Shown one piece after another: positions 1 through 64,000 of a stretch of 64,000 nt of DNA; the first letter of the stretch is position 1; the number at the start of each line of letters is the position of its first letter. Source of the DNA: Pseudopyrenochaeta lycopersici (taxonomy: Eukaryota > Ascomycota > Dothideomycetes > Pleosporales > Pseudopyrenochaetaceae); NCBI GenBank assembly GCA_003313425.1, contig NHZP01000028.1, positions 248,001 to 312,000 on the forward strand, read 5' to 3'. A program made the translations under genes and the position numbers. The notes beneath the pieces were generated by a model. That model was not told the DNA's origin and made no database searches. It saw only the letters and a list, made by a program, of their open reading frames with translations.

Positions 1-99
1 GAACGTGTTCCTTTCCCCCTTCTTCCTTCACCTAGTGCGTATTCAATAGAACCGATCAGTATAGCCAGAGCCCCCGCATCATCCAATTCAAAACTGGCC

Positions 100-1103
100 A
101 TGTCCACCTCTCTCGGCGAAGGTGGCGAGTTCAAGCCCGTCAAAGAGCCACAGGCTCAGCATTTGCCTGGAACAGAACAAGCGATGAAGCCGAGCAGCGA
201 ATCGACAGCCCTCGAAGGAGCGGAAGGATTCGTCGAGTATGTCGCGACGGGAAAGTTGAAAGGGAAGAAGGCCTTGATCACTGGCGGAGAGTATGATTTT
301 GTGATTGTGGAGTCACGGAAGGTTCGTGGCTTACATACTGCAGTTCTGGCATTGGACGTGCAATTGCTATACTCTACGCCCGGGAAGGTGCCGACGTCAC
401 CATCGTCTTTCTGCCTGAAGAAGAGGGTGACGCAGAGGATACGAAGAAGGCCGTGGAAAAGGAGGGCAAACAGTGCCTCCTCATCCCGGGTAATTTGATG
501 AACAACGAGACCTGCGAGATAGCCGTGCAGAAGCACGTTGACAAGTGAGGCCATGAGCGTCTTTCTAACAACGCATGTCATTGACATGTTATATTCAGGT
601 ACGGCGAGATCAACGTCCTTGTCAACAATGCCTCGAAGCAGATGATGTGTCCAGACTTCGCCGACATCAACCTCGAAAACGTTGAGAGTACCTTCCGGAG
701 CAATATACTGCAAATGTTCGCCATCACGAAGTATGCCCTGCCGCATATGAAGAAGGGTTCCAGCATCATCAACACGACCTCAACCGTCGCCTTTCGCGGC
801 ACTGGTGCCATGGTCGATTATTCTTCCACCAAGGGCGCTATCGTGTCATTCACGCGGTCTCTGGCTAAGAATCTGCTGGCCAAGGGCATCCGCGTCAATG
901 CCGTCGCCCCTGGTCCCGTGCACACCCCGCTTCAACCCTCCTCCAGGCCACCAGAGCAGATGGAAGGTTTCGGAACGGAGGCGTCTCAACTACATCGCGT
1001 GCACGAGCCCAGCGAGGTCGCACCGAGCTTTATCTTCTTGGCAAGCAAGGACGCGGAGCTCTATTACGGTCAGATACTCCACGCTTACCCACTTGGAGAC
1101 TGA
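100..1103 (+). CDS. Short-chain dehydrogenase/reductase (SDR), three exons
   Basis: NAD(P)-dependent oxidoreductase of the classical SDR family, closest by eye to fungal/bacterial glucose/ribitol-dehydrogenase-like members; the substrate cannot be told. Exons 100-290, 344-544 and 599-1103 give 298 residues. Both introns (291-343, 545-598) are GT-AG, and splicing the first restores the cofactor motif TGGDSGIG (residues 61-68), which the unspliced frame lacks. NNAS (about 140-143), a catalytic Ser near 192 and YSSTK (Tyr205, Lys209) are present. The C-terminus keeps the family pattern PSEVAPSFIFLASKDA followed by an altered ELYYGQ where SYITGQ is usual. The N-terminal 50 residues are polar and probably disordered, as in this subgroup. 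The ATG at 100 sits in a good context and gives the family's usual length. It appears intact. Confidence 0.85.
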
Positions 1104-2013
1104 ATGTTCGCCTCTTATCTGCTCTGAAGGGAAGGCACAGCGACGTATAGGTGATACGTCCAATGTCGTTAAAGCAGACTTGCCAACAATCAATTCAATC
1201 TGCTCTCCAAAAGTCGCCGCTAACCCAATGGAGCAGGGTTTAAGCCTATATAGGGAATTATCTAACCTAAATTAGTAATCAATCAATTCAATCTTCACCT
1301 CGCAAGCCCCACTTAATTGATTGTTGGCAAGTTTGCGTGAAAGTTCTTCAGCGACAGCAATTCATTGAGTGCATCAAAGATAGCAAGGACTTGCAGCACT
1401 ACAGTGGATAACCGGGCTTATTGGGGTGACGATAATAGCCGAACTTCCATTCTTTCAGAGATTCTATTGTAACATCATCGTGAATCACATTCCAGAATTC
1501 CCCCGCAATTGTCATTCAATTGCATTTGCATGATTCCAACGTAAGCATCAGTTGTTGAATAATGCCAATTGAAGGCAATGTTTACTCCGCAAACCCCGCT
1601 ATGCGGCATGATCCGTTCCGCACTTCCGGAATACTGGGTAAGTGGCGAGGAGCTGATGTAGGAATGACCGGATACTCTAGGGCATCACTTTCAAGACGGT
1701 TGCGTGTTTGCCAACCACACGTGCGAACGGAGCACATTGTTGAAACGTCATGAGGGACACTCGTACGACTCGGTTAGTCCTTCTCCGCATCCTATGCTTC
1801 TTCATATTGGCTAGAGACCTACACCTACGGCAGGACCGGCACGAAGTGAGGGGGGGCGATTGATGGCTTTGGGTATGAATGTATATGTTGCGCATTGATG
1901 AAGTCAACACACGAGCTTGTGAGCGAGAGACATAAAAGGACGCTTGTAAGGAACGAACAGGACGACTCAATCATCCGAATTATAACAAACAATAATTCAG
2001 CTCATTTCCCGTC
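1104..2013. other. Intergenic region upstream of ferritin-like gene
   Basis: No gene recognised. It should hold the terminator of the dehydrogenase and the promoter of the gene starting at 2014. A short TA-rich stretch around 1975-1992 precedes that start. Confidence 0.4.
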
Positions 2014-2817
2014 ATGTCTCATACCGAAGAAGTACAGAAAGCTCTCAAGGTGCATTCCGAGGCGGACATAGACGACTACGTCAAAGTAACTTCTTTCCAC
2101 GATGAAGTCGCCGAGGTAAGCGAAACAAATCTTGCCTTCAACACACACATGAACGGCTCACAGATCGCTTCAGGCTATCCGCGGCCACATCCATTTGGAA
2201 TGGAAGAGCTGGTTCTTCTTCCGCAAGTTAAGCGCAGACTGTGCCCGTGCAAACGTAGCTCTGCACGGCTTCGGCATGTAACTATCGACCCCAGACACCT
2301 GGTAGCTAACTCCGTGCCCTTACAATCTAGCAGGCTCTGGAAGCGCGCCGCCACCGAATGCTTCGCCGACGGCATGTGGCTCGAAGGCTACCTTGTCCAA
2401 CGCGGCGGGCGCTCCAAACCCAGTGACATCCCCGCTCCCAATATCGAATGGCCCGACAGCCCGGTAGATCCTGTTCAGCCCGTCTATGAAGCGCTCCAAG
2501 TCGAAAAGTCTCTTCTCGAAGACCTTCAGCGTCTCTGCGCCATGGCAGATAAGCATGGCGACTACGCGCTCGAGGATGTCATTGAAACGCGGTTCTTGAA
2601 GAAGGAAACAAAGCATGTAAAGGATATGGGCGATTTACTACAGCAGTGTGCGCGGGTGAGCAAGCAGCCGGGGCATGGTCTGTATCATTTGGATAAGGAG
2701 TTGAGGGCGACGAAGGGCGTTACGCCTTGGGGGCAGGCGAATAATCCGGATAATACGGATTATTTATTGCAGGCCGCTACAGCTGATCTTGGAGATACTA
2801 AGCTCTTCCCATCTTGA
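2014..2817 (+). CDS. Ferritin-like protein, probably two exons
   Basis: The C-terminal two thirds resemble eukaryotic ferritins: a QRGGR helix-B end, a VEKSLLEDLQRLCAMADKHG helix-C segment, then an ETRFLKKETKHVKDMGDLL helix-D segment and a GLYHLDKELR tail, matching the ferritin order. The best model splices 2116-2343 (gtaag donor, AG acceptor), joining the DEVAE helix to RAATECF and giving 191 residues; ferritins are usually about 170-185. The putative 228-bp intron has no in-frame stop, so an unspliced 267-residue product with a basic, Cys-rich insert is also possible. Ferroxidase-site residues of helix B do not line up well, so iron oxidation is uncertain. The role would be iron storage or a related four-helix function. 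The neighbouring dehydrogenase gives no functional hint. Confidence 0.6.
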   Translation: MSHTEEVQKALKVHSEADIDDYVKVTSFHDEVAEVSETNLAFNTHMNGSQIASGYPRPHPFGMEELVLLPQVKRRLCPCKRSSARLRHVTIDPRHLVANSVPLQSSRLWKRAATECFADGMWLEGYLVQRGGRSKPSDIPAPNIEWPDSPVDPVQPVYEALQVEKSLLEDLQRLCAMADKHGDYALEDVIETRFLKKETKHVKDMGDLLQQCARVSKQPGHGLYHLDKELRATKGVTPWGQANNPDNTDYLLQAATADLGDTKLFPS

Positions 2818-3042
2818 GTTGAGCTGTTGTTGCTTGGGATGCCAGGCACATTAAGGAGAGGGAAAGTGGAGGGATGAATGAAGTGTACGTTTCTGTGAGG
2901 ACCGGATTCAGGCTTTAAACATCATTCCCTTCGCTTAAAAAATAGTAGTACGGTATATCAATCACTCACCGAAGGTGTTGAGCTTATACTGTGAATGCCT
3001 TGTCTTCTTGGTGTTCGAACGATGCAAATACCGGCCAAACAT

Positions 3043-5963
3043 GACTATCGTGGTTGAACCACATTAAGAACCGCTCTAAACCATACCATATTAGTATCGT
3101 CAAAACCATACCACGTTAATTATGGAGTTGAACCGCGTTAAAAACCGCGTTAAGTACATAAACATTAATTTGAACGTGTTGGCGTGGTTACTTGCTTTAA
3201 TACCAATCTATTTCACCCGCTCCCTCATCCACAACACCGAGGAGAGTTTCCTGAAGCTCTGGATCGATCGGTAGACCCATTCCACTGTCCCAGACCGGCT
3301 TAATGTGCCTCTGTCGTATCCAGTTGCTGCATCGCAATCGCAATCGCAATCTGTCCCATGAGCAGGTCCTTCAGGCCCCAGAGAAGGTCCTTTCTGGCTC
3401 TGATGATTCTGCGGGGATAGAGAGAATAATTAGCCATAGCCATGCAGCTAAGCCCTGGAAAGCTGCGACGCTGCTCAGATTGACACCACCACTCGAGAGG
3501 AGTGACTCCATCTTTCAAATCAATAGCTGGACCATTAATAAAGCTCCTAAAGTTGTCACCTGGCTGTAAACTGATGGTCTTCACCTTCGTCTTCTGCTTT
3601 AATAACGTGAAGACGTTCACAGGCTTATCTAGCTGTCCAGCCGATATACTGGGTGCGTTCTCTGGAGCTGGAAAAGAATCTGGCTTGATATCAGGCTTGA
3701 AATCATTTACCCAGATTGTATTGGCGAGTTCAATGGCAGGCTCCACGCACTCTTCCGGCCAGTTCTGGTATAGGTAGGCGGCTCGCTTGCGCGGATCGAA
3801 TAGTATCGCAGCAGCGTATACAGGTGCTTCTCCCGTTTTGTTGTAGTATTTGTCGAGTACGTACCAGCCCATGTCGATAGCTCGAATCATGCGTTCATCG
3901 TGGTTCTCAGGTGAGGAGTAGTAGTTCTACTAAACGTGAGTACTCGGCTCCATTAAGTAGACCTAGATACTGACCTTCTGCTCTTTATACCACGTTAATA
4001 GGAGATCCATCAGCTCAAGTGATTGCGCGACCGATGACTTATCCTTCTCTGCGTATAGAGTAGCCGATGCGAATGGCTCTAAAAAGTGAGCAGCCCTTTT
4101 GAGGATATCCCAATCGTTAGTTTGAAGCCGATTGTCGCCCAGGATGTCCTCGTGGTCGGTCATAAAGCTCTTGATCTTGTCCATCTTCTTTAAGGCTCGT
4201 GCGATGACCTGACACCATGAAGACCATCTTGTCCGATTGTCGATCCCGAGGTGTAGACCAATAGCTCTGTCCCAGAGACCCTGGTGGATAGTTGAACCTC
4301 GGAGCCAGACCGCGAGATTGTGAAGCTTGCGTAATGTGGGGATGTTCTCAACACCATCAAAGTCCTCAACTGAGATGATGCTTGCATTACTACCCTGCCG
4401 CTTGCTTTGTTTGCTTTGTCCCGTTGTACGAGAACGCTCTGCTTCGGTTCGTTTTCGATGAGAGGCGAGGACACCCGAAAACTGCATAAGAAGGGCTTCT
4501 CCAGCGACACCAGAGACAGTCTCAAGAGCAGCAATAAGAGCCTCTCGGGAGGACGCAAGAAGGAAAGCTTGAAGGAAGAGATTGATGATATGAGCGATAC
4601 AACGGACCCGACGATGTTTTGCATTGAATTCGACCTATTTAGATGATTAGCTTAATAAGTGCTTAATTGAACCTATAACTGACGTCGTATTCACGCTTTA
4701 ATTGCTCTGATAACGCTTCCAGACAGGTATCGTTCGACGTCGCATTATCGCCTACGTGATAGCCGATCTGGGACATGATATTATACTTTCTAAGAGTATC
4801 CATAATGTAAACCGCTTGCTGCTCTCCAGAGTGGCTGTCACGTAGCTCTGGGAGCCTTAGCAGTGCCTTCTGAAGCTGATAGTCTCGATCGACCCACTGT
4901 GCGCAAACTGCAAGCATTGAATGACGATGCGGCGATGTCCAGAGGTCCGAAGAGATGTGAATAGGGCTCATAGCAGCTGTCATGCTGGTAGACAGCTGCT
5001 CTCGATAGAGCTCGTGGTTTGCCGCAATGTATCGCACAACCGTAGTCGCGCAGTAATAAGCTCATCCTTGATAGCAGGGTTACAAGCGAGGCAGAGTTGC
5101 TCCAGTTCCTCCCATTCGACAGCTGAGAGAGGCACTCTACGACGAGTGAGTAGTCCTATCAAAGCCTCGCGATAGGCCTGTGGGTTGAAACTTCCCCGTA
5201 AAGTGTCTGTTGCAGTAGTGGGAGTGTAGGTAGATGAATTAGACCGCTGGGTGCTTGCATAAGGACGAGTCCCTAAAGACATCGATGACACCGAATGCTT
5301 CACCTTGACTTGGGTGATGGTGTTACCGAGATGCGTCTCCTCCCAGCTAGGACATATCTTACAGACGTATAGCCTCTTCTCTTTGCTTCGTCGTTTACGA
5401 CCTGGTTGTAGTGAAGCTAGGCCTTTCTTTGGTTCGCGGGTGAGGATGACCTGATGGAAGTTAACAGGCTTCGTTTTGCGGTCTGCGGTTGTAGAATCGG
5501 ACATCTCTGACTCCGAGGACGGTATAGGTGACATTTTGAGAGGTGTGGGATTGATATATATGATGATTTTAGATAAGTGAATGGTAGAAAAGGATAGAGA
5601 TAAAAGTTTTGAGAGTTGTAGTGTTGAATTATGAGGTTCTAAATGAAGTGCTTAATGTGACTTGCATTCTGTATCAAGGTCTGATAGCCGTTAAATACAT
5701 CAAATCTACAGAGGTGATAACTAATCGGTAGTGACTGCTGCCTGTAGTATTATAGTCTGCCTGTAATACGATAAAGGGGCGTTTCCCAGTTCGTTGTTGC
5801 CTGTAGGCATCAAGAGCTGTATCTCTGCATCCAACATGTAGACCTACCAAGCCATTAATGCGTTTTGCGGTTGAACCACATTAAGCTAATGGACTAACCT
5901 GGTTTAGACTCAATATCATGAAACCGCGGTTAGATATAAACCAGGTTTAGAACCACGTTAAGG
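3043..5963 (-). mobile_element. Decayed hAT transposon (hAT-D)
   Basis: Boundaries are approximate. Both ends carry clusters of a subterminal motif, AACC(A/G)C(A/G)TTAA, in 3050-3155 and 5870-5962, typical of repeated transposase-binding sites. The interior encodes a hAT transposase on the minus strand in several broken frames. The right end abuts the last codon of the RNase III-like gene at 5967. I could not identify an unambiguous 8-bp target duplication; both flanks contain CATG. Confidence 0.65.
3300..5534 (-). pseudogene. hAT transposase remnant, frameshifted
   Basis: Fragments lie in order at 5534-4980, 5037-4663, 4487-3963 and 3890-3300. The N-terminal part has a zinc-finger-like CKICPSW segment. 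The middle has the hAT-type SSDLWTSPHRHSM segment, then GDNATSND. The C-terminal dimerisation region reads PLEWW...SFPGLS, and just after it ILSIPAESSEPERTFSGA appears in another frame, showing a frameshift inside the hAT signature. Several frame changes make it nonfunctional. Confidence 0.75.
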
Positions 5964-5966
5964 TGG

Positions 5967-6398
5967 TCATGTATGGAGGTATACTGCTCCGATTATTGCG
6001 TTCACAGCTTTCGCAAGCACGCTCGAAGATCCAGCGCCTCCTCTCTCGCTGTACTTAATGCACTTGTCGATCCCCGTGCGTTTTGCAACAGTCGCGCGTT
6101 GTTCGATGCTGCTCAGACGACATCTAAAGCCATTGGAATCATCTTGCAGTATGTTAGCCCCCTCTTGTGATCGGCCCAACTATGGCATATCACCTCTGGC
6201 GGCGTCAGCCTCGTATGCAATGTGGGTGAGTAGAAATTCAGTGAGAGCAATCCCCAATTGCGCTAGCTTTCTGTTGCCGTCCCAATCTTCTACCACAGCG
6301 CCAGCCGCTGTGAGTGCTCGGATCAAAAGGTCGCGTTTTAATCGGAACGTATAACCAATGGTCTGCTCGACCATATGAGCAGCTTGTTCTGTAGCCAT
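5967..6398 (-). pseudogene. RNase III-fold protein without catalytic acids, 3' end cut by hAT-D
   Basis: Two exons, 6398-6194 and 6142-5967, separated by a 51-bp intron (GTGATA donor, GCTAAC branch, AAG acceptor). Splicing removes a TAG and joins 126 residues. The fold order is that of an RNase III endonuclease domain: VEQTIGYTF, then RKLAQLGIAL where active enzymes have RLEFLGDAVL, then an IEQRATVAKRTGIDKCI helix, then VLAKAVNAIIGAVYL where active enzymes have D..EA.IGAIYLD. The four metal-binding acids therefore appear replaced, as in the noncatalytic RNase III-like ribosomal proteins. The reading frame ends three codons after this motif, exactly where hAT-D begins, so the original C-terminus was probably removed. 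It could still be expressed as a short protein. Confidence 0.6.
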
Positions 6399-6615
6399 TG
6401 GTATGGGAGGAGGAATGGTGTCACCGTTGAATTGTGCGCTACTGCGTATATGTCAACGAAGGGAACATAGTAGGGTCGATTCTTGTCGCAATTGAATTAC
6501 TATTTATCTCCTATGGGAAAGTAAAGGTATGCAGGTCGTTGGGGATTATGGTCGCCGCCAGACAAACTCTAAGTTGAGCTGAGCATTGCGGCACCCACCG
6601 GCAGGCGTTCGTCAG
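6399..6615. other. Spacer between RNase III-like gene and pogo fragment
   Basis: No gene seen. It likely contains the promoter of the minus-strand RNase III-like gene and the truncation junction of the pogo fragment. Confidence 0.3.
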
Positions 6616-7987
6616 TGTAAATTGCGAGCTTCCCACATGCTCGGATAATTTCTTCCTTTTTGGCCGTGTGCATAGCTTGTTCCTTATGAATTTCTTTGGC
6701 CAGCCGGCGGACACCTCTCACCGAACTAGGCGTCTTGCTCTTCACATCATTGTTGCTATTTGTTGGAGACGGAGTCTTCGTCTTTAGGGAGTTTAGGGCC
6801 TTTTCGGGCTCCAGAGGGAAGATTCCAGGACCAGAAAATGCTGATTTGATGTTCGAAACGGTGACCGAGCGCTCCCAAGCAGCTGCAAAAAGCCGCCAGA
6901 AGCTTCGTTTTGTCAGGCGGGAGAAGCCACGGCTCGATTGAATTAACTGATCGATCTGCTCTGAGTATGCATGCGCAAGAGGCGAGAAAATGCCAACGTC
7001 AAGTGGCTGCAGGCGGTGGGTTGAAAGTGGAGGTAAAACCACCAACAGAATCCCATTCTTGTCGCAATAGTCGATAAACCGGAGGTTTATGTGACTCGAA
7101 TGGCCATCGACAAGAGACAGACGCCTCGAATGGCCCGCTTTCTCCTTTGTATGCTGGTCAAATATCTCGAGCCATTTCATCCCAAGATCCTCATTTGTCC
7201 ATCCTTTCTCAGAAGTTGCAAAGTATGCTTGGTCAGATGAGTGATCAAAATCCTCTAACCAAGTGTCTTGGAGATCTCCGGACGTTCCCTGGTAAATGAG
7301 AGCCGGTGGAATGGCTGTTCCGTCCGCGCAGATGCAGGCAAGGAGAGATGAACTCTCGGCTCCCATCTTGGCTTGCACCGATGATTTTTTTTGCTCTTGA
7401 GTTGTTTGATCCCAACGATGCGCTTAGTGGAATGGCAGAGGCCGAGAAGAAAGCCTTTCTCATCGAAGTTGTGGATGTTGTGCGGCTTTATGTGGTATTT
7501 CTCCACCTTTTGCTTCAACTTTTAAGCTGTAAGTAATAGAACATAATTAAAGGCTTCAGGGCCTTACATTGGCGTAGAAGTGGTTAAAATAAGGAGAATT
7601 ATCAGCGACTTGACGTGTCTGGTCAATTGCGCGAAGATAGAGGCTTTTAATCTTGTTTTGGTGGCGCTCCCAGAATGTGGTCACCCAGTTCTTTCCGGGC
7701 TGTTTTTTAATGATCTCAAACACGAGATTCCTTAGAAATTGAGGTGTGGGAGGTAGGTCACGATCTGAAAGATTATTGACATGCTGTATAAGAGCCTCTT
7801 CTTGTCCATCTGTGAGCAGCTGAAGAGATTCAGAGTGTGCTTGCTGAACGGAGCGAGAAACGCCTTTATACCTGCGCATCAGGGTTGTACGGTCAATTTT
7901 GAATTTCCTTGCAGTTTTGGCGTAATTTGGCACTTCTTGCGAATTTAGATCATCAATCGCCTTCTGAATATCTGTTTCGTTGGCCAT
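6569..7987 (-). pseudogene. pogo-type transposase, frameshifted and C-terminally truncated
   Basis: Starts at MANETDIQ (7987) with a psq-type helix-turn-helix (about residues 12-45), then a CENP-B/Tc5-type DNA-binding segment with PGKNWVTTFWERH. A 49-bp intron (7519-7567) joins HFYAN to LKQKVEKYHI. The catalytic core carries CADGTAIPPALIY, VDGHSSH and RLQPLDVGIF, the three acidic-residue regions of the DDE_1 superfamily. The frame breaks near 7380-7390 at an A-rich run (KSKKNHRCKP versus KSKKIIGASQD in the P5 copy). The C-terminal coiled-coil tail is missing. Nonfunctional. Confidence 0.8.
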
Positions 7988-8070
7988 GTTACAGCATTTT
8001 GAAGCTTGTGTGTGCGGAGGCGGTGAAGGTGTGCAAGTAGCCGGGATGTGCAAGTAGCCGGGATCTACAT
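6616..8070 (-). mobile_element. Truncated pogo/Fot1-like element related to P5
   Basis: The right end is an inverted-repeat terminus next to a TA at 8071-8072. Read inward on the minus strand it has an 11-bp cap ATGTAGATCCC, then two 17-bp units beginning GGCTACTTGCACA. The left end is lost: similarity to the P5 copy at 40-42 kb stops near 6616, in the codons after RACGKLA. Confidence 0.75.
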
Positions 8071-9252
8071 TAGGTGTTCAGCTCGGTTGTGTGTTCCATT
8101 CGGTTGTGGATGACGTTATCGCACCACGCATTCACTGAAGGCAGCGGCAATACAACGCGCTGCCCGTAACATAGTAGCGCGATACGTGATGAGGAAGCAA
8201 CAAATAACTGCATTGCACCCTGCAATTATCAATGGATTAACTAGTCGATCGCTGGTCAAATGCGGAGCCAGCTAAGCGAACGTTGCGTTCGAACACCAGC
8301 AAGGTACATCATGTTCTACGCGACTCAGAACAACAGCAAAGCACAAGATCGTAATCCAAAGTGGGGGGTAAGAGATAATTTGATTTTAATGTAGTCAAAA
8401 TCTTATGCGTCAATAACGCAGTACTGGCATTGCGACATAGAGTACGGCTGCTGGAGGTTAAGGAGGTTCATCGTTTTGATGTGCTTGCTTGACTACCGCA
8501 TAGAAGCAAGCGCGGGTAGCTCACTCTGCCCGCCAGTGATGCAGCGAGAAAACGTTAAGGCACGCAAGCGAATGATGCGGCGCGACACAGGCAATTTTCT
8601 CCGCCTTGGGTTGCCAAGCCTTATGTACCATTGATGACTATGCTGACATGCTGACGATGACCGAAGTGAGGCGCGTGCCATATCAAGCTTAGTGCCGGCA
8701 GATCAATAGCGGGAACATTTGGCGCGAAATTAAGGATCGCTCATCAAGCTACCTGTAGTTTCATGATGACGCCTCCGGATCGGTCTGCTTAGTTCGTATT
8801 GGCAGGTCTAGAAAGTACGGTGATATCTGGATCGGAGAAACCGAAATTCTAGACCTTCGGTGAGACCGAGAATATCGGGTTGACCGTCGGCCAGACCGAA
8901 GAGCTGGAGTTAAGGCCGTAGATATAAAGGAGTAGGTTGCGCTCTGTAGAAGGGGACAGAGATTTTCTAAAATAGAGATAATTTCAAGTCTATTGAGACT
9001 TGCGTCACATGCGCCACAGTATTAAATTTCTCATACCAATACCTACGAGTTTACAACCCGCCCTCCTCAATGTATATGAGTGGGCCTCAAAACAATGGCG
9101 CCAATTCCTAGCCGCACGGTAGTACGGTATGCACATCAGCTCCGATCGTCTGTCAAACCGCAAAACGTGTTACTGTTGGAAGTAGGAGGGTATGCTATAC
9201 ATTACCGTATTTGCTTTGCGGCAGACCTATTCGAGCGAGTCGTCCGCACAAG
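8071..9252. other. Intergenic region
   Basis: About 1.2 kb with no gene recognised. Short imperfect repeats of GACCG/CGGTC occur in 8815-8905. It would contain the terminator of the phosphoketolase gene. Confidence 0.4.
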
Positions 9253-11851
9253 TCAACCTTCGGAAAGCACACCCCCTCCACTCCCCTTTATCATACCAAT
9301 GTCATACGTTTCATCCGGATCCTTGCCATTCTCCAAGATATAATCCCTCGTCTTCTGGATTCTATGCTTCAAGTCGGCCACCAGCGGGATAAGTCTCGCT
9401 CGAATCTTCTCATTCACCTTTGCACCACCACGCAACGCATACTCCATGACATGATACCTCGAAACGTGATTTACTAGCATCATATCGAATGGCGTGGTCG
9501 TAGATCCTTCCTCGCGGTAGCCCTCGATTGACATTCGGGCTGTGCCTGGTCGAGCAAAGAGGAGCCCTTTCAGCTCGGTTGCATAGCCGTGGTAGTTGAA
9601 GTGTATGGGGCGGTCTACTGTGAAGAGGGAATCAAAGTCTTGGTTGGTCAATGCATGCGGGTGTCTGCCTTCAGTTTCAAGGACCATAAGATCAGTGACG
9701 TTGACCACCCTGACGCGCAGCTCGGGAACAATTTCTCGCAAGAGCTCGGCCGCCTTGACTACTTCAAATGTGAGCTCTGCGCCAATACCTACTAGCACGA
9801 CGTCTGGGCTCAGGCCTCTCTTAGTGCTTGCAAATTCCCAAACCGAAGCGCCAGCGCGACAGTGTGCCTCTGCATCCTTGGGGCTAAGGAAGACTGGGGT
9901 CGGCTGCTTCGAGCCAACCATCAAGTTGATGTAGTTCTTCGATCGCAAACAATGAGCCAGCGTAGACAAGAAGCAGTTTGCATCTGGTGGAAAGTAGACT
10001 CGAGCGGTATCAGGCTTAAGGTTTAATACTGCGCCGATGAATGAGGGGTTTTGGTGAGAAAACCCGTTGTGCTCTGGCAACAATTAGTACTGATTTTGTT
10101 GAAGGCGTCCGTCCACGCGTACCTTGCCGTGTCCAGGTTGATGTCTCGATGTAGTTCATGCTGCCAATAGGTCGGCGCCATGATGTCTCTTGTGCCTAAA
10201 ATATAGTAAGCATCAGCGAAAGACGTAAAGACATTGTACCGACCATCTTCCCAAACTTCGCGTATTGGACCATCATTGTGTGAACGATGCCGAGAAAGCT
10301 TTCATAGGAGGGGAAGACCGCGACTCGTCCTGTCAATGTATATCCCTGCATGAAGCCCTGACAGCAGTGCTCCGACAAAATCTCGATAACGCGGCCACCA
10401 CGTGCATTCGAATACTGATCACATTGGAAGTTTCGTCCGGTATGCTCGAATACAGCACTCAGCTTGTTGCTCTCCAATTCGTCCGGTGAAAATAAGCGCA
10501 GGCTCTTCGGATTCGCCTGGAACGCTTCATCCATGAGCTTCCCGGATACCTGCATCGAGGAAGTCTCCGTGCCTTTCTCAACTCCGAGCGGCATCCAATC
10601 TGGGACTGAGATGCCGACGTAGGGATCATAGGTATCCTTGATCTGGCCCATCTTCTTCTCGTCTTTCGAAGGGATGATGTCGAGGATGTGCTGAACGGGT
10701 GTACCATCTTCATTGAAAAGCTCCTCCGGACCGTATGACTTCAACCACTCTCGGAGATCCTGGAGTTGCTGCTCATCCGATTTGGCCTTTGCTAGTGGCA
10801 CCTGATGTGAATGGAATGATCCCTCGATGAACTGACCTCCTACTTTCTTCGGACCACTCCAGCCCTTCGGTGTTCGCAAGATGATGACGGGCCACTGAGG
10901 CTTCATGATTGGCTTGCCTGAGCGAGCAGCCTTCTGGATCTTGCGAATCTCGGACACTGCCCACTCGAGCGAGTTTCCAATATCTGCATCGATGACCTCG
11001 AGGTCGTCCACGAAGCGAGGCTGGTAGCCATAGCCGGTAAAGAGCGCGGTAAGCTCCTTGTCGTCCATGCATCCGTAGATGGTCCTTTCGCTGATCTTGA
11101 AGCCGTTGACGTGAACGATGGGAATTACTGCACCAGACTCTCCAGGATCGATGTACTTGGAGCCGTGCCATGCAGCCGCGGTAGGTCCGGTCTCAGCTTC
11201 TCCATCACCAATGACGCATGTGACAATCAAGTCCGGCTTATCCATAACGGCACCAAAGCTCACAGCCAACGCATATCCCAACTCGCCCCCCTCGTGAATA
11301 GCACCTGGAGTCTCAGCGTTGATATGGCTGGGTGGGCCGCCCGTCACACTGAATTTGGTAATGAGGTTGTGAAGGCCTTTCTTGTCTCGCGAAAACTCGG
11401 GGAAGAACTTCCCCATCGACCCCTCGAGCCACAGACTGGCCAGGATTGCAGGAGCACCGTGACCAGGTCCGACAACGTAGATCATGTCCATATCATGTTT
11501 GCGGATCAGGTAGTTGAGGTGCGAGTAGACAAGGATGAGTCCAGGGCAGGTACCCCAATGACCAAGTAGCCTGGGCTTAATATCATCGAACGTGAGGTCC
11601 TTTTCAAGTAGCGCGTTATCCCTCAGGAAAATCATCGCTGTCCAGCTTAGTCCTCGCTCGAACGCAAGCTGTTATAGTGGGGACCTACCGGCAGCGATGT
11701 AGCAGGCTGCGCGCCTGAAGGACTTCAGCGAGGTATTCGCATCTTCTGGCAGCCTCTTCTTCTCTACTTTAACTTTGAGCGAAAGCACTTGCTCCGAGAT
11801 GTGCGATGGATTGGGCTCCGGATTGGGATGATCGACTACTTCGCCCGGCAT
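9253..11851 (-). CDS. Phosphoketolase (xylulose-5-P/fructose-6-P), four exons
   Basis: Thiamine-diphosphate enzyme that splits xylulose 5-phosphate (often also fructose 6-phosphate) with phosphate to acetyl phosphate plus an aldose phosphate. Exons on the minus strand are 11851-11689, 11637-10244, 10195-10123 and 10073-9253, giving 816 residues, normal for the family. Splicing restores the family segment KFGKM...ETSWRRPIGS and QEHNGFSHQNPSF across the two 3' introns. Landmarks are GHWGTCPGL, the GPGHG loop, the diphosphate-binding GDGEAETGPT, and NYHGYA near the C-terminus. The ATG at 11851 begins MPGEVVDHPNPEPNPSHISE. The 10196-10243 intron has a GTCGGT donor. No acetate kinase, its usual fungal metabolic partner, lies in the window. 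It looks fully intact, unlike most of its surroundings. Confidence 0.95.
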
Positions 11852-12275
11852 TTTGGCGCACGTAACAAATTATCAATTCGCGTAAATGGGAATTCAGGCG
11901 CAGAATATGAAATTGTGGAAAGGTTGAAGCACCAGGGCTCAAAAAGTGTGGTGGAAGCTCCATTGCAACTGTGATAAGTAAACCCCAGTGGTGACGCAAT
12001 GCCTACGTCAAACTTCTCCCATCGGGGCTGTCGCGACGCGACATAACAGCGCGATGGCACGCATTTCCGAGAACTTGCTACCTGGCTGATAGGGGTTGAG
12101 TTACTTTGACCGAGCTCGATGCAGTTATGACGAAATGGGGTCGTGATTGCACGTTGTTGTGATGGAAAAGAACCTGCTGGGGGAGCTTCCGCGACTTTCG
12201 GTTATTCGACCGAGACGCCCCACCCTGCACTACCCGCGTAGAGATATGCATACGGAGATGTTACGCTCGCAGGCA
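11852..12275. other. Promoter region of phosphoketolase gene
   Basis: About 420 bp between the phosphoketolase start and the P2 terminal repeat. No gene seen; it must contain the 5' leader and promoter unless the transposon stack has displaced it. Confidence 0.35.
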
Positions 12276-12300
12276 TAAGCTCGGCCCCCTAATTACTTTA

Positions 12301-14386
12301 ACATGCTCCACCAGCTGATGCACGTCCCCACCTGACGCACGCAAAACACATCAATTCTTCAACACGTGACAACACCATCAATATAGCTAGTATGGAGGAA
12401 GCGCTTGCTGCGTTAGAATCCTTGAAGCTTGGAGAATCATTTAGCTACTCAGAATATGCAAAAAGTATGGTGTTGACCAGCCAACGCTTTCGCGTCGCCA
12501 CCGACGTGTTACTCAAAGTAATGCACTCAAAGTCGAAAAAAGCCAGTTACTCAACACCACGCATGAAGCTGAACCCTTACAGTATATCCATAAGCTTTGC
12601 AAGCGTGGATTACCTCCTTCTAAGCCAATGATTCGAAATTTCGCATCCCAAATCGCCAGAAAGCCAGCGGGCAAAAACTGGGTAGATCGAGCTCATCTCA
12701 CACTGGGCATCCGGCCTCGATCGCAACCGCTTCAGAGCTGATTCTGCCTTTAACTATAGCCTCTACTTTGAGCTATTGGAGTAGAAAATTGAGGAATACA
12801 ACATTGATAGTCATTATATATACAACATGGATGAGAAGGGCTTCCTCATTGGCGTGCTCTCTAAGGTCAAGCGTGTATTCTCTAGAAGCATGTATGAATC
12901 AGGAAGACTGAGGCACCTCATCCAGGATGGCAATCGTGAGTGGATTACTACTATAGCTTGCATCTGCGCAGATGGTACAGCTCTTACGCCAGCGCTCATC
13001 TACCAGGCTGCCTCTGGTGCAATTCAAGATACCTGGTTGCAGGATTTTGAGGCAGGACAACACCAAGCCTTCTTCACCTCATCCTTAAGTGGATGGACGA
13101 GCAATGATATTGGCCTAAGCTGGCTTGAACAAGTGTTCAATCGCGAGACTAAAGCTAAGGCGCGCACCTTGTGGCGGCTACTCATCCTTGATGGCCATGG
13201 ATCTCATGTATCCATGGATTTTACAGATATTTGCGACAAAAACAAGATCCTCCTCGCCATCCTACCTCCTCATTCAACCCATACGCTTCAGCCACTCGAT
13301 GTGTGCCTCTTCGCTCCTCCCGCCGCTGCCTATCGCAATGAGCTCGCCAGCTTCATGCACAAAGCTCAAGGATTTACCTCTCACAAAGCGCGATTTCTTC
13401 AAGTTGTTCTATCGCGCCTGGCACTCAACGTTCACCAAAACAACGATTTTGAAGGCTTTTGAGGTTACAGGGCTCTCACCTTTGAATCCTAGCGTTATCC
13501 TTAAAAAGTTCAAAACTGCAACACCAAGCAACGAGCGACCCTCCTCAAGCGGCAGCAACTCTTCTATACTCAGCGCTAGCGATTGAAAAAAGATTGAGCT
13601 GCTGCTGAGGCAAGCTGTGGAGGGTATATACGATTCCAAGTCACAGAAGCTTAACCGAGCCTTGCACACAACCTCAATTCAAAATGCCTTTCTACAACAT
13701 GAAAATGAGCAGTTCAAGGAGGCTCTAGCCAATGAGAAGAAGCGCCGTCAGCGCGGCAAGGCTCTGCTGCTTGAAGCACCAGAGGAATACCATGTTGGAG
13801 CTATGTTCTGGTCGCCTGGTAAGATTCAAGAAGCTCGCCAACGGCAGCAGCAGAAGGACCATGAAGATGAGGAGCTTCAACACCAAAAAAATGGGGCTAT
13901 TCAACTCCGTGAGCAACAGAAACTTCTCAAAGCAGAGCAGCTTGAGCAGAGGCGATTATTGAGAGTTGCAGCCAAGGAGGAGCGCGAGCAGTTGAAGCGC
14001 CAAAAAATTATGGATCGCGAGGAGCAAAAGGTCACTCGGGGGCTTCAGAAACAACTCCACAACGATCTCAAATTATGTAAAATAGGCAAGAGACGTAGCC
14101 TCAAGCTTATAGAAGTTTCAGAGGAGGTTGTGGTTGATAAGGATACTGCTGAGGTTGAAGCAGCTGTTCCTGCCAGCTCTCGCTCTGGGCGAATTATTCG
14201 ACCACCACAGCGATTTATTACATAATTTTAGATTGCGCAACTGTTCTATATCTCAATTTAATTGCAACACCAGAAAATCTCGTGATAATAGCTTTTATGG
14301 GTGGCTCTATAGCCTCAATTGCGCTGCTGGTTATCTGGTGTTTTTCGTGCATCAGGTGGGGACGTGCATCAGCTGGTGGAGCATGT
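12301..14386 (+). mobile_element. Pogo-like element P1A (decayed copy of P1B)
   Basis: TA at 12299-12300 and 14387-14388. The ends carry a cap ACATGCTCCAC and two 17-bp units of the type CACCTGATGCACGTCCC. 2,086 bp. Same family as 18051-20169 in the opposite orientation, inserted in the left terminal repeat of P2. Confidence 0.88.
12392..14225 (+). pseudogene. P1-family pogo transposase, multiple frameshifts and stops
   Basis: Collinear with the intact 619-residue P1B transposase. It starts MEEALAALESLKLGE, then loses frame near 12460-12540. A deletion removes part of the DNA-binding domain near 12690, and a TAG interrupts near 12781 where the intact copy has Gln. The core 12827-13400 is open, with CADGTALTPALIY and LLILDGHGSH. 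The frame shifts near 13380, a TGA replaces Trp near 13586, and the coiled-coil tail 13617-14225 is open to GRIIRPPQRFIT. Dead copy. Confidence 0.85.
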
Positions 14387-14470
14387 TACGGCCACCTGGC
14401 TTTCCGGCCACCCCACCAAAATTGTCAACCCTCAAAAAATTCAAGATATCTCAACGCACTATACTTCAAA

Positions 14471-16078
14471 ATGAATGCCCGTGAGACTGCTATACAACTC
14501 GCACTTGTTGATCTTGAATCTGGTGTTTCTACTAGCCGAAGGCAAGCTGCAAAGGCGTACGGCATCCCTCGAACGACTCTACAGACGCGACAAGCTGGTG
14601 CTCGGCCACACGCGATTGCTCATACCCACCAGCAGAGATTAACACCAGAGCAAGAGGAATCTCTAGCTCAATGGATCCTTGATGAGGACTCACGCGCCTG
14701 CCCTCCTAGCCACGCTCGCGCGCGTGAGATGGCTGCTCAAATCCTAGCTATGAATGGCGACCACGAGCCTCTTCGCCATGACTAGATATCTAGCTTTATC
14801 CACCGCAATCCACGCGTCGCATCAGTTGTTGGCAGAAAGATTGAGGCTACTAGAGCTCAAGCTGCTACTCCTAAGCTTGTTCTCTCGTTCCTTAAGCTCT
14901 TTGAGCGCGTGCACGAGCGCCTTAGTATTCAGATAGAAGATAGAAGAATATAGATGAGACTGGCGTAGGACTAGGCGTATGTACCAACTCACAGGTGCTT
15001 GCTAGTTCCAAAAAGAGCAAGGCTTATGGTGCATCTCCAGAGTCTCGTGAATAGGTATCGGTCCTTGAGACTGTCTCAGCGACAGGCAAGAAACTCAGAT
15101 GCGCTGTCATCTTCAAGGGCAAGAGCCTTCAAACCACCTAGTTCTCCGCCTCCTTAGTAACTGACTGGCTCTATCGCCTCCTTAGTAACTGACTGGCTCT
15201 ATACAACCTCAGAGAATGGCTAGGCATCAAGTTCTATTGGATATGAGTGGCTAGAGAGGATCTTTATACCTAGGACAGCGACCTCGCCAAGTCCCACGCG
15301 GCTGCTGCTACTTGACTGCCACGGCAGCCATATTCGTCTTAACTTTATGCTGCTCTGTAAGCTGCATAAGATTGAGCTCCTCTACCTGCCTCCTCACTGC
15401 TCTCACGTCCTGCAACCTCTCGATCTCTCTAGTTTCTCTGTCGTCAAGTCCAAAGTATAGAGCTGAGAATTCAAGCTCTAGAATCTCTTGATAATGCAGC
15501 ACCAGTCAAGAAGCAGAGATTTATTAGTTGCTACTATCAAGCTCGAGAGGCTGGCCTGACAGAAAGAGTGATAAGAGCTGGATAGACAGCTGCTGGTCTC
15601 TCTCCTTATAACCCTACTCTAGCTCTTCAGTCCTCACAAATATCTCGCCAAGTTACTCCTCCAAGAGCTCTATCTTCTCAGGATACTCTATTCAACCCCT
15701 CAGAGGCCTCAGGATCTCTATCAAGCTCAAAAGCTGCTCACTGAGGCAGGCGCGCTATCTGCTAGTACGCGCTTGGTACTTTAGAAAGTGAGCAAAGTTA
15801 TCTCAAGCGCGAATACTCGAGCTGCAGAGCTTGAGGCTAGAAATAAGAGACTACAACACCAACTAGAGCAAGTTAGGCCTATATCAACTAGAAAGCGGAT
15901 CAAGATTGACCAGAATTAGAGATTTACAGACGTAGATAGTATTGCTGTTGCAATTTAGAGAGATGCAGAGAAACAACTAGAAATCTCAGCTAGAGCTGCA
16001 GAAAAGGCTGCTAAAAAGGCTGCAGCTGATGCAGCTGCTCAACACCTTGAGTCTATGTGTACTGAGTTTCAAATTTAA
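14471..16078 (+). pseudogene. P2 pogo transposase remnant
   Basis: Begins MNARETAIQLALVDLESGVS with a psq helix-turn-helix (AAKAYGIPRTTLQTR), then a Tc5-like segment (LTPEQEESLAQWILDED) to a stop at 14783-14785. Downstream, coding traces continue with many TAG codons. IEDIYNMDETG-like sequence lies near 14935, an LLLLDCHGSH-like catalytic motif near 15305, and an LPPHCSHVLQPLD-like segment near 15385. Numerous stops make it nonfunctional. The same start recurs in the fragment at 51651-51892. Confidence 0.7.
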
Positions 16079-16095
16079 GTCTTGTTGTTGAGACA

Positions 16096-17957
16096 ACGTA
16101 CTTCACAAGCGAGTTAGTCACACAAGCGAATTAGTCAGGCATTTCTTGGCACCACGAACAACACCACCATCATCTTGCATTATGACACTACCATCTAATG
16201 TTGTATGATGATTACATTGCGCAAGGGCCCTTAGGTGTTGGGCAAGTCCTTATATTATGCCCGGTTGACATACACCCCCTACAGCGGCGCAGAGCTCGAC
16301 TTGAATCCTTTGGTGTCGCATCGCCACCCTCACTTTGTGTAGCTTCTGGAGGTGCTATAGACTCCTGTGATAGCTCAACTGCCTCCTTGATTGTAAGATT
16401 TTCTCTTTGGGTAATATACTTAACTTTAAAGTTGCGCTTTTTAACCACTTTAGCGTTGAGAGCCTTTGGACGCTCGAGTTCCTCGGTTATGATTGCTGAC
16501 GCTTGTAAAGCCAATTTAGCACTCTTCGCTATCCTTTTCATTGCCACCATCGTAGGTGACGTGGACCGTCGCTCAAGCACATGTTGTCGGCGTCTTATAG
16601 CTCTCTGCTGCTTCTCAATCTGGCGCACCGTTTTGGGTGTGTTGGTCACCGAAGTTGTTGAGGAAGATGACGGCTCGGAGGGTGGTGGGATATTGAACGC
16701 ACCCAATCTATCAAGCACCTCGTTGGGATTGAATGGAAAAATGCCGGTGGCTTTAAAGGCGCTTTCGATATTGCTGTTACTCAGCGCGTGAGGACGAGCA
16801 GCAGCGTAGATCCGAAGGAAGTCGTCCACATCAACGTGGTTCTGGCCACCACGAGCCAACATCTCTACCCCTCAACGATAGCGCTTCTTAACTGAACTGA
16901 AGCAGGCAACATCTAATGGTTGCAGAATATGCGAGGAATGCGAGGGTAGCCATAAGGGGATAATGTTGTTTTTCCTTGCGTAGGTCTCGAATGGCTCTGA
17001 ACAGTGGCTGCTGTGTCCATCCATAATAAGGAGTCGTTTGGTGCCTTTGGTGTGTTGCTTCGTATAAGGATCAAACAACTCCGTAAGCCATATATAGCCT
17101 AGTCTGTCATTAGACCATCCGGTTTCGCTATGGGTGATCACCCAGTCATCTGGAAGCCCTGCGTCCTTATCAAACCAGACGTTCTGGAACACCTTCCTTT
17201 AGCGATAACCATGGCTGGTATACGGCGTTTGGCGACATTTATGCATTCAATAACCGTCATCCAGTCACGATCACCAGGCTGTATGTGGTATTTAGGGCTA
17301 TCTCTTGCCGTCACAACTTTGGCTGTACCAATGTCACCTCTTAGAAAGCCTATCTCGTCCATGTTGTAGATATCATCGTCTTGTATGCCATACTTGTTCG
17401 CCACATTCTTGAAAAGCTGAAAATGCTCCTTGATCACCTCAGGGTCCTCCCGTTCTGCTCTTTGGTAGTCGTATTTCTTGCTCTGCGCAATTTGCACTTC
17501 AGGGGTGCGTCCAACGTAGTTGCTGACCCAATTGACACTAACTGGTGGGTTACCCCGCAGTCGACATAGCAAGTTTGCGGTATCTTCAACCATACGCTTG
17601 CGAGGGGGGTATCCACGGGCGGCAAGGTCCAATATCCACTCGGTCAATGTCTGTTCTTCATCATCGTCAAGGTTTCTGTTGTTTGCAACGGTTTCGGTGC
17701 GTGCAGGGTGGCCTTGGAGGCGGCGTCTGAGTGTTTCATGGTTTACGCGATATATACTCGCTGCTCTCCTAATACTTGAGATTTCGTTCCTTTGTAACGC
17801 TTTTATTGCACAGTCGATTTTTCCTTCTCGCGTATTGGCCTGAATCTTCGAATTTATGGGCATGGTGGTGATGAGGTAGACGGATGAAATGTTTTGGTGG
17901 GTGTCTTGGCACACTTGACTAATTCGCTTGTGTGACTAACTCGCTTGTGAAGTACGT
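16096..17957 (-). mobile_element. Pogo-like element P3, inserted in the P2 right terminal repeat
   Basis: 1,862 bp with near-perfect inverted ends. The cap is ACGTACTTCAC, then two 17-bp units AAGCGAGTTAGTCACAC and AAGCGAATTAGTCAGGC. The right flank is TA (17958-17959); the left flank reads CA (16094-16095), probably a mutated TA. Removing P3 restores GTTGAGATATCTCG of the P2 terminal repeat. Confidence 0.85.
16212..17914 (-). pseudogene. P3 pogo transposase with zinc-knuckle tail, one frameshift and one stop
   Basis: Most likely start MPINSKIQANTREG (17863). A psq helix-turn-helix (SSIRRAASIYRVNHETLRRR) is followed by the CENP-B-like domain, the YNMDEIGF strand and DWMTVIECI. The frame shifts near 17170-17190. 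The core continues with LLIMDGHSSH and LQPLDVACF, a TGA interrupts near 16873, and the remaining C-terminus is open from 16862 to 16212. The tail has a CCHC knuckle, CRGCMSTGHNIRTC. Only two lesions separate it from an open frame, so it is a relatively young pseudogene. Confidence 0.82.
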
Positions 17958-18050
17958 TATCTCGATTTTTTTGAGGGTTGACAATTTTGGTGGGGTGGCC
18001 GGAAAGCCAGGTGGCCGTAAAGTAGGGGACCGAGCTTAGTTGTTACAGTA

Positions 18051-20169
18051 ACGTGTTCCACCACCTGATGCACGTCCCCACCTGATGCACGCGCAACACC
18101 ATGCAACCAACAAAATAATTGAAGCTGTACAGCCACCAACAATAGCTATTATTTCGAGATTTTTTAGAGTCACCATCTAACGACTATATAGAAGATTTGC
18201 GCAGTCTTATATTACGTAATATGTCGTTGTGGCGGTCGAATAGGTCGCCCGGAGCGAGAGCTTGCATGAGCAGCTGCGTCAACCTCAGCAGGATCCTCAT
18301 CAACCACAACAGCCTCTGAAGCTTCAATAAGCTTGAGGCTTCGTCTCTTGCCTAATTTGGACAATTTGAGGTCGCTATTAAGCTGTTTTTGAAGCTCACG
18401 AGCGACCTTTTGCTCCTCGCGATAGGCAGCTTTCTGAAGCTTCAAATGCTCACGCTCTTCCTTGGCTGTAACCCTCATCAATCGCCTCTGTTCAAGCTGC
18501 TCGGCCTTGAGAAGTTTCTGTTGCTTTCGTAGCTGGATAGCCTCACTTTTTTGGTGCTGGAGCTCCTCATTTTTATGGTCCTTCCGCTCCTGCCGTATAC
18601 GAGCTTCTTGAATCTTCTTAGGTGACCAGAAAACAGCTCCACCATGGTTTTCCTCTGGAGCTTGAAGCAGTAGAGCTTTGCCACGCTTGCGACGCTTCTT
18701 CTCATTGATGAGGGCCTCTCGAAGCTGCTCATTTTCGTGTTGAAGTAAGGTATTTTGGACTGACATTGTGTGGAGCGCTCGGCTAAGCTTCTGTGCCTTC
18801 GAATCGTATATATCCTCAACAGCACGCTGTAGCAATAGCTCAATCTTTCTCCAATCGCTAGCGCTGAGTACAGAGGAGCTGCTGCTGCTCGAGGATGGCC
18901 GCTCATTGCGTGGTGTTGCAGAATTGAACCTTTTAAGTATAACGTTTGGTTCAAAAGGTGAGAGCCCTGTAACCTCAAACGCCTTCAAAATCCTTGTTTT
19001 AGTGAACGCTGAGTGCCAGGCACTATAGAATAACTTGAAGAAATCGCGTTTTGTAATCGAGGTAAATCCTTGAGCTTTGTGCATAAAGATATCGAGTTCA
19101 TCGCGGTAGGCAGCTGCGAGAGGAGCGAAGAGGCACACATCGAGCGGCTGAAGCGTATGCGTTGAATGAGGAGGTAGTACAGCGAGGAGTATCTTGTTGT
19201 TGTCGCAAAAATCTATAAAATCCATAGTTACGTGAGATCCGTGGCCATCGAGGATGAGCAGCCGCCACGAGCTGCGCGCCTTAGCTTTAGTCTCGCGATT
19301 GAAGACTTGTTTGAGCCAGCTTAGGCCAATATCGTTGCTTGTCCATCCACTTGATGATGAGGTAAAGAAGGCTTCGTGTTGTGCAGCCTCAAAATCTTGT
19401 AACCAGGTATCTTGTATGGCACCAGAGGCAGCCTGGTAGATGAGCGCTGGCGAAAGAGCTGTACCATCAGCACAGATGCAAGCTATAGTAGTAATCCACT
19501 CGCGATTACCATCCTGGATGATGTGCCTCAGTTTTCCTGACTCATACATGCTCCTAGAAAACACGCGTTTACTCTTAGAGAGTATACCAATGAGGAAGCC
19601 TTTCTCATCCATATTGTACATATAGCGACTATCAATACGATATTCTGTAATTTTCTGCTTTAGGAGCTCAAAGTAGAGGCTATACTTGAAGGCAGAATCA
19701 GCCTTGAAGCGGTTACGATCGAGGGTGGATGCCCAGTGAGATATGAGCTCGATGTTATGCCGTGCGACGAAGCGGTCAACCCAGTTTTTGCCTGCTGGCT
19801 TTTGAGCGATTTGGGATGCGAAATTTCGAATCATAGGCTTTGAAGGAGGTAATCCACGTCTGCAAAGCTTATGAATATACTCTATAAGCTCAGCTTCTTG
19901 TGTAGTGTTGAGTAATTTGCTGTTATCGATTTTAGATGCATAGCTCTGAGTAACACCTCTATGACGGCGCGACAGCGTTGACCGGTTAACACCATATTTT
20001 TTTGCAACATCCGCGTAACAGAACGGTTCTCCAAGCTTCAAGGATTGCAGCGCAGCAAGCGCGTCCTCCATATCGTTAATATTCGTGGTGTTGTTACGCG
20101 TTGAAATTTTGATGAAATTTGGTGTTCGCGTGCATCAGGTGGGGACGTGCATCAGGTGGTGGAACACGT
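18051..20169 (-). mobile_element. Pogo-like element P1B, intact
   Basis: 2,119 bp, TA at 18049-18050 and 20170-20171. Inverted ends have the cap ACGTGTTCCAC and two 17-bp units starting CACCTGATGCACG. It lies 14 bp from the P2 right end. Both ends and the transposase frame are complete, so it may be autonomous. Confidence 0.9.
18212..20071 (-). CDS. P1B pogo/Fot1-type transposase, 619 aa
   Basis: Cut-and-paste transposase of the pogo group (DDE_1 superfamily, CENP-B-like). Residues 1-50 form a psq helix-turn-helix (ADVAKKYGVNRSTLSRRHRG), about 60-130 the CENP-B/Tc5-type second DNA-binding domain (AGKNWVDRFVARH), and about 150-390 the catalytic core with YNMDEKGF, CADGTALSPALIY, LLILDGHGSH and LQPLDVCLF. 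From about 420 to 600 it is a long charged coiled coil, ending in the basic GRPIRPPQRHIT. The ATG at 20071 lies just inside the terminal repeat. Single exon with no internal stop. It could act on P1A and P1B ends; whether it acts on other families with the same cap is unknown. Confidence 0.93.
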   Translation of the reverse strand: MEDALAALQSLKLGEPFCYADVAKKYGVNRSTLSRRHRGVTQSYASKIDNSKLLNTTQEAELIEYIHKLCRRGLPPSKPMIRNFASQIAQKPAGKNWVDRFVARHNIELISHWASTLDRNRFKADSAFKYSLYFELLKQKITEYRIDSRYMYNMDEKGFLIGILSKSKRVFSRSMYESGKLRHIIQDGNREWITTIACICADGTALSPALIYQAASGAIQDTWLQDFEAAQHEAFFTSSSSGWTSNDIGLSWLKQVFNRETKAKARSSWRLLILDGHGSHVTMDFIDFCDNNKILLAVLPPHSTHTLQPLDVCLFAPLAAAYRDELDIFMHKAQGFTSITKRDFFKLFYSAWHSAFTKTRILKAFEVTGLSPFEPNVILKRFNSATPRNERPSSSSSSSSVLSASDWRKIELLLQRAVEDIYDSKAQKLSRALHTMSVQNTLLQHENEQLREALINEKKRRKRGKALLLQAPEENHGGAVFWSPKKIQEARIRQERKDHKNEELQHQKSEAIQLRKQQKLLKAEQLEQRRLMRVTAKEEREHLKLQKAAYREEQKVARELQKQLNSDLKLSKLGKRRSLKLIEASEAVVVDEDPAEVDAAAHASSRSGRPIRPPQRHIT

Positions 20170-20171
20170 TA

Positions 20172-21425
20172 CTAGGACAAAAGTTTGTTCGCGTCGCGCA
20201 TGTGCCAGAACAACAACGCGCGAACGCGCAGATGCACTGCTTCTCCAACTCAACATAACTACATTAAAATGAGAGCTTTTGCCACAGAAATTAGTGGTAA
20301 TCGAATGCAGGGAGGTGAACTATCAGAAAACCAGCGCAATTACGTTCTAGCCCAGAAAGAGGCGGGTGTGCGGACTAAGGAAATCGCAGAGACTCTTGGC
20401 TGTTCGCAACGCTGCGTTCAGAAGACAATACAACGATGGAGGCCACCACCAGCAACACCTCGCGCCCTCAGATGGACCGTCCACCTATTTTAACTAGGCG
20501 CGATTATCGCAAGCTGCTTCGCCTTGCTAGGAAGCTCCTAAAATTTGAGTATCGCAAGCTCCTTGAAGAGGCTAGGATGTGGGCAGCTAATGAAGCTACC
20601 CCCTATGTATCGAAGAAGACTATTTAACGTACCCTCCTTAAAGCTGGATTACACAAGTTCAGAGCAAAGCGCAGACTAAAATAAATAAAGCTACAGCAAT
20701 TTTACGTCTTAAGTTTGCTGCAGATTGGCATAGCTTCAATTGGCAGAGGACAGTCTTCAGGTTCAGCGACGAGTGCTCAATCGCCCAAGGCTCTGGCCAC
20801 AACACACCATGGGTATAGCGATTACCTGATGAGAAATGGAGGCATGAGATGATAGATGAGGTTACCACTGCTCGCCAATCTGCTTGCATGGTGTGGGCGT
20901 CAATATGGATGACTGCAGGGGGTCGTGTTGGGCGTAGTCCTCTAGTAATTATGACCCGCGATCCATCAGCACGACGTAAAGGCTATAGCGCGTGGAGTTA
21001 TACTCAGGCCCTTGAAGAAGGCCTATTGCCTCAATATAGAGCTAGCGAGAGGTTTATGCAGGATAACTCACGTATCCATACTGCTGCTCTCTCAAAGGAG
21101 TGGTTGGAGGTTCACGGAGTATGGACAGTTGACTTCCCACCATATTCTCCAGACCTCAACCTAATTAAACACATCTGGTGGGCACTCAAACAGAAGGTTT
21201 ATAAGCTCCAGCCTAAGTTTGATCATATGGGAGAGTCTGAAGATGACTGGGATCGCTTTGAAATGGGGTTATTAGAGGCGTGGGCAGCCATCCCCGACTC
21301 ACTGATCCGCAAGCTGATCACTAGCATGCCACACCGCCTTGGCGCTGTAAGACTTGCACAGGGTTACCAGACTAAATATTAAGTGTATTGCGATTAATCT
21401 ACGCTAAAAATTGTCTAGTTTAGTC
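20172..21425 (+). mobile_element. Decayed Tc1-like element
   Basis: Limits are approximate because I could not define clean terminal repeats. The interior contains the broken Tc1-type transposase described in the next entry. The P1B insertion site abuts its left side. Confidence 0.5.
20270..21382 (+). pseudogene. Tc1/IS630-type transposase remnant
   Basis: Starts MRAFATEISGNRMQGGELSE with a helix-turn-helix (GVRTKEIAETLGCSQRCVQKTI). The frame changes near 20440-20490 and stops occur at about 20625 and 20680. The catalytic half 20849-21382 is open and carries FMQDNSRIHTA and PPYSPDLNLIKHIWWALK; active Tc1 enzymes usually have NPIEH there. It ends at MPHRLGAVRLAQGYQTKY. Nonfunctional. Confidence 0.75.
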
Positions 21426-21439
21426 TATCCTACGTGATG

Positions 21440-22009
21440 TTATAGTGCTTTGAAGTTGAGGACTTGAGTGGTGATGGGGACGCTAACCTCCTTGGCGAAC
21501 AGACTTTTGTCCTGTGACTGTATACAACCCTGAGGCTCACTTATTTTGCAGGTTTCATCAAGTAGGTGGATTTCGTTTCGGGCGGTACGAAGCTTTTCAG
21601 CGAACTCTGACACGCTCTTGCAATGTTTGAGGGTAAGACCGGCGTAATTTTGATCAAGTTGCTGAAATATCGCGCTTCCCTTTGGCTGAAAACGACTTTT
21701 GAGTTTGGCTAATGCTGCGTCCACTTGGTTCACGCCCTTTAGTTCTTCTCGGGCATTTAATCCACATCGGCTGCGGATCGCCGCATAGCCTCGCTCTTGC
21801 TTCTCTTCCCAGGTATCGATCCTGGTTAGGTACTCGTTGTTGCTTTCGTGTTCGCGCCTGGTTGGTTGCACAGTTTGCTCGCTGAGTAGCTTTCCGTAAC
21901 CGTAGAGGCCCAACCAGTCCTCCATCTTTTGATTCCATTTCATGTACCCACATGGCCCCTCGAGGAGTGGGATCTGCTCCAATTGGCTAGATGCTCCTCT
22001 ATCAGCCAT
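21440..22009 (-). pseudogene. Copia gag fragment
   Basis: 189-residue open frame beginning MADRGASSQLEQIPLLEG. It has the retrotransposon gag N-terminal pattern: a W followed by MEDWLGLYGYGKLL, an EKQERGYAAIRSRCG helix, LAKLKSRFQPKG, then SVSEFAEKLRTARNEI. The sequence diverges after about residue 165 and the rest of gag-pol is missing, so this is a 5' fragment of the polyprotein gene. Confidence 0.65.
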
Positions 22010-22139
22010 TTTGATTCAGCTAGATAAGACTTGTAGTGGTGTTCGCTTCTTAGACTTTCGTTTTCGGTGTCAGGTATTTAGCGGGAGGTTGTAACTTAGT
22101 AGGTTTCCTTTACGTAGTAACTTTGAGCTTTAAATAGGT

Positions 22140-22350
22140 TGCGACAGGCTCTTCTGCAAGTTCTTCATGCAGCACCCTGTGTGTGCTTCTTCGTGTGGTA
22201 CTTCGTGCGACACTCTTCTTCACACAGTGCCTCATGTGTGTTTCTTCGTACGGCAGTTCGTGCAAGCTTCTTCGTACGGCGTCTCATGTATGCTTCTTCG
22301 TGCGGTAGTTCGTGCAAGCCTCTTCGTACAGTGTCTCATGGGTTGACTCC
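22140..22350. repeat. Imperfect tandem repeat, unit about 55-60 bp
   Basis: Units built on CTTCTTCGTACGGC, a 10-20 bp spacer, then GTCTCATG or AGTTCGTGCAAG recur about four times within the retrotransposon leader. Confidence 0.6.
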
Positions 22351-22648
22351 TTCTGCCAGCAAGCTTCATATTGCCAGGTCGACCTGGCAGAAGCGTTATT
22401 CGCTAGCCGAGGGTTTGTGCTAAGCGAGGTGCTCGTCATGGAGCTCTGCACCTACGCTCTGCCAGGCATGCTGGACAGGTGGGTGCATTGTCCGTCATGA
22501 GTCTTCGAATAATGGTCGTTGTTGGTAGGGTTGTTGAATTTCAAGATTGTATCGGGTCGCTAGAGTTCGAGTTTATTCAATACAAATCCTTTCGAGTTGA
22601 TTTGGGACACTTAGTTCCTTGTTTCAGCGCGAGCCCGGGCTCATAACC

Positions 22649-22755
22649 TGTTATCAGTAGTAGGGAGTAAGTGATTGATTGATTGAGGTCCGACTCAGGG
22701 AGCCAGACTGATTATATAGTTCCCAGCCTCCTGGTCACGTGACCGGCTTCCAACA
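22649..22755 (-). repeat. Putative Copia LTR
   Basis: 107 bp with TG...CA ends, containing the palindrome GGTCACGTGACC and a TATATAAT box. It is adjacent to a tRNA-iMet-like primer site at 22637-22648. Only one copy is present, so it cannot be checked against a partner. Confidence 0.5.
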
Positions 22756-23394
22756 CTCCTGAGCTATCTTGAGCTTGTATAGCTGAGCAGCCTTCTTGAG
22801 CTCAGCTGACTCGGCTTTTTGGAGTTGTAGTTGCTCCTCCCCACCCTCCTTCACTGACCAGCGGATGTGTTGAATGATTTTGATGGATACCAACAAGAAG
22901 AGAGATCCCGACGAGTTTGAGGACTAGAAGCGACTAGTAGAGATTTCAGACCGGTGTTTTTGAGATTTTGTAGCATACATATCTAGCGAGACGGGATAGT
23001 CACCGAACCAAGTAGAGAACGGAAAGCCCACGATCTGCTACGGTTCAAAAGGTACTTCTCAGTCAAAGCCGAAGCCAACAACCCCTATGGCCGGAGCGGG
23101 TCGGCCATCCTGCTACGGATGGCGACATCAAGAGTCAAATCACCTTCAATGTTGTTCGAATCCTCTTCTAAACGCGCTTACTCAACCACGTGATGCTGAA
23201 CCCTGGTAGCTCAGCCACTCTCCAGCCGCCTGCCCGCCATCGTTCTCAACTCGCTCCTTTTGAGCGCTCTTCACAACATGTGCCAACTATTAAATTGCAA
23301 TTTTTGCCCGCTTCATCCCCGCTTGTGATGCTTGCTAGGTGGTTGTTGTTGTCACTACCTTAAGTTAGTAAAGCAGACAAGTGCTAGTTCAGCA
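22756..23394. other. Intergenic region
   Basis: No gene recognised between the LTR and the F-box pseudogene. Confidence 0.35.
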
Positions 23395-23728
23395 ATGCCA
23401 CTGCTTGATCTACCGAATGAGTTGCTTCGAAATATATCAGAATACCTAGACTCCGAGAGAGATATCAACGCCTTTGCACAAGCCAATCGCCGCTTTTACC
23501 GACTGCTAAATAGCTACCTCTACCGTTATAACGTACAACAAATCTGGAAGCTTAGCACTATTGTGGGCTGCCCGACATGGCCAAGAGGCGACGGCTCAAA
23601 AGTTGCTAGAAGAAAGAGCCAATGTCCAAGTCATAAGTGGCAACAATTGGACATCGCTGTTGTTCTCGGTAGATCAGAGGCACGAGCAGATTGTGAAGCT
23701 GCTGCTGGGCATTTATAGCTGTGAGTAG
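23395..23728 (+). pseudogene. F-box/ankyrin-repeat gene remnant
   Basis: Residues from the ATG at 23395 form an F-box: LLDLPNELLRNISEYLDSER, then INAFAQANRRFYRLLN and YLYRYNVQQ. The following frame (from about 23555) gives ankyrin-repeat sequence, ALLWAARHGQEATAQKLLEE then NNWTSLLFSVDQRHEQIVKL, ending at TAG 23726-23728. F-box and ankyrin repeats are thus in frames one base apart. In fungi such F-box/ankyrin proteins are substrate adaptors of SCF ubiquitin ligases. Here a single-base shift and early truncation after about two ankyrin repeats make function unlikely. An intron cannot explain the overlap. Confidence 0.7.
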
Positions 23729-23875
23729 TACTCTTGCCGTGCGCTTCCTGTAGATAAGCTGGCCATGGCGCTCAACAGAAGAAAATACACAGCACTGCAT
23801 TTGATCATTCCACTCGAACGTATATTCCCCGTACACAAAGGTGCGACACTATGTGTTCTCTAGCTGCGGCTGCTT

Positions 23876-25402
23876 CTACAGCTTCGTCGGCATATCACCA
23901 ATACCTTCCAACCCACAATATTTGGCGGCCTCACGACCCGCGATGCGGCCGAATATCACCGTCTCGGCGAAGTTCGTACTGCTTTGGTATGCATGTCCCC
24001 ATATACTTCCACACTCACCGGCTCCATACAAACCTTTGATAATTTCCCCATCTGGATTCAGGATCTCTGCCTTTTCATTGCGTTGCGGGCCGCCTTGGGT
24101 ATTGTAAAGCAAGGGCGTTAATTGCATTGCATAGAACGGTGCATGAATAGGCGATAGTGACCGGGGATCCCGACCGAAAGGATCAGGACGTTTGCTACTA
24201 CAACTGTCGTTATACTCGTTGATCGTCTTAGAGAGCGAGTCCTGCTCCAAATTCAACGCCCGCGTTAGTTCTTCCAACGATCTAGCCTTACGAATCCAGC
24301 CCCTCTTAAGTTCTTCTTCACTGTGCTTGCTCCAGCGATACCCATCTACGACGACCTTTTGCGAGAAAATCTCCAGAACCAGGCTTTCGTTCCGCTCGAT
24401 GTTCTTCTGATCCATGATCAACCACATAGGATCGTTAACAAAGGTACCGAACTCTGGATCGATAGCTGCGGTGTCGCTGTGGCCACGGTGACTTTCAAGT
24501 TTCGTCTCGTTGGTGAAGCGCCTGCCATTCTTGTTGACGAAGATAAAGCCGGGGTCGCGCACTGCTAAAGCGAAGCCGCATTGTTCACCTGGTGGAAGGA
24601 AGCCGAGCACAGATGCTTCTGCGCTGTGATGCCAAAGTTCTGCACCAACTTTGCGAGCAAGACGCATACCGTCTCCCAGGTTGTTTGGAGATCCGAGTAG
24701 GCCGATATTGCGAGGACCCAGGAGATCGCGCCTCATATCGAGGTTGTTTTCGAAACCACCGCAAGCTATTATCACAACGGATGCTGTGATCTTCTTTCCA
24801 TTGTCTAGGATAACGCCAGTGACCTTGTCCCTTTCCCAATCTTTGTCGATGCTCTGCACTTTGGTACTCGTGCGAATCGTAACATTAGGATGATCAGTCA
24901 AATGGAAGTCCAGCAGTTCCCATATACGGCGCCCTGCAGTAGACGCAGGGCAGCGTTCCGTCTGCTTAACGTGATAGACCTTCAGGTCCAAGCCCTGTGC
25001 CATTTCGAGCTTCGGAAACGTCAAAGCAGGAATATGATAGGTCCACATACGCTGGAACTTATTTTCTTCGAATTCTCCGCCTAGGCTACGAATCCACTCA
25101 AACATCTCGTACTCTCCTTCGACGAATGCATTGATTACGGCTAGAGGTGTGGTGCCTTGTACCACCTGTTCAAGATATTGGGCGAATTGCTTTCCGTCTG
25201 TCTTTTTTTTCTTGCCGTAATCGGTAGGAACGGTCATGTTCGCAGATGAGACGAAGGAGTTCCCGCCTCCTCGCTCGGCTTTCTCGATGATAAGAACTCG
25301 CGCACCTAGATGCGCAGCTTGTAAAGCCGCATTGGCCCCTGCGCTTCCGTAGCCAAGAACGACGATGTCGTAGTCTTGTTTTGAATGTGGTTTGTCTGCC
25401 AT
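23876..25402 (-). CDS. FAD-dependent dehydrogenase (fumarate reductase/3-ketosteroid dehydrogenase-like)
   Basis: 508 residues if translation starts at MADKPHSKQDYD (25402, context GCCATGG). The FAD_binding_2 fold is complete. The dinucleotide motif is VVLGYGSAGANAALQAAHLG, followed about 20 residues on by IIEKAERGGGNSF. The middle holds a strand ITASVVIIACGGFENN, and the C-terminal flavin-contact motif is GLYGAGECGSIWGHAYQSST followed by the GRIAGREAA helix. Relatives reduce or desaturate fumarate-like or steroid-like substrates; the substrate cannot be assigned. The frame has no stop upstream: it continues through 33 linker residues into the last exon of the caleosin gene. It could therefore be the C-terminal half of an 803-residue fusion, or a separate gene starting at 25402. 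Confidence 0.85.
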   Translation of the reverse strand: MADKPHSKQDYDIVVLGYGSAGANAALQAAHLGARVLIIEKAERGGGNSFVSSANMTVPTDYGKKKKTDGKQFAQYLEQVVQGTTPLAVINAFVEGEYEMFEWIRSLGGEFEENKFQRMWTYHIPALTFPKLEMAQGLDLKVYHVKQTERCPASTAGRRIWELLDFHLTDHPNVTIRTSTKVQSIDKDWERDKVTGVILDNGKKITASVVIIACGGFENNLDMRRDLLGPRNIGLLGSPNNLGDGMRLARKVGAELWHHSAEASVLGFLPPGEQCGFALAVRDPGFIFVNKNGRRFTNETKLESHRGHSDTAAIDPEFGTFVNDPMWLIMDQKNIERNESLVLEIFSQKVVVDGYRWSKHSEEELKRGWIRKARSLEELTRALNLEQDSLSKTINEYNDSCSSKRPDPFGRDPRSLSPIHAPFYAMQLTPLLYNTQGGPQRNEKAEILNPDGEIIKGLYGAGECGSIWGHAYQSSTNFAETVIFGRIAGREAAKYCGLEGIGDMPTKL

Positions 25403-26340
25403 GGCCTTGACGGAGCTTGAGCAAGTTCGAGTTAGACAGCGGATCTCTGGGGATCGACTCAAAATACTCTCACGTGGCGACCTATCATCCTGGCTCGCTC
25501 GTCTCGCCGCAAGAGTATAGAAAATGCTGCCGTCGTAGATTCCTCGGATATCCTCCTTCATCATCCGTCCATCTTCAGGCCAGAGCATTAGATACGTAGC
25601 AATCCCTACAGCTGTCAGCAAAGCCCCCGAACTCGTATTTACAAACATAGCAACTCACACTCGAAGAACGCCCCACCCCAACCAATCGGGTCCGCAATGC
25701 ATCTCTGCCCTCTAAGCACATTACTCACATCCCAAATCGTCAAATAATCCCTCCCTTCCGCATACTTGGAGAATATATCCTCAAAATTCTGCGGCACAAA
25801 GCGTCCTTCCGTATCATACGTGCCGGTATCACTCCCATGCTTGTCCTTGTGAACACTCTTGATGAAGACACGGAAGAATGGATCAGGTAGCCACCCAGGG
25901 CACGTAGGGTAAGAGAAATTGGAGTGGATGACAAAGACTGCGACAAGGGAGAGGAAGATTCCGAAACCGAGTCGGCGGAAGCCTATGAATGTGTCTTGCG
26001 GCCAGATTATTCCGTCCCAGTCACGGTCGAAGAAGTCGCAGTGTTGTTGCAAAACGGTTTGGTTAGAGTGTTTCTCGGCCCAGCCGTGTGCTGTGGTGCC
26101 TTGAGGGGATTCTGCTGACGGAGCGATATTCGCACGGGCAGTGCCTGGTGCTGTCAGCCAAACGAGCTCAAGGATCGTGTGATGGATCAAACCTGCGCGA
26201 GGCAGCCTCGAGCCTTTCGTGTTCATGAAGGGCTTGCGCTTCTCGGTGATAGGTACATTGCGAATTGACAGTTCCATGACGTCTTCAGGGATCGGCTCTG
26301 TGTTTGTGAAGCGTTTGGAGTGGCATGTAGTTTCGGCCAT
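25403..26340 (-). CDS. Caleosin (Ca2+-binding heme peroxygenase), in frame with the flavoprotein
   Basis: Caleosins bind lipid bodies/ER and use hydroperoxides to oxygenate fatty acids. Exon 1 is 26340-25659. A 53-bp intron (25658-25606, phase 1) restores GAFFEW, and exon 2 continues ATYLMLWPEDGRMMKEDIRG then YDGSIFYTLAAR, the caleosin C-terminus. Visible motifs are the heme His in LQQHCDFFDRD, one EF-hand (DRDWDGIIWPQDTF), a membrane segment GFGIFLSLVAVFVI ending in the second conserved His (IHSNFSY), and a proline knot YPTCPGWLPDPFF. The ATG at 26340 gives the family's usual N-terminus. No stop occurs after the caleosin domain; 33 polar residues lead into the flavoprotein at 25402. Total coding length of the joined frame is 2,412 nt, exactly divisible by three. 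Confidence 0.85.
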
Positions 26341-27005
26341 ATGGTCTAAATTGATCCAAAAAGGAACGGCGCTAGTGTAGATGAATGAAGAGTTATTAAT
26401 GGCGTGCGTAAACTCTGTCTATTTACTTTTCGTGATCACTTCCACATGAAAGGTTTGCATTCATTTCCTCACAATGACGCCACACTAGCTCGACCACCCT
26501 CCTTCATTGTCACAGCCAAATGTCATCGAGCCAAACATTCGGCGGCTCCTTACGCCCCAACTCTGCGGTGTGTTCGCTCCTTTGATGGAATCACGATTGA
26601 GATACCGCATACGCCAATTAGATCACATCATTCTATCGTAACAGAGCAAGGGCATATACAGTATCCGCCTATGACAGTACGAGGGGGACTTCATTTAAAC
26701 TCCACCTCCTCAACTTTGGGCGATATCTTTCTAAATTTGTAACGCCAGCTGATGGATGCTGCCATCTCCATGGAATATTTGCCACGTCTCTCCATCCATC
26801 ACCTGGGGTGCTAATGAGCCTCTTGCATGTGTACAATTTGTACAGCTTTCATTACGATAATATGACGTCAAATCCGGCTCTAAACGTATATAGAGCTCGC
26901 TAGTTACCATATTTTATGACTGCAGTTGTCGACACAAGTCATTATTTGTAATCCATCACCTGGTTGGCTGTCCATCTCAATTGAGACCACTTAAACATCG
27001 TCACG
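26341..27005. other. Divergent intergenic region between caleosin and small repeat protein
   Basis: Contains the promoters of the minus-strand caleosin and plus-strand small protein genes. No other gene seen. Confidence 0.4.
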
Positions 27006-27290
27006 ATGCAGAAGACTCAAGAAACAATGCACAAAATTGCTCATCCAACTGAGCACACGAAACAGCACGCCGGACCTCACGAATCTCAGACCGCCAATCG
27101 GCTCGATCCACGCGTCGACAGCGACCGCGATAACTCCAGCAATCTTGGTGCACGCGATGCCAAGCCCCCAACCAGCAAAATCCATACCGGCCCTCACGAC
27201 ACCGCGACCGGAAATATACTCGATCCTCGTGTCGATAGCGACCGTGATCATTCCAGCAATCTTGGTGTCCGGAACGCTACCAGTACCTAA
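27006..27290 (+). CDS. Small hydrophilic two-repeat protein, 94 aa, function unknown
   Basis: The frame encodes two tandem repeats of about 38 residues. Each has a GPH segment, then LDPRVDSDRD(N/H)SSNLG. It is very hydrophilic and His/Asp-rich, with no signal peptide or membrane segment. Short fungal proteins with repeats of the DPRVDSD type are widespread and uncharacterised. The antisense frame is also long and repetitive, but only because the DNA is repeated. No introns needed. I cannot assign a function. Confidence 0.6.
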   Translation: MQKTQETMHKIAHPTEHTKQHAGPHESQTANRLDPRVDSDRDNSSNLGARDAKPPTSKIHTGPHDTATGNILDPRVDSDRDHSSNLGVRNATST

Positions 27291-28010
27291 GGCGCCAATG
27301 TACCTCAGGTGCGGATACAAACTCCATGACCTAAGTCCGCGGAAGGAGGTCCCTAAGAGCGTTTCTTTTGTTGGGGACGTTTTATGTATCCAAGTATCAT
27401 ACGCTGCGAGCCGGCAGTTAGATCATAGTTGAGACATATGCAACAGCTATGCGATATAACAGATGGCGATTTGTTATGTAGAGAATATACGGTAGTGGTG
27501 AATGGAACCGATATTGGCCTAACACGTTTTGAAAAAGAGCACTGCCTCTCCTAGCACTTTTATAATCCCAAGCCTCACAACCAGACCTGCGCCATAGGAG
27601 CTCAGATCCTTTACAAATGTAAATTCTGTATACCATCCAGAAAGTGACTCCGATTCATGCGTGAATTAGTGATTTCTACCGCCGTGAAGCGCACCGATGG
27701 CCATGAAATCTCTCGCATCAGTCTTACTCCATGCTCCAGAAGTGTTGTCAACCTTGGCGGCTAAGAATGGTTTGGGACGTTGTAGTTCGGTTTATGAGTC
27801 AAGGCGTCGGGGTGGGAGTGGCATATCGCCATTATAATGCAATCATTACGCTACACAACGAGCAACGGACGCTAGCGGATGCGGATATGACGTCATATAA
27901 TGCTAGACCACTCCAACAGCAAGTCATATCCACAAAGAGCAATGGCTAGCCTGTTTTAGATGACTCCCCACCTGTACCCGGTTCCGATGAACGATTGTAA
28001 TCGTCGCCGT
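27291..28010. other. Intergenic flank of the palindromic hAT pair
   Basis: No gene seen. It ends at the target-site copy 28011-28018. Confidence 0.35.
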
Positions 28011-28203
28011 GCTGTATATAGGGTTCGGATTCATTTTAAAATGCCTCATAAGACTAAGCCAAATGAGGTATCATAAATTCATCATTTTTTACATGTGAGC
28101 TCATAATTAAAATGATGACTAAAAGATGCACCTCTGTAATCTCGCTACAGCACTATTAACGTGTTCCACAAGCCAGGCGATCATACAAGCGAGGCGATCA
28201 GCC

Positions 28204-31200
28204 CAGACCTGGACATCGTTCGTCTAAACGATCAGTAAACGATGATCGATCGTTCGGCGAACGATCGTCGTTCGGCTATCGTTAGCTTTGTTATTGTTCT
28301 TGTTTACAGACGCGTCGCAAAAGCGGGGAAGCGGAGAAGTCAACAGATGAGATCATGAACGCGTTAATACAGTTTTACTGTAAATTCGTTCCATTTCTCT
28401 TGTTACTCCTTTATCGACTGCCAGCATGAGCTTAAAGAATCGTCGAAAGCGATTAGCTACTCATCTTGACGACACTGGACCGCAACAACGTCGTAGTAAA
28501 CGATTATCGCAGCTTATTATCCAGGATGAGGACTCTCCTATCCAGCAAAGGTTTGATCTTAACGATACTAACGACGACGAGCTTTCAGAAGTTATCGCAG
28601 ATCCCTCTATACGTACTGAGTTACAGCGTACCAACGATGACTCAATCTGGCTACCAGAAAGTCAGGGTGACGAGCCAGCCACTGCTCTAAAGTTTGACTA
28701 CAGTTGGGTTGATTGGGAGCGTATCTCAAGCTTTGCAACGCCTCTTAGTGATGTTAAAGTCACCCAGTGGGTGTGGAAATATGGGGTTCCTATAGAGCAG
28801 AAAGATCGAATGACTAAGGCGAGATTCTGGTTGTGCAAGCCGTGTTACCTAAACGGGAAGGAGATTACCTACAACGTAACGAGAGGTGTCCAAAGCGTGC
28901 GCAAGCACATGGCTCAGCACCACCCAAAGCTTGCAGAAGACGAGAGCCTAGAGGACTTTAAGCTTGCTAACTGGTTTCGTTCGTGTGGCCTTGACCCATC
29001 TCGAAGCGATCACCAACGCATTATTGCTCGATTACTCCGAAATACCGACTTCGAGAGGATTAACCAAGCTCTAAGGAGGTGGGTGGTGAGGCGTAGGATC
29101 CCATTTCAGCGTGTTGATGACCCTGAATTCCTCGAATTTCTGGCCACGTTGCAACCACTAGTTCAAACCCCAAGGGCTATAAACAATAGGTGTACGATTG
29201 CCCGGCGAGTGCTTGAAGATCTAAAATACCATCAGCGTGAGATAATACAGCTTTTGCAGCAAGCTCCAGGCATGATCCACCTCGCATTCGACTTGTGGAC
29301 GTCACCAAACTTACATGCAGTTAATGGAGTAGTTGCTCACTTCGCTAACTGTGAGGGCACCAACTGTAAGCTTCTACTAGGCCTCTCACCGTTTTACGAC
29401 TCTCACGAGGGCGTTAATATCGCCCAGGACGTATATCGAATTGCCAAGACATATGGAATTGTGGGCAAGCTTGGCTACTTTGTCCTTGACAATGCTAGGA
29501 ACAACGATACAGCTATTGACGCGTTGGCAAAGCTTCTTAACGTTCCAGAGGCTCCATGGGCTCACCAGCGGCGATTACGTTGTATGGGCCATGTCATCAA
29601 CTTGGTAGCGAGATCCCTCTTGTTTGGTGATCGAAAGGATATATATGAGGCCGAGAACCAGCTACTAAAGGATTCTCGCGATGAAGTAATGCTCTGGCAG
29701 TGCCAAGGACCTGTTGGAAAGATTCACAATGTTGTAAAATGGGTGCGTAAGAGCCCTCAGAGGCACGAGAGATGGCTGAAAGTTTGTGAGCGTGAGCGCA
29801 AGAAAAAGCTTATAAAGCCTTACCGCTTAGAGCTTGTACAGGACCAGCAGACGCGGTGGAACAGCACTTATCTTATGATTGATCGCGCAGTGGAACTTAT
29901 GGCTGAGGTTGACACATTCACCAACGACGAGAGCAACCGCTACTCTATAGCAGTTAGCAGCGGCAAGCGCGTTCAAAAAGGCAAAGACTCACTGTCGTTG
30001 TGGGTATTTAAAAATCGCTTCACACACGAAGATTGGGGCGTACTGCAAACTTTTCAAGGCCTCCTCCAGCCACTCTTTGAAGCAACAATGGCTCTGCAAG
30101 GCGACGCCAGCGCTGGCGATTTTGTAGGAGTTGGCTACGTCTTACCTACGCTTGAATGTATCCTCAGTCGTCTTGAGGATGCTAAGGCTGAGTACGCTGG
30201 TCGCGATACGAGGATACACGCATTGCTCGAACATGGATGGGCGAAGGCAGATGAGTACTATTGCCTTATGGATCGCTCACCAGCACTGGCAGCCGCCATT
30301 GTACTCGACCCACGCCGCAAGTGGCACTTTATTAACCGGCAATGGAAGCAGCAAGCAGGTAGAGCTTGGCTAAAGACTGCGAAGCAATCAGTGAGAGATC
30401 TGTGGCAGCGCGAGTATAAAGACTTGCCAGGCGAACTTGAAGCCACATCAACAAGATTACTAAGTAAAAAGCCACCTATATTGGGCGCACTAAGAACCTA
30501 CCTCGCCGCTGCAATTGATGAGGATGATCCTATTGTTGCTACGACTGCAGATGAGTACGATGAGTGGATAAGTAAGCCGCGAGTACGCAGTGTTAATCCT
30601 ATCAAGTACTGGCATTCCGCTGAGGTTCGTGGCCGTTATCCTCGCCTCGCCCGAATGGCGATTGATATCCTCTCTATCCCACCTATGAGCGACGAGCCAG
30701 AGAGGGTCTTCTCCCTTGCTGGTATCCTCCTTGATAAGCGGCGTCAAAGTATGAGTGTAGAGGTAATGGAGGCAAGCGAACTGCTTGCAAACTGGGATGC
30801 GCAAGGGCTTATTACACTAGGGTCGCCAGCAGGCTTAGGCAACGATAAGAGCAACCGCGAAGTGGAGGATGAGGAGGGTAGCGAGCAGCTGACACCGAGT
30901 GCGACGCAGCTGAGCTTCTCGAATACTTCGGCAGTAGGGGAGCTGGCTAATAGCCGTTTCTCAACACTAGAACTGTAGCGACAGTTAGCAGCGATTGCGA
31001 GCTCTAATTTTTCTTTCAAATAAACCAAGCAATTTTTATATACAGGCGTTAGTAGGATAGGAAATCCTATTTAAGAGAGCTTGGCTTAATAATATATAGT
31101 ATAGCCTGTGCGCTGCCTATACAACTTTCCTAAAACAGGAATTAGGAATAGCTAAGATTTACGAGATTTTCACAGTTTATATAGTAAATACCTAGTCAAT

Positions 31201-31294
31201 AGAATAAGAACCACTTCTTGGCCATAAACGTCGTTCGGACGATGAACGATCGTTCAAAACGATCGTTCGGGGAAACGAACGATGTCCAGGTCTG
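28204..31294 (+). mobile_element. hAT-A element inside the MITE (left copy)
   Basis: 3,091 bp, 20-bp perfect terminal inverted repeats starting CAGACCTGGACATCG, flanked by the 8-bp duplication GATCAGCC (28196-28203, 31295-31302). Complete transposase gene inside. Confidence 0.93.
28426..30978 (+). CDS. hAT-A transposase, 850 aa (left copy)
   Basis: Intact single-exon hAT-superfamily transposase. A BED-type zinc finger lies at residues 137-166 (Cys137, Cys140, His161, His165/166). The catalytic region includes HLAFDLWTSPNLHAVNG and FVLDNARNNDTAIDAL, followed by CMGHVINLVARSLLFG. The C-terminal dimerisation block is INPIKYWH-like (VNPIKYWHSAEVRGRYPRLA) with SIPPMSDEPERVFSLAG. The first 90 residues are polar. 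Length and motif set are those of active elements. It can plausibly mobilise hAT-A; its ends differ from those of hAT-C, so it need not mobilise the composite. Confidence 0.93.
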   Translation: MSLKNRRKRLATHLDDTGPQQRRSKRLSQLIIQDEDSPIQQRFDLNDTNDDELSEVIADPSIRTELQRTNDDSIWLPESQGDEPATALKFDYSWVDWERISSFATPLSDVKVTQWVWKYGVPIEQKDRMTKARFWLCKPCYLNGKEITYNVTRGVQSVRKHMAQHHPKLAEDESLEDFKLANWFRSCGLDPSRSDHQRIIARLLRNTDFERINQALRRWVVRRRIPFQRVDDPEFLEFLATLQPLVQTPRAINNRCTIARRVLEDLKYHQREIIQLLQQAPGMIHLAFDLWTSPNLHAVNGVVAHFANCEGTNCKLLLGLSPFYDSHEGVNIAQDVYRIAKTYGIVGKLGYFVLDNARNNDTAIDALAKLLNVPEAPWAHQRRLRCMGHVINLVARSLLFGDRKDIYEAENQLLKDSRDEVMLWQCQGPVGKIHNVVKWVRKSPQRHERWLKVCERERKKKLIKPYRLELVQDQQTRWNSTYLMIDRAVELMAEVDTFTNDESNRYSIAVSSGKRVQKGKDSLSLWVFKNRFTHEDWGVLQTFQGLLQPLFEATMALQGDASAGDFVGVGYVLPTLECILSRLEDAKAEYAGRDTRIHALLEHGWAKADEYYCLMDRSPALAAAIVLDPRRKWHFINRQWKQQAGRAWLKTAKQSVRDLWQREYKDLPGELEATSTRLLSKKPPILGALRTYLAAAIDEDDPIVATTADEYDEWISKPRVRSVNPIKYWHSAEVRGRYPRLARMAIDILSIPPMSDEPERVFSLAGILLDKRRQSMSVEVMEASELLANWDAQGLITLGSPAGLGNDKSNREVEDEEGSEQLTPSATQLSFSNTSAVGELANSRFSTLEL

Positions 31295-31671
31295 GATCAG
31301 CCCGATTCTCACCCAAACCTATACATTGTATCTCTACAACGACTCAATGGTGTATTACGAAAGTGTACAAAGACGTTTGAATACTTTTTTACAACCTCTA
31401 TTTGGAGTATAAGAGTAGTAAGTCTAGCGGTTCTTGAGAAATCGAGTTTTGGCCCCCAAATTCGAGCCGAACTACAAGATCTCAAGAATTATCAGTTCTA
31501 CTAAGCTGAAACTCGAGAAAGGATCTCCAGGCACATAAGAAACACTAAGTTCGAAGCCATAGGAAATCCTGTTGAGTCGTTGTAGAGATACAATGTATAG
31601 GTTTGGGTGAGAATCGGGCTGATCGCCTCGCTTGTATGATCGCCTGGCTTGTGGAACACGTTAGTGTTGTA

Positions 31672-33544
31672 TTATGCCTTATCTTCATCCTCAATAACGT
31701 CTATAAGCTCAACTTCCTCTACTTCAGCATTTAGCTCTGGATTCCTTGTATGATCTTCTCCAATCTTAAGTAGAGCATCCTCAAGGTCAATAAGTTCTCC
31801 TTCAGTAGCTCGATCTGCCTTAATTCTCTCCAAAACCCTCTTATTAATATAGATATACTGAAGCATATCAACCTTGTCAGGTCTAAGGCGATTTCGAAGC
31901 TTATTATGGAGAAGCTTAAGGATAGAGAATGACCGCTCAGATGGGACTGAATTACACGGTGTAGATGCAAGCCTAATAGCAATAGGGGCAATAGCTGGAG
32001 CAATAGTCCTTGCAACCTTCCAGAATGTCCGCATATTCTGCTTATACTCCCAAATGAAATGACCACAATGGAAGCGCTCCTCTCTATACCTAAACTCTAA
32101 GATCTGGCCCATCCCATGTTGGTTGTCAATCCCTTGCCTCTTAAAGAACTTATGGAGTATGCCAGTAACCTCTACATTAGTATGGAAGGGGATCTCATCA
32201 TCCCCTAGAGTAGTAGGGTTCAGGAGGTAAGCGACAATGTGGATGTCTCCTGTCTGGCGTAGGAAGCGAGACTTAAGAGTTTGAGTCTCCCATTGCTGGT
32301 AGTCAACAATCTCAGGGTGGCATGTAAGCATACGCTGGAGATGGCGGAAGCAATCCTTCCACATTAGGACCACGTATTGTAGCGTTGCAGAGTCAGATTC
32401 TGACTTCTTAATAGCCTTATCAATTGGCTCAAGGACGTCAAAAATGAAGTCTAGATCAACCCAGAATCGGCCATCCTCTATGGTAGGTATAACGTCTCGG
32501 ATCTCTTTTACTAGCGTCCTCTGGGAGCAATGTGGCGTACTTGAGCAGGGCTGGGTAGGCTCTCCTGACTGATTTGATCATCGCAGTTTGTGTTCCCCAG
32601 CGTGTAATGACAGAGAGCGCAAAAGAATACGTGGATCCTATTGTTGACTGCATAATATCGCGGAGGGTAGCAAGCTGCTTTGGTGCACAGGTGAATGCTG
32701 TAACGACAGCTTGAGCCTGTTTAACACGCTCAGAGAACCACGGTATGCTAATGACGTCCTTGATGAGCAGCTGAAGACCGTGGCTACTGCAAGGCACAAA
32801 GAACATATGCTTGTATAGAGGCATGGTACCAAGAATGCGTGTTGCTTTGCCCTGAGTTGCGCATGTATCCATTGCTACTGAATTAAGTCTTGAAGTATCG
32901 CCGTCCGAGATGACCTGGAAGCGATGATCCAGCCAGTCTGCATGCCAGTCTCCATCACAGGTGTCTCCATTAACTATCTCTGAGTCCCAGTAGAAGGCAC
33001 CATGGCCAGGTATGTTGACACAAAGGTTTTGTACCCGCTGGCGTCGGATGTTGTTGGATTCATCCGCAATGAGGTTAAGGAGAGTAGCGTCATTGACGTG
33101 CTTAGAGACCTGCGTCTGGAGGCGCTTGTAGATGGCTGGGAGGAATGAGCGACTGATCTGGTTGCCAGTAGGAGGCTTGACAGTTGGATAGAAGCGCTTC
33201 ATGATAGGAGCAAGATGCTTATGGTCCTCAAATGCATCGAGTGGTAGACCGTCGAGAATAACTGCTTCAGCCATCTGCATCTGTAGTGCCTTGCCCATAA
33301 GTGCTGCAATGGTTGGAATAATAAGCTTCTGCTGTGCCAATGCCTCCTCTTCAGCAGCTTCCTCCTCTTTCCCTTGCTCATACTTCTGGCAGCTTTGTAG
33401 ATGTTTGCGGAGATCTGTGGTTTGCCAGGAGCGCTCATGGCCACAGGCTTTGCATTGGGCTCGGTCGGTCTTGTGTTCTGCTCGTTTGAACCGCTTAAAA
33501 GATAGGAGGACCTCGGTATCTGGAATACGACCTCTTTTAGTCAT
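31672..33544 (-). pseudogene. hAT-C transposase, one frameshift (left copy)
   Basis: Likely start MTKRGRIPDTEVLLSFKRFK (33544; an upstream in-frame ATG lies at 33637). A BED-like finger (CKACGHERSWQTTDLRKHLQSC) is followed by LLNLIADESNNIRRQ and VPCSSHGLQLLIKDVI. The frame breaks near 32500, where LLKYATLLPED runs out and the continuation VKEIRDVIPTIEDGRFWVD is one base away. It resumes to 31672 with the dimerisation motif NSVPSERSFSILKLLHNKLR. No GT-AG intron of plausible size restores phase. The same lesion is in both arms. Start sites of the two copies face each other across the palindrome centre, 332 bp apart. Confidence 0.82.
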
Positions 33545-33876
33545 GATGAGGCTGTAGAATTGCGAAAATGGAGTTGAGAAAAGGAGTTGGTAACCAGGCG
33601 AATGCTGACTAAAAAAGATGACGGCACAGACCATCATGTGATCCGAGCTTACGCGAGCATCCTAAATTCATCATAATTAGAAAATGAGCTCATTTGAAGA
33701 ACCCTAGCTGTATATAGGGTTCTTCAAATGAGCTCATTTTCTAATTATGATGAATTTAGGATGCTCGCGTAAGCTCGGATCACATGATGGTCTGTGCCGT
33801 CATCTTTTTTAGTCAGCATTCGCCTGGTTACCAACTCCTTTTCTCAACTCCATTTTCGCAATTCTACAGCCTCATC

Positions 33877-35749
33877 ATGACTAAAAGAGGTCGTATTCCA
33901 GATACCGAGGTCCTCCTATCTTTTAAGCGGTTCAAACGAGCAGAACACAAGACCGACCGAGCCCAATGCAAAGCCTGTGGCCATGAGCGCTCCTGGCAAA
34001 CCACAGATCTCCGCAAACATCTACAAAGCTGCCAGAAGTATGAGCAAGGGAAAGAGGAGGAAGCTGCTGAAGAGGAGGCATTGGCACAGCAGAAGCTTAT
34101 TATTCCAACCATTGCAGCACTTATGGGCAAGGCACTACAGATGCAGATGGCTGAAGCAGTTATTCTCGACGGTCTACCACTCGATGCATTTGAGGACCAT
34201 AAGCATCTTGCTCCTATCATGAAGCGCTTCTATCCAACTGTCAAGCCTCCTACTGGCAACCAGATCAGTCGCTCATTCCTCCCAGCCATCTACAAGCGCC
34301 TCCAGACGCAGGTCTCTAAGCACGTCAATGACGCTACTCTCCTTAACCTCATTGCGGATGAATCCAACAACATCCGACGCCAGCGGGTACAAAACCTTTG
34401 TGTCAACATACCTGGCCATGGTGCCTTCTACTGGGACTCAGAGATAGTTAATGGAGACACCTGTGATGGAGACTGGCATGCAGACTGGCTGGATCATCGC
34501 TTCCAGGTCATCTCGGACGGCGATACTTCAAGACTTAATTCAGTAGCAATGGATACATGCGCAACTCAGGGCAAAGCAACACGCATTCTTGGTACCATGC
34601 CTCTATACAAGCATATGTTCTTTGTGCCTTGCAGTAGCCACGGTCTTCAGCTGCTCATCAAGGACGTCATTAGCATACCGTGGTTCTCTGAGCGTGTTAA
34701 ACAGGCTCAAGCTGTCGTTACAGCATTCACCTGTGCACCAAAGCAGCTTGCTACCCTCCGCGATATTATGCAGTCAACAATAGGATCCACGTATTCTTTT
34801 GCGCTCTCTGTCATTACACGCTGGGGAACACAAACTGCGATGATCAAATCAGTCAGGAGAGCCTACCCAGCCCTGCTCAAGTACGCCACATTGCTCCCAG
34901 AGGACGCTAGTAAAAGAGATCCGAGACGTTATACCTACCATAGAGGATGGCCGATTCTGGGTTGATCTAGACTTCATTTTTGACGTCCTTGAGCCAATTG
35001 ATAAGGCTATTAAGAAGTCAGAATCTGACTCTGCAACGCTACAATACGTGGTCCTAATGTGGAAGGATTGCTTCCGCCATCTCCAGCGTATGCTTACATG
35101 CCACCCTGAGATTGTTGACTACCAGCAATGGGAGACTCAAACTCTTAAGTCTCGCTTCCTACGCCAGACAGGAGACATCCACATTGTCGCTTACCTCCTG
35201 AACCCTACTACTCTAGGGGATGATGAGATCCCCTTCCATACTAATGTAGAGGTTACTGGCATACTCCATAAGTTCTTTAAGAGGCAAGGGATTGACAACC
35301 AACATGGGATGGGCCAGATCTTAGAGTTTAGGTATAGAGAGGAGCGCTTCCATTGTGGTCATTTCATTTGGGAGTATAAGCAGAATATGCGGACATTCTG
35401 GAAGGTTGCAAGGACTATTGCTCCAGCTATTGCCCCTATTGCTATTAGGCTTGCATCTACACCGTGTAATTCAGTCCCATCTGAGCGGTCATTCTCTATC
35501 CTTAAGCTTCTCCATAATAAGCTTCGAAATCGCCTTAGACCTGACAAGGTTGATATGCTTCAGTATATCTATATTAATAAGAGGGTTTTGGAGAGAATTA
35601 AGGCAGATCGAGCTACTGAAGGAGAACTTATTGACCTTGAGGATGCTCTACTTAAGATTGGAGAAGATCATACAAGGAATCCAGAGCTAAATGCTGAAGT
35701 AGAGGAAGTTGAGCTTATAGACGTTATTGAGGATGAAGATAAGGCATAA
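33877..35749 (+). pseudogene. hAT-C transposase, one frameshift (right copy)
   Basis: Identical to the left copy in both open segments (33877-34965 and 35048-35749, the second frame being open from about 34910) and in the frame break near 34920. Upstream in-frame ATG at 33784. Nonfunctional unless the break is bypassed. Confidence 0.82.
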
Positions 35750-36126
35750 TACAACACTAACGTGTTCCACAAGCCAGGCGATCATACAAGCGAGGCGATC
35801 AGCCCGATTCTCACCCAAACCTATACATTGTATCTCTACAACGACTCAACAGGATTTCCTATGGCTTCGAACTTAGTGTTTCTTATGTGCCTGGAGATCC
35901 TTTCTCGAGTTTCAGCTTAGTAGAACTGATAATTCTTGAGATCTTGTAGTTCGGCTCGAATTTGGGGGCCAAAACTCGATTTCTCAAGAACCGCTAGACT
36001 TACTACTCTTATACTCCAAATAGAGGTTGTAAAAAAGTATTCAAACGTCTTTGTACACTTTCGTAATACACCATTGAGTCGTTGTAGAGATACAATGTAT
36101 AGGTTTGGGTGAGAATCGGGCTGATC

Positions 36127-39100
36127 CAGACCTGGACATCGTTCGTTTCCCCGAACGATCGTTTTGAACGATCGTTCATCGTCCGAACGACGTTTATGGC
36201 CAAGAAGTGGTTCTTATTCTATTGACTAGGTATTTACTATATAAACTGTGAAAATCTCGTAAATCTTAGCTATTCCTAATTCCTGTTTTAGGAAAGTTGT
36301 ATAGGCAGCGCACAGGCTATACTATATATTATTAAGCCAAGCTCTCTTAAATAGGATTTCCTATCCTACTAACGCCTGTATATAAAAATTGCTTGGTTTA
36401 TTTGAAAGAAAAATTAGAGCTCGCAATCGCTGCTAACTGTCGCTACAGTTCTAGTGTTGAGAAACGGCTATTAGCCAGCTCCCCTACTGCCGAAGTATTC
36501 GAGAAGCTCAGCTGCGTCGCACTCGGTGTCAGCTGCTCGCTACCCTCCTCATCCTCCACTTCGCGGTTGCTCTTATCGTTGCCTAAGCCTGCTGGCGACC
36601 CTAGTGTAATAAGCCCTTGCGCATCCCAGTTTGCAAGCAGTTCGCTTGCCTCCATTACCTCTACACTCATACTTTGACGCCGCTTATCAAGGAGGATACC
36701 AGCAAGGGAGAAGACCCTCTCTGGCTCGTCGCTCATAGGTGGGATAGAGAGGATATCAATCGCCATTCGGGCGAGGCGAGGATAACGGCCACGAACCTCA
36801 GCGGAATGCCAGTACTTGATAGGATTAACACTGCGTACTCGCGGCTTACTTATCCACTCATCGTACTCATCTGCAGTCGTAGCAACAATAGGATCATCCT
36901 CATCAATTGCAGCGGCGAGGTAGGTTCTTAGTGCGCCCAATATAGGTGGCTTTTTACTTAGTAATCTTGTTGATGTGGCTTCAAGTTCGCCTGGCAAGTC
37001 TTTATACTCGCGCTGCCACAGATCTCTCACTGATTGCTTCGCAGTCTTTAGCCAAGCTCTACCTGCTTGCTGCTTCCATTGCCGGTTAATAAAGTGCCAC
37101 TTGCGGCGTGGGTCGAGTACAATGGCGGCTGCCAGTGCTGGTGAGCGATCCATAAGGCAATAGTACTCATCTGCCTTCGCCCATCCATGTTCGAGCAATG
37201 CGTGTATCCTCGTATCGCGACCAGCGTACTCAGCCTTAGCATCCTCAAGACGACTGAGGATACATTCAAGCGTAGGTAAGACGTAGCCAACTCCTACAAA
37301 ATCGCCAGCGCTGGCGTCGCCTTGCAGAGCCATTGTTGCTTCAAAGAGTGGCTGGAGGAGGCCTTGAAAAGTTTGCAGTACGCCCCAATCTTCGTGTGTG
37401 AAGCGATTTTTAAATACCCACAACGACAGTGAGTCTTTGCCTTTTTGAACGCGCTTGCCGCTGCTAACTGCTATAGAGTAGCGGTTGCTCTCGTCGTTGG
37501 TGAATGTGTCAACCTCAGCCATAAGTTCCACTGCGCGATCAATCATAAGATAAGTGCTGTTCCACCGCGTCTGCTGGTCCTGTACAAGCTCTAAGCGGTA
37601 AGGCTTTATAAGCTTTTTCTTGCGCTCACGCTCACAAACTTTCAGCCATCTCTCGTGCCTCTGAGGGCTCTTACGCACCCATTTTACAACATTGTGAATC
37701 TTTCCAACAGGTCCTTGGCACTGCCAGAGCATTACTTCATCGCGAGAATCCTTTAGTAGCTGGTTCTCGGCCTCATATATATCCTTTCGATCACCAAACA
37801 AGAGGGATCTCGCTACCAAGTTGATGACATGGCCCATACAACGTAATCGCCGCTGGTGAGCCCATGGAGCCTCTGGAACGTTAAGAAGCTTTGCCAACGC
37901 GTCAATAGCTGTATCGTTGTTCCTAGCATTGTCAAGGACAAAGTAGCCAAGCTTGCCCACAATTCCATATGTCTTGGCAATTCGATATACGTCCTGGGCG
38001 ATATTAACGCCCTCGTGAGAGTCGTAAAACGGTGAGAGGCCTAGTAGAAGCTTACAGTTGGTGCCCTCACAGTTAGCGAAGTGAGCAACTACTCCATTAA
38101 CTGCATGTAAGTTTGGTGACGTCCACAAGTCGAATGCGAGGTGGATCATGCCTGGAGCTTGCTGCAAAAGCTGTATTATCTCACGCTGATGGTATTTTAG
38201 ATCTTCAAGCACTCGCCGGGCAATCGTACACCTATTGTTTATAGCCCTTGGGGTTTGAACTAGTGGTTGCAACGTGGCCAGAAATTCGAGGAATTCAGGG
38301 TCATCAACACGCTGAAATGGGATCCTACGCCTCACCACCCACCTCCTTAGAGCTTGGTTAATCCTCTCGAAGTCGGTATTTCGGAGTAATCGAGCAATAA
38401 TGCGTTGGTGATCGCTTCGAGATGGGTCAAGGCCACACGAACGAAACCAGTTAGCAAGCTTAAAGTCCTCTAGGCTCTCGTCTTCTGCAAGCTTTGGGTG
38501 GTGCTGAGCCATGTGCTTGCGCACGCTTTGGACACCTCTCGTTACGTTGTAGGTAATCTCCTTCCCGTTTAGGTAACACGGCTTGCACAACCAGAATCTC
38601 GCCTTAGTCATTCGATCTTTCTGCTCTATAGGAACCCCATATTTCCACACCCACTGGGTGACTTTAACATCACTAAGAGGCGTTGCAAAGCTTGAGATAC
38701 GCTCCCAATCAACCCAACTGTAGTCAAACTTTAGAGCAGTGGCTGGCTCGTCACCCTGACTTTCTGGTAGCCAGATTGAGTCATCGTTGGTACGCTGTAA
38801 CTCAGTACGTATAGAGGGATCTGCGATAACTTCTGAAAGCTCGTCGTCGTTAGTATCGTTAAGATCAAACCTTTGCTGGATAGGAGAGTCCTCATCCTGG
38901 ATAATAAGCTGCGATAATCGTTTACTACGACGTTGTTGCGGTCCAGTGTCGTCAAGATGAGTAGCTAATCGCTTTCGACGATTCTTTAAGCTCATGCTGG
39001 CAGTCGATAAAGGAGTAACAAGAGAAATGGAACGAATTTACAGTAAAACTGTATTAACGCGTTCATGATCTCATCTGTTGACTTCTCCGCTTCCCCGCTT

Positions 39101-39217
39101 TTGCGACGCGTCTGTAAACAAGAACAATAACAAAGCTAACGATAGCCGAACGACGATCGTTCGCCGAACGATCGATCATCGTTTACTGATCGTTTAGACG
39201 AACGATGTCCAGGTCTG
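36127..39217 (-). mobile_element. hAT-A element (right copy)
   Basis: Mirror of 28204-31294, same CAGACCTGG ends and GATCAGCC duplication (read on the minus strand). Confidence 0.92.
36443..38995 (-). CDS. hAT-A transposase, 850 aa (right copy)
   Basis: Residue-for-residue identical to the product of 28426-30978, open throughout, with BED finger, catalytic region and C-terminal dimerisation block. Two identical intact copies in opposite orientation mean either gene could supply transposase for both hAT-A copies. Confidence 0.93.
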   Translation of the reverse strand: MSLKNRRKRLATHLDDTGPQQRRSKRLSQLIIQDEDSPIQQRFDLNDTNDDELSEVIADPSIRTELQRTNDDSIWLPESQGDEPATALKFDYSWVDWERISSFATPLSDVKVTQWVWKYGVPIEQKDRMTKARFWLCKPCYLNGKEITYNVTRGVQSVRKHMAQHHPKLAEDESLEDFKLANWFRSCGLDPSRSDHQRIIARLLRNTDFERINQALRRWVVRRRIPFQRVDDPEFLEFLATLQPLVQTPRAINNRCTIARRVLEDLKYHQREIIQLLQQAPGMIHLAFDLWTSPNLHAVNGVVAHFANCEGTNCKLLLGLSPFYDSHEGVNIAQDVYRIAKTYGIVGKLGYFVLDNARNNDTAIDALAKLLNVPEAPWAHQRRLRCMGHVINLVARSLLFGDRKDIYEAENQLLKDSRDEVMLWQCQGPVGKIHNVVKWVRKSPQRHERWLKVCERERKKKLIKPYRLELVQDQQTRWNSTYLMIDRAVELMAEVDTFTNDESNRYSIAVSSGKRVQKGKDSLSLWVFKNRFTHEDWGVLQTFQGLLQPLFEATMALQGDASAGDFVGVGYVLPTLECILSRLEDAKAEYAGRDTRIHALLEHGWAKADEYYCLMDRSPALAAAIVLDPRRKWHFINRQWKQQAGRAWLKTAKQSVRDLWQREYKDLPGELEATSTRLLSKKPPILGALRTYLAAAIDEDDPIVATTADEYDEWISKPRVRSVNPIKYWHSAEVRGRYPRLARMAIDILSIPPMSDEPERVFSLAGILLDKRRQSMSVEVMEASELLANWDAQGLITLGSPAGLGNDKSNREVEDEEGSEQLTPSATQLSFSNTSAVGELANSRFSTLEL

Positions 39218-39410
39218 GGCTGATCGCCTCGCTTGTATGATCGCCTGGCTTGTGGAACACGTTAATAGTGCTGTAGCGAGATTACAGAGGTGCATCTTTT
39301 AGTCATCATTTTAATTATGAGCTCACATGTAAAAAATGATGAATTTATGATACCTCATTTGGCTTAGTCTTATGAGGCATTTTAAAATGAATCCGAACCC
39401 TAGCTGTATA

Positions 39411-39966
39411 CGTCTTTGTTACATAAAGCCCGCTAGCATCTTCAGGAGAAACGTCATCAATAGTCATGCAGAGAACTTATCTAGGCATTTAAGAATATTC
39501 AAAAGTCTTCAGACGCGCAGGTCAAGATTGAATTGACAACGCTACATTAGCATGATAAAGCGCCGAAAGTTCTTTCCAACACCCAAGGTCGGCATCAAAA
39601 CATACTTAAAATTTCAAATCGCCTTAATTGGGCCTGGTACACACTACCACCTGCGGCTGTAACGGGCCCAGACATGCTCATGTGAGACAAAATTGTTCAT
39701 GCAAGGAGTGCGGGGTAGGTAGGCCAAGATTTTGCCCCTGATCCACTGTTGTTTAACCTTAGCACAGAAATAAACAGCAAATTTACTTTCATGGAGGCCG
39801 AAGAATATTTGTTGGTGAAAACACCCCCTAGTTTAGAGAGAGTCCCTTTCACCTGTGCCTCTACTGATCGAGATTGACTGGCGGAGAGCCCAAATGGGGG
39901 TGGGGGACTGTGCCAAGTCTATTATTTGTAGGAACCGGCACCGGCAATGCCCCTTGTCTGTGCGCG
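39411..39966. other. Spacer between palindrome and P5
   Basis: AT-rich, with no gene recognised. Confidence 0.35.
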
Positions 39967-39968
39967 TA

Positions 39969-42228
39969 ACGTAATTCCCGGCATCTTGACCATCCCTGCA
40001 TCTTGACCACCCATCCAAAATCAAGTGTCTGATTTTAAAATGATATTACTCCACAACAGATCAATAAATTTATATAAAAGTTTGAAGATTTATAGAATAG
40101 AACCTTAAGAAGTTACTTGCCATGTTTTTTAGTCTAAAAATCGCCGTGGGGGACCGATTTTGCGCCCGGTCCTCGAAACTCTCAAAACCTGCCCATCCTG
40201 ATTTGACCCATTGCGATCTGATCCACAAACGGCTGCAGACAAATTTGCTGCCACAGCCTGATTCTTCGAAACCTGTTTCTCTATTCGAGTCGCTTTTTTA
40301 GGCGCCTTCGCCTGTTCCTGGGTTGCGATCTTGCGCCTTTTTACCGCTAGTTTTCCTCCATCTTCTCCGCCCCGCTTTCTCTGAGCCTCTCGCTCAGCAG
40401 CTAATTGAGCCTTTTTTTTCAAGCTGGATTTGTTTTGAAATAAGTTTTTCAGCTTTGCGCTCTTCGTTCTGTTTTGCAGCATGTTCGCGCTCTGCAATTT
40501 TGGCTTGTTTCTTTGCCTCTCTTTCTCGTGCCTTTTCCGCCTTTGCCCGGGCTTTCTCCTCCTTTGTCTTGCGCCTGTTGGACCTTCCTTTCCTCTGCGA
40601 GAGACTTTTGCAGTTGGCTTTCAATTTCTATCTCTTCTGCTCGTTGTCTAACTACTGCAACCATTGATGGCGTAAAGAATTGCGCTTCTCCAGGCCGTTC
40701 TTTATCAAAAAGTCCCATACCTTTGCCTCTTTTCCGCTTTTTCTTCTCTCCCACAAGTGCTGCACGCAACCCGATAACCTCGTGCTGGAGAATATCATTC
40801 CGAACTGCCAGCTTCCCACACGCTCGGATAATTTCTTCCATTTTCGCTGTGTGCACAGCTTGTTCCTTGCGGATTTCTTTGGCCAGCCGACGGACTCCTC
40901 GCACAGACCCCGGCGTCTTCTTCTTTAAATCATTGTCACTGTTTTCCGGAGACGGAGTCTTTGCCTTTATTGACTTGTGTACCTTTTCGGGCTCTAGAGG
41001 GAAGATTCCAGGGCCGGAAAATGCCGATTTAATGTTTGATACGGTGAGCGAGCGCTCCCAGGCCGTTGAAAAAAGCCGCCAGAAGCTTCGTTTTGTTAGG
41101 CGAGCGAATCCGCAGCTTGATTGAATCAACTGATCAATCTCTTGTGAGTATGCATGCGCAAGAGGCGAGAAAATGCCAACGTCAAGTGGCTGCAGGCGGT
41201 GGGTTGAATGTGGAGGTAAAACCACTAGGAGAATCCTGTTCTCGTCGCAATAGTTGAACAAACGGAGGTTTACGTGACTTGAATGGCCATCGGCGAGCAA
41301 CAGGCGCCTCGAATTGCCCGCCTTCTCCTTTGTATGCCGATCAAATATCTCGAGCCATCTTATCCCAAGATCCTCGTTTGTCTATCCTTTTTCGGAAGTT
41401 GCGAAGCATGCACGGTCAGATGAGTGATCAAAATCCTCTAACCAAGTGTCTTGAAGGTCTCCAGAGGTACCCTGGTAAATAAGAGCTGGTGGAATGGCCG
41501 TTCCGTCCGCACAGATACAGGCCAGTAGAGAGATAAATTCTCGGCTCCCATCTTGGCTCGCACCAATAATTTTTTTGCTCTTGAGTTGTTGGATTCCAAC
41601 TATGCGCTTCATAGAATGGCAGATGCCAAGAAGAAAGCCTTTCTCATCAAAGTTGCGGATGTTGTGCGGCTTTATGTGGTATTGTTCTATTATTCGCTTC
41701 AACTTTTAAGCCGTAAGTAATAGAATATAATAATGGGCTTTACGGCCTTACATTAGCGTAGAAGTGTTCAAAATAAGCAGAATTATCAGCGACTTGACGC
41801 GTTTGATCGATTGCGCGAAGATAGAGGCTTTTAATCTTGTCTTGGTGACGCTTGCAGAATGTTGCCACCCAGTTCTTTCCAGGCTGCTTTTTCGCAATCT
41901 CATACACGAGATTCCTGAAAATTTGAGATGTAGGGGGTAGACCACGATTCGAAAGATTATTGATATGCTGTATAAGAACCTCTTCTTCTTCAATTGTAAG
42001 CAGCATATGAGATTCAGAGTATGCGAGCTCTTTCGGCTTCGAAATGCCTTTATGCCTGCACTGGAGGGTTCTGCGATCGATTTTAAATTTCTTCGCAGCA
42101 GCAGAATAATTTGGCACGTCTTGCGATTCCAGCTTCGTTGACCATTTGGCGCCGTGTTGAAGTTGGGTGGTGAAGAGGCGTTGAGGGTGGTCAAGATGCA
42201 GGGATGGTCAAGATCCCGGAAATTACGT
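39969..42228 (-). mobile_element. Pogo-like element P5
   Basis: 2,260 bp with complete ends. TA at 39967-39968 and 42229-42230; cap ACGTAATTCCC, then two 17-bp units GGCATCTTGACCATCCC and TGCATCTTGACCACCC(A). Confidence 0.88.
40129..42161 (-). pseudogene. P5 pogo transposase, one stop, one frameshift, small N-terminal deletion
   Basis: The N-terminus is damaged: compared with the 6.6-8.1 kb copy about 26 bp are missing after the first five codons (MVNEA), and the frame is open again from MPNYSAAAKKFKID (42117). An intron (41703 to about 41751) joins HFYAN to LKRIIEQYHI. A TAG at 41382-41384 replaces the Trp of KGWTNEDLG. The core has CADGTAIPPALIYQ, ADGHSSHVNLR and RLQPLDVGIF. The long Lys/Arg-rich coiled-coil tail changes frame near 40450-40500 and ends GRKIGPPRRFLD at 40129. 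Confidence 0.82.
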
Positions 42229-42236
42229 TAACCCCT

Positions 42237-43728
42237 CACGCGCCGGGAAAAAAAGAGCCGACTCCGAAAGCGCCCCCACCAAATTGAGATGGCAAGCTCC
42301 TAATTTGAACCTTACTTTACAGCATAACTACATAGTCAATATATTATTTTTATGTGCGCATCTTTCTCAGCATGTCCAGAAGTAGTATTCTGAATATCAG
42401 TACCCCTAAAAAAGCTCGCATACGTGGCGCTGCTGACTTCAATGACGCAATGGGCATCCCATACTACCATACCGACTTATTTAAGTTCTACGGCGTCTCA
42501 AAACAGCAGGGCTGGGCTATACTCAAGGAGGGAAGAGAAGAGGAGGTTCCAGATAATCTAGCAGAGATGGCTTTTGACAGAACTCACCATAACAACCCTG
42601 CCTTCAAGGAGAAGCGCGGGCGGCCATCAAAGCTCAGTAGCAAGGACCTTGAACGCTGTGACCGCTTCCTCCAAGATCAAGGTTGGGAAGCTCGCGTCCT
42701 TACTTGGGAGCAGTTAGCCTATGAGCTTAACTTAGATGTCTGTGGAGATACCCTTCGCGAGCACCTAGGCTCTATGGACTATCACAAATGTATCGCTTGT
42801 ACCAAGGGCTGGGTCTCTCAACGCTGCGCAAAGCAGAGAGTAGAGCACAGCGAGACCTGCCTTGCTCTCAAACCTACCAATGAGGACTGGCGAGATGTAC
42901 GCTTCTCAGATGAGGTACACTGCCGTGTAGGGCCTCAGGGAAAGCTTCGAGTCACCCGCAGGCCTGGCGAGCGTTACTGCAGCGACTGTATTCAAGAGCA
43001 GCTCAACCGAGAGGACGAGAGAGACTGGGAGACTGCGCACATCTGGGCTGCTGTAGGCTACAATTTCAAGAGCGACCTTACTTTCTATAACATTCCTAGT
43101 AACAGGAATGGTAAGCTCTCTCTTAAGGTGTACAGAGATACTATCCTTGAGCCAGTAGTCAAGCCCTGGATTGAAGAGCAGCCTTACTTTATCCTAGAAG
43201 AAGATAACGACAGCGGCCACGGAGGAGGCTCAGACAGCAACATTGTAGCTACCTGGAAGCGTAAGAACAACCTTGACTACTTCTTCAGTTGCTCTAACAG
43301 CCCTGACCTTGTTCCTATTGAGAATTGCTGGCAGGTCGTGAAACAGCATCTTAAGAAGTTCCCACGCTGGGATGAAGCTGAGACGCGAGAGCTAGCCCAT
43401 GAGGGCTGGGAGAAAATAACTCTTGACTTCATAAACCAGCGTATAGATAGTATGCCACGAAGGCTTCAAGACTGTATTGACATGGAGGGAAGGATGACTG
43501 GTTACTGAGTTTAAAAAGCGCTGAAAACGGTGCCCTACACCTGCTACAACACCAGAAAATATCTCTGTATAGCGATTTCTATGTGACTCAGTAGCCTCAC
43601 TACAATCGAGCTCTATTTCATCTCAAAACGCGTTCGAGATGCGCTGCAAACCTGCTCCCTACTCTAATCTCTATGGTGGTGGGGTGGCCCGCGCATTTCG
43701 GAGTCGGCTCTTTTTTTCCCGGCGCGTG
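42237..43728 (+). mobile_element. Tc1/mariner element, apparently intact
   Basis: Inverted terminal repeats of about 35 bp, beginning CACGCGCCGGGAAAAAAAGA on the left and its complement at 43692-43728. It starts 6 bp after the TA bordering P5. The TA duplication of this element itself was not clear. Confidence 0.75.
42354..43508 (+). CDS. Tc1/mariner-type transposase, up to 384 aa, intact
   Basis: DDE transposase with an uninterrupted frame. Translation may begin at 42354 or at MSRSSILNISTPKKAR (42372). The N-terminal half holds helix-turn-helix segments (DLFKFYGVSKQQGWAIL; RGRPSKLSSKDLERC as a GRPR-like hook; TWEQLAYELNLDVCGDTLRE). Catalytic aspartates lie in VRFSDEVHC, LEEDNDSGHG and NSPDLVPIENCWQVVK. 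It ends PRRLQDCIDMEGRMTGY. With both inverted repeats present this element could be active. Confidence 0.9.
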   Translation: MRIFLSMSRSSILNISTPKKARIRGAADFNDAMGIPYYHTDLFKFYGVSKQQGWAILKEGREEEVPDNLAEMAFDRTHHNNPAFKEKRGRPSKLSSKDLERCDRFLQDQGWEARVLTWEQLAYELNLDVCGDTLREHLGSMDYHKCIACTKGWVSQRCAKQRVEHSETCLALKPTNEDWRDVRFSDEVHCRVGPQGKLRVTRRPGERYCSDCIQEQLNREDERDWETAHIWAAVGYNFKSDLTFYNIPSNRNGKLSLKVYRDTILEPVVKPWIEEQPYFILEEDNDSGHGGGSDSNIVATWKRKNNLDYFFSCSNSPDLVPIENCWQVVKQHLKKFPRWDEAETRELAHEGWEKITLDFINQRIDSMPRRLQDCIDMEGRMTGY

Positions 43729-44087
43729 TTCGCCACACAGAGGGAGGTTAGCGACTAGGTCGGGCGCAACAAGCCGTCATGCCAAGACGCTACCAGAAAT
43801 GCCGCATCACATTTGGACCTTGCCTAAGTTCGTTCAACACTCCGAGAAGCAGTTTCACGAGACCATCTCTCAAATTCTTCATTCCTAGTCTTGCTATGTC
43901 ATCAAAGCCTTCCCGTACGCAATAACGTCCACTCCTGGTCGACTTCAGCATTATCCAATGATACGACATTTTTCACTGGACTTCGGGCACGGGAACAGGA
44001 AGTGACCAACTTTTGCTTTAGGCGATCTAAACGCAGCACACGCGCCCAACCTTCACCAGCTCAATTTGAGATAGAGGTCATATCAAC
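43729..44087. other. Upstream region of the antiporter pseudogene
   Basis: About 360 bp, no gene seen; former promoter of the antiporter. Confidence 0.35.
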
Positions 44088-46233
44088 ATGCCTACACTAG
44101 CAGTCACCAATTTCAACATCGTATGTGCCACTCTAGGAGGCTTCATCACTTTGTTCGGCTTAGTCTCGTATCTTTGCAAAGAGAAGTTCTATCTCTCCGA
44201 GCCGTGTACGTGTCCAAAACAATCGTCCCTCTTTTGCTATCCGGTCCTCACTGCATCCTAGTAATCTCCCTGGTTGCTGGGGTTGTTTTCTCTCCACCTG
44301 CAACCAACCTACTACCATACATGGGCAAACCGTTAACGATTTTAACGACTTAATTGTGGAACAGGCCTTTACCTACACCGTGCACAGCGTTACCCAGGCA
44401 ATACGAAAAGGAGCTTGGGCCACAGGTCTGGTGCACAGTGTAAAGAAAGGCCTATTCACGATTGCACGGGCTATATAGATAACAAAGCTCGTTAAATCGT
44501 TAAACCGTTTAACGGTTTGCCCATGTATGCCTACTACGACCGGATGAGTACGCACTGCACTCAAAAGAGACGTTGGATACAATTACATTGAACTTTACTC
44601 GACTTGTTCTCGGCGTCCAGCTCGTTCTTGCTGGCGTTCAGCTACCGTCGAAGTATCTCCAGACTGAATGGCGGAGCCTCGCCCTTCTCCTTGGCCCAGG
44701 AATGACGGTGATGTGGCTGGTCACATCCCTTCTGGTGTACGGTTTTGTCCCACATATTAGCTTTCTACAGGCTTTAGCTGTTGGCGCTTGCGTCACGCCT
44801 ACGGATCCCGTGCTTTCTAATTCCATTGTAAAGGGCAAATTTGCGGACAAGAACATCCCAAAAGAGCTGCAAAAGATCATCGTTGCGGAGTCGGGTGCGA
44901 ATGATGGCTTAGGCTACCCGTTTCTGTTCCTGCCTCTGTACCTCATGCGGCACATTGGATATGGTGGACTAGGTCAAGATGGAAGCGCAAAGAACGCGAT
45001 AGGCATGTGGTTCGGAGAGACTTGGGGTTACACCATTCTGCTAAGCGTAGTTTATGGGGCTACAGTGGGATGGATAGCTAAAGAATTGTTGCATTGGGCG
45101 GAGGAGAGGAAGTACATTGATCGAAAGCTTCTTAGTTTTCGCCATTACGCTTGCTGTAAGTACCGCTTGACTTCTTGGCCATCTAGAGGAAACGCGCTGA
45201 CAACGGGAGCTCTTCATCCTCGGAACATGTGGGATGATTGGCAGTGATGATGTTCTGGCCTGTTTTATCGCTGGAAACACATTTACCTGGGAGTCGGTAT
45301 TCAGTTACTATTGTGAATTAAGGACGCGTACTGACGGACACACAGCGATTGGTTTCGCCTTGAGACCCATGGACGACTCCTTCCAGCCCACCATTGACAT
45401 GCTCCTCAACGTGTCAGTCTTCATCTGGTTCGGCGCAGTCTGCCCATGGTCGGCATTCGCGAACAACAACGTCATCCCGGTTTATCGATTGATTTTTCTC
45501 GGCATCTTAGTCCTACTTCTTCGCCGGCTTCCCATTGTCTTCGCCATGCACGAGCACATTCATCAGATCGAGCAAAGGCGACAAGCTCTGTATGTTGGTT
45601 TCTTTGGCCCTATCGGTGTCAGCGCAATCTTTTATCTCTACATCAGTCTGGAGTTCCTGCGGAAGATCCAGGTTGACGGGGAGGTAAGAGAGGATGCGGC
45701 GTATCTTATGGAGGTTACCAATGTAGTAGTCTGGTTTCTATGCATTTGCTCCATTGTAAGCCTAACTCACCTTTATCTATCTCTTTAACTTTGATCTGAT
45801 TATTCTTTCCAGATTATCCATGGCCTCACAATCCCTATGGCCAAACTCGGCTTCCATCTTCCCCGCACGCTTTCGCAAGCCTTCTCTCTCATCGAGACAC
45901 GATCTCCCGCCTTTCCAGGTTCAAAAGGGCACCTCGAATGACGAAGGACTTCGGTGTCGCGTTGGTGGGTCTCGTATGGCAGGGGATATCTTACCCCAAA
46001 GAGTTGTTCGGATTGGGGGATCGATCATCCAATCCACCGCATCCTCCTCCGGTGATTCTCGGGCGAGCTCGCAACCACCTATCCAACTTTCCGCGGCTGC
46101 AACGACCGCGCAGGGTGAAGTACGAGCGGCGGCTTCAACTCCAGCTGCTGGCGGTAATGCGCAGCCAGCGGATTCCATTCAGCGAACGATCAAGTTCCGT
46201 GACGAGCAGCAGTCTTCGCGGACTGAAGGTTGA
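44088..46233 (+). pseudogene. Plasma-membrane Na+/H+ antiporter (NHA1-like), disrupted
   Basis: Member of the CPA1 fungal Na+,K+/H+ antiporters that export alkali cations in exchange for protons. Exon 1 (44088-44205) encodes LAVTNFNIVCATLGGFITLF and more. After intron 44206-44261 comes ISLVAGVVFSPPATNLL, which is cut by a 214-bp MITE. The frame then continues LNFTRLVLGVQLVLAGVQLP, FLQALAVGACVTPTDPVLSN, ESGANDGLGYPF and, after a frame change near 45122, an intron 45156-45209 and GMIGSDDVLACFIAGN. A further intron (45292-45344), an extra C near 45367 (LET to MDDSFQPTIDML) and an intron 45756-45812 precede HGLTIPMAKLGFHLPR. The polar tail is in yet another frame. At least two base-level frameshifts plus the insertion make it nonfunctional unless some are sequence errors. 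Confidence 0.88.
44316..44529. mobile_element. hAT-type MITE inside the antiporter coding sequence
   Basis: 214 bp, noncoding, terminal inverted repeats of at least 20 bp starting CATACATGGGCAAACCG, flanked by the 8-bp duplication CCTACTAC (44308-44315, 44530-44537). Deleting the element plus one duplication copy restores a continuous antiporter frame across the site. Confidence 0.92.
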
Positions 46234-46292
46234 TCTGACCTCCAACATATGTTTCGATCAGTGATTTTGCCAACAAAGACCAGTCTTTTCAG

Positions 46293-46550
46293 ACTGCGAG
46301 ATGGTGGGCGTGGGCAAAGGCGAATCTGAGGTAGCGCGCATTTCAGCCATTGATTGTCTCAATGGCGAAGTTCTTATTGATACGTTGGTTCAGCCAACTC
46401 AGCCGGTCACGAACTGGCGCACAAGATTTAGTTGAATCACGAAGAAAGCCATGACCTGCTGCCGTAGCTGAGAAACGGGTACTGAAGGGCTGGCCGGAAG
46501 CGCGCGCCAAACTGTGGAAGTGCATCGGAATCTGCCCAAAGAACATATCA
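46293..46550 (+). pseudogene. RNA exonuclease (DEDDh, REXO-type) fragment
   Basis: An exon-like start after TTTTCAG reads DCEMVGVGKGESEVARISAI, the Exo I motif of RNA exonucleases (usually ALDCEMVG), then NGEVLIDTLVQPTQPVTNWR. Downstream VLKGWPEARAKLW appears in another frame. Exo II and Exo III motifs are not found. This is a remnant of a 3'-5' exonuclease gene with frame breaks. Confidence 0.6.
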
Positions 46551-48718
46551 AAAACGTCCGGCTGGTCGACCATGAGATGATCCTCCACTTCATCTTTGGA
46601 TATGGGGCCCACATTCCTTCTCAGATCGGATGTGTCTGCGAAGGTCCCTGTGTTGAACGTCCAAGGTGTCTGCTGAAAAAGATGATGTATGGGAAGGGCC
46701 CGACGGGGGAGGCGTCGATGGCTTGAGAGCTGTTCCACAAGCGAGCGCTCCACTCAACCAACTTTAGACAACTACAAACTTGTAATGCTCTACAACACTC
46801 TAAAACATCACAAGATTCAAGGTTCTATAGTATTCCGTAGTATCTGCAGTATCTTTCTGGCATGTACGAGAATTGTGCCCTGTCTTTCTGCGGCGCGTAT
46901 AGCGTGCTCTTCGTGCCCTGCCCTTGCGCGTTTGTCCTCGTCAATTGCGGTAGCGTCGAAAGGACATGTTTATCTCTCCAGTGCAAGATTGTTTTTGGAG
47001 AGGGGTGAGACATTTTGCTGTAAAATAATTTTGCTCGTCGCTGTGCACAGTTATGCCCAGAGATAGGATGGAAGGTGGCCAAGACTTGGGTCAAGGATGG
47101 AGACAATCTATAATCGTCAGCCAACTAGCGCTGTCAAAGACTTCATTTGCAACCACTTTGCCTCCCCGTGGAGATATGGTTTCCAATGCTTTTGCGTCAC
47201 GCTCTTCCTACTGCATACTTTTGAAGCCTCTCCTACCACCCTAGCTGAGTTTAACCGAACCTCATCACATCCATTGCGCACCACCTTTGGCAGACTGGAA
47301 TCCCAAAGACGCTAACGAAGAGACGTCAAAAGGCACGTGTTTTTGGGGTTCCCTTCCGCGCGATCCAGTTTAAACGTACGCCAGATTCGACATCCATGAT
47401 CGTCGATCATGCTGTCCGAACAAAGCGTGCCGCTCTATCTATTCATCGCATGTAGAGATTCCATAACTGGAATAGCCATTCTTTTATGTCTAATTGTTGT
47501 TCCACTCATGTGAGCCATCCTTCTTTAAATGCAATCGTGTTTCTTTAAATCCTCGGCCAAGACAAATAAATGCTTACACAGGACAGTAGCTTGTTCATAT
47601 ACTTCAGGCGTCGCAGAAATACTAGCGCCCTGAAAACCCCACCGAGGCGAGACAGGAAGCTACAGAAAGGCTGTCGCCTGTGGCAAAAAAGAACTGGCTG
47701 GAATAATTATAGGCACTGCTGAGTTTCTTTATAGGCACTGTCTCCGCTCATGTGCTCTTGCATCAATATTATCATCGTCTAGCAGAGACTGACCCTGCGC
47801 CAGCGCTATCGGTCTAAGCCCGCCTGTACCCCTTCCACTTCGAGCGGAAAGTCATGGACCAACTGCACACTGGACAACCCGTGCTGCCTTGTATTTCCAC
47901 TCTCACGGGAAGACGCGTCAGATGAACGAAGGAAACGACGTGCTCATCCTGAGAGCCTGTAGGCACACTTTTCGTCCTTCTTGACTGACTTCCTGGTTTC
48001 TAATTGGGCGGTACGAATGACCCTTTATGTAGAGTAATCTACTTCCCTTATTTGACCCCCGGCTGAGGAGCTGCATTGAAAGGTGTGGTAGGTTCGTAGC
48101 CGGTCGAGCGAAGGAAAGAGGAGACGGTCCTTGTCTGTGTGTCTGTGGAGTGGAAGCATAAGAACTTTAAGTACGCTGACAGGGCGGTCGCATTTTGGGT
48201 CAACGTGTTGCTGGCATTTAAAAATAGCGAGGGATATACTCAGGATATCTGCGTTCCTGACAAAGGGCGCCAGACCGAGTGGCTTGGGCAGACTTGCGAT
48301 CGTTAGCGCCCGCGCTAGGCCACGATAAGTAATCCGGATGGGAAGTGCGCTCAAGTCATGATCCGCCTGTGAGATTTCGCGCTCATGGTGGTCATATGCG
48401 ACATCATCGCAAACGTTGCGCGAATTATCGCCCGCTTGGCGCGCAGCAGGACAGCCAATACCAGCTCTACCTTTCGGCGCGCCTGCGAATGGAAAGGGAA
48501 AAGATCTTCACACGGCTGGGAGTGCTGTGGCTGTGAATAGCCATGTAGAGATCTTCCCGGAATTTAATCCCTCATCCAGATATTTCCCTCTCTGAGCTTC
48601 CTGTGTCCTTTTTTCTGTCCATTCCTGCGGTGCTTTGCTCGATCAAACTCCTGTTCAACCGTCAAAGCGCTCTTGTATTGGTTGAAACAGGTCAGTTGCT
48701 GGTCAAAGTAAAGGAAAA
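46551..48718. other. Intergenic region, no gene recognised
   Basis: About 2.2 kb. Several short open frames occur, including 47097-47315 and 48025-48354, but none shows a recognisable motif. A poly-T/pyrimidine-rich stretch near 48590-48640 may belong to the Trk promoter. Confidence 0.4.
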
Positions 48719-51228
48719 ATGTGGAAGCCGCCCATAAACTTTATTACGCTGCATTGTGAGCTTCCCAATGGATCGACTCGGTCATTAGGTTACTTTGCTA
48801 ATCAGATGCAGATGCGTACATTATCAGCTTCGGCATTCTTGCCATGATCATCGTGTACCCTTATGGTAACCTCGCAGCTGTCGATGCGTACTTCTTTGGC
48901 GTCAGCGCTTCGACCGAATCAGGCTTAAATACGTGAGTGTTCTGTTGTTCATCTTGAATATTTCAATGCTGATTAGTATACAGTGTCGATGTCAAAGCCC
49001 TAAAGACCTATCAACAAATCTTCATTTACATTACACCCATCGTGACGAATCTGGGCTTCGTTAACATCATCGTCGTTGTGGTGAGACTGCGCTGGTTTAG
49101 TCGGCGGTTCAAGGGACTTAGTATGCTGAGATATATCTTGAAGCATTTCACCGGGCCTAACATGGTGCACAGCAACAAAGAAGCAGAGAAGTATCAAGCA
49201 GGATAGCGATGGCCAGAGTCAAACCGTTAGGAACCCTTCCGACGTAAGAGATCTTGAGGAGGGGCTTATAGGAGAGACTGTTCAATCCAAGTAAGCACAC
49301 AGCAGCGCAGCTGACTTAACCATCTTTAGGACTGACTAGGTGTAGGTACGATATAAGTGACGAGAAGAAGCCAGCAGTGTCACCTGAGCACCCGAACAGC
49401 GAAGCTCCTCATATCAAATTTGCTCCTGAACCACAACGTGGTGACAACGGAAAGCATACTCTCTATATCCCTGGGCCGCGCGAGAGTGAAAATGGTAGGC
49501 ACATTTATTCAGTCTTATTTTTCTTGATACTCACACATGGGCAGGTCAACCTATCACATCGCTGTCAGATGGTAAGCTCACACAACGTATTCCACGAGAT
49601 AGTCAAACTGACGCTGAATAAATGAAGATGAAGACGCGATTAAGCCTGCCCCCACCGTAGCACAGTCTAGCAAAGCAGTACGCCGCAGGAAATCCGACAC
49701 TATGAGTCTGAGCAAAGCGATCTCCATAGACCGCACTGTGTCATCGATGTTCGTGCTTGGAAGCACGACAAGCCGACTCAGCCAGGACAGATCAAAGGCG
49801 TCGGAGGCGGTCAACTTGGCTTCGCTGAGCCGAGAGGAACTGGGAGGTATTGAGTACCGTGCGCTGCGAGTCTTGCTCAAAGTAACAACTGGTAAGTGTG
49901 GGCCATGGATGGATCGAGTCGAGAATACTAATGACTACAGTGTATTTCTTCGGCCTTCACGTCTTCGGTGTCATTTGCTTGGTTCCCTGGATCCATACTA
50001 CGAATTCAAAGTACAAGGACTATCTCCTTTCACAGGGTCAAGACAAAACGTGGTGGTATGTAGGAGACCCGAGTCAAAACCTAATAAAGCTTACTAATAC
50101 TACAATGCAGGGCCTTCTACTCTGCCCAAACTATGGTCGACAATCTAGGCTTTACCCTCACACCCGACAGTATGATCACCTTCCGCGACGCAACCTGGCC
50201 CATGCTAGTTATGTCCTTTCTCGCCTTCGCCGGCAACACATTCTACCCCTGCTTTCTGCGCCTCCTCATCTGGACCATCTACAAGCTCTCACCCGCTGCC
50301 TCGTCCCTCGAAGAATCGCTCCGCTTCCTGCTCGACCACCCGCGACGATGCTACACCCTCCTCTTCCCCAGCACCCCGACCTGGATGCTCGCGGCAATCC
50401 TCCTCGCGCTTAACTTCGTCGATATCCTCCTCATCATCGTGCTCGACCTTGACAACCTCGAAGTCAACGCCCTTCCCATTGGCCCCCGCATCCTCGCCGC
50501 CATCTTCCAGGCCGCATCATCCCGGCACACGGGCACAGCCACGTTCAACCTCGCCAACGTGAATCCTGCCGTCCAGTTCAGTCTACTCGTCATGATGTAC
50601 ATCTCCATCTACCCAATAGCTATCAGCATTCGCATGAGCAACAGCTACGAAGAACAGGCGGTGGGTGTGTACAGCGGAGAGGAGAACCTCGATGAGTTGG
50701 GCTGCGGCAAATCGTATATGATTATGCATATACGGAACCAGCTGAGCTTTGATCTGTGGTATATTTTCCTGGGCGTCTTTTGCATCTGCTGTGCGGAAAG
50801 CAAACGCATCATGGATATGGAGGACTATGTGAGTTCAGCCCATTCTCTGTTTTACCTTTACCCCTCACCTTCTAAGACTTTTGTTCTTACTTGCCGCACA
50901 GGCATTTTCCGTCTTCTCCATCTTCTTCGAAGTCGTTTCCGCATACGGCAACGTCGGTCTTTCGCTCGGATACCCTACCAACCTGACCTCGTTGTGCGGC
51001 CACTTTACCACCTTCAGCAAACTCGTTATCTGCGCCATGATGATTCGTGGGAGGCATAGGGGTATGCCATATGCGCTCGATCGCGCCATTACACTGCCTA
51101 GCGATCGACTTGCTGATCAGAATCCGGAGGTAAAATATAGGGACGAGTATGACATGGGGTCAGAGAAGCGAAGTTTGAGGGCGCGCATTGAAGAACCTGG
51201 AAAAATCATCAAGTCTTATACGCAGTGA
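48719..51228 (+). CDS. Trk-type K+ transporter, ten exons, intact
   Basis: High-affinity K+ uptake protein of the plasma membrane (Trk/Ktr/HKT superfamily). Exons 48719-48755, 48812-48932, 48984-49120, 49173-49290, 49346-49494, 49545-49571, 49628-49891, 49941-50055, 50111-50828 and 50902-51228 total 2,013 nt, 670 residues, with no stop. All four selectivity-filter regions are visible: ASTESGLNT, FAGNTFYPC, SSRHTGTATF and SAYGNVGLSLGYP. The start MWKPPINFITLHYAY matches the family's first membrane segment. A polar, Ser-rich cytoplasmic loop lies between about residues 130 and 270, shorter than in yeast Trk1. The C-terminus has the conserved FTTFSKLVICAMMIRGRHRG. The intron at 49121-49172 (CCTAAC branch) is needed to keep frame. 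It is the only intact transporter in the cation block. Confidence 0.93.
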
Positions 51229-51650
51229 GATGCGGCGCTGTGCATTGGCGCTGCTAACCCTCAACTACACATATGATAGCTACAGAAATTGCACGTATAA
51301 TACAACGAGATGCAGCGAAAAACATAATACAATTTTGGGCAAATTCATATGAGAGTATAATCGCACTGCTAGTGTAGCATCGGGCTTAGTGGTGTCGTTA
51401 AAATCTAGATTGGGCTTAGGGTGTCGTCGAAATCTGAGTTAGGCTTAGTTTAGTCGTCGAAATCCAGAGTGGTATAGCGCCCTCCCCGCAGCCAAAACCA
51501 ACCCAACTTTGATGCACTACAACGCAACAACGAAGCAAGATTAAACTATTCTAGTTGCAGGAGGTAAAAAGAGTGCAATGAAAGTATCTAGCCTTAAATT
51601 TTTATTCCCCTTTTTAGACGCTACGTGCCGGTGTTGTAGTGGGGTTTTCG
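51229..51650. other. Trk downstream region with short tandem repeat
   Basis: 51385-51472 holds three imperfect copies of a roughly 30-bp unit (GGCTTAG..GTCGTCGAAATC). No gene seen. Confidence 0.5.
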
Positions 51651-51892
51651 CTAATGGTTAGCACCAGCTTGTCGCGTCTGTAGGGTCGTTCGAGGGATAC
51701 CGTACGCCTTTGCAGCTTGCCTTAGGCTAGTATAAACACCAGATTCAAGATCAGCGAGTGCTTGTTGTATAGACTCCTCACGCGCGCTCATTTTGAAATA
51801 CAGTGCGTTGAGATATCTCGATTTGTTTGACGGTTGACAATGTTGGTGGGTGGCCGTAAAGCCCCCGTGGCCGTAAAGTACCGTGCCGAGCT
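51651..51892 (-). mobile_element. P2-family terminal fragment
   Basis: The right end has the P2 terminus CCGAGCT next to TA (51893-51894). Inside is a CGGCCAC doublet with a 17-bp step, then the first codons of a P2-type transposase (MSAREESIQQALADLESGVY, from 51791) up to a TAG. The rest of the element is missing. Confidence 0.75.
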
Positions 51893-51894
51893 TA

Positions 51895-52774
51895 GAGTTC
51901 TGGGCAAGCGGCCTCAAAAGAGGAGATGACAGAGGCTCTTGGACCCTTGCATTACGTCATTCGAGTTTCCACTTCACACACCCGGACACCACTTCTCCAT
52001 GACGATACGCACACGCCACTACAGAGGCAAAACTTCAGCGAGTCCGATAAGTTTGCCCCACCTACTCTACTCTTCACTTGACGTTCGACATGGCCCAGCG
52101 ATCTGGGCATGAGGCTTCTTGCGGCTGCGGCAAAACCCGCCAAACGTATGCCGAGTGCGACATGCATAATGAGACGGTCAAAGTGCTGATCCATAACTGC
52201 CAAGTCAATGAGTCCGCTTTAACCGATACGCTAATTTTTAGTAAGTAGCCAAGCACCGTAGGGAGGTTGGTTGAGCTCCCACTGGCCGCTTCAGCTGCCA
52301 AGACCGAGAAAAGTTTCCATGCTGACTTGGCTTTTCTCACATGATACACGTGGCAAGAGCTTCCCGCAAACGGATGTTTCTTCTCGCTTCCCACCGTTTT
52401 GGCTCTGCTCCTCTTCACACCAATTTGTTTCTCTAGTCTCCAAATAAGGAATAATCGAACATGCCATCTTCCCACATCTGATCTTGAAGTCCACCTTGGG
52501 TTACGCTTTCAATTCTACAACGTTGTTCAGCATCGGGCTCGCATTCTATAGCCTTGCCAATCACGGCACGAATAGGGAGGAGAAGTCTGTTCCAACCCCC
52601 GTGCTGAAGTCTCTATGGATTCTACATCCTTTAATCATTCAACTCTAGTCGTCCACGGCATAATCCCTAGGACGAGAAAGAAAACTTGAACGTTAGCAAA
52701 ATTTACAAATTCTACAAGTCATACAATAGATCCACGATTCATAACAACGCACCCAAACTCGTTGGACATCGAAA
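51895..52774. other. Region upstream of the ENA pseudogene
   Basis: No recognised gene. A 53-codon frame at 52090-52251, starting MAQRSGHEASCGCGKTRQTY and containing five Cys, looks codon-like, but I cannot support it as a gene. Confidence 0.3.
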
Positions 52775-55700
52775 CGATGGGAAAGAAGAACTCAGCGGCC
52801 AATCGAACAGACCCATGTCACTGCCCGCTCACAGTCTGTCTCTTGAACAAGTTGTGAACGAACTTAAGACCGAGACCTGGTCTGGTCTCGACGATGCCGA
52901 AGCCAAACGACGCCTTGATGATTACGGCTCCAATGAACTTGGAGAAGTCGAGGGAGCTTCCGTCATTAAGATCCTCATTGCCCAGATCGCCAACGCAATG
53001 ACCTTGGTGTTGATTCTTGCCATGGCTGTCAGTTTCGGAATTCGTTCTTGGATTGAGGGTGGGGTCGTCACTGTCGTGATCCTCCTCAATATCACTGTTG
53101 GTTTCTTCCAAGAATGGTCCGCTGAGAAGACAATGGACTCTTTGCGCTCTCTTAGCTCACCGACCGCCCGTCTCATCCGTGGAGGGCAACAAATCACTGT
53201 ACCATCAGTTGAAATCGTTCGTGGTGATGTGATCGAAGTCAAGACAGGTGATACGATTCCTGCCGATATGAGGTCAGTCCAGTTCTTACGAAGAATGCAG
53301 AGTTCTTTTGAAGCAAACTAGGCACTAGGGTATTTGAAGCTGTCAATTTCGAGACTGATGAAGCTTTGTTGACTGGAGAGTCACTTCCGGTTCGCAAACA
53401 AGAGGAAATAACCTTCCCCGTGAAGACTGGCCCTGGAGATCGCCTCAATATCGCCTACAGTTCATTCAATGTTACCAAAGGACGTGTCAAGGGCATTGTA
53501 TTCGCCACTGGATCTTACACTGAGATCGGGGCTATTGCTGCTCAGCTATGCGAGACTAAGTCTAAAGTTCGACCTGTAAAGCGCAAGCCAGATGGCAAAG
53601 CAAAGCCACATCGCTACCTTGAGGCGTACACGCTCACATTCACCGACCCCATCGGAAAGTTCCTAGGCCTCAATGTTGGGACGCCTTTACAGAGAAAGCT
53701 GTCCAAGCTCGCCATGCTGCTGTTTGGCATCGCTGTAGTTTGCGCGATTATCGTCCTCGGGGCAAACAAGTTCAATGCTAGACAAGAAGTTATTATCTAT
53801 GCAGTTGCCACAGGATTTGTCCATGATTCCGGCCAGTTTAGTCGTCGTTCTTACGATTACTATGGCTGCTGGAACTAAGAGCATGGTCAAACGCCACGTC
53901 ATCGTTAGGAACCTCTCAAATCATTGGAAGCCCTTGGAGGCGTGACAGACATCTGCTCTGACAAGACCGGAACACTGACTCAGGGTAAGATGATTGCTCG
54001 TGGCGCTTGGATCCCAGGATTCGGGACGTACACGATCGAAAACTCCACTACACCTCAGGATCCTACAGCTGGCGACGTTCGCTTCCATCCCGAATCACCT
54101 CAGAAGATGGACCTCAAGGCTGGGGGCGACGCATGCGGCGAACTCATCTCGTCAGAAGAGCTCGAACGACATAACACAGGCGGCTTCCAACACTTCCTCA
54201 ATGTTGCATCTTTGGCCAATCTTGCTGCTGTAAAGCAGAAAGACGATGGCGTCTGGGAGGCCCATGGTGATCCAACTGAAATAGCCATTCAGGTGTTTGC
54301 AGCTCGATTTGGGATGAATCGCAGTCACCTGGTCAAGGGTGACTCGGCTCAGTGGGAAGACTTGGTGGAACTGCCCTTCGACTCAGACGTCAAGCGCATG
54401 TCAGTTATTATGAAGCATTCGACTGGTAATTTTGCCTTCACCAAGGGTGCTGTTGAACGAGTCATCCAAAGCTGCACCACATATCTCACCGATGGTTCAG
54501 AACAAGTGCAAGATGTCACCGAAGACTTCCGAAACGAGGTCCTGCAGAACATGGAGGCTCTGGCCGGTCTTGGTTTGCGCGTCTTAGCTCTAGCTAGCAA
54601 AGCATATCCCGGAGAAGTCGAGAAAGGAGACGAAGTCAATCGCGCTTCTGTCGAATCCGACCTCGTCTTCCGTGGCTTGATCGGTCTGTACGATCCTCCT
54701 CGACCAGAGTCCGCTGTTGCTGTGCGCCAATGTCACGAAACAGGTATCGAGGTGCACATGCTCACGGGCGACCATCCGGAGACTGCCAAAGCGATTGCGA
54801 TTGAAGTTGGCATCTTGCCTTCTTCCGACCGCATGAAGCGGATTTCTGTAGACGTTGCGAAGTCGTTGGTCATGACTGCCTCGGAATTTGATAGTCTCAC
54901 GGACGGTCAAGTCTATGAGCTGCCCGTGTTGCCATTAGTCGTTGCAAGATGTGCACCGAGCACCAAGGTCCGTATGATCGAGGCTCTTCATCGCCGAGGA
55001 CGATTCTGCGCTATGGTAAGCAGTTCCTATTGTCCCATGCGAAGCTATCGCAGTATGCTAAGTTTAAGCAGACGGGTGATGGCGTGAACGATTCGCCGTC
55101 GCTCAAGCGTGCCGATGTTGGTATCGCAATGGGTCAGGCCGGATCAGATGTAGCCAAGGTAAGCAGTATTTCGCAAAACAAGCGTGCATAACAAGCCTTG
55201 CTAATCCTCATACAGGAAGCATCTGATATCGTACTCACGGATGGTAATTTCGCATCCATCCTCGCCGCTATCGAAGAAGGTCGTAGAATTTTCGACAACA
55301 TCCTGGCCGAAACGTTGCGCAAGCAGGAACCCTCCTTGTTGGCCTCGCTTTCAAAGACTCCATGGGACTGTCCGTATTTCCACTCGCTCCAGTCCAGGTA
55401 GTCTGGATCATCATGGCAACGTCCGGGATGCCCGACATGGGTCTTGGATTCGAAAGGGCAGTGTCCGGCATCCTTCAGCGTCCACCCCAGTCGCTGAAGA
55501 CCGGTATCTTCACCATGGAGTTCCTCATCGACATGGTAGTATATGGCCTGTGGATCACACTGCTGTGTCTGTCCAGTTTCGTTCTCGTAGTGTATGGCTT
55601 CGGCGACGGCTCACTTGGCGAAGGATGCAATGAGAGCTACAGCGAATCCTGCGAGCTCGTGTTCCGCGCACGCGCTACCACATTTGCGTGTCTGACATGG

Positions 55701-56153
55701 TTTGCCCTCTTCCTGGCATGGGAGATGATCGATATGCGTCGTTCCTTTTTCCGCATGCAGCCCGACTCGAAGCGTTATTTCACGCAGTGGGCGATTGATG
55801 TATGGCGCAACCAGTTCCTCTTCTGGGCCGTTATCGCTGGCTTCGTTACGCTGTTTCCTTTGATCTATATTGCTACTCTCAATACGGTGGTGTTCAAGCA
55901 TGCACCGATTGATTGGGAGTGGGGTATCGTATTCGTTGCTGCGGGCTTGTTCTTCGTGGGCGTGGAGACCTGGAAATGGTGTAAGAGGATCTACTTCCGT
56001 CGCCAAGCACGTAAGCAGACTGGCAAGGTTGACAAGAATATGGATGTTGAGGATCGCGTCTTTGGGCGATACTACACCACGGACCGACCGCCGCTCCTAA
56101 ATCTTACGTGCGAGCCAACTCCTACGAGGACGAGAACACCGGTCGTCCTGTAA
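52775..56153 (+). pseudogene. ENA-type P-type cation ATPase (IID), frameshifted
   Basis: Fungal Na+/K+-exporting ATPase. Coding starts MGKKNSAANRT (52775), but the frame changes before MSLPAHSLSLEQVV (52816). Introns at 53273-53328, 55016-55071 and 55159-55215 restore frame at their sites. Motifs are LLTGESLPVRK, CSDKTGTLTQGK (phosphorylated Asp), KGAVERVI, TGDHPETAKAIA and GDGVNDSPS. One extra T near 53815 and two extra bases near 53914 put the membrane segment between them out of frame. Near 55300 the IQKF-type segment (about seven codons) is missing and one base is lost near 55311. The C-terminal membrane domain is open from 55362 to 56153 (APVQVVWIIMATSGMPDMGL). Nonfunctional unless several indels are assembly errors; the 21-bp loss is unlikely to be one. 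Confidence 0.88.
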
Positions 56154-56479
56154 AGTGAATGCTGCTCCCCCATGCTCTCCAAGCACCGGCCAAAGAGAGC
56201 GGGGCCACTAAACCGCATGCCGAGACTGCACTCTCTATTCAAAGACAAGGTTGGCAACACGAGCCCCACAGCCTTACTAGAACTGGGGGTCCCCACGAAA
56301 AGAGCGCTGAGTATGATGTATATGCCAAGAACTTTCAGGTAACGATAATCTCAAACATCCTGTTTCTCTGTCTATAGAAACATCGGCGCACTGCTGCGGT
56401 GCGCAACCAACCTCAGCTAGACTGAGCGTCTCGACCTTCTTTGCGAGCTTCTTGTCCGATTGGACACGCCAGAAGGAAG

Positions 56480-57000
56480 GCCATCTATCTGTACACATCG
56501 ATATAGATGTCCTCATGGGCCAAGTGGACCAGTGGAGCAACCGCTGTGCGATGTGCTGCATCCAAGGATATTATGTTTTAAGGAACCACACAATCGCGCA
56601 ATGTCCAGTTACAGGCGCTGAAAGGTGCGACAGACACGGGGCCGCCCCTCAGACGGCAATACAGGGTCTTTGGAGAAGAGTCAAATAGTTGTGCTGTAGA
56701 CCATGCCAACTGCCTTTCAATGCATGTCACTCGCTGTCTCCCTTGGATTCTGCGAAGAAGTATGCGTACGAAAGCACTGTGCTCGACGCCATCTTGCTAT
56801 TCTGCCAGATGCAGACACCGAGTGGATAAGCAAGGATATACTAGAGCTGATGCAAGGCTCGCTTAAAAGTCGAGACCAGGTCGTGCATGTATAGCTAAGT
56901 TTAGTGGAACAATGGCAAGGCGTTGAGATCACAACTGCTACGAGTGTCTTTGCTCAGCTGTCTGGGGTCGCACGAAGTAGAGCACAGCCTGAGTTACTTT
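56480..57000 (+). pseudogene. Possible C-terminal remnant of a fungal RecQ-like (telomere-linked type) helicase
   Basis: VLMGQVDQWSNRCAMCCIQG, then NHTIAQCPVTGAER, resembles the Cys-rich tail (W..RC..C......H....C) after the helicase core of repeated fungal RecQ-like genes. Further on, WQGVEITTATSVFAQLSGV in another frame resembles the final residues of such proteins. Helicase motifs are absent and stops intervene. The assignment is from memory of the pattern only. Confidence 0.35.
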
Positions 57001-58180
57001 CTCACCCTCGTGAGTTCGAAGCCAATCATCCTCCGAGGCGAAGTTGCATGGTGTTGGAACGGATCTTTGCATAAACTTCACGCTTCCCAAGGCGAGCAGC
57101 TCCGTCACTCGTACACCATAGTGGCAGGACATTCATGCAGGTGAAGGGCATCTGCCTTGTAATCAGACTCATCCACTCAATCGTTCGATCAAGAGCACTC
57201 CAGCACGAGCTGTTTGACCCACCGGCGATCATGCACACGACGCCCGAAGCTGCCTTGCAGGCATGATGTGATAAGACAAGAGTGTCTGATTCGACCGATG
57301 AAGGGTAGAGAAGGAAGCAAGATCACAGTGGTGTCTCATCTCACCTGAACATGTCACTGGTGGAGTATTGAAACGCTTCCTGTTGCCCTGCCTGGGGTGA
57401 GTACGTGATAGCACGCGTGGAGGGAACAATCTGAGCTCCGGAAATAGACCAGCATAACACGTATCCACAGGTGTATTGAAGTATAAAGCCAGCACCCTTC
57501 CCGCATTTTGCCCGTACAGCATAGATCCACAAAACTGGACCGCTTCCTTCACCCCAAGGTTGGGCGGCTTGGACACCTTCCTTCAGATGGAGGTAAACAA
57601 CTGGGTATGGGATCTTGCTGATACACTCGACTTGGTAAGTCTCTATCGATCACCGTGATCTGACATTGCTGACGTGCAAATGAAGAGTATGGTTTCTCAA
57701 TCAGAATCCCGAGAAGACGTCCACAAGATTGGCGGCATGCCCGGTCAAGTCTCCCCAGCTGGAGGTCTCGGAACTGCGGAACACAGGAAGGAACCTAGAG
57801 GCTAGACTTGGGAGGAGTCAGAGTGACGACGTAGCGAGAGAGACTCAACATGCGGGTTGTGTGAAAGAATTCACATATGAAGTTCTGGCGAATGAAGGAG
57901 GGATAGATCGAGTGTCAAATAACGGGATATGGCCTGCATGTAGGCTCCGTCTACCTGCATTATGGGTGCCTGGTCAGAGTCGGTTTCGCTGAGCATGATG
58001 CTGGACTATACTGGGCAAAGCTCATTGCCAAGACTGCTACTTTGAGATGAATCCCAACAGTTTTGCCACATGCTCAGCTTGGGGGTGTGGTTACTTGTTC
58101 CTTTATATACAACCCCCAGTACACCATATTTCTCACCACTTAATCGTGCATATTGACACTAGGTTTTCTATGTCACCTCT
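57001..58180. other. Intergenic region
   Basis: No gene recognised between the helicase-like remnant and the kinase; short open frames only. Confidence 0.35.
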
Positions 58181-59705
58181 TCATATAAGCTCTAGTCGTT
58201 CGTTGCCTGCATGGCAGACTTCGATTTTCTTGACCCATCCTGACAATAGGACTTGGTGGGCGGTAAGACGGCGTTTAGGAATCGGATCAAGTGCCGAGTA
58301 GATGACGTTTCGACATGCACTCTGACTTGAAGTTAGTCAATGACGCGGAAAGAGTGCGGTGGCCTACCCTTCTCAAGTCCTCAATTGGCTCGTAGCCAGC
58401 TTCCTTTTTGCGATCCTCAAGATACCGCTCAAAGGATCCATCTCTGCCTTTCTGCGCAACTCGCCATAAGTGATTTCCAGTTCGCATGGCCATATAGATT
58501 ATACCACAAGACCAAACATCAACTGCGCGGGGGTCAAATTCCTTGTCCATATACTCTTCAGGAGCTATGTATGGGGCAGAGCCGCAGACTCCGGCCGTCA
58601 TGTGGACCTCCGTCTCCCAAGCCGTACGGAAACACTCTGCATTGCCAAAGTCGGTAATCTTAATTGTTCCGCGCTGGGTGAGAAGAAGATTCTCTGGTTT
58701 GAGATCGCGATGTGCTACACCCATTTCATGCATGTACTCGACACCCCGCATCAGCTGCTTGAAGAAGCAGTCGGCTTCCGCCACTTCAAGCTGGCCAGCT
58801 GCAAGGACGAGAGTGTGCAGGTCTCCTCCAGAACAGTACTCCATAACCTGGCAGTAAACACCTTTGGCGTTCTTTAGAAGGTCTAAGGTGGTAATGACAT
58901 TCGGGTGATGCATTGAGGACGAGAGACAGAACTCCGCAGTGAGACGCTTGTGGTACCTCTTCACTGACTCTCGGGTATGCTGCTTAAGCTCTTTCACTGC
59001 GAACAGCTGCTCGTGCATGGGGTCTTCTGCATCTGACTTATGGGCAATGCGCACAGTACCAAAGGCGCCGCAACCGATCACATGACCACATCTTCCGTAC
59101 TTCTGAGCCAGAGTTCGAGGACATCTACTCAAGCTCTTCTTTTTTTCAAACCTTTCCTTCTCTTTCCAGATAATCTCAACCCATTTTGACATCAGATTCA
59201 GCGGTTGCTCCTCTTTGCGGCTATTTCTTGTATTGCGCGGCATTAGATTCTGCAACATGTCTGACAACTTTCCCTGGCGCTTGACACTCTCGACACTGTG
59301 CTCGTGACCCCCATTCTCATTCATCCAGAATCGTGAGTGTGGGGTGATTGCCTCCTTCAGCTTGACCGTCGAGGCTTGTTGCAAAGGCAGGGGGCGAGCT
59401 AAAACACAACCGTTCGCAGCTTCGTCCGTCACATAGTCCCCCTGAAATTTCATACGTGGGGTTTCTATACTCGAGCTGTTTTTATGGCCGAAGATGCCAC
59501 TAATGCAAGATCTCATTGTTGGCCTAGTCGGATCCGATGGCGCAACACCGTTAGTGGAAGCGCCATTCGCTGCAGCATTAGCCAAAGACCTACCACAGAT
59601 AATGTTCTCAGGCTGCGAGCATGATTTCGCTTCAGAGGCAGAGAGCGTTGTTAATGCGACTTGGCTTGAAGCAGCGCTTGGGGGAGTTCTGGATGTAGCC
59701 GCCAT
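58181..59705 (-). CDS. HAL4/SAT4-like Ser/Thr protein kinase, two exons
   Basis: Kinase of the fungal HAL family, which in yeast stabilises Trk K+ transporters at the plasma membrane and so affects salt tolerance. Exon 1 is 59705-58368 and exon 2 is 58321-58181, with a 46-bp intron (TGACTAAC branch) joining DLRR to SACRNVIYSALDPIPKRRL; 492 residues. The glycine loop GCGAFGTV (210-217), Lys238 in FAVKEL, HRDLKPEN (332-339), DFG (352-354) and APEE (381-384) are all present, so it should be active. The N-terminal 200 residues are Ser/Thr-rich, as in Hal4/Hal5. I chose ATG 59705 (context ACCATGG) over the upstream 60083, whose extra 126 residues look noncoding. Convergent with the ENA pseudogene. 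Confidence 0.9.
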
Positions 59706-60954
59706 GGTGCTGCTATGGGACCCGGCTGGATGCCTTCGAGAGTGGCGGCTAACTAGAGGGGTGGTTTCTGAGTAGGACAGACGTCTTTGAGAGGATGGCA
59801 AATCTGAATTATGTTGTTTTCGAGCCTGCAAAAACCGTGCGAGTTCTGTGACGGTTTTAAATAGGTACCAGACCGAAGGAGTAAGGTAACTATCAATAGC
59901 ACTTATGCAAAGTACCACGATAAAGAAAGATGGCCCTGAAGGCGGTCGAATGTATTTTGGTGGGCGTGGTATGTAAATGTAGCTAACGTTCACGTCTTCT
60001 TCGAGATTTTGTCCTGCGGGCAATGCCGTGGACAGATTGAGTAGAACGATCGAATGATGTAGAATCCATAAAGACTTCAGCACGGGGGTTGGAACAGACT
60101 TCTCCTCCCAATCTGTGCCGTGATTGGCTGCGCGGGGAATCCAGGTATGGCACTGGAATATGTGGGAAATCTACGCAGGCTTCAAGATAAAATATGGTTA
60201 GATGGAAAGCTATAGATATTCTGCATCGGGTGGCTACCGTTAGCAATTTAGATGCGTAAGAAGAGTTGTGTAGCCTTACTGGTAGGAGAAGCCTTGAGAA
60301 CAACCGATGGCTGACTCGTTGAGCAACACATTTATATGTAGGAGAAACCTGCCAATAATTATAATACATCACATAGACGCGTTTGAGCTAGCCTACAGGC
60401 TTTCGGAGTTCTTGGTAGCTGTCATGACCAATTGACACTCATCAATATCCACCACGTTGCTTGGCCTTATACAACTGTGGATCCGCACTTCGGCTAAGGC
60501 GGAGTCTGCGGCTTGGCAGTTGGGTTCAGCACCAAATTAGAAAGCGAAAGTTAGGTCTCGATGGCACCTGTGCGGGGAGCGCGGTACACAAATATGACAT
60601 TGAGAACAGACTTGTATCGGCGGGAGGATTAGATGACATCGCAGGCACGATTGTTCAGATGCATTCAGCAAAGCAACACGAGATTTGTGTCACATGCCGC
60701 TGGCTGTGGCAGATCATGATGCCAAGACAATCAGCGCCACTACGAAGACGGGTCATTTTCTTTTGAGTTGCAGCCCCGTGCTGCACCCCACCAAAATCCG
60801 TCTTCCTGCCAGCAAGCTGCCTTGCAAAACAGATATTTTCAACCACAATCTAGTGTTGCAGTCACCTGTGAAATTCGTTTTTCCTGCCGTGTTTAAGGAT
60901 CCTGCGCACTATCTCTGGTACAAGCATCACCCACCAATTGATCACCTCTATAGG
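59706..60954. other. Kinase promoter and intergenic region
   Basis: No gene recognised. Short open frames are present on both strands without motifs. Confidence 0.35.
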
Positions 60955-60956
60955 TA

Positions 60957-62997
60957 ACGTGTTCCACCACTCAGTGGGTGTCGCACGCCATTGGCCAAGG
61001 GCAGTAGTTCGCTTAGCAGTCCACGTGATGTCTTCATAAAAGACTCAGAGACTTGTGCCTTCTCTTCTGAACAGACGACACACATTGTCGGACACACAAA
61101 TCCAATCACAAAAAACAATCTTAACTTTGTGCCTCATATCCCAATCATTTTCACTGTTCGGTTAACACAGTGCAACAGTGGGCAACACCAGTCAGTGGGC
61201 CACCTCATCAACACCAACGCGCTTGCCCACACAACAACTCAAATGACCACGCAACTACAGCCTCTAGTAGCTTAAAAGGAGGGCCGAGTCCTTCTTGCGT
61301 CTTAGGCAATTAATTTGCAACAAATTAAAAGTGTGCGTAGGGCTGCGCACCTGTTTAGTGTCCCTCGAACAACGCTGCAACGGCGCCTCAAAGGCTATCA
61401 GCCTTAACCTACCACCAACGCACGGAAACGTAAGCTAACGCCTACTGAGGAACAGAGCCTTGTTCAATGGATACTAGAGCTTGATCGACGAGGCTTTCCG
61501 CCTTATATTATTAACGTATGTTAGATAGGAGACGCCCTTCTTGCTGCACGAGGCTAGCAGCCTCCTCTTCCTCCTCTTAGCAAAAACTAGGTCTCTCGTT
61601 TTGTTAGGGCTTAGTTAGAGCTTTAAACAAAGTAGAACTATAAATTCTACTCACAGCGCGCAAAATGTAAGGATCCTATAAAAATAAACGGCTAGTATAG
61701 CCTTGTAAGGGACACGATTCAGACGTATAGGATATTAGACGAGGACACGTATAACTTTAATGAGACTAGGTTTATAATGGGTATCGCCTTAACGTTAAAG
61801 GTTATTACTAGCTCTGATACTATTAGACGAGCAACCGTTGTACAGCCTAGCAACCGTGACTGGACGACGACAATGGAGTGTGTGAGCGCTGTAGGCTTTG
61901 TACTGCCTCCCTTTATTATCCTTAAGGGCAAGGTCTACTAGGCGTCGTGGTATAGTCCTAAGCTTAAGCTGCCTAGCGACTAGAGTATTAGTGTGAGCGA
62001 TAATAGATAGACAACTAACAAAATTAGCCTAGTTGAAGCATTTCAACGTCCTCACGGCCTTAAGTACAATTAGAGGCAATCGCCTTCTTATACTAGACGG
62101 CTATAGCAGCTACGCGACGCCTACGTTTGATACTTACTGCGTAGAGAGGAATATTATTACTCTCTATATGCCTCCTTATACGTCTTATAAGCTACAGCCT
62201 CTTAATATTAGTTACTTCTCGCCCCTTAAGGCAGCGTACGGATAAGCGATAGACAGGCTTGCGCGCTAACGGGTGTAGTTTATTGATAAGGACGAATTTC
62301 TCTATATATATCTATGTATACGTACAACTGTTTTCTTAGCTTTAAACATCCTTAGAGGCTTTCAGGCGACAGGCTTAGTCCCGTTTTGTCCTGAACGTGT
62401 CCTATCAACGTTAACAGTTGTCCGTACACCTCTCCTCTACAGACAGCAGCCACGGCTGAGGCTGTTTGGACAACAGAAACGCCTCACACTACTGATCAAC
62501 TTAATTAACAGGTCCGCCTTATACGTGAGCTCCTTCAACGTCAATCACAGAGCCTCTTAAGCCGGGCTCTCGCTTAGCTCGTTAAAGGCTGTCAGCTAGC
62601 TATGAACTTAGCTACAATCTTAGCAGAGGAAAACAGCAAACTTCGTGCCTTAAATACACGTTTATGACGTAAGAAGGACAAACAGCGACAATATATTGTA
62701 GCTAGAGGTGCCTTACAGGTTAAGGTAGGTCGCGCGTTGGCTATAGCTACTAAAATAGCCTTAAACTTAAGGGTGGAGGAGGAGGCTTCTCAGCCTTAGC
62801 AACGAGCACTACTAACCTGCACTAAATGCGGAACTTAAGGTTACAATTGGACTTCGTGTAGTTAAAGATAGAGAGCAATACTACTATATTTACTAGTAAA
62901 TTTACTGCGTGGTTGTCGCGTTTTCGTGCGTTGAGATCCGCCTGTTTTGATGAGGTGGCCCACTGACTGGTGTTGCCCACTGACTGGTGGAACACGT
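60957..62997 (+). mobile_element. Pogo-like element P4, heavily decayed
   Basis: TA at 60955-60956 and 62998-62999. The right end has the cap ACGTGTTCCAC and two 17-bp units CAGTCAGTGGGCAACAC and CAGTCAGTGGGCCACC(T). The left end keeps the cap, but the doublet there is displaced by about 200 bp (second unit near 61180-61205). 2,041 bp. Confidence 0.82.
61243..62860 (+). pseudogene. P4 pogo transposase with zinc-knuckle tail, many stops
   Basis: Starts MTTQLQPLVA, then TAA/TAG codons where Gln or Trp is expected. Recognisable pieces are the psq helix-turn-helix (RRAAHLFSVPRTTLQRRLKG), an ECVSAVGFVLPPFIILKGK strand, the catalytic LLILDGYSSY (His to Tyr at the usual DGHSSH), YKLQPLNISYFSPLKAAYG, and a terminal knuckle CTKCGT-stop-GYNWTSC. 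Most changes are C-to-T or G-to-A. Dead. Confidence 0.8.
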
Positions 62998-62999
62998 TA

Positions 63000-64000
63000 T
63001 ACTCTTCCACTCAGTCACCCATTGCTGCTCACACTCCTTCTCGTTGCAGCTAGGTGTGAAATTGCGAGTCACATAACGTCGAATCCATAGCCAGGCATAG
63101 ATGCAATCGATTTCTAGTGAGTGGCCAGGCCACAGCATTGTTTGGCATCACAAGGCCACTGATTGATTAGATCTTCAAGATGCACTAATCATGCCAATGT
63201 GCCAAGAATGTCAATGAGCTGATACGCATTACAGGCCTCACATTCCTGCAGAGTCGTGCCGTCCTTTCCGCGTTCCGCTTTGTCATCCCAGACGAAGTAA
63301 GGCATAAGCTTATCCACGGTAAGAACTGCTCCTCATGTCAGGTCATCTTTTGCTCTGAGTTGGGGACGGGTGCAGGATGGGGTGTACATTCGGCGATGGC
63401 TTATATCGACGATCGCGCTTGTGCGATTGCGTGGCGCGATGCACCTTTCTTGGGCGCGATGGTCAGGACTGGGTATGAAGAGCAGAATGATGCAAGATGC
63501 AAAGAGGTGTTGTGGCGGAGTAGACTTTTCGTTCATGACCTATGGCGAAAATTTGTAAGTATACCCGGAATTGGGTTGACCAGTTTTCATGCATAAGCAG
63601 AAGTATCAGAGGCAGAAAAGCGTAGAAACCGAGCTATAAGCAAAGCTTAATGATGTAGGGTGATTGGAGAGTAATTGCCGATTCTCGTACCGTGAAGAAA
63701 AAGTCGCTCAGAAACCCATGGTGCTAGGCCTGGATTCTAGGCAAGGAACATACTCCCTTTAGGAATGCCGCTCAGGTTGGGATTTATATTCTGTCTTCGA
63801 CGATCTGGTTGACTGGTGAAGTTATGGTGGGCTTGCATTTCCATACTATTTGCTTAGAGAGGGTTGTCACCCTTCTTGAATCTTTCAGGCAATCTGCTGA
63901 AGAGAGTCTGGAAACACGGTTAGCATCATTACGTGCCCCCTAGGAACCTAAGTCAAGTACATTGAGCGTGGTAGTGCATCTGTTCGCAGCCGCACTTCGT
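63000..64000. other. Right end of window, possible terminal exon on the minus strand
   Basis: On the minus strand 63324-63196, after an intron-like end (CTGAC...GAGCAG), reads VDKLMPYFVWDDKAERGKDG then QECEACNAYQLIDILGTLA and a stop. It looks like the last exon of an unknown gene, but no upstream exons were found before 64000. A plus-strand frame 63360-63596 ends in a GTAAGT donor-like site and is equally unassigned. Confidence 0.3.

Follow-up and report, generated by a model that had tools for sequence, protein, structure and literature searches.

Two insertions of a DNA transposon at a single genomic site have reportedly been documented in Drosophila by McGurk and Barbash in 2018, for the P element and for hobo. 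In Drosophila singed-weak, two P elements in opposite orientation share one 8-bp site. Those elements belong to the P superfamily and are short, defective and unequal, whereas the pair described here consists of identical hAT elements of 5.7 kb each. Passages of published reports state that P tandems form by double insertion at one site (PMC8909793), that hobo, itself a hAT, is present as 13-19 tandem copies in one Drosophila strain (PMC7214746), and that head-to-tail order is common in same-site tandems (PMC12368964). The present locus resembles the Drosophila P and hobo pairs in that two copies occupy one target. As those passages describe them, however, the Drosophila pairs are tandem and commonly head-to-tail, whereas the palindrome here is inverted, 11.4 kb long and nested. 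Its arms do not follow the head-to-tail order, so it is a variant and not a member of that tandem class: the locus is an inverted, perfect, 11.4-kb, nested-hAT version of the already known same-site double insertion. The maize Ac/Ds system offers a second comparison. In the passages available from one account (PMC4270019), Ac/Ds elements, which are also hATs, move in S phase, while the DNA is being copied, to sites already replicated or not yet replicated, and leave 8-bp duplications; reversed Ac/Ds ends give rise to duplications and composite insertions that take in flanking DNA, whereas here the flanking DNA is not doubled. Among the titles and abstract openings listed from mainly open-access literature, none described an inverted same-site hAT pair, which is weak evidence.

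The window, that is the whole 64,000-nucleotide stretch analysed, corresponds to C28:248001-312000 in an assembly of 62.7 Mb and 188 contigs, and positions below refer to the window unless a contig is named. Genome size, RNAi genes and the style of the genes suggest a eukaryote, probably a filamentous fungus. The first-pass annotation had described two 5,688-bp arms mirrored about 33710.5. Aligning the left arm (28019-33706, + strand) with the right arm (33715-39402, - strand) bore this out in full: reverse-complementing the right arm reproduces the left at 5,688 of 5,688 positions, with 0 differences. When the sequence was mirrored outward from 33710.5, mismatches before the outer borders were confined to the 8-bp centre (3 of 4 mirror pairs), and the next one lay at offset 5,692, within the outer 8-mer copies. 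The DNA flanking the palindrome is not mirrored; symmetry continuing past the target-site copies, which the annotation had held would speak against it, does not occur. Each arm is a complete nested element with the ends TAGGGTTC...GAACCCTA, which form an 8-bp terminal inverted repeat. The annotation was also right that one 8-bp sequence stands in direct orientation at both borders and at the centre. This sequence, GCTGTATA, lies on the + strand at 28011-28018, 33707-33714 and 39403-39410; the central copy is not self-complementary, and all three copies are flush with element ends, as in a same-site double insertion. Including these three, GCTGTATA occurs at five positions on the + strand of the window, and the opposite strand of the window has 0 matches. 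The remaining two occurrences, at 7783 and 41967, fall by coordinate comparison at equivalent positions of an unrelated repeat pair.

Coincidence as the origin of the mirror symmetry is out of the question; at 1/4 per pair, the chance probability of 5,688 mirrored pairs is ~10^-3424. The 24-bp centre, taken with both element ends, was matched once in the window and never in 100 shuffles. On one strand of the 62.7-Mb assembly, the two ends flanking any 8 bases have their sole exact match at this centre, and with 2 mismatches the same pattern occurs at 6 further sites, against 38 for a reversed-pattern control. Folded with DNA parameters, the 82 nt around the centre give a perfect hairpin whose loop is the 8-mer (-39.2 kcal/mol, z -17.7).

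The arms had been called composite hAT elements. Each does hold two hATs, but "nested" fits better than "composite", since the outer hAT contains a MITE, inserted at a TA, and the MITE contains an inner hAT. In the left arm, the left terminal piece of the outer hAT (28019-28156, +), also found on contig C56, precedes the TA-flanked MITE (28159-31661, +), which by coordinates measures ~404 bp without its insert. The MITE is split by the inner hAT (28204-31294, +; 3,091 bp), which has the ends CAGACCTGGACATCG.../...CGATGTCCAGGTCTG, is flanked on the + strand by the 8-bp duplication GATCAGCC at 28196-28203 and 31295-31302, and encodes an 850-aa transposase with a Dimer_Tnp_hAT domain (28426-30978, +). 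The right part of the outer hAT (31663-33706, +) includes its transposase gene (31672-33637, -), whose frame is broken into ORFs at 32456-33637 (DUF659) and 31672-32373 (Dimer_Tnp_hAT). The TA occupied by the MITE lies ~10 bp past the stop codon of this gene, so the nested insertions do not disturb it; in the C56 copy of the outer hAT the same TA is without a MITE. The right arm mirrors this order, with the inner hAT at 36127-39217 (-; 850-aa ORF at 36443-38995) and the outer transposase gene at 33784-35749 (+), carrying the identical frame break.

Both elements have the characters expected of the hAT superfamily. The outer one has an 8-bp target-site duplication (GCTGTATA, three direct copies), short terminal inverted repeats (TAGGGTTC/GAACCCTA, 8 bp) and, on the two ORFs of its transposase gene, whose frame is broken in both arms, matches to PF05699 (5.2e-10) and PF04937 (2.2e-9). 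Its first ORF matches 60 proteins, and the closest four, which are 583-635 aa long, share 77-95% identity with it across 88% of its length; a 623-aa relative, P0001, had no match among solved structures. The inner element is flanked on both sides by GATCAGCC, and its transposase matches PF05699 at 1.4e-13. A C-terminal stretch of this protein (56 residues) also matches Hermes transposase structures, with 4 distinct sequences and a best E of 1.6e-7.

Copies of the inner family, whose counts are lower bounds (60 matches listed, 39 of 84 candidates scored), suggest that the family has been active. Eight other inner-hAT loci were fetched, and equal 8-mers flank the element at six of them; the flanks are unequal at L004 and L008. 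The inner hAT of the arm differs from six other copies (L001-L006) by 20-43 of ~3,091 bases, gaps ignored. Against 0 differences in 5,688 between the arms, these figures led us to reject the idea that the arms are independent old copies. Two of the six, L002 and L003, sit at different sites within different 8-bp duplications and have 0 differences over 3,091 bp, and identical copies at different sites would be a sign of family activity, which we count in favour of our main reading. By a fixed-offset test the 850-aa protein is encoded by four of the six; L006 stops early, and L005 falls outside the test because of an upstream gap. No second same-site pair of the inner family was matched in the assembly at <=3 mismatches. 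RIP was considered as a clock and rejected: most of the 8 loci tallied show no strong C-to-T excess, L006 has 19 of 42 differences in that direction, and dinucleotide indices are unremarkable. The genome has 4 DNA methylase matches.

The outer family is far smaller. Searches of the assembly located its right part four times, in the two arms, on C56 and at C28:527645 (3 of 3 candidates scored), and its left piece three times, in the two arms and on C56, where the first 15 bp are missing. At C56 and at C28:527645 a different sequence follows GAACCCTA, which confirms the right end as a transposon end. The left end is complete only in the two arms and so has no confirmation from outside them. The outer transposase has one frame break, identical in both arms, while at C56 and C28:527645, the only other loci found, it is open over its full length. 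With their left ends altered or missing, these two copies look immobile themselves, yet they could provide transposase. A complete nest beyond the two arms was found neither among the matches listed in the assembly (60 listed, 39 of 84 candidates scored) nor by searches with the outer parts. Both arms thus have in common the whole nest and a frame break that neither of the two other loci found carries, and no further complete nest was found, from which it is most likely that one arm is a copy of the other.

The target site could be compared with diverged paralogues on C28. Relatives of the left flank lie at C28:366522-367289 (83%) and C28:509196-509672 (84%), and a relative of the right flank at C28:508110-508611 (74%). 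In the interval C28:508110-509672, a paralogue 74-84% alike, the two flanks keep their order and orientation and lie ~570 bp apart, without an 11-kb insert. Here the right-flank homology crosses one GCTACATA, at the position of GCTGTATA, and six more bases. For the ~500 bp to the left of the site, the alignment does not rise above shuffled sequence (score 97, against a mean of 65 and a largest value of 107 for 50 left-flank shuffles), so that the case for an empty site depends on the right flank, as it continues across the 8-mer and six further bases. In the other paralogue the match ends short of the target site. This comparison supports in part, short of proof, a single ancestral 8-mer at the target site.

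Three direct 8-mers, the central one not palindromic, indicate two target-site insertions at one 8-mer. We conclude, with a probability of roughly 0.7, that one 8-bp target is shared by two identical copies of a single nested hAT because the second copy landed, in inverted orientation, precisely in the target-site duplication left by its predecessor. The first-pass annotation had proposed this history, and it is supported by the junctions, by the shared frame break and by the lack of another complete nest among the copies found. None of the other readings weighed here yields all of three direct copies, a centre that is not palindromic and a mirror ending at the element ends. Since no third complete copy was found and both arms carry the frame break, the simplest donor is a copy on the sister chromatid at this very locus, and the second copy probably came from there; a donor elsewhere, since lost or unassembled, could have served instead. 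The nested element, with its own outer transposase gene out of frame, would have been mobilised in trans, for example by an open-frame copy, and would have inserted at GCTGTATA to give the order 8-bp/E/8-bp, where E is the element. After replication of the locus, the element on one sister chromatid would have been excised and would have captured, in reverse, the duplication beside the other sister's copy, giving 8-bp/E/8-bp/reversed E/8-bp. The other sister, with an empty or repaired site, would then have been lost from the sequenced line. Unless there is some local preference, a second hit on exactly the same 8-mer is improbable; proximity of the sisters, perhaps together with transposase bound to the resident ends, would account for it. 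The sequence favours neither arm as the first to insert.

Other histories have to be weighed against these junctions. It is unlikely that an assembly or read error doubled a single genomic element, by a fold-back read or by merging. Assemblers do fail at long identical inverted repeats, and C86 in the same assembly carries an inverted duplication of >13 kb that is 99.8-100% identical. If a fold-back read were the cause, however, it should have mirrored the flanks and added no third direct 8-mer. The annotation had raised the same objection, and it stands, since the mirror ends at the element borders and a third direct GCTGTATA is present. For orientation variants to be merged in the assembly graph, we infer that some read would have to link one right end to another through GCTGTATA. 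C86 was itself considered as a palindromic contig and rejected; its middle is not mirrored, and the two halves of its wide inverted duplication are separated by a spacer of ~36 kb. Joint arrival of both copies at one target from a donor elsewhere, for example as two sister copies of the donor locus, explains the identity of the arms and their shared frame break equally well, but we consider it improbable because it requires two excisions, two hits on one 8-mer and a donor that has vanished.

It is very unlikely that two independent insertions took place long apart and were later homogenised by gene conversion. Palindrome arms can convert each other, as they do in sex-chromosome palindromes, but the search with the outer right part turned up no second complete lineage to serve as a source, and there is no need to invoke conversion to 0 differences over 5,688 bp when inner-hAT copies at separate sites are already identical. 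Inverted duplications frequently arise by repair or replication error, and one element might have been doubled by template switching, by over-copying gap repair or by hairpin replication, a reading that the junctions contradict and to which we give hardly any credence: over-copying from a sister should yield direct tandems and not inverted ones, a strand switch through the 8-mer would put GCTGTATACAGC at the centre, where it is absent, and two exact switches would be needed, one per element end. The hairpin-capped flanks that hAT transposases leave, according to passages of one report (PMC4763223), give this reading some footing, but such hairpins form on the flanks and not on element ends, and by this reasoning would mirror the flanks. 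The centre is not self-complementary, and is thus neither a fold-back nor a sealed hairpin.

The first-pass annotation took the locus to be either very recent or specially tolerated. Recency suffices. Special tolerance is not needed to explain zero divergence, because L002 and L003, at different sites, are identical as well. Long palindromes are places where chromosomes break. In yeast, passages of one study report that inverted Alu repeats of 320 bp with a 12-bp spacer lead to loss of a chromosome-arm fragment (PMC3855049). If repeats of that size break, a palindrome of 11.4 kb should be short-lived, and a short life would fit the zero divergence of its arms.

The palindrome might also act on its relatives. 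A transcript running through the 8-bp loop would fold into a hairpin RNA whose 5.7-kb stem could feed RNAi, so that a single transposition accident would silence two transposon families in trans, a self-made off switch, and the same structure could mark the origin of a fold-back element with giant terminal repeats; we regard this as a decidedly long shot. In maize, Mu killer is an inverted MuDR copy that silences its family. The likeness lies in the inverted duplication of a transposon, the difference in the superfamily. Matches to RNAi genes above the cut-off, counted per exon, number 7 for Piwi, 9 for RdRP and 4 for Dicer_dimer, so that a hypothetical hairpin transcript could be processed. 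If the off-switch reading were true, the hairpin stem would cover the recently active 3.1-kb hAT, the MITE and the outer hAT.

The origin of long palindromes can seldom be read afterwards. In this case the junctions point to one birth route, in which a transposon reused the target duplication it had made and the flanking DNA was not doubled. If the palindrome is real, the locus would allow the persistence of an 11.4-kb palindrome with an 8-bp loop to be measured, along with the silencing of its relatives.

The two additional occurrences of the 8-bp target site GCTGTATA in the window, at 7783 and 41967, are accounted for by a pair of repeats (6620-7942 and 40803-42126, 84% identity), since both copies carry GCTGTATA at the corresponding place. 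The second of these copies overlaps a DDE_1 ORF. The window also holds an inverted pair of ~2.2 kb (12299-14448 and 17958-20171, 82% identity). To the left of the 11.4-kb palindromic insertion lies a short ORF (27006-27290) with two similar repeats (DPRVDSDRD), inside a stretch of which this contig carries two diverged paralogues. Roughly 240 bp to the right of the insertion is a cysteine-rich stretch (39640-39760), labeled by eye as metallothionein-like. A paralogue on this contig (L036) has a 37-aa open frame at that position; in the window copy the frame is not open and the start region is missing.

Elsewhere in the assembly, contig C86 contains an inverted duplication (16000-29172 and 65677-78850; loci L022, L039, L023 and L038) of more than 13 kb, with its outer end beyond the compared stretch. 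The two halves are 99.8-100% identical and are separated by a spacer of ~36 kb, and the duplication includes an interrupted copy of the inner hAT, the 3,091-bp element nested within each palindrome arm. Two inner-hAT copies, L004 (C64:145189-148281) and L008 (C70:37435-40289), are flanked by unequal left and right 8-mers, which may reflect recombination between copies, or decay. The copies L002 (on C123) and L003 (on C73) match over 3,091 bp without any difference and have 8-bp duplications that differ from each other, a sign of very recent activity.
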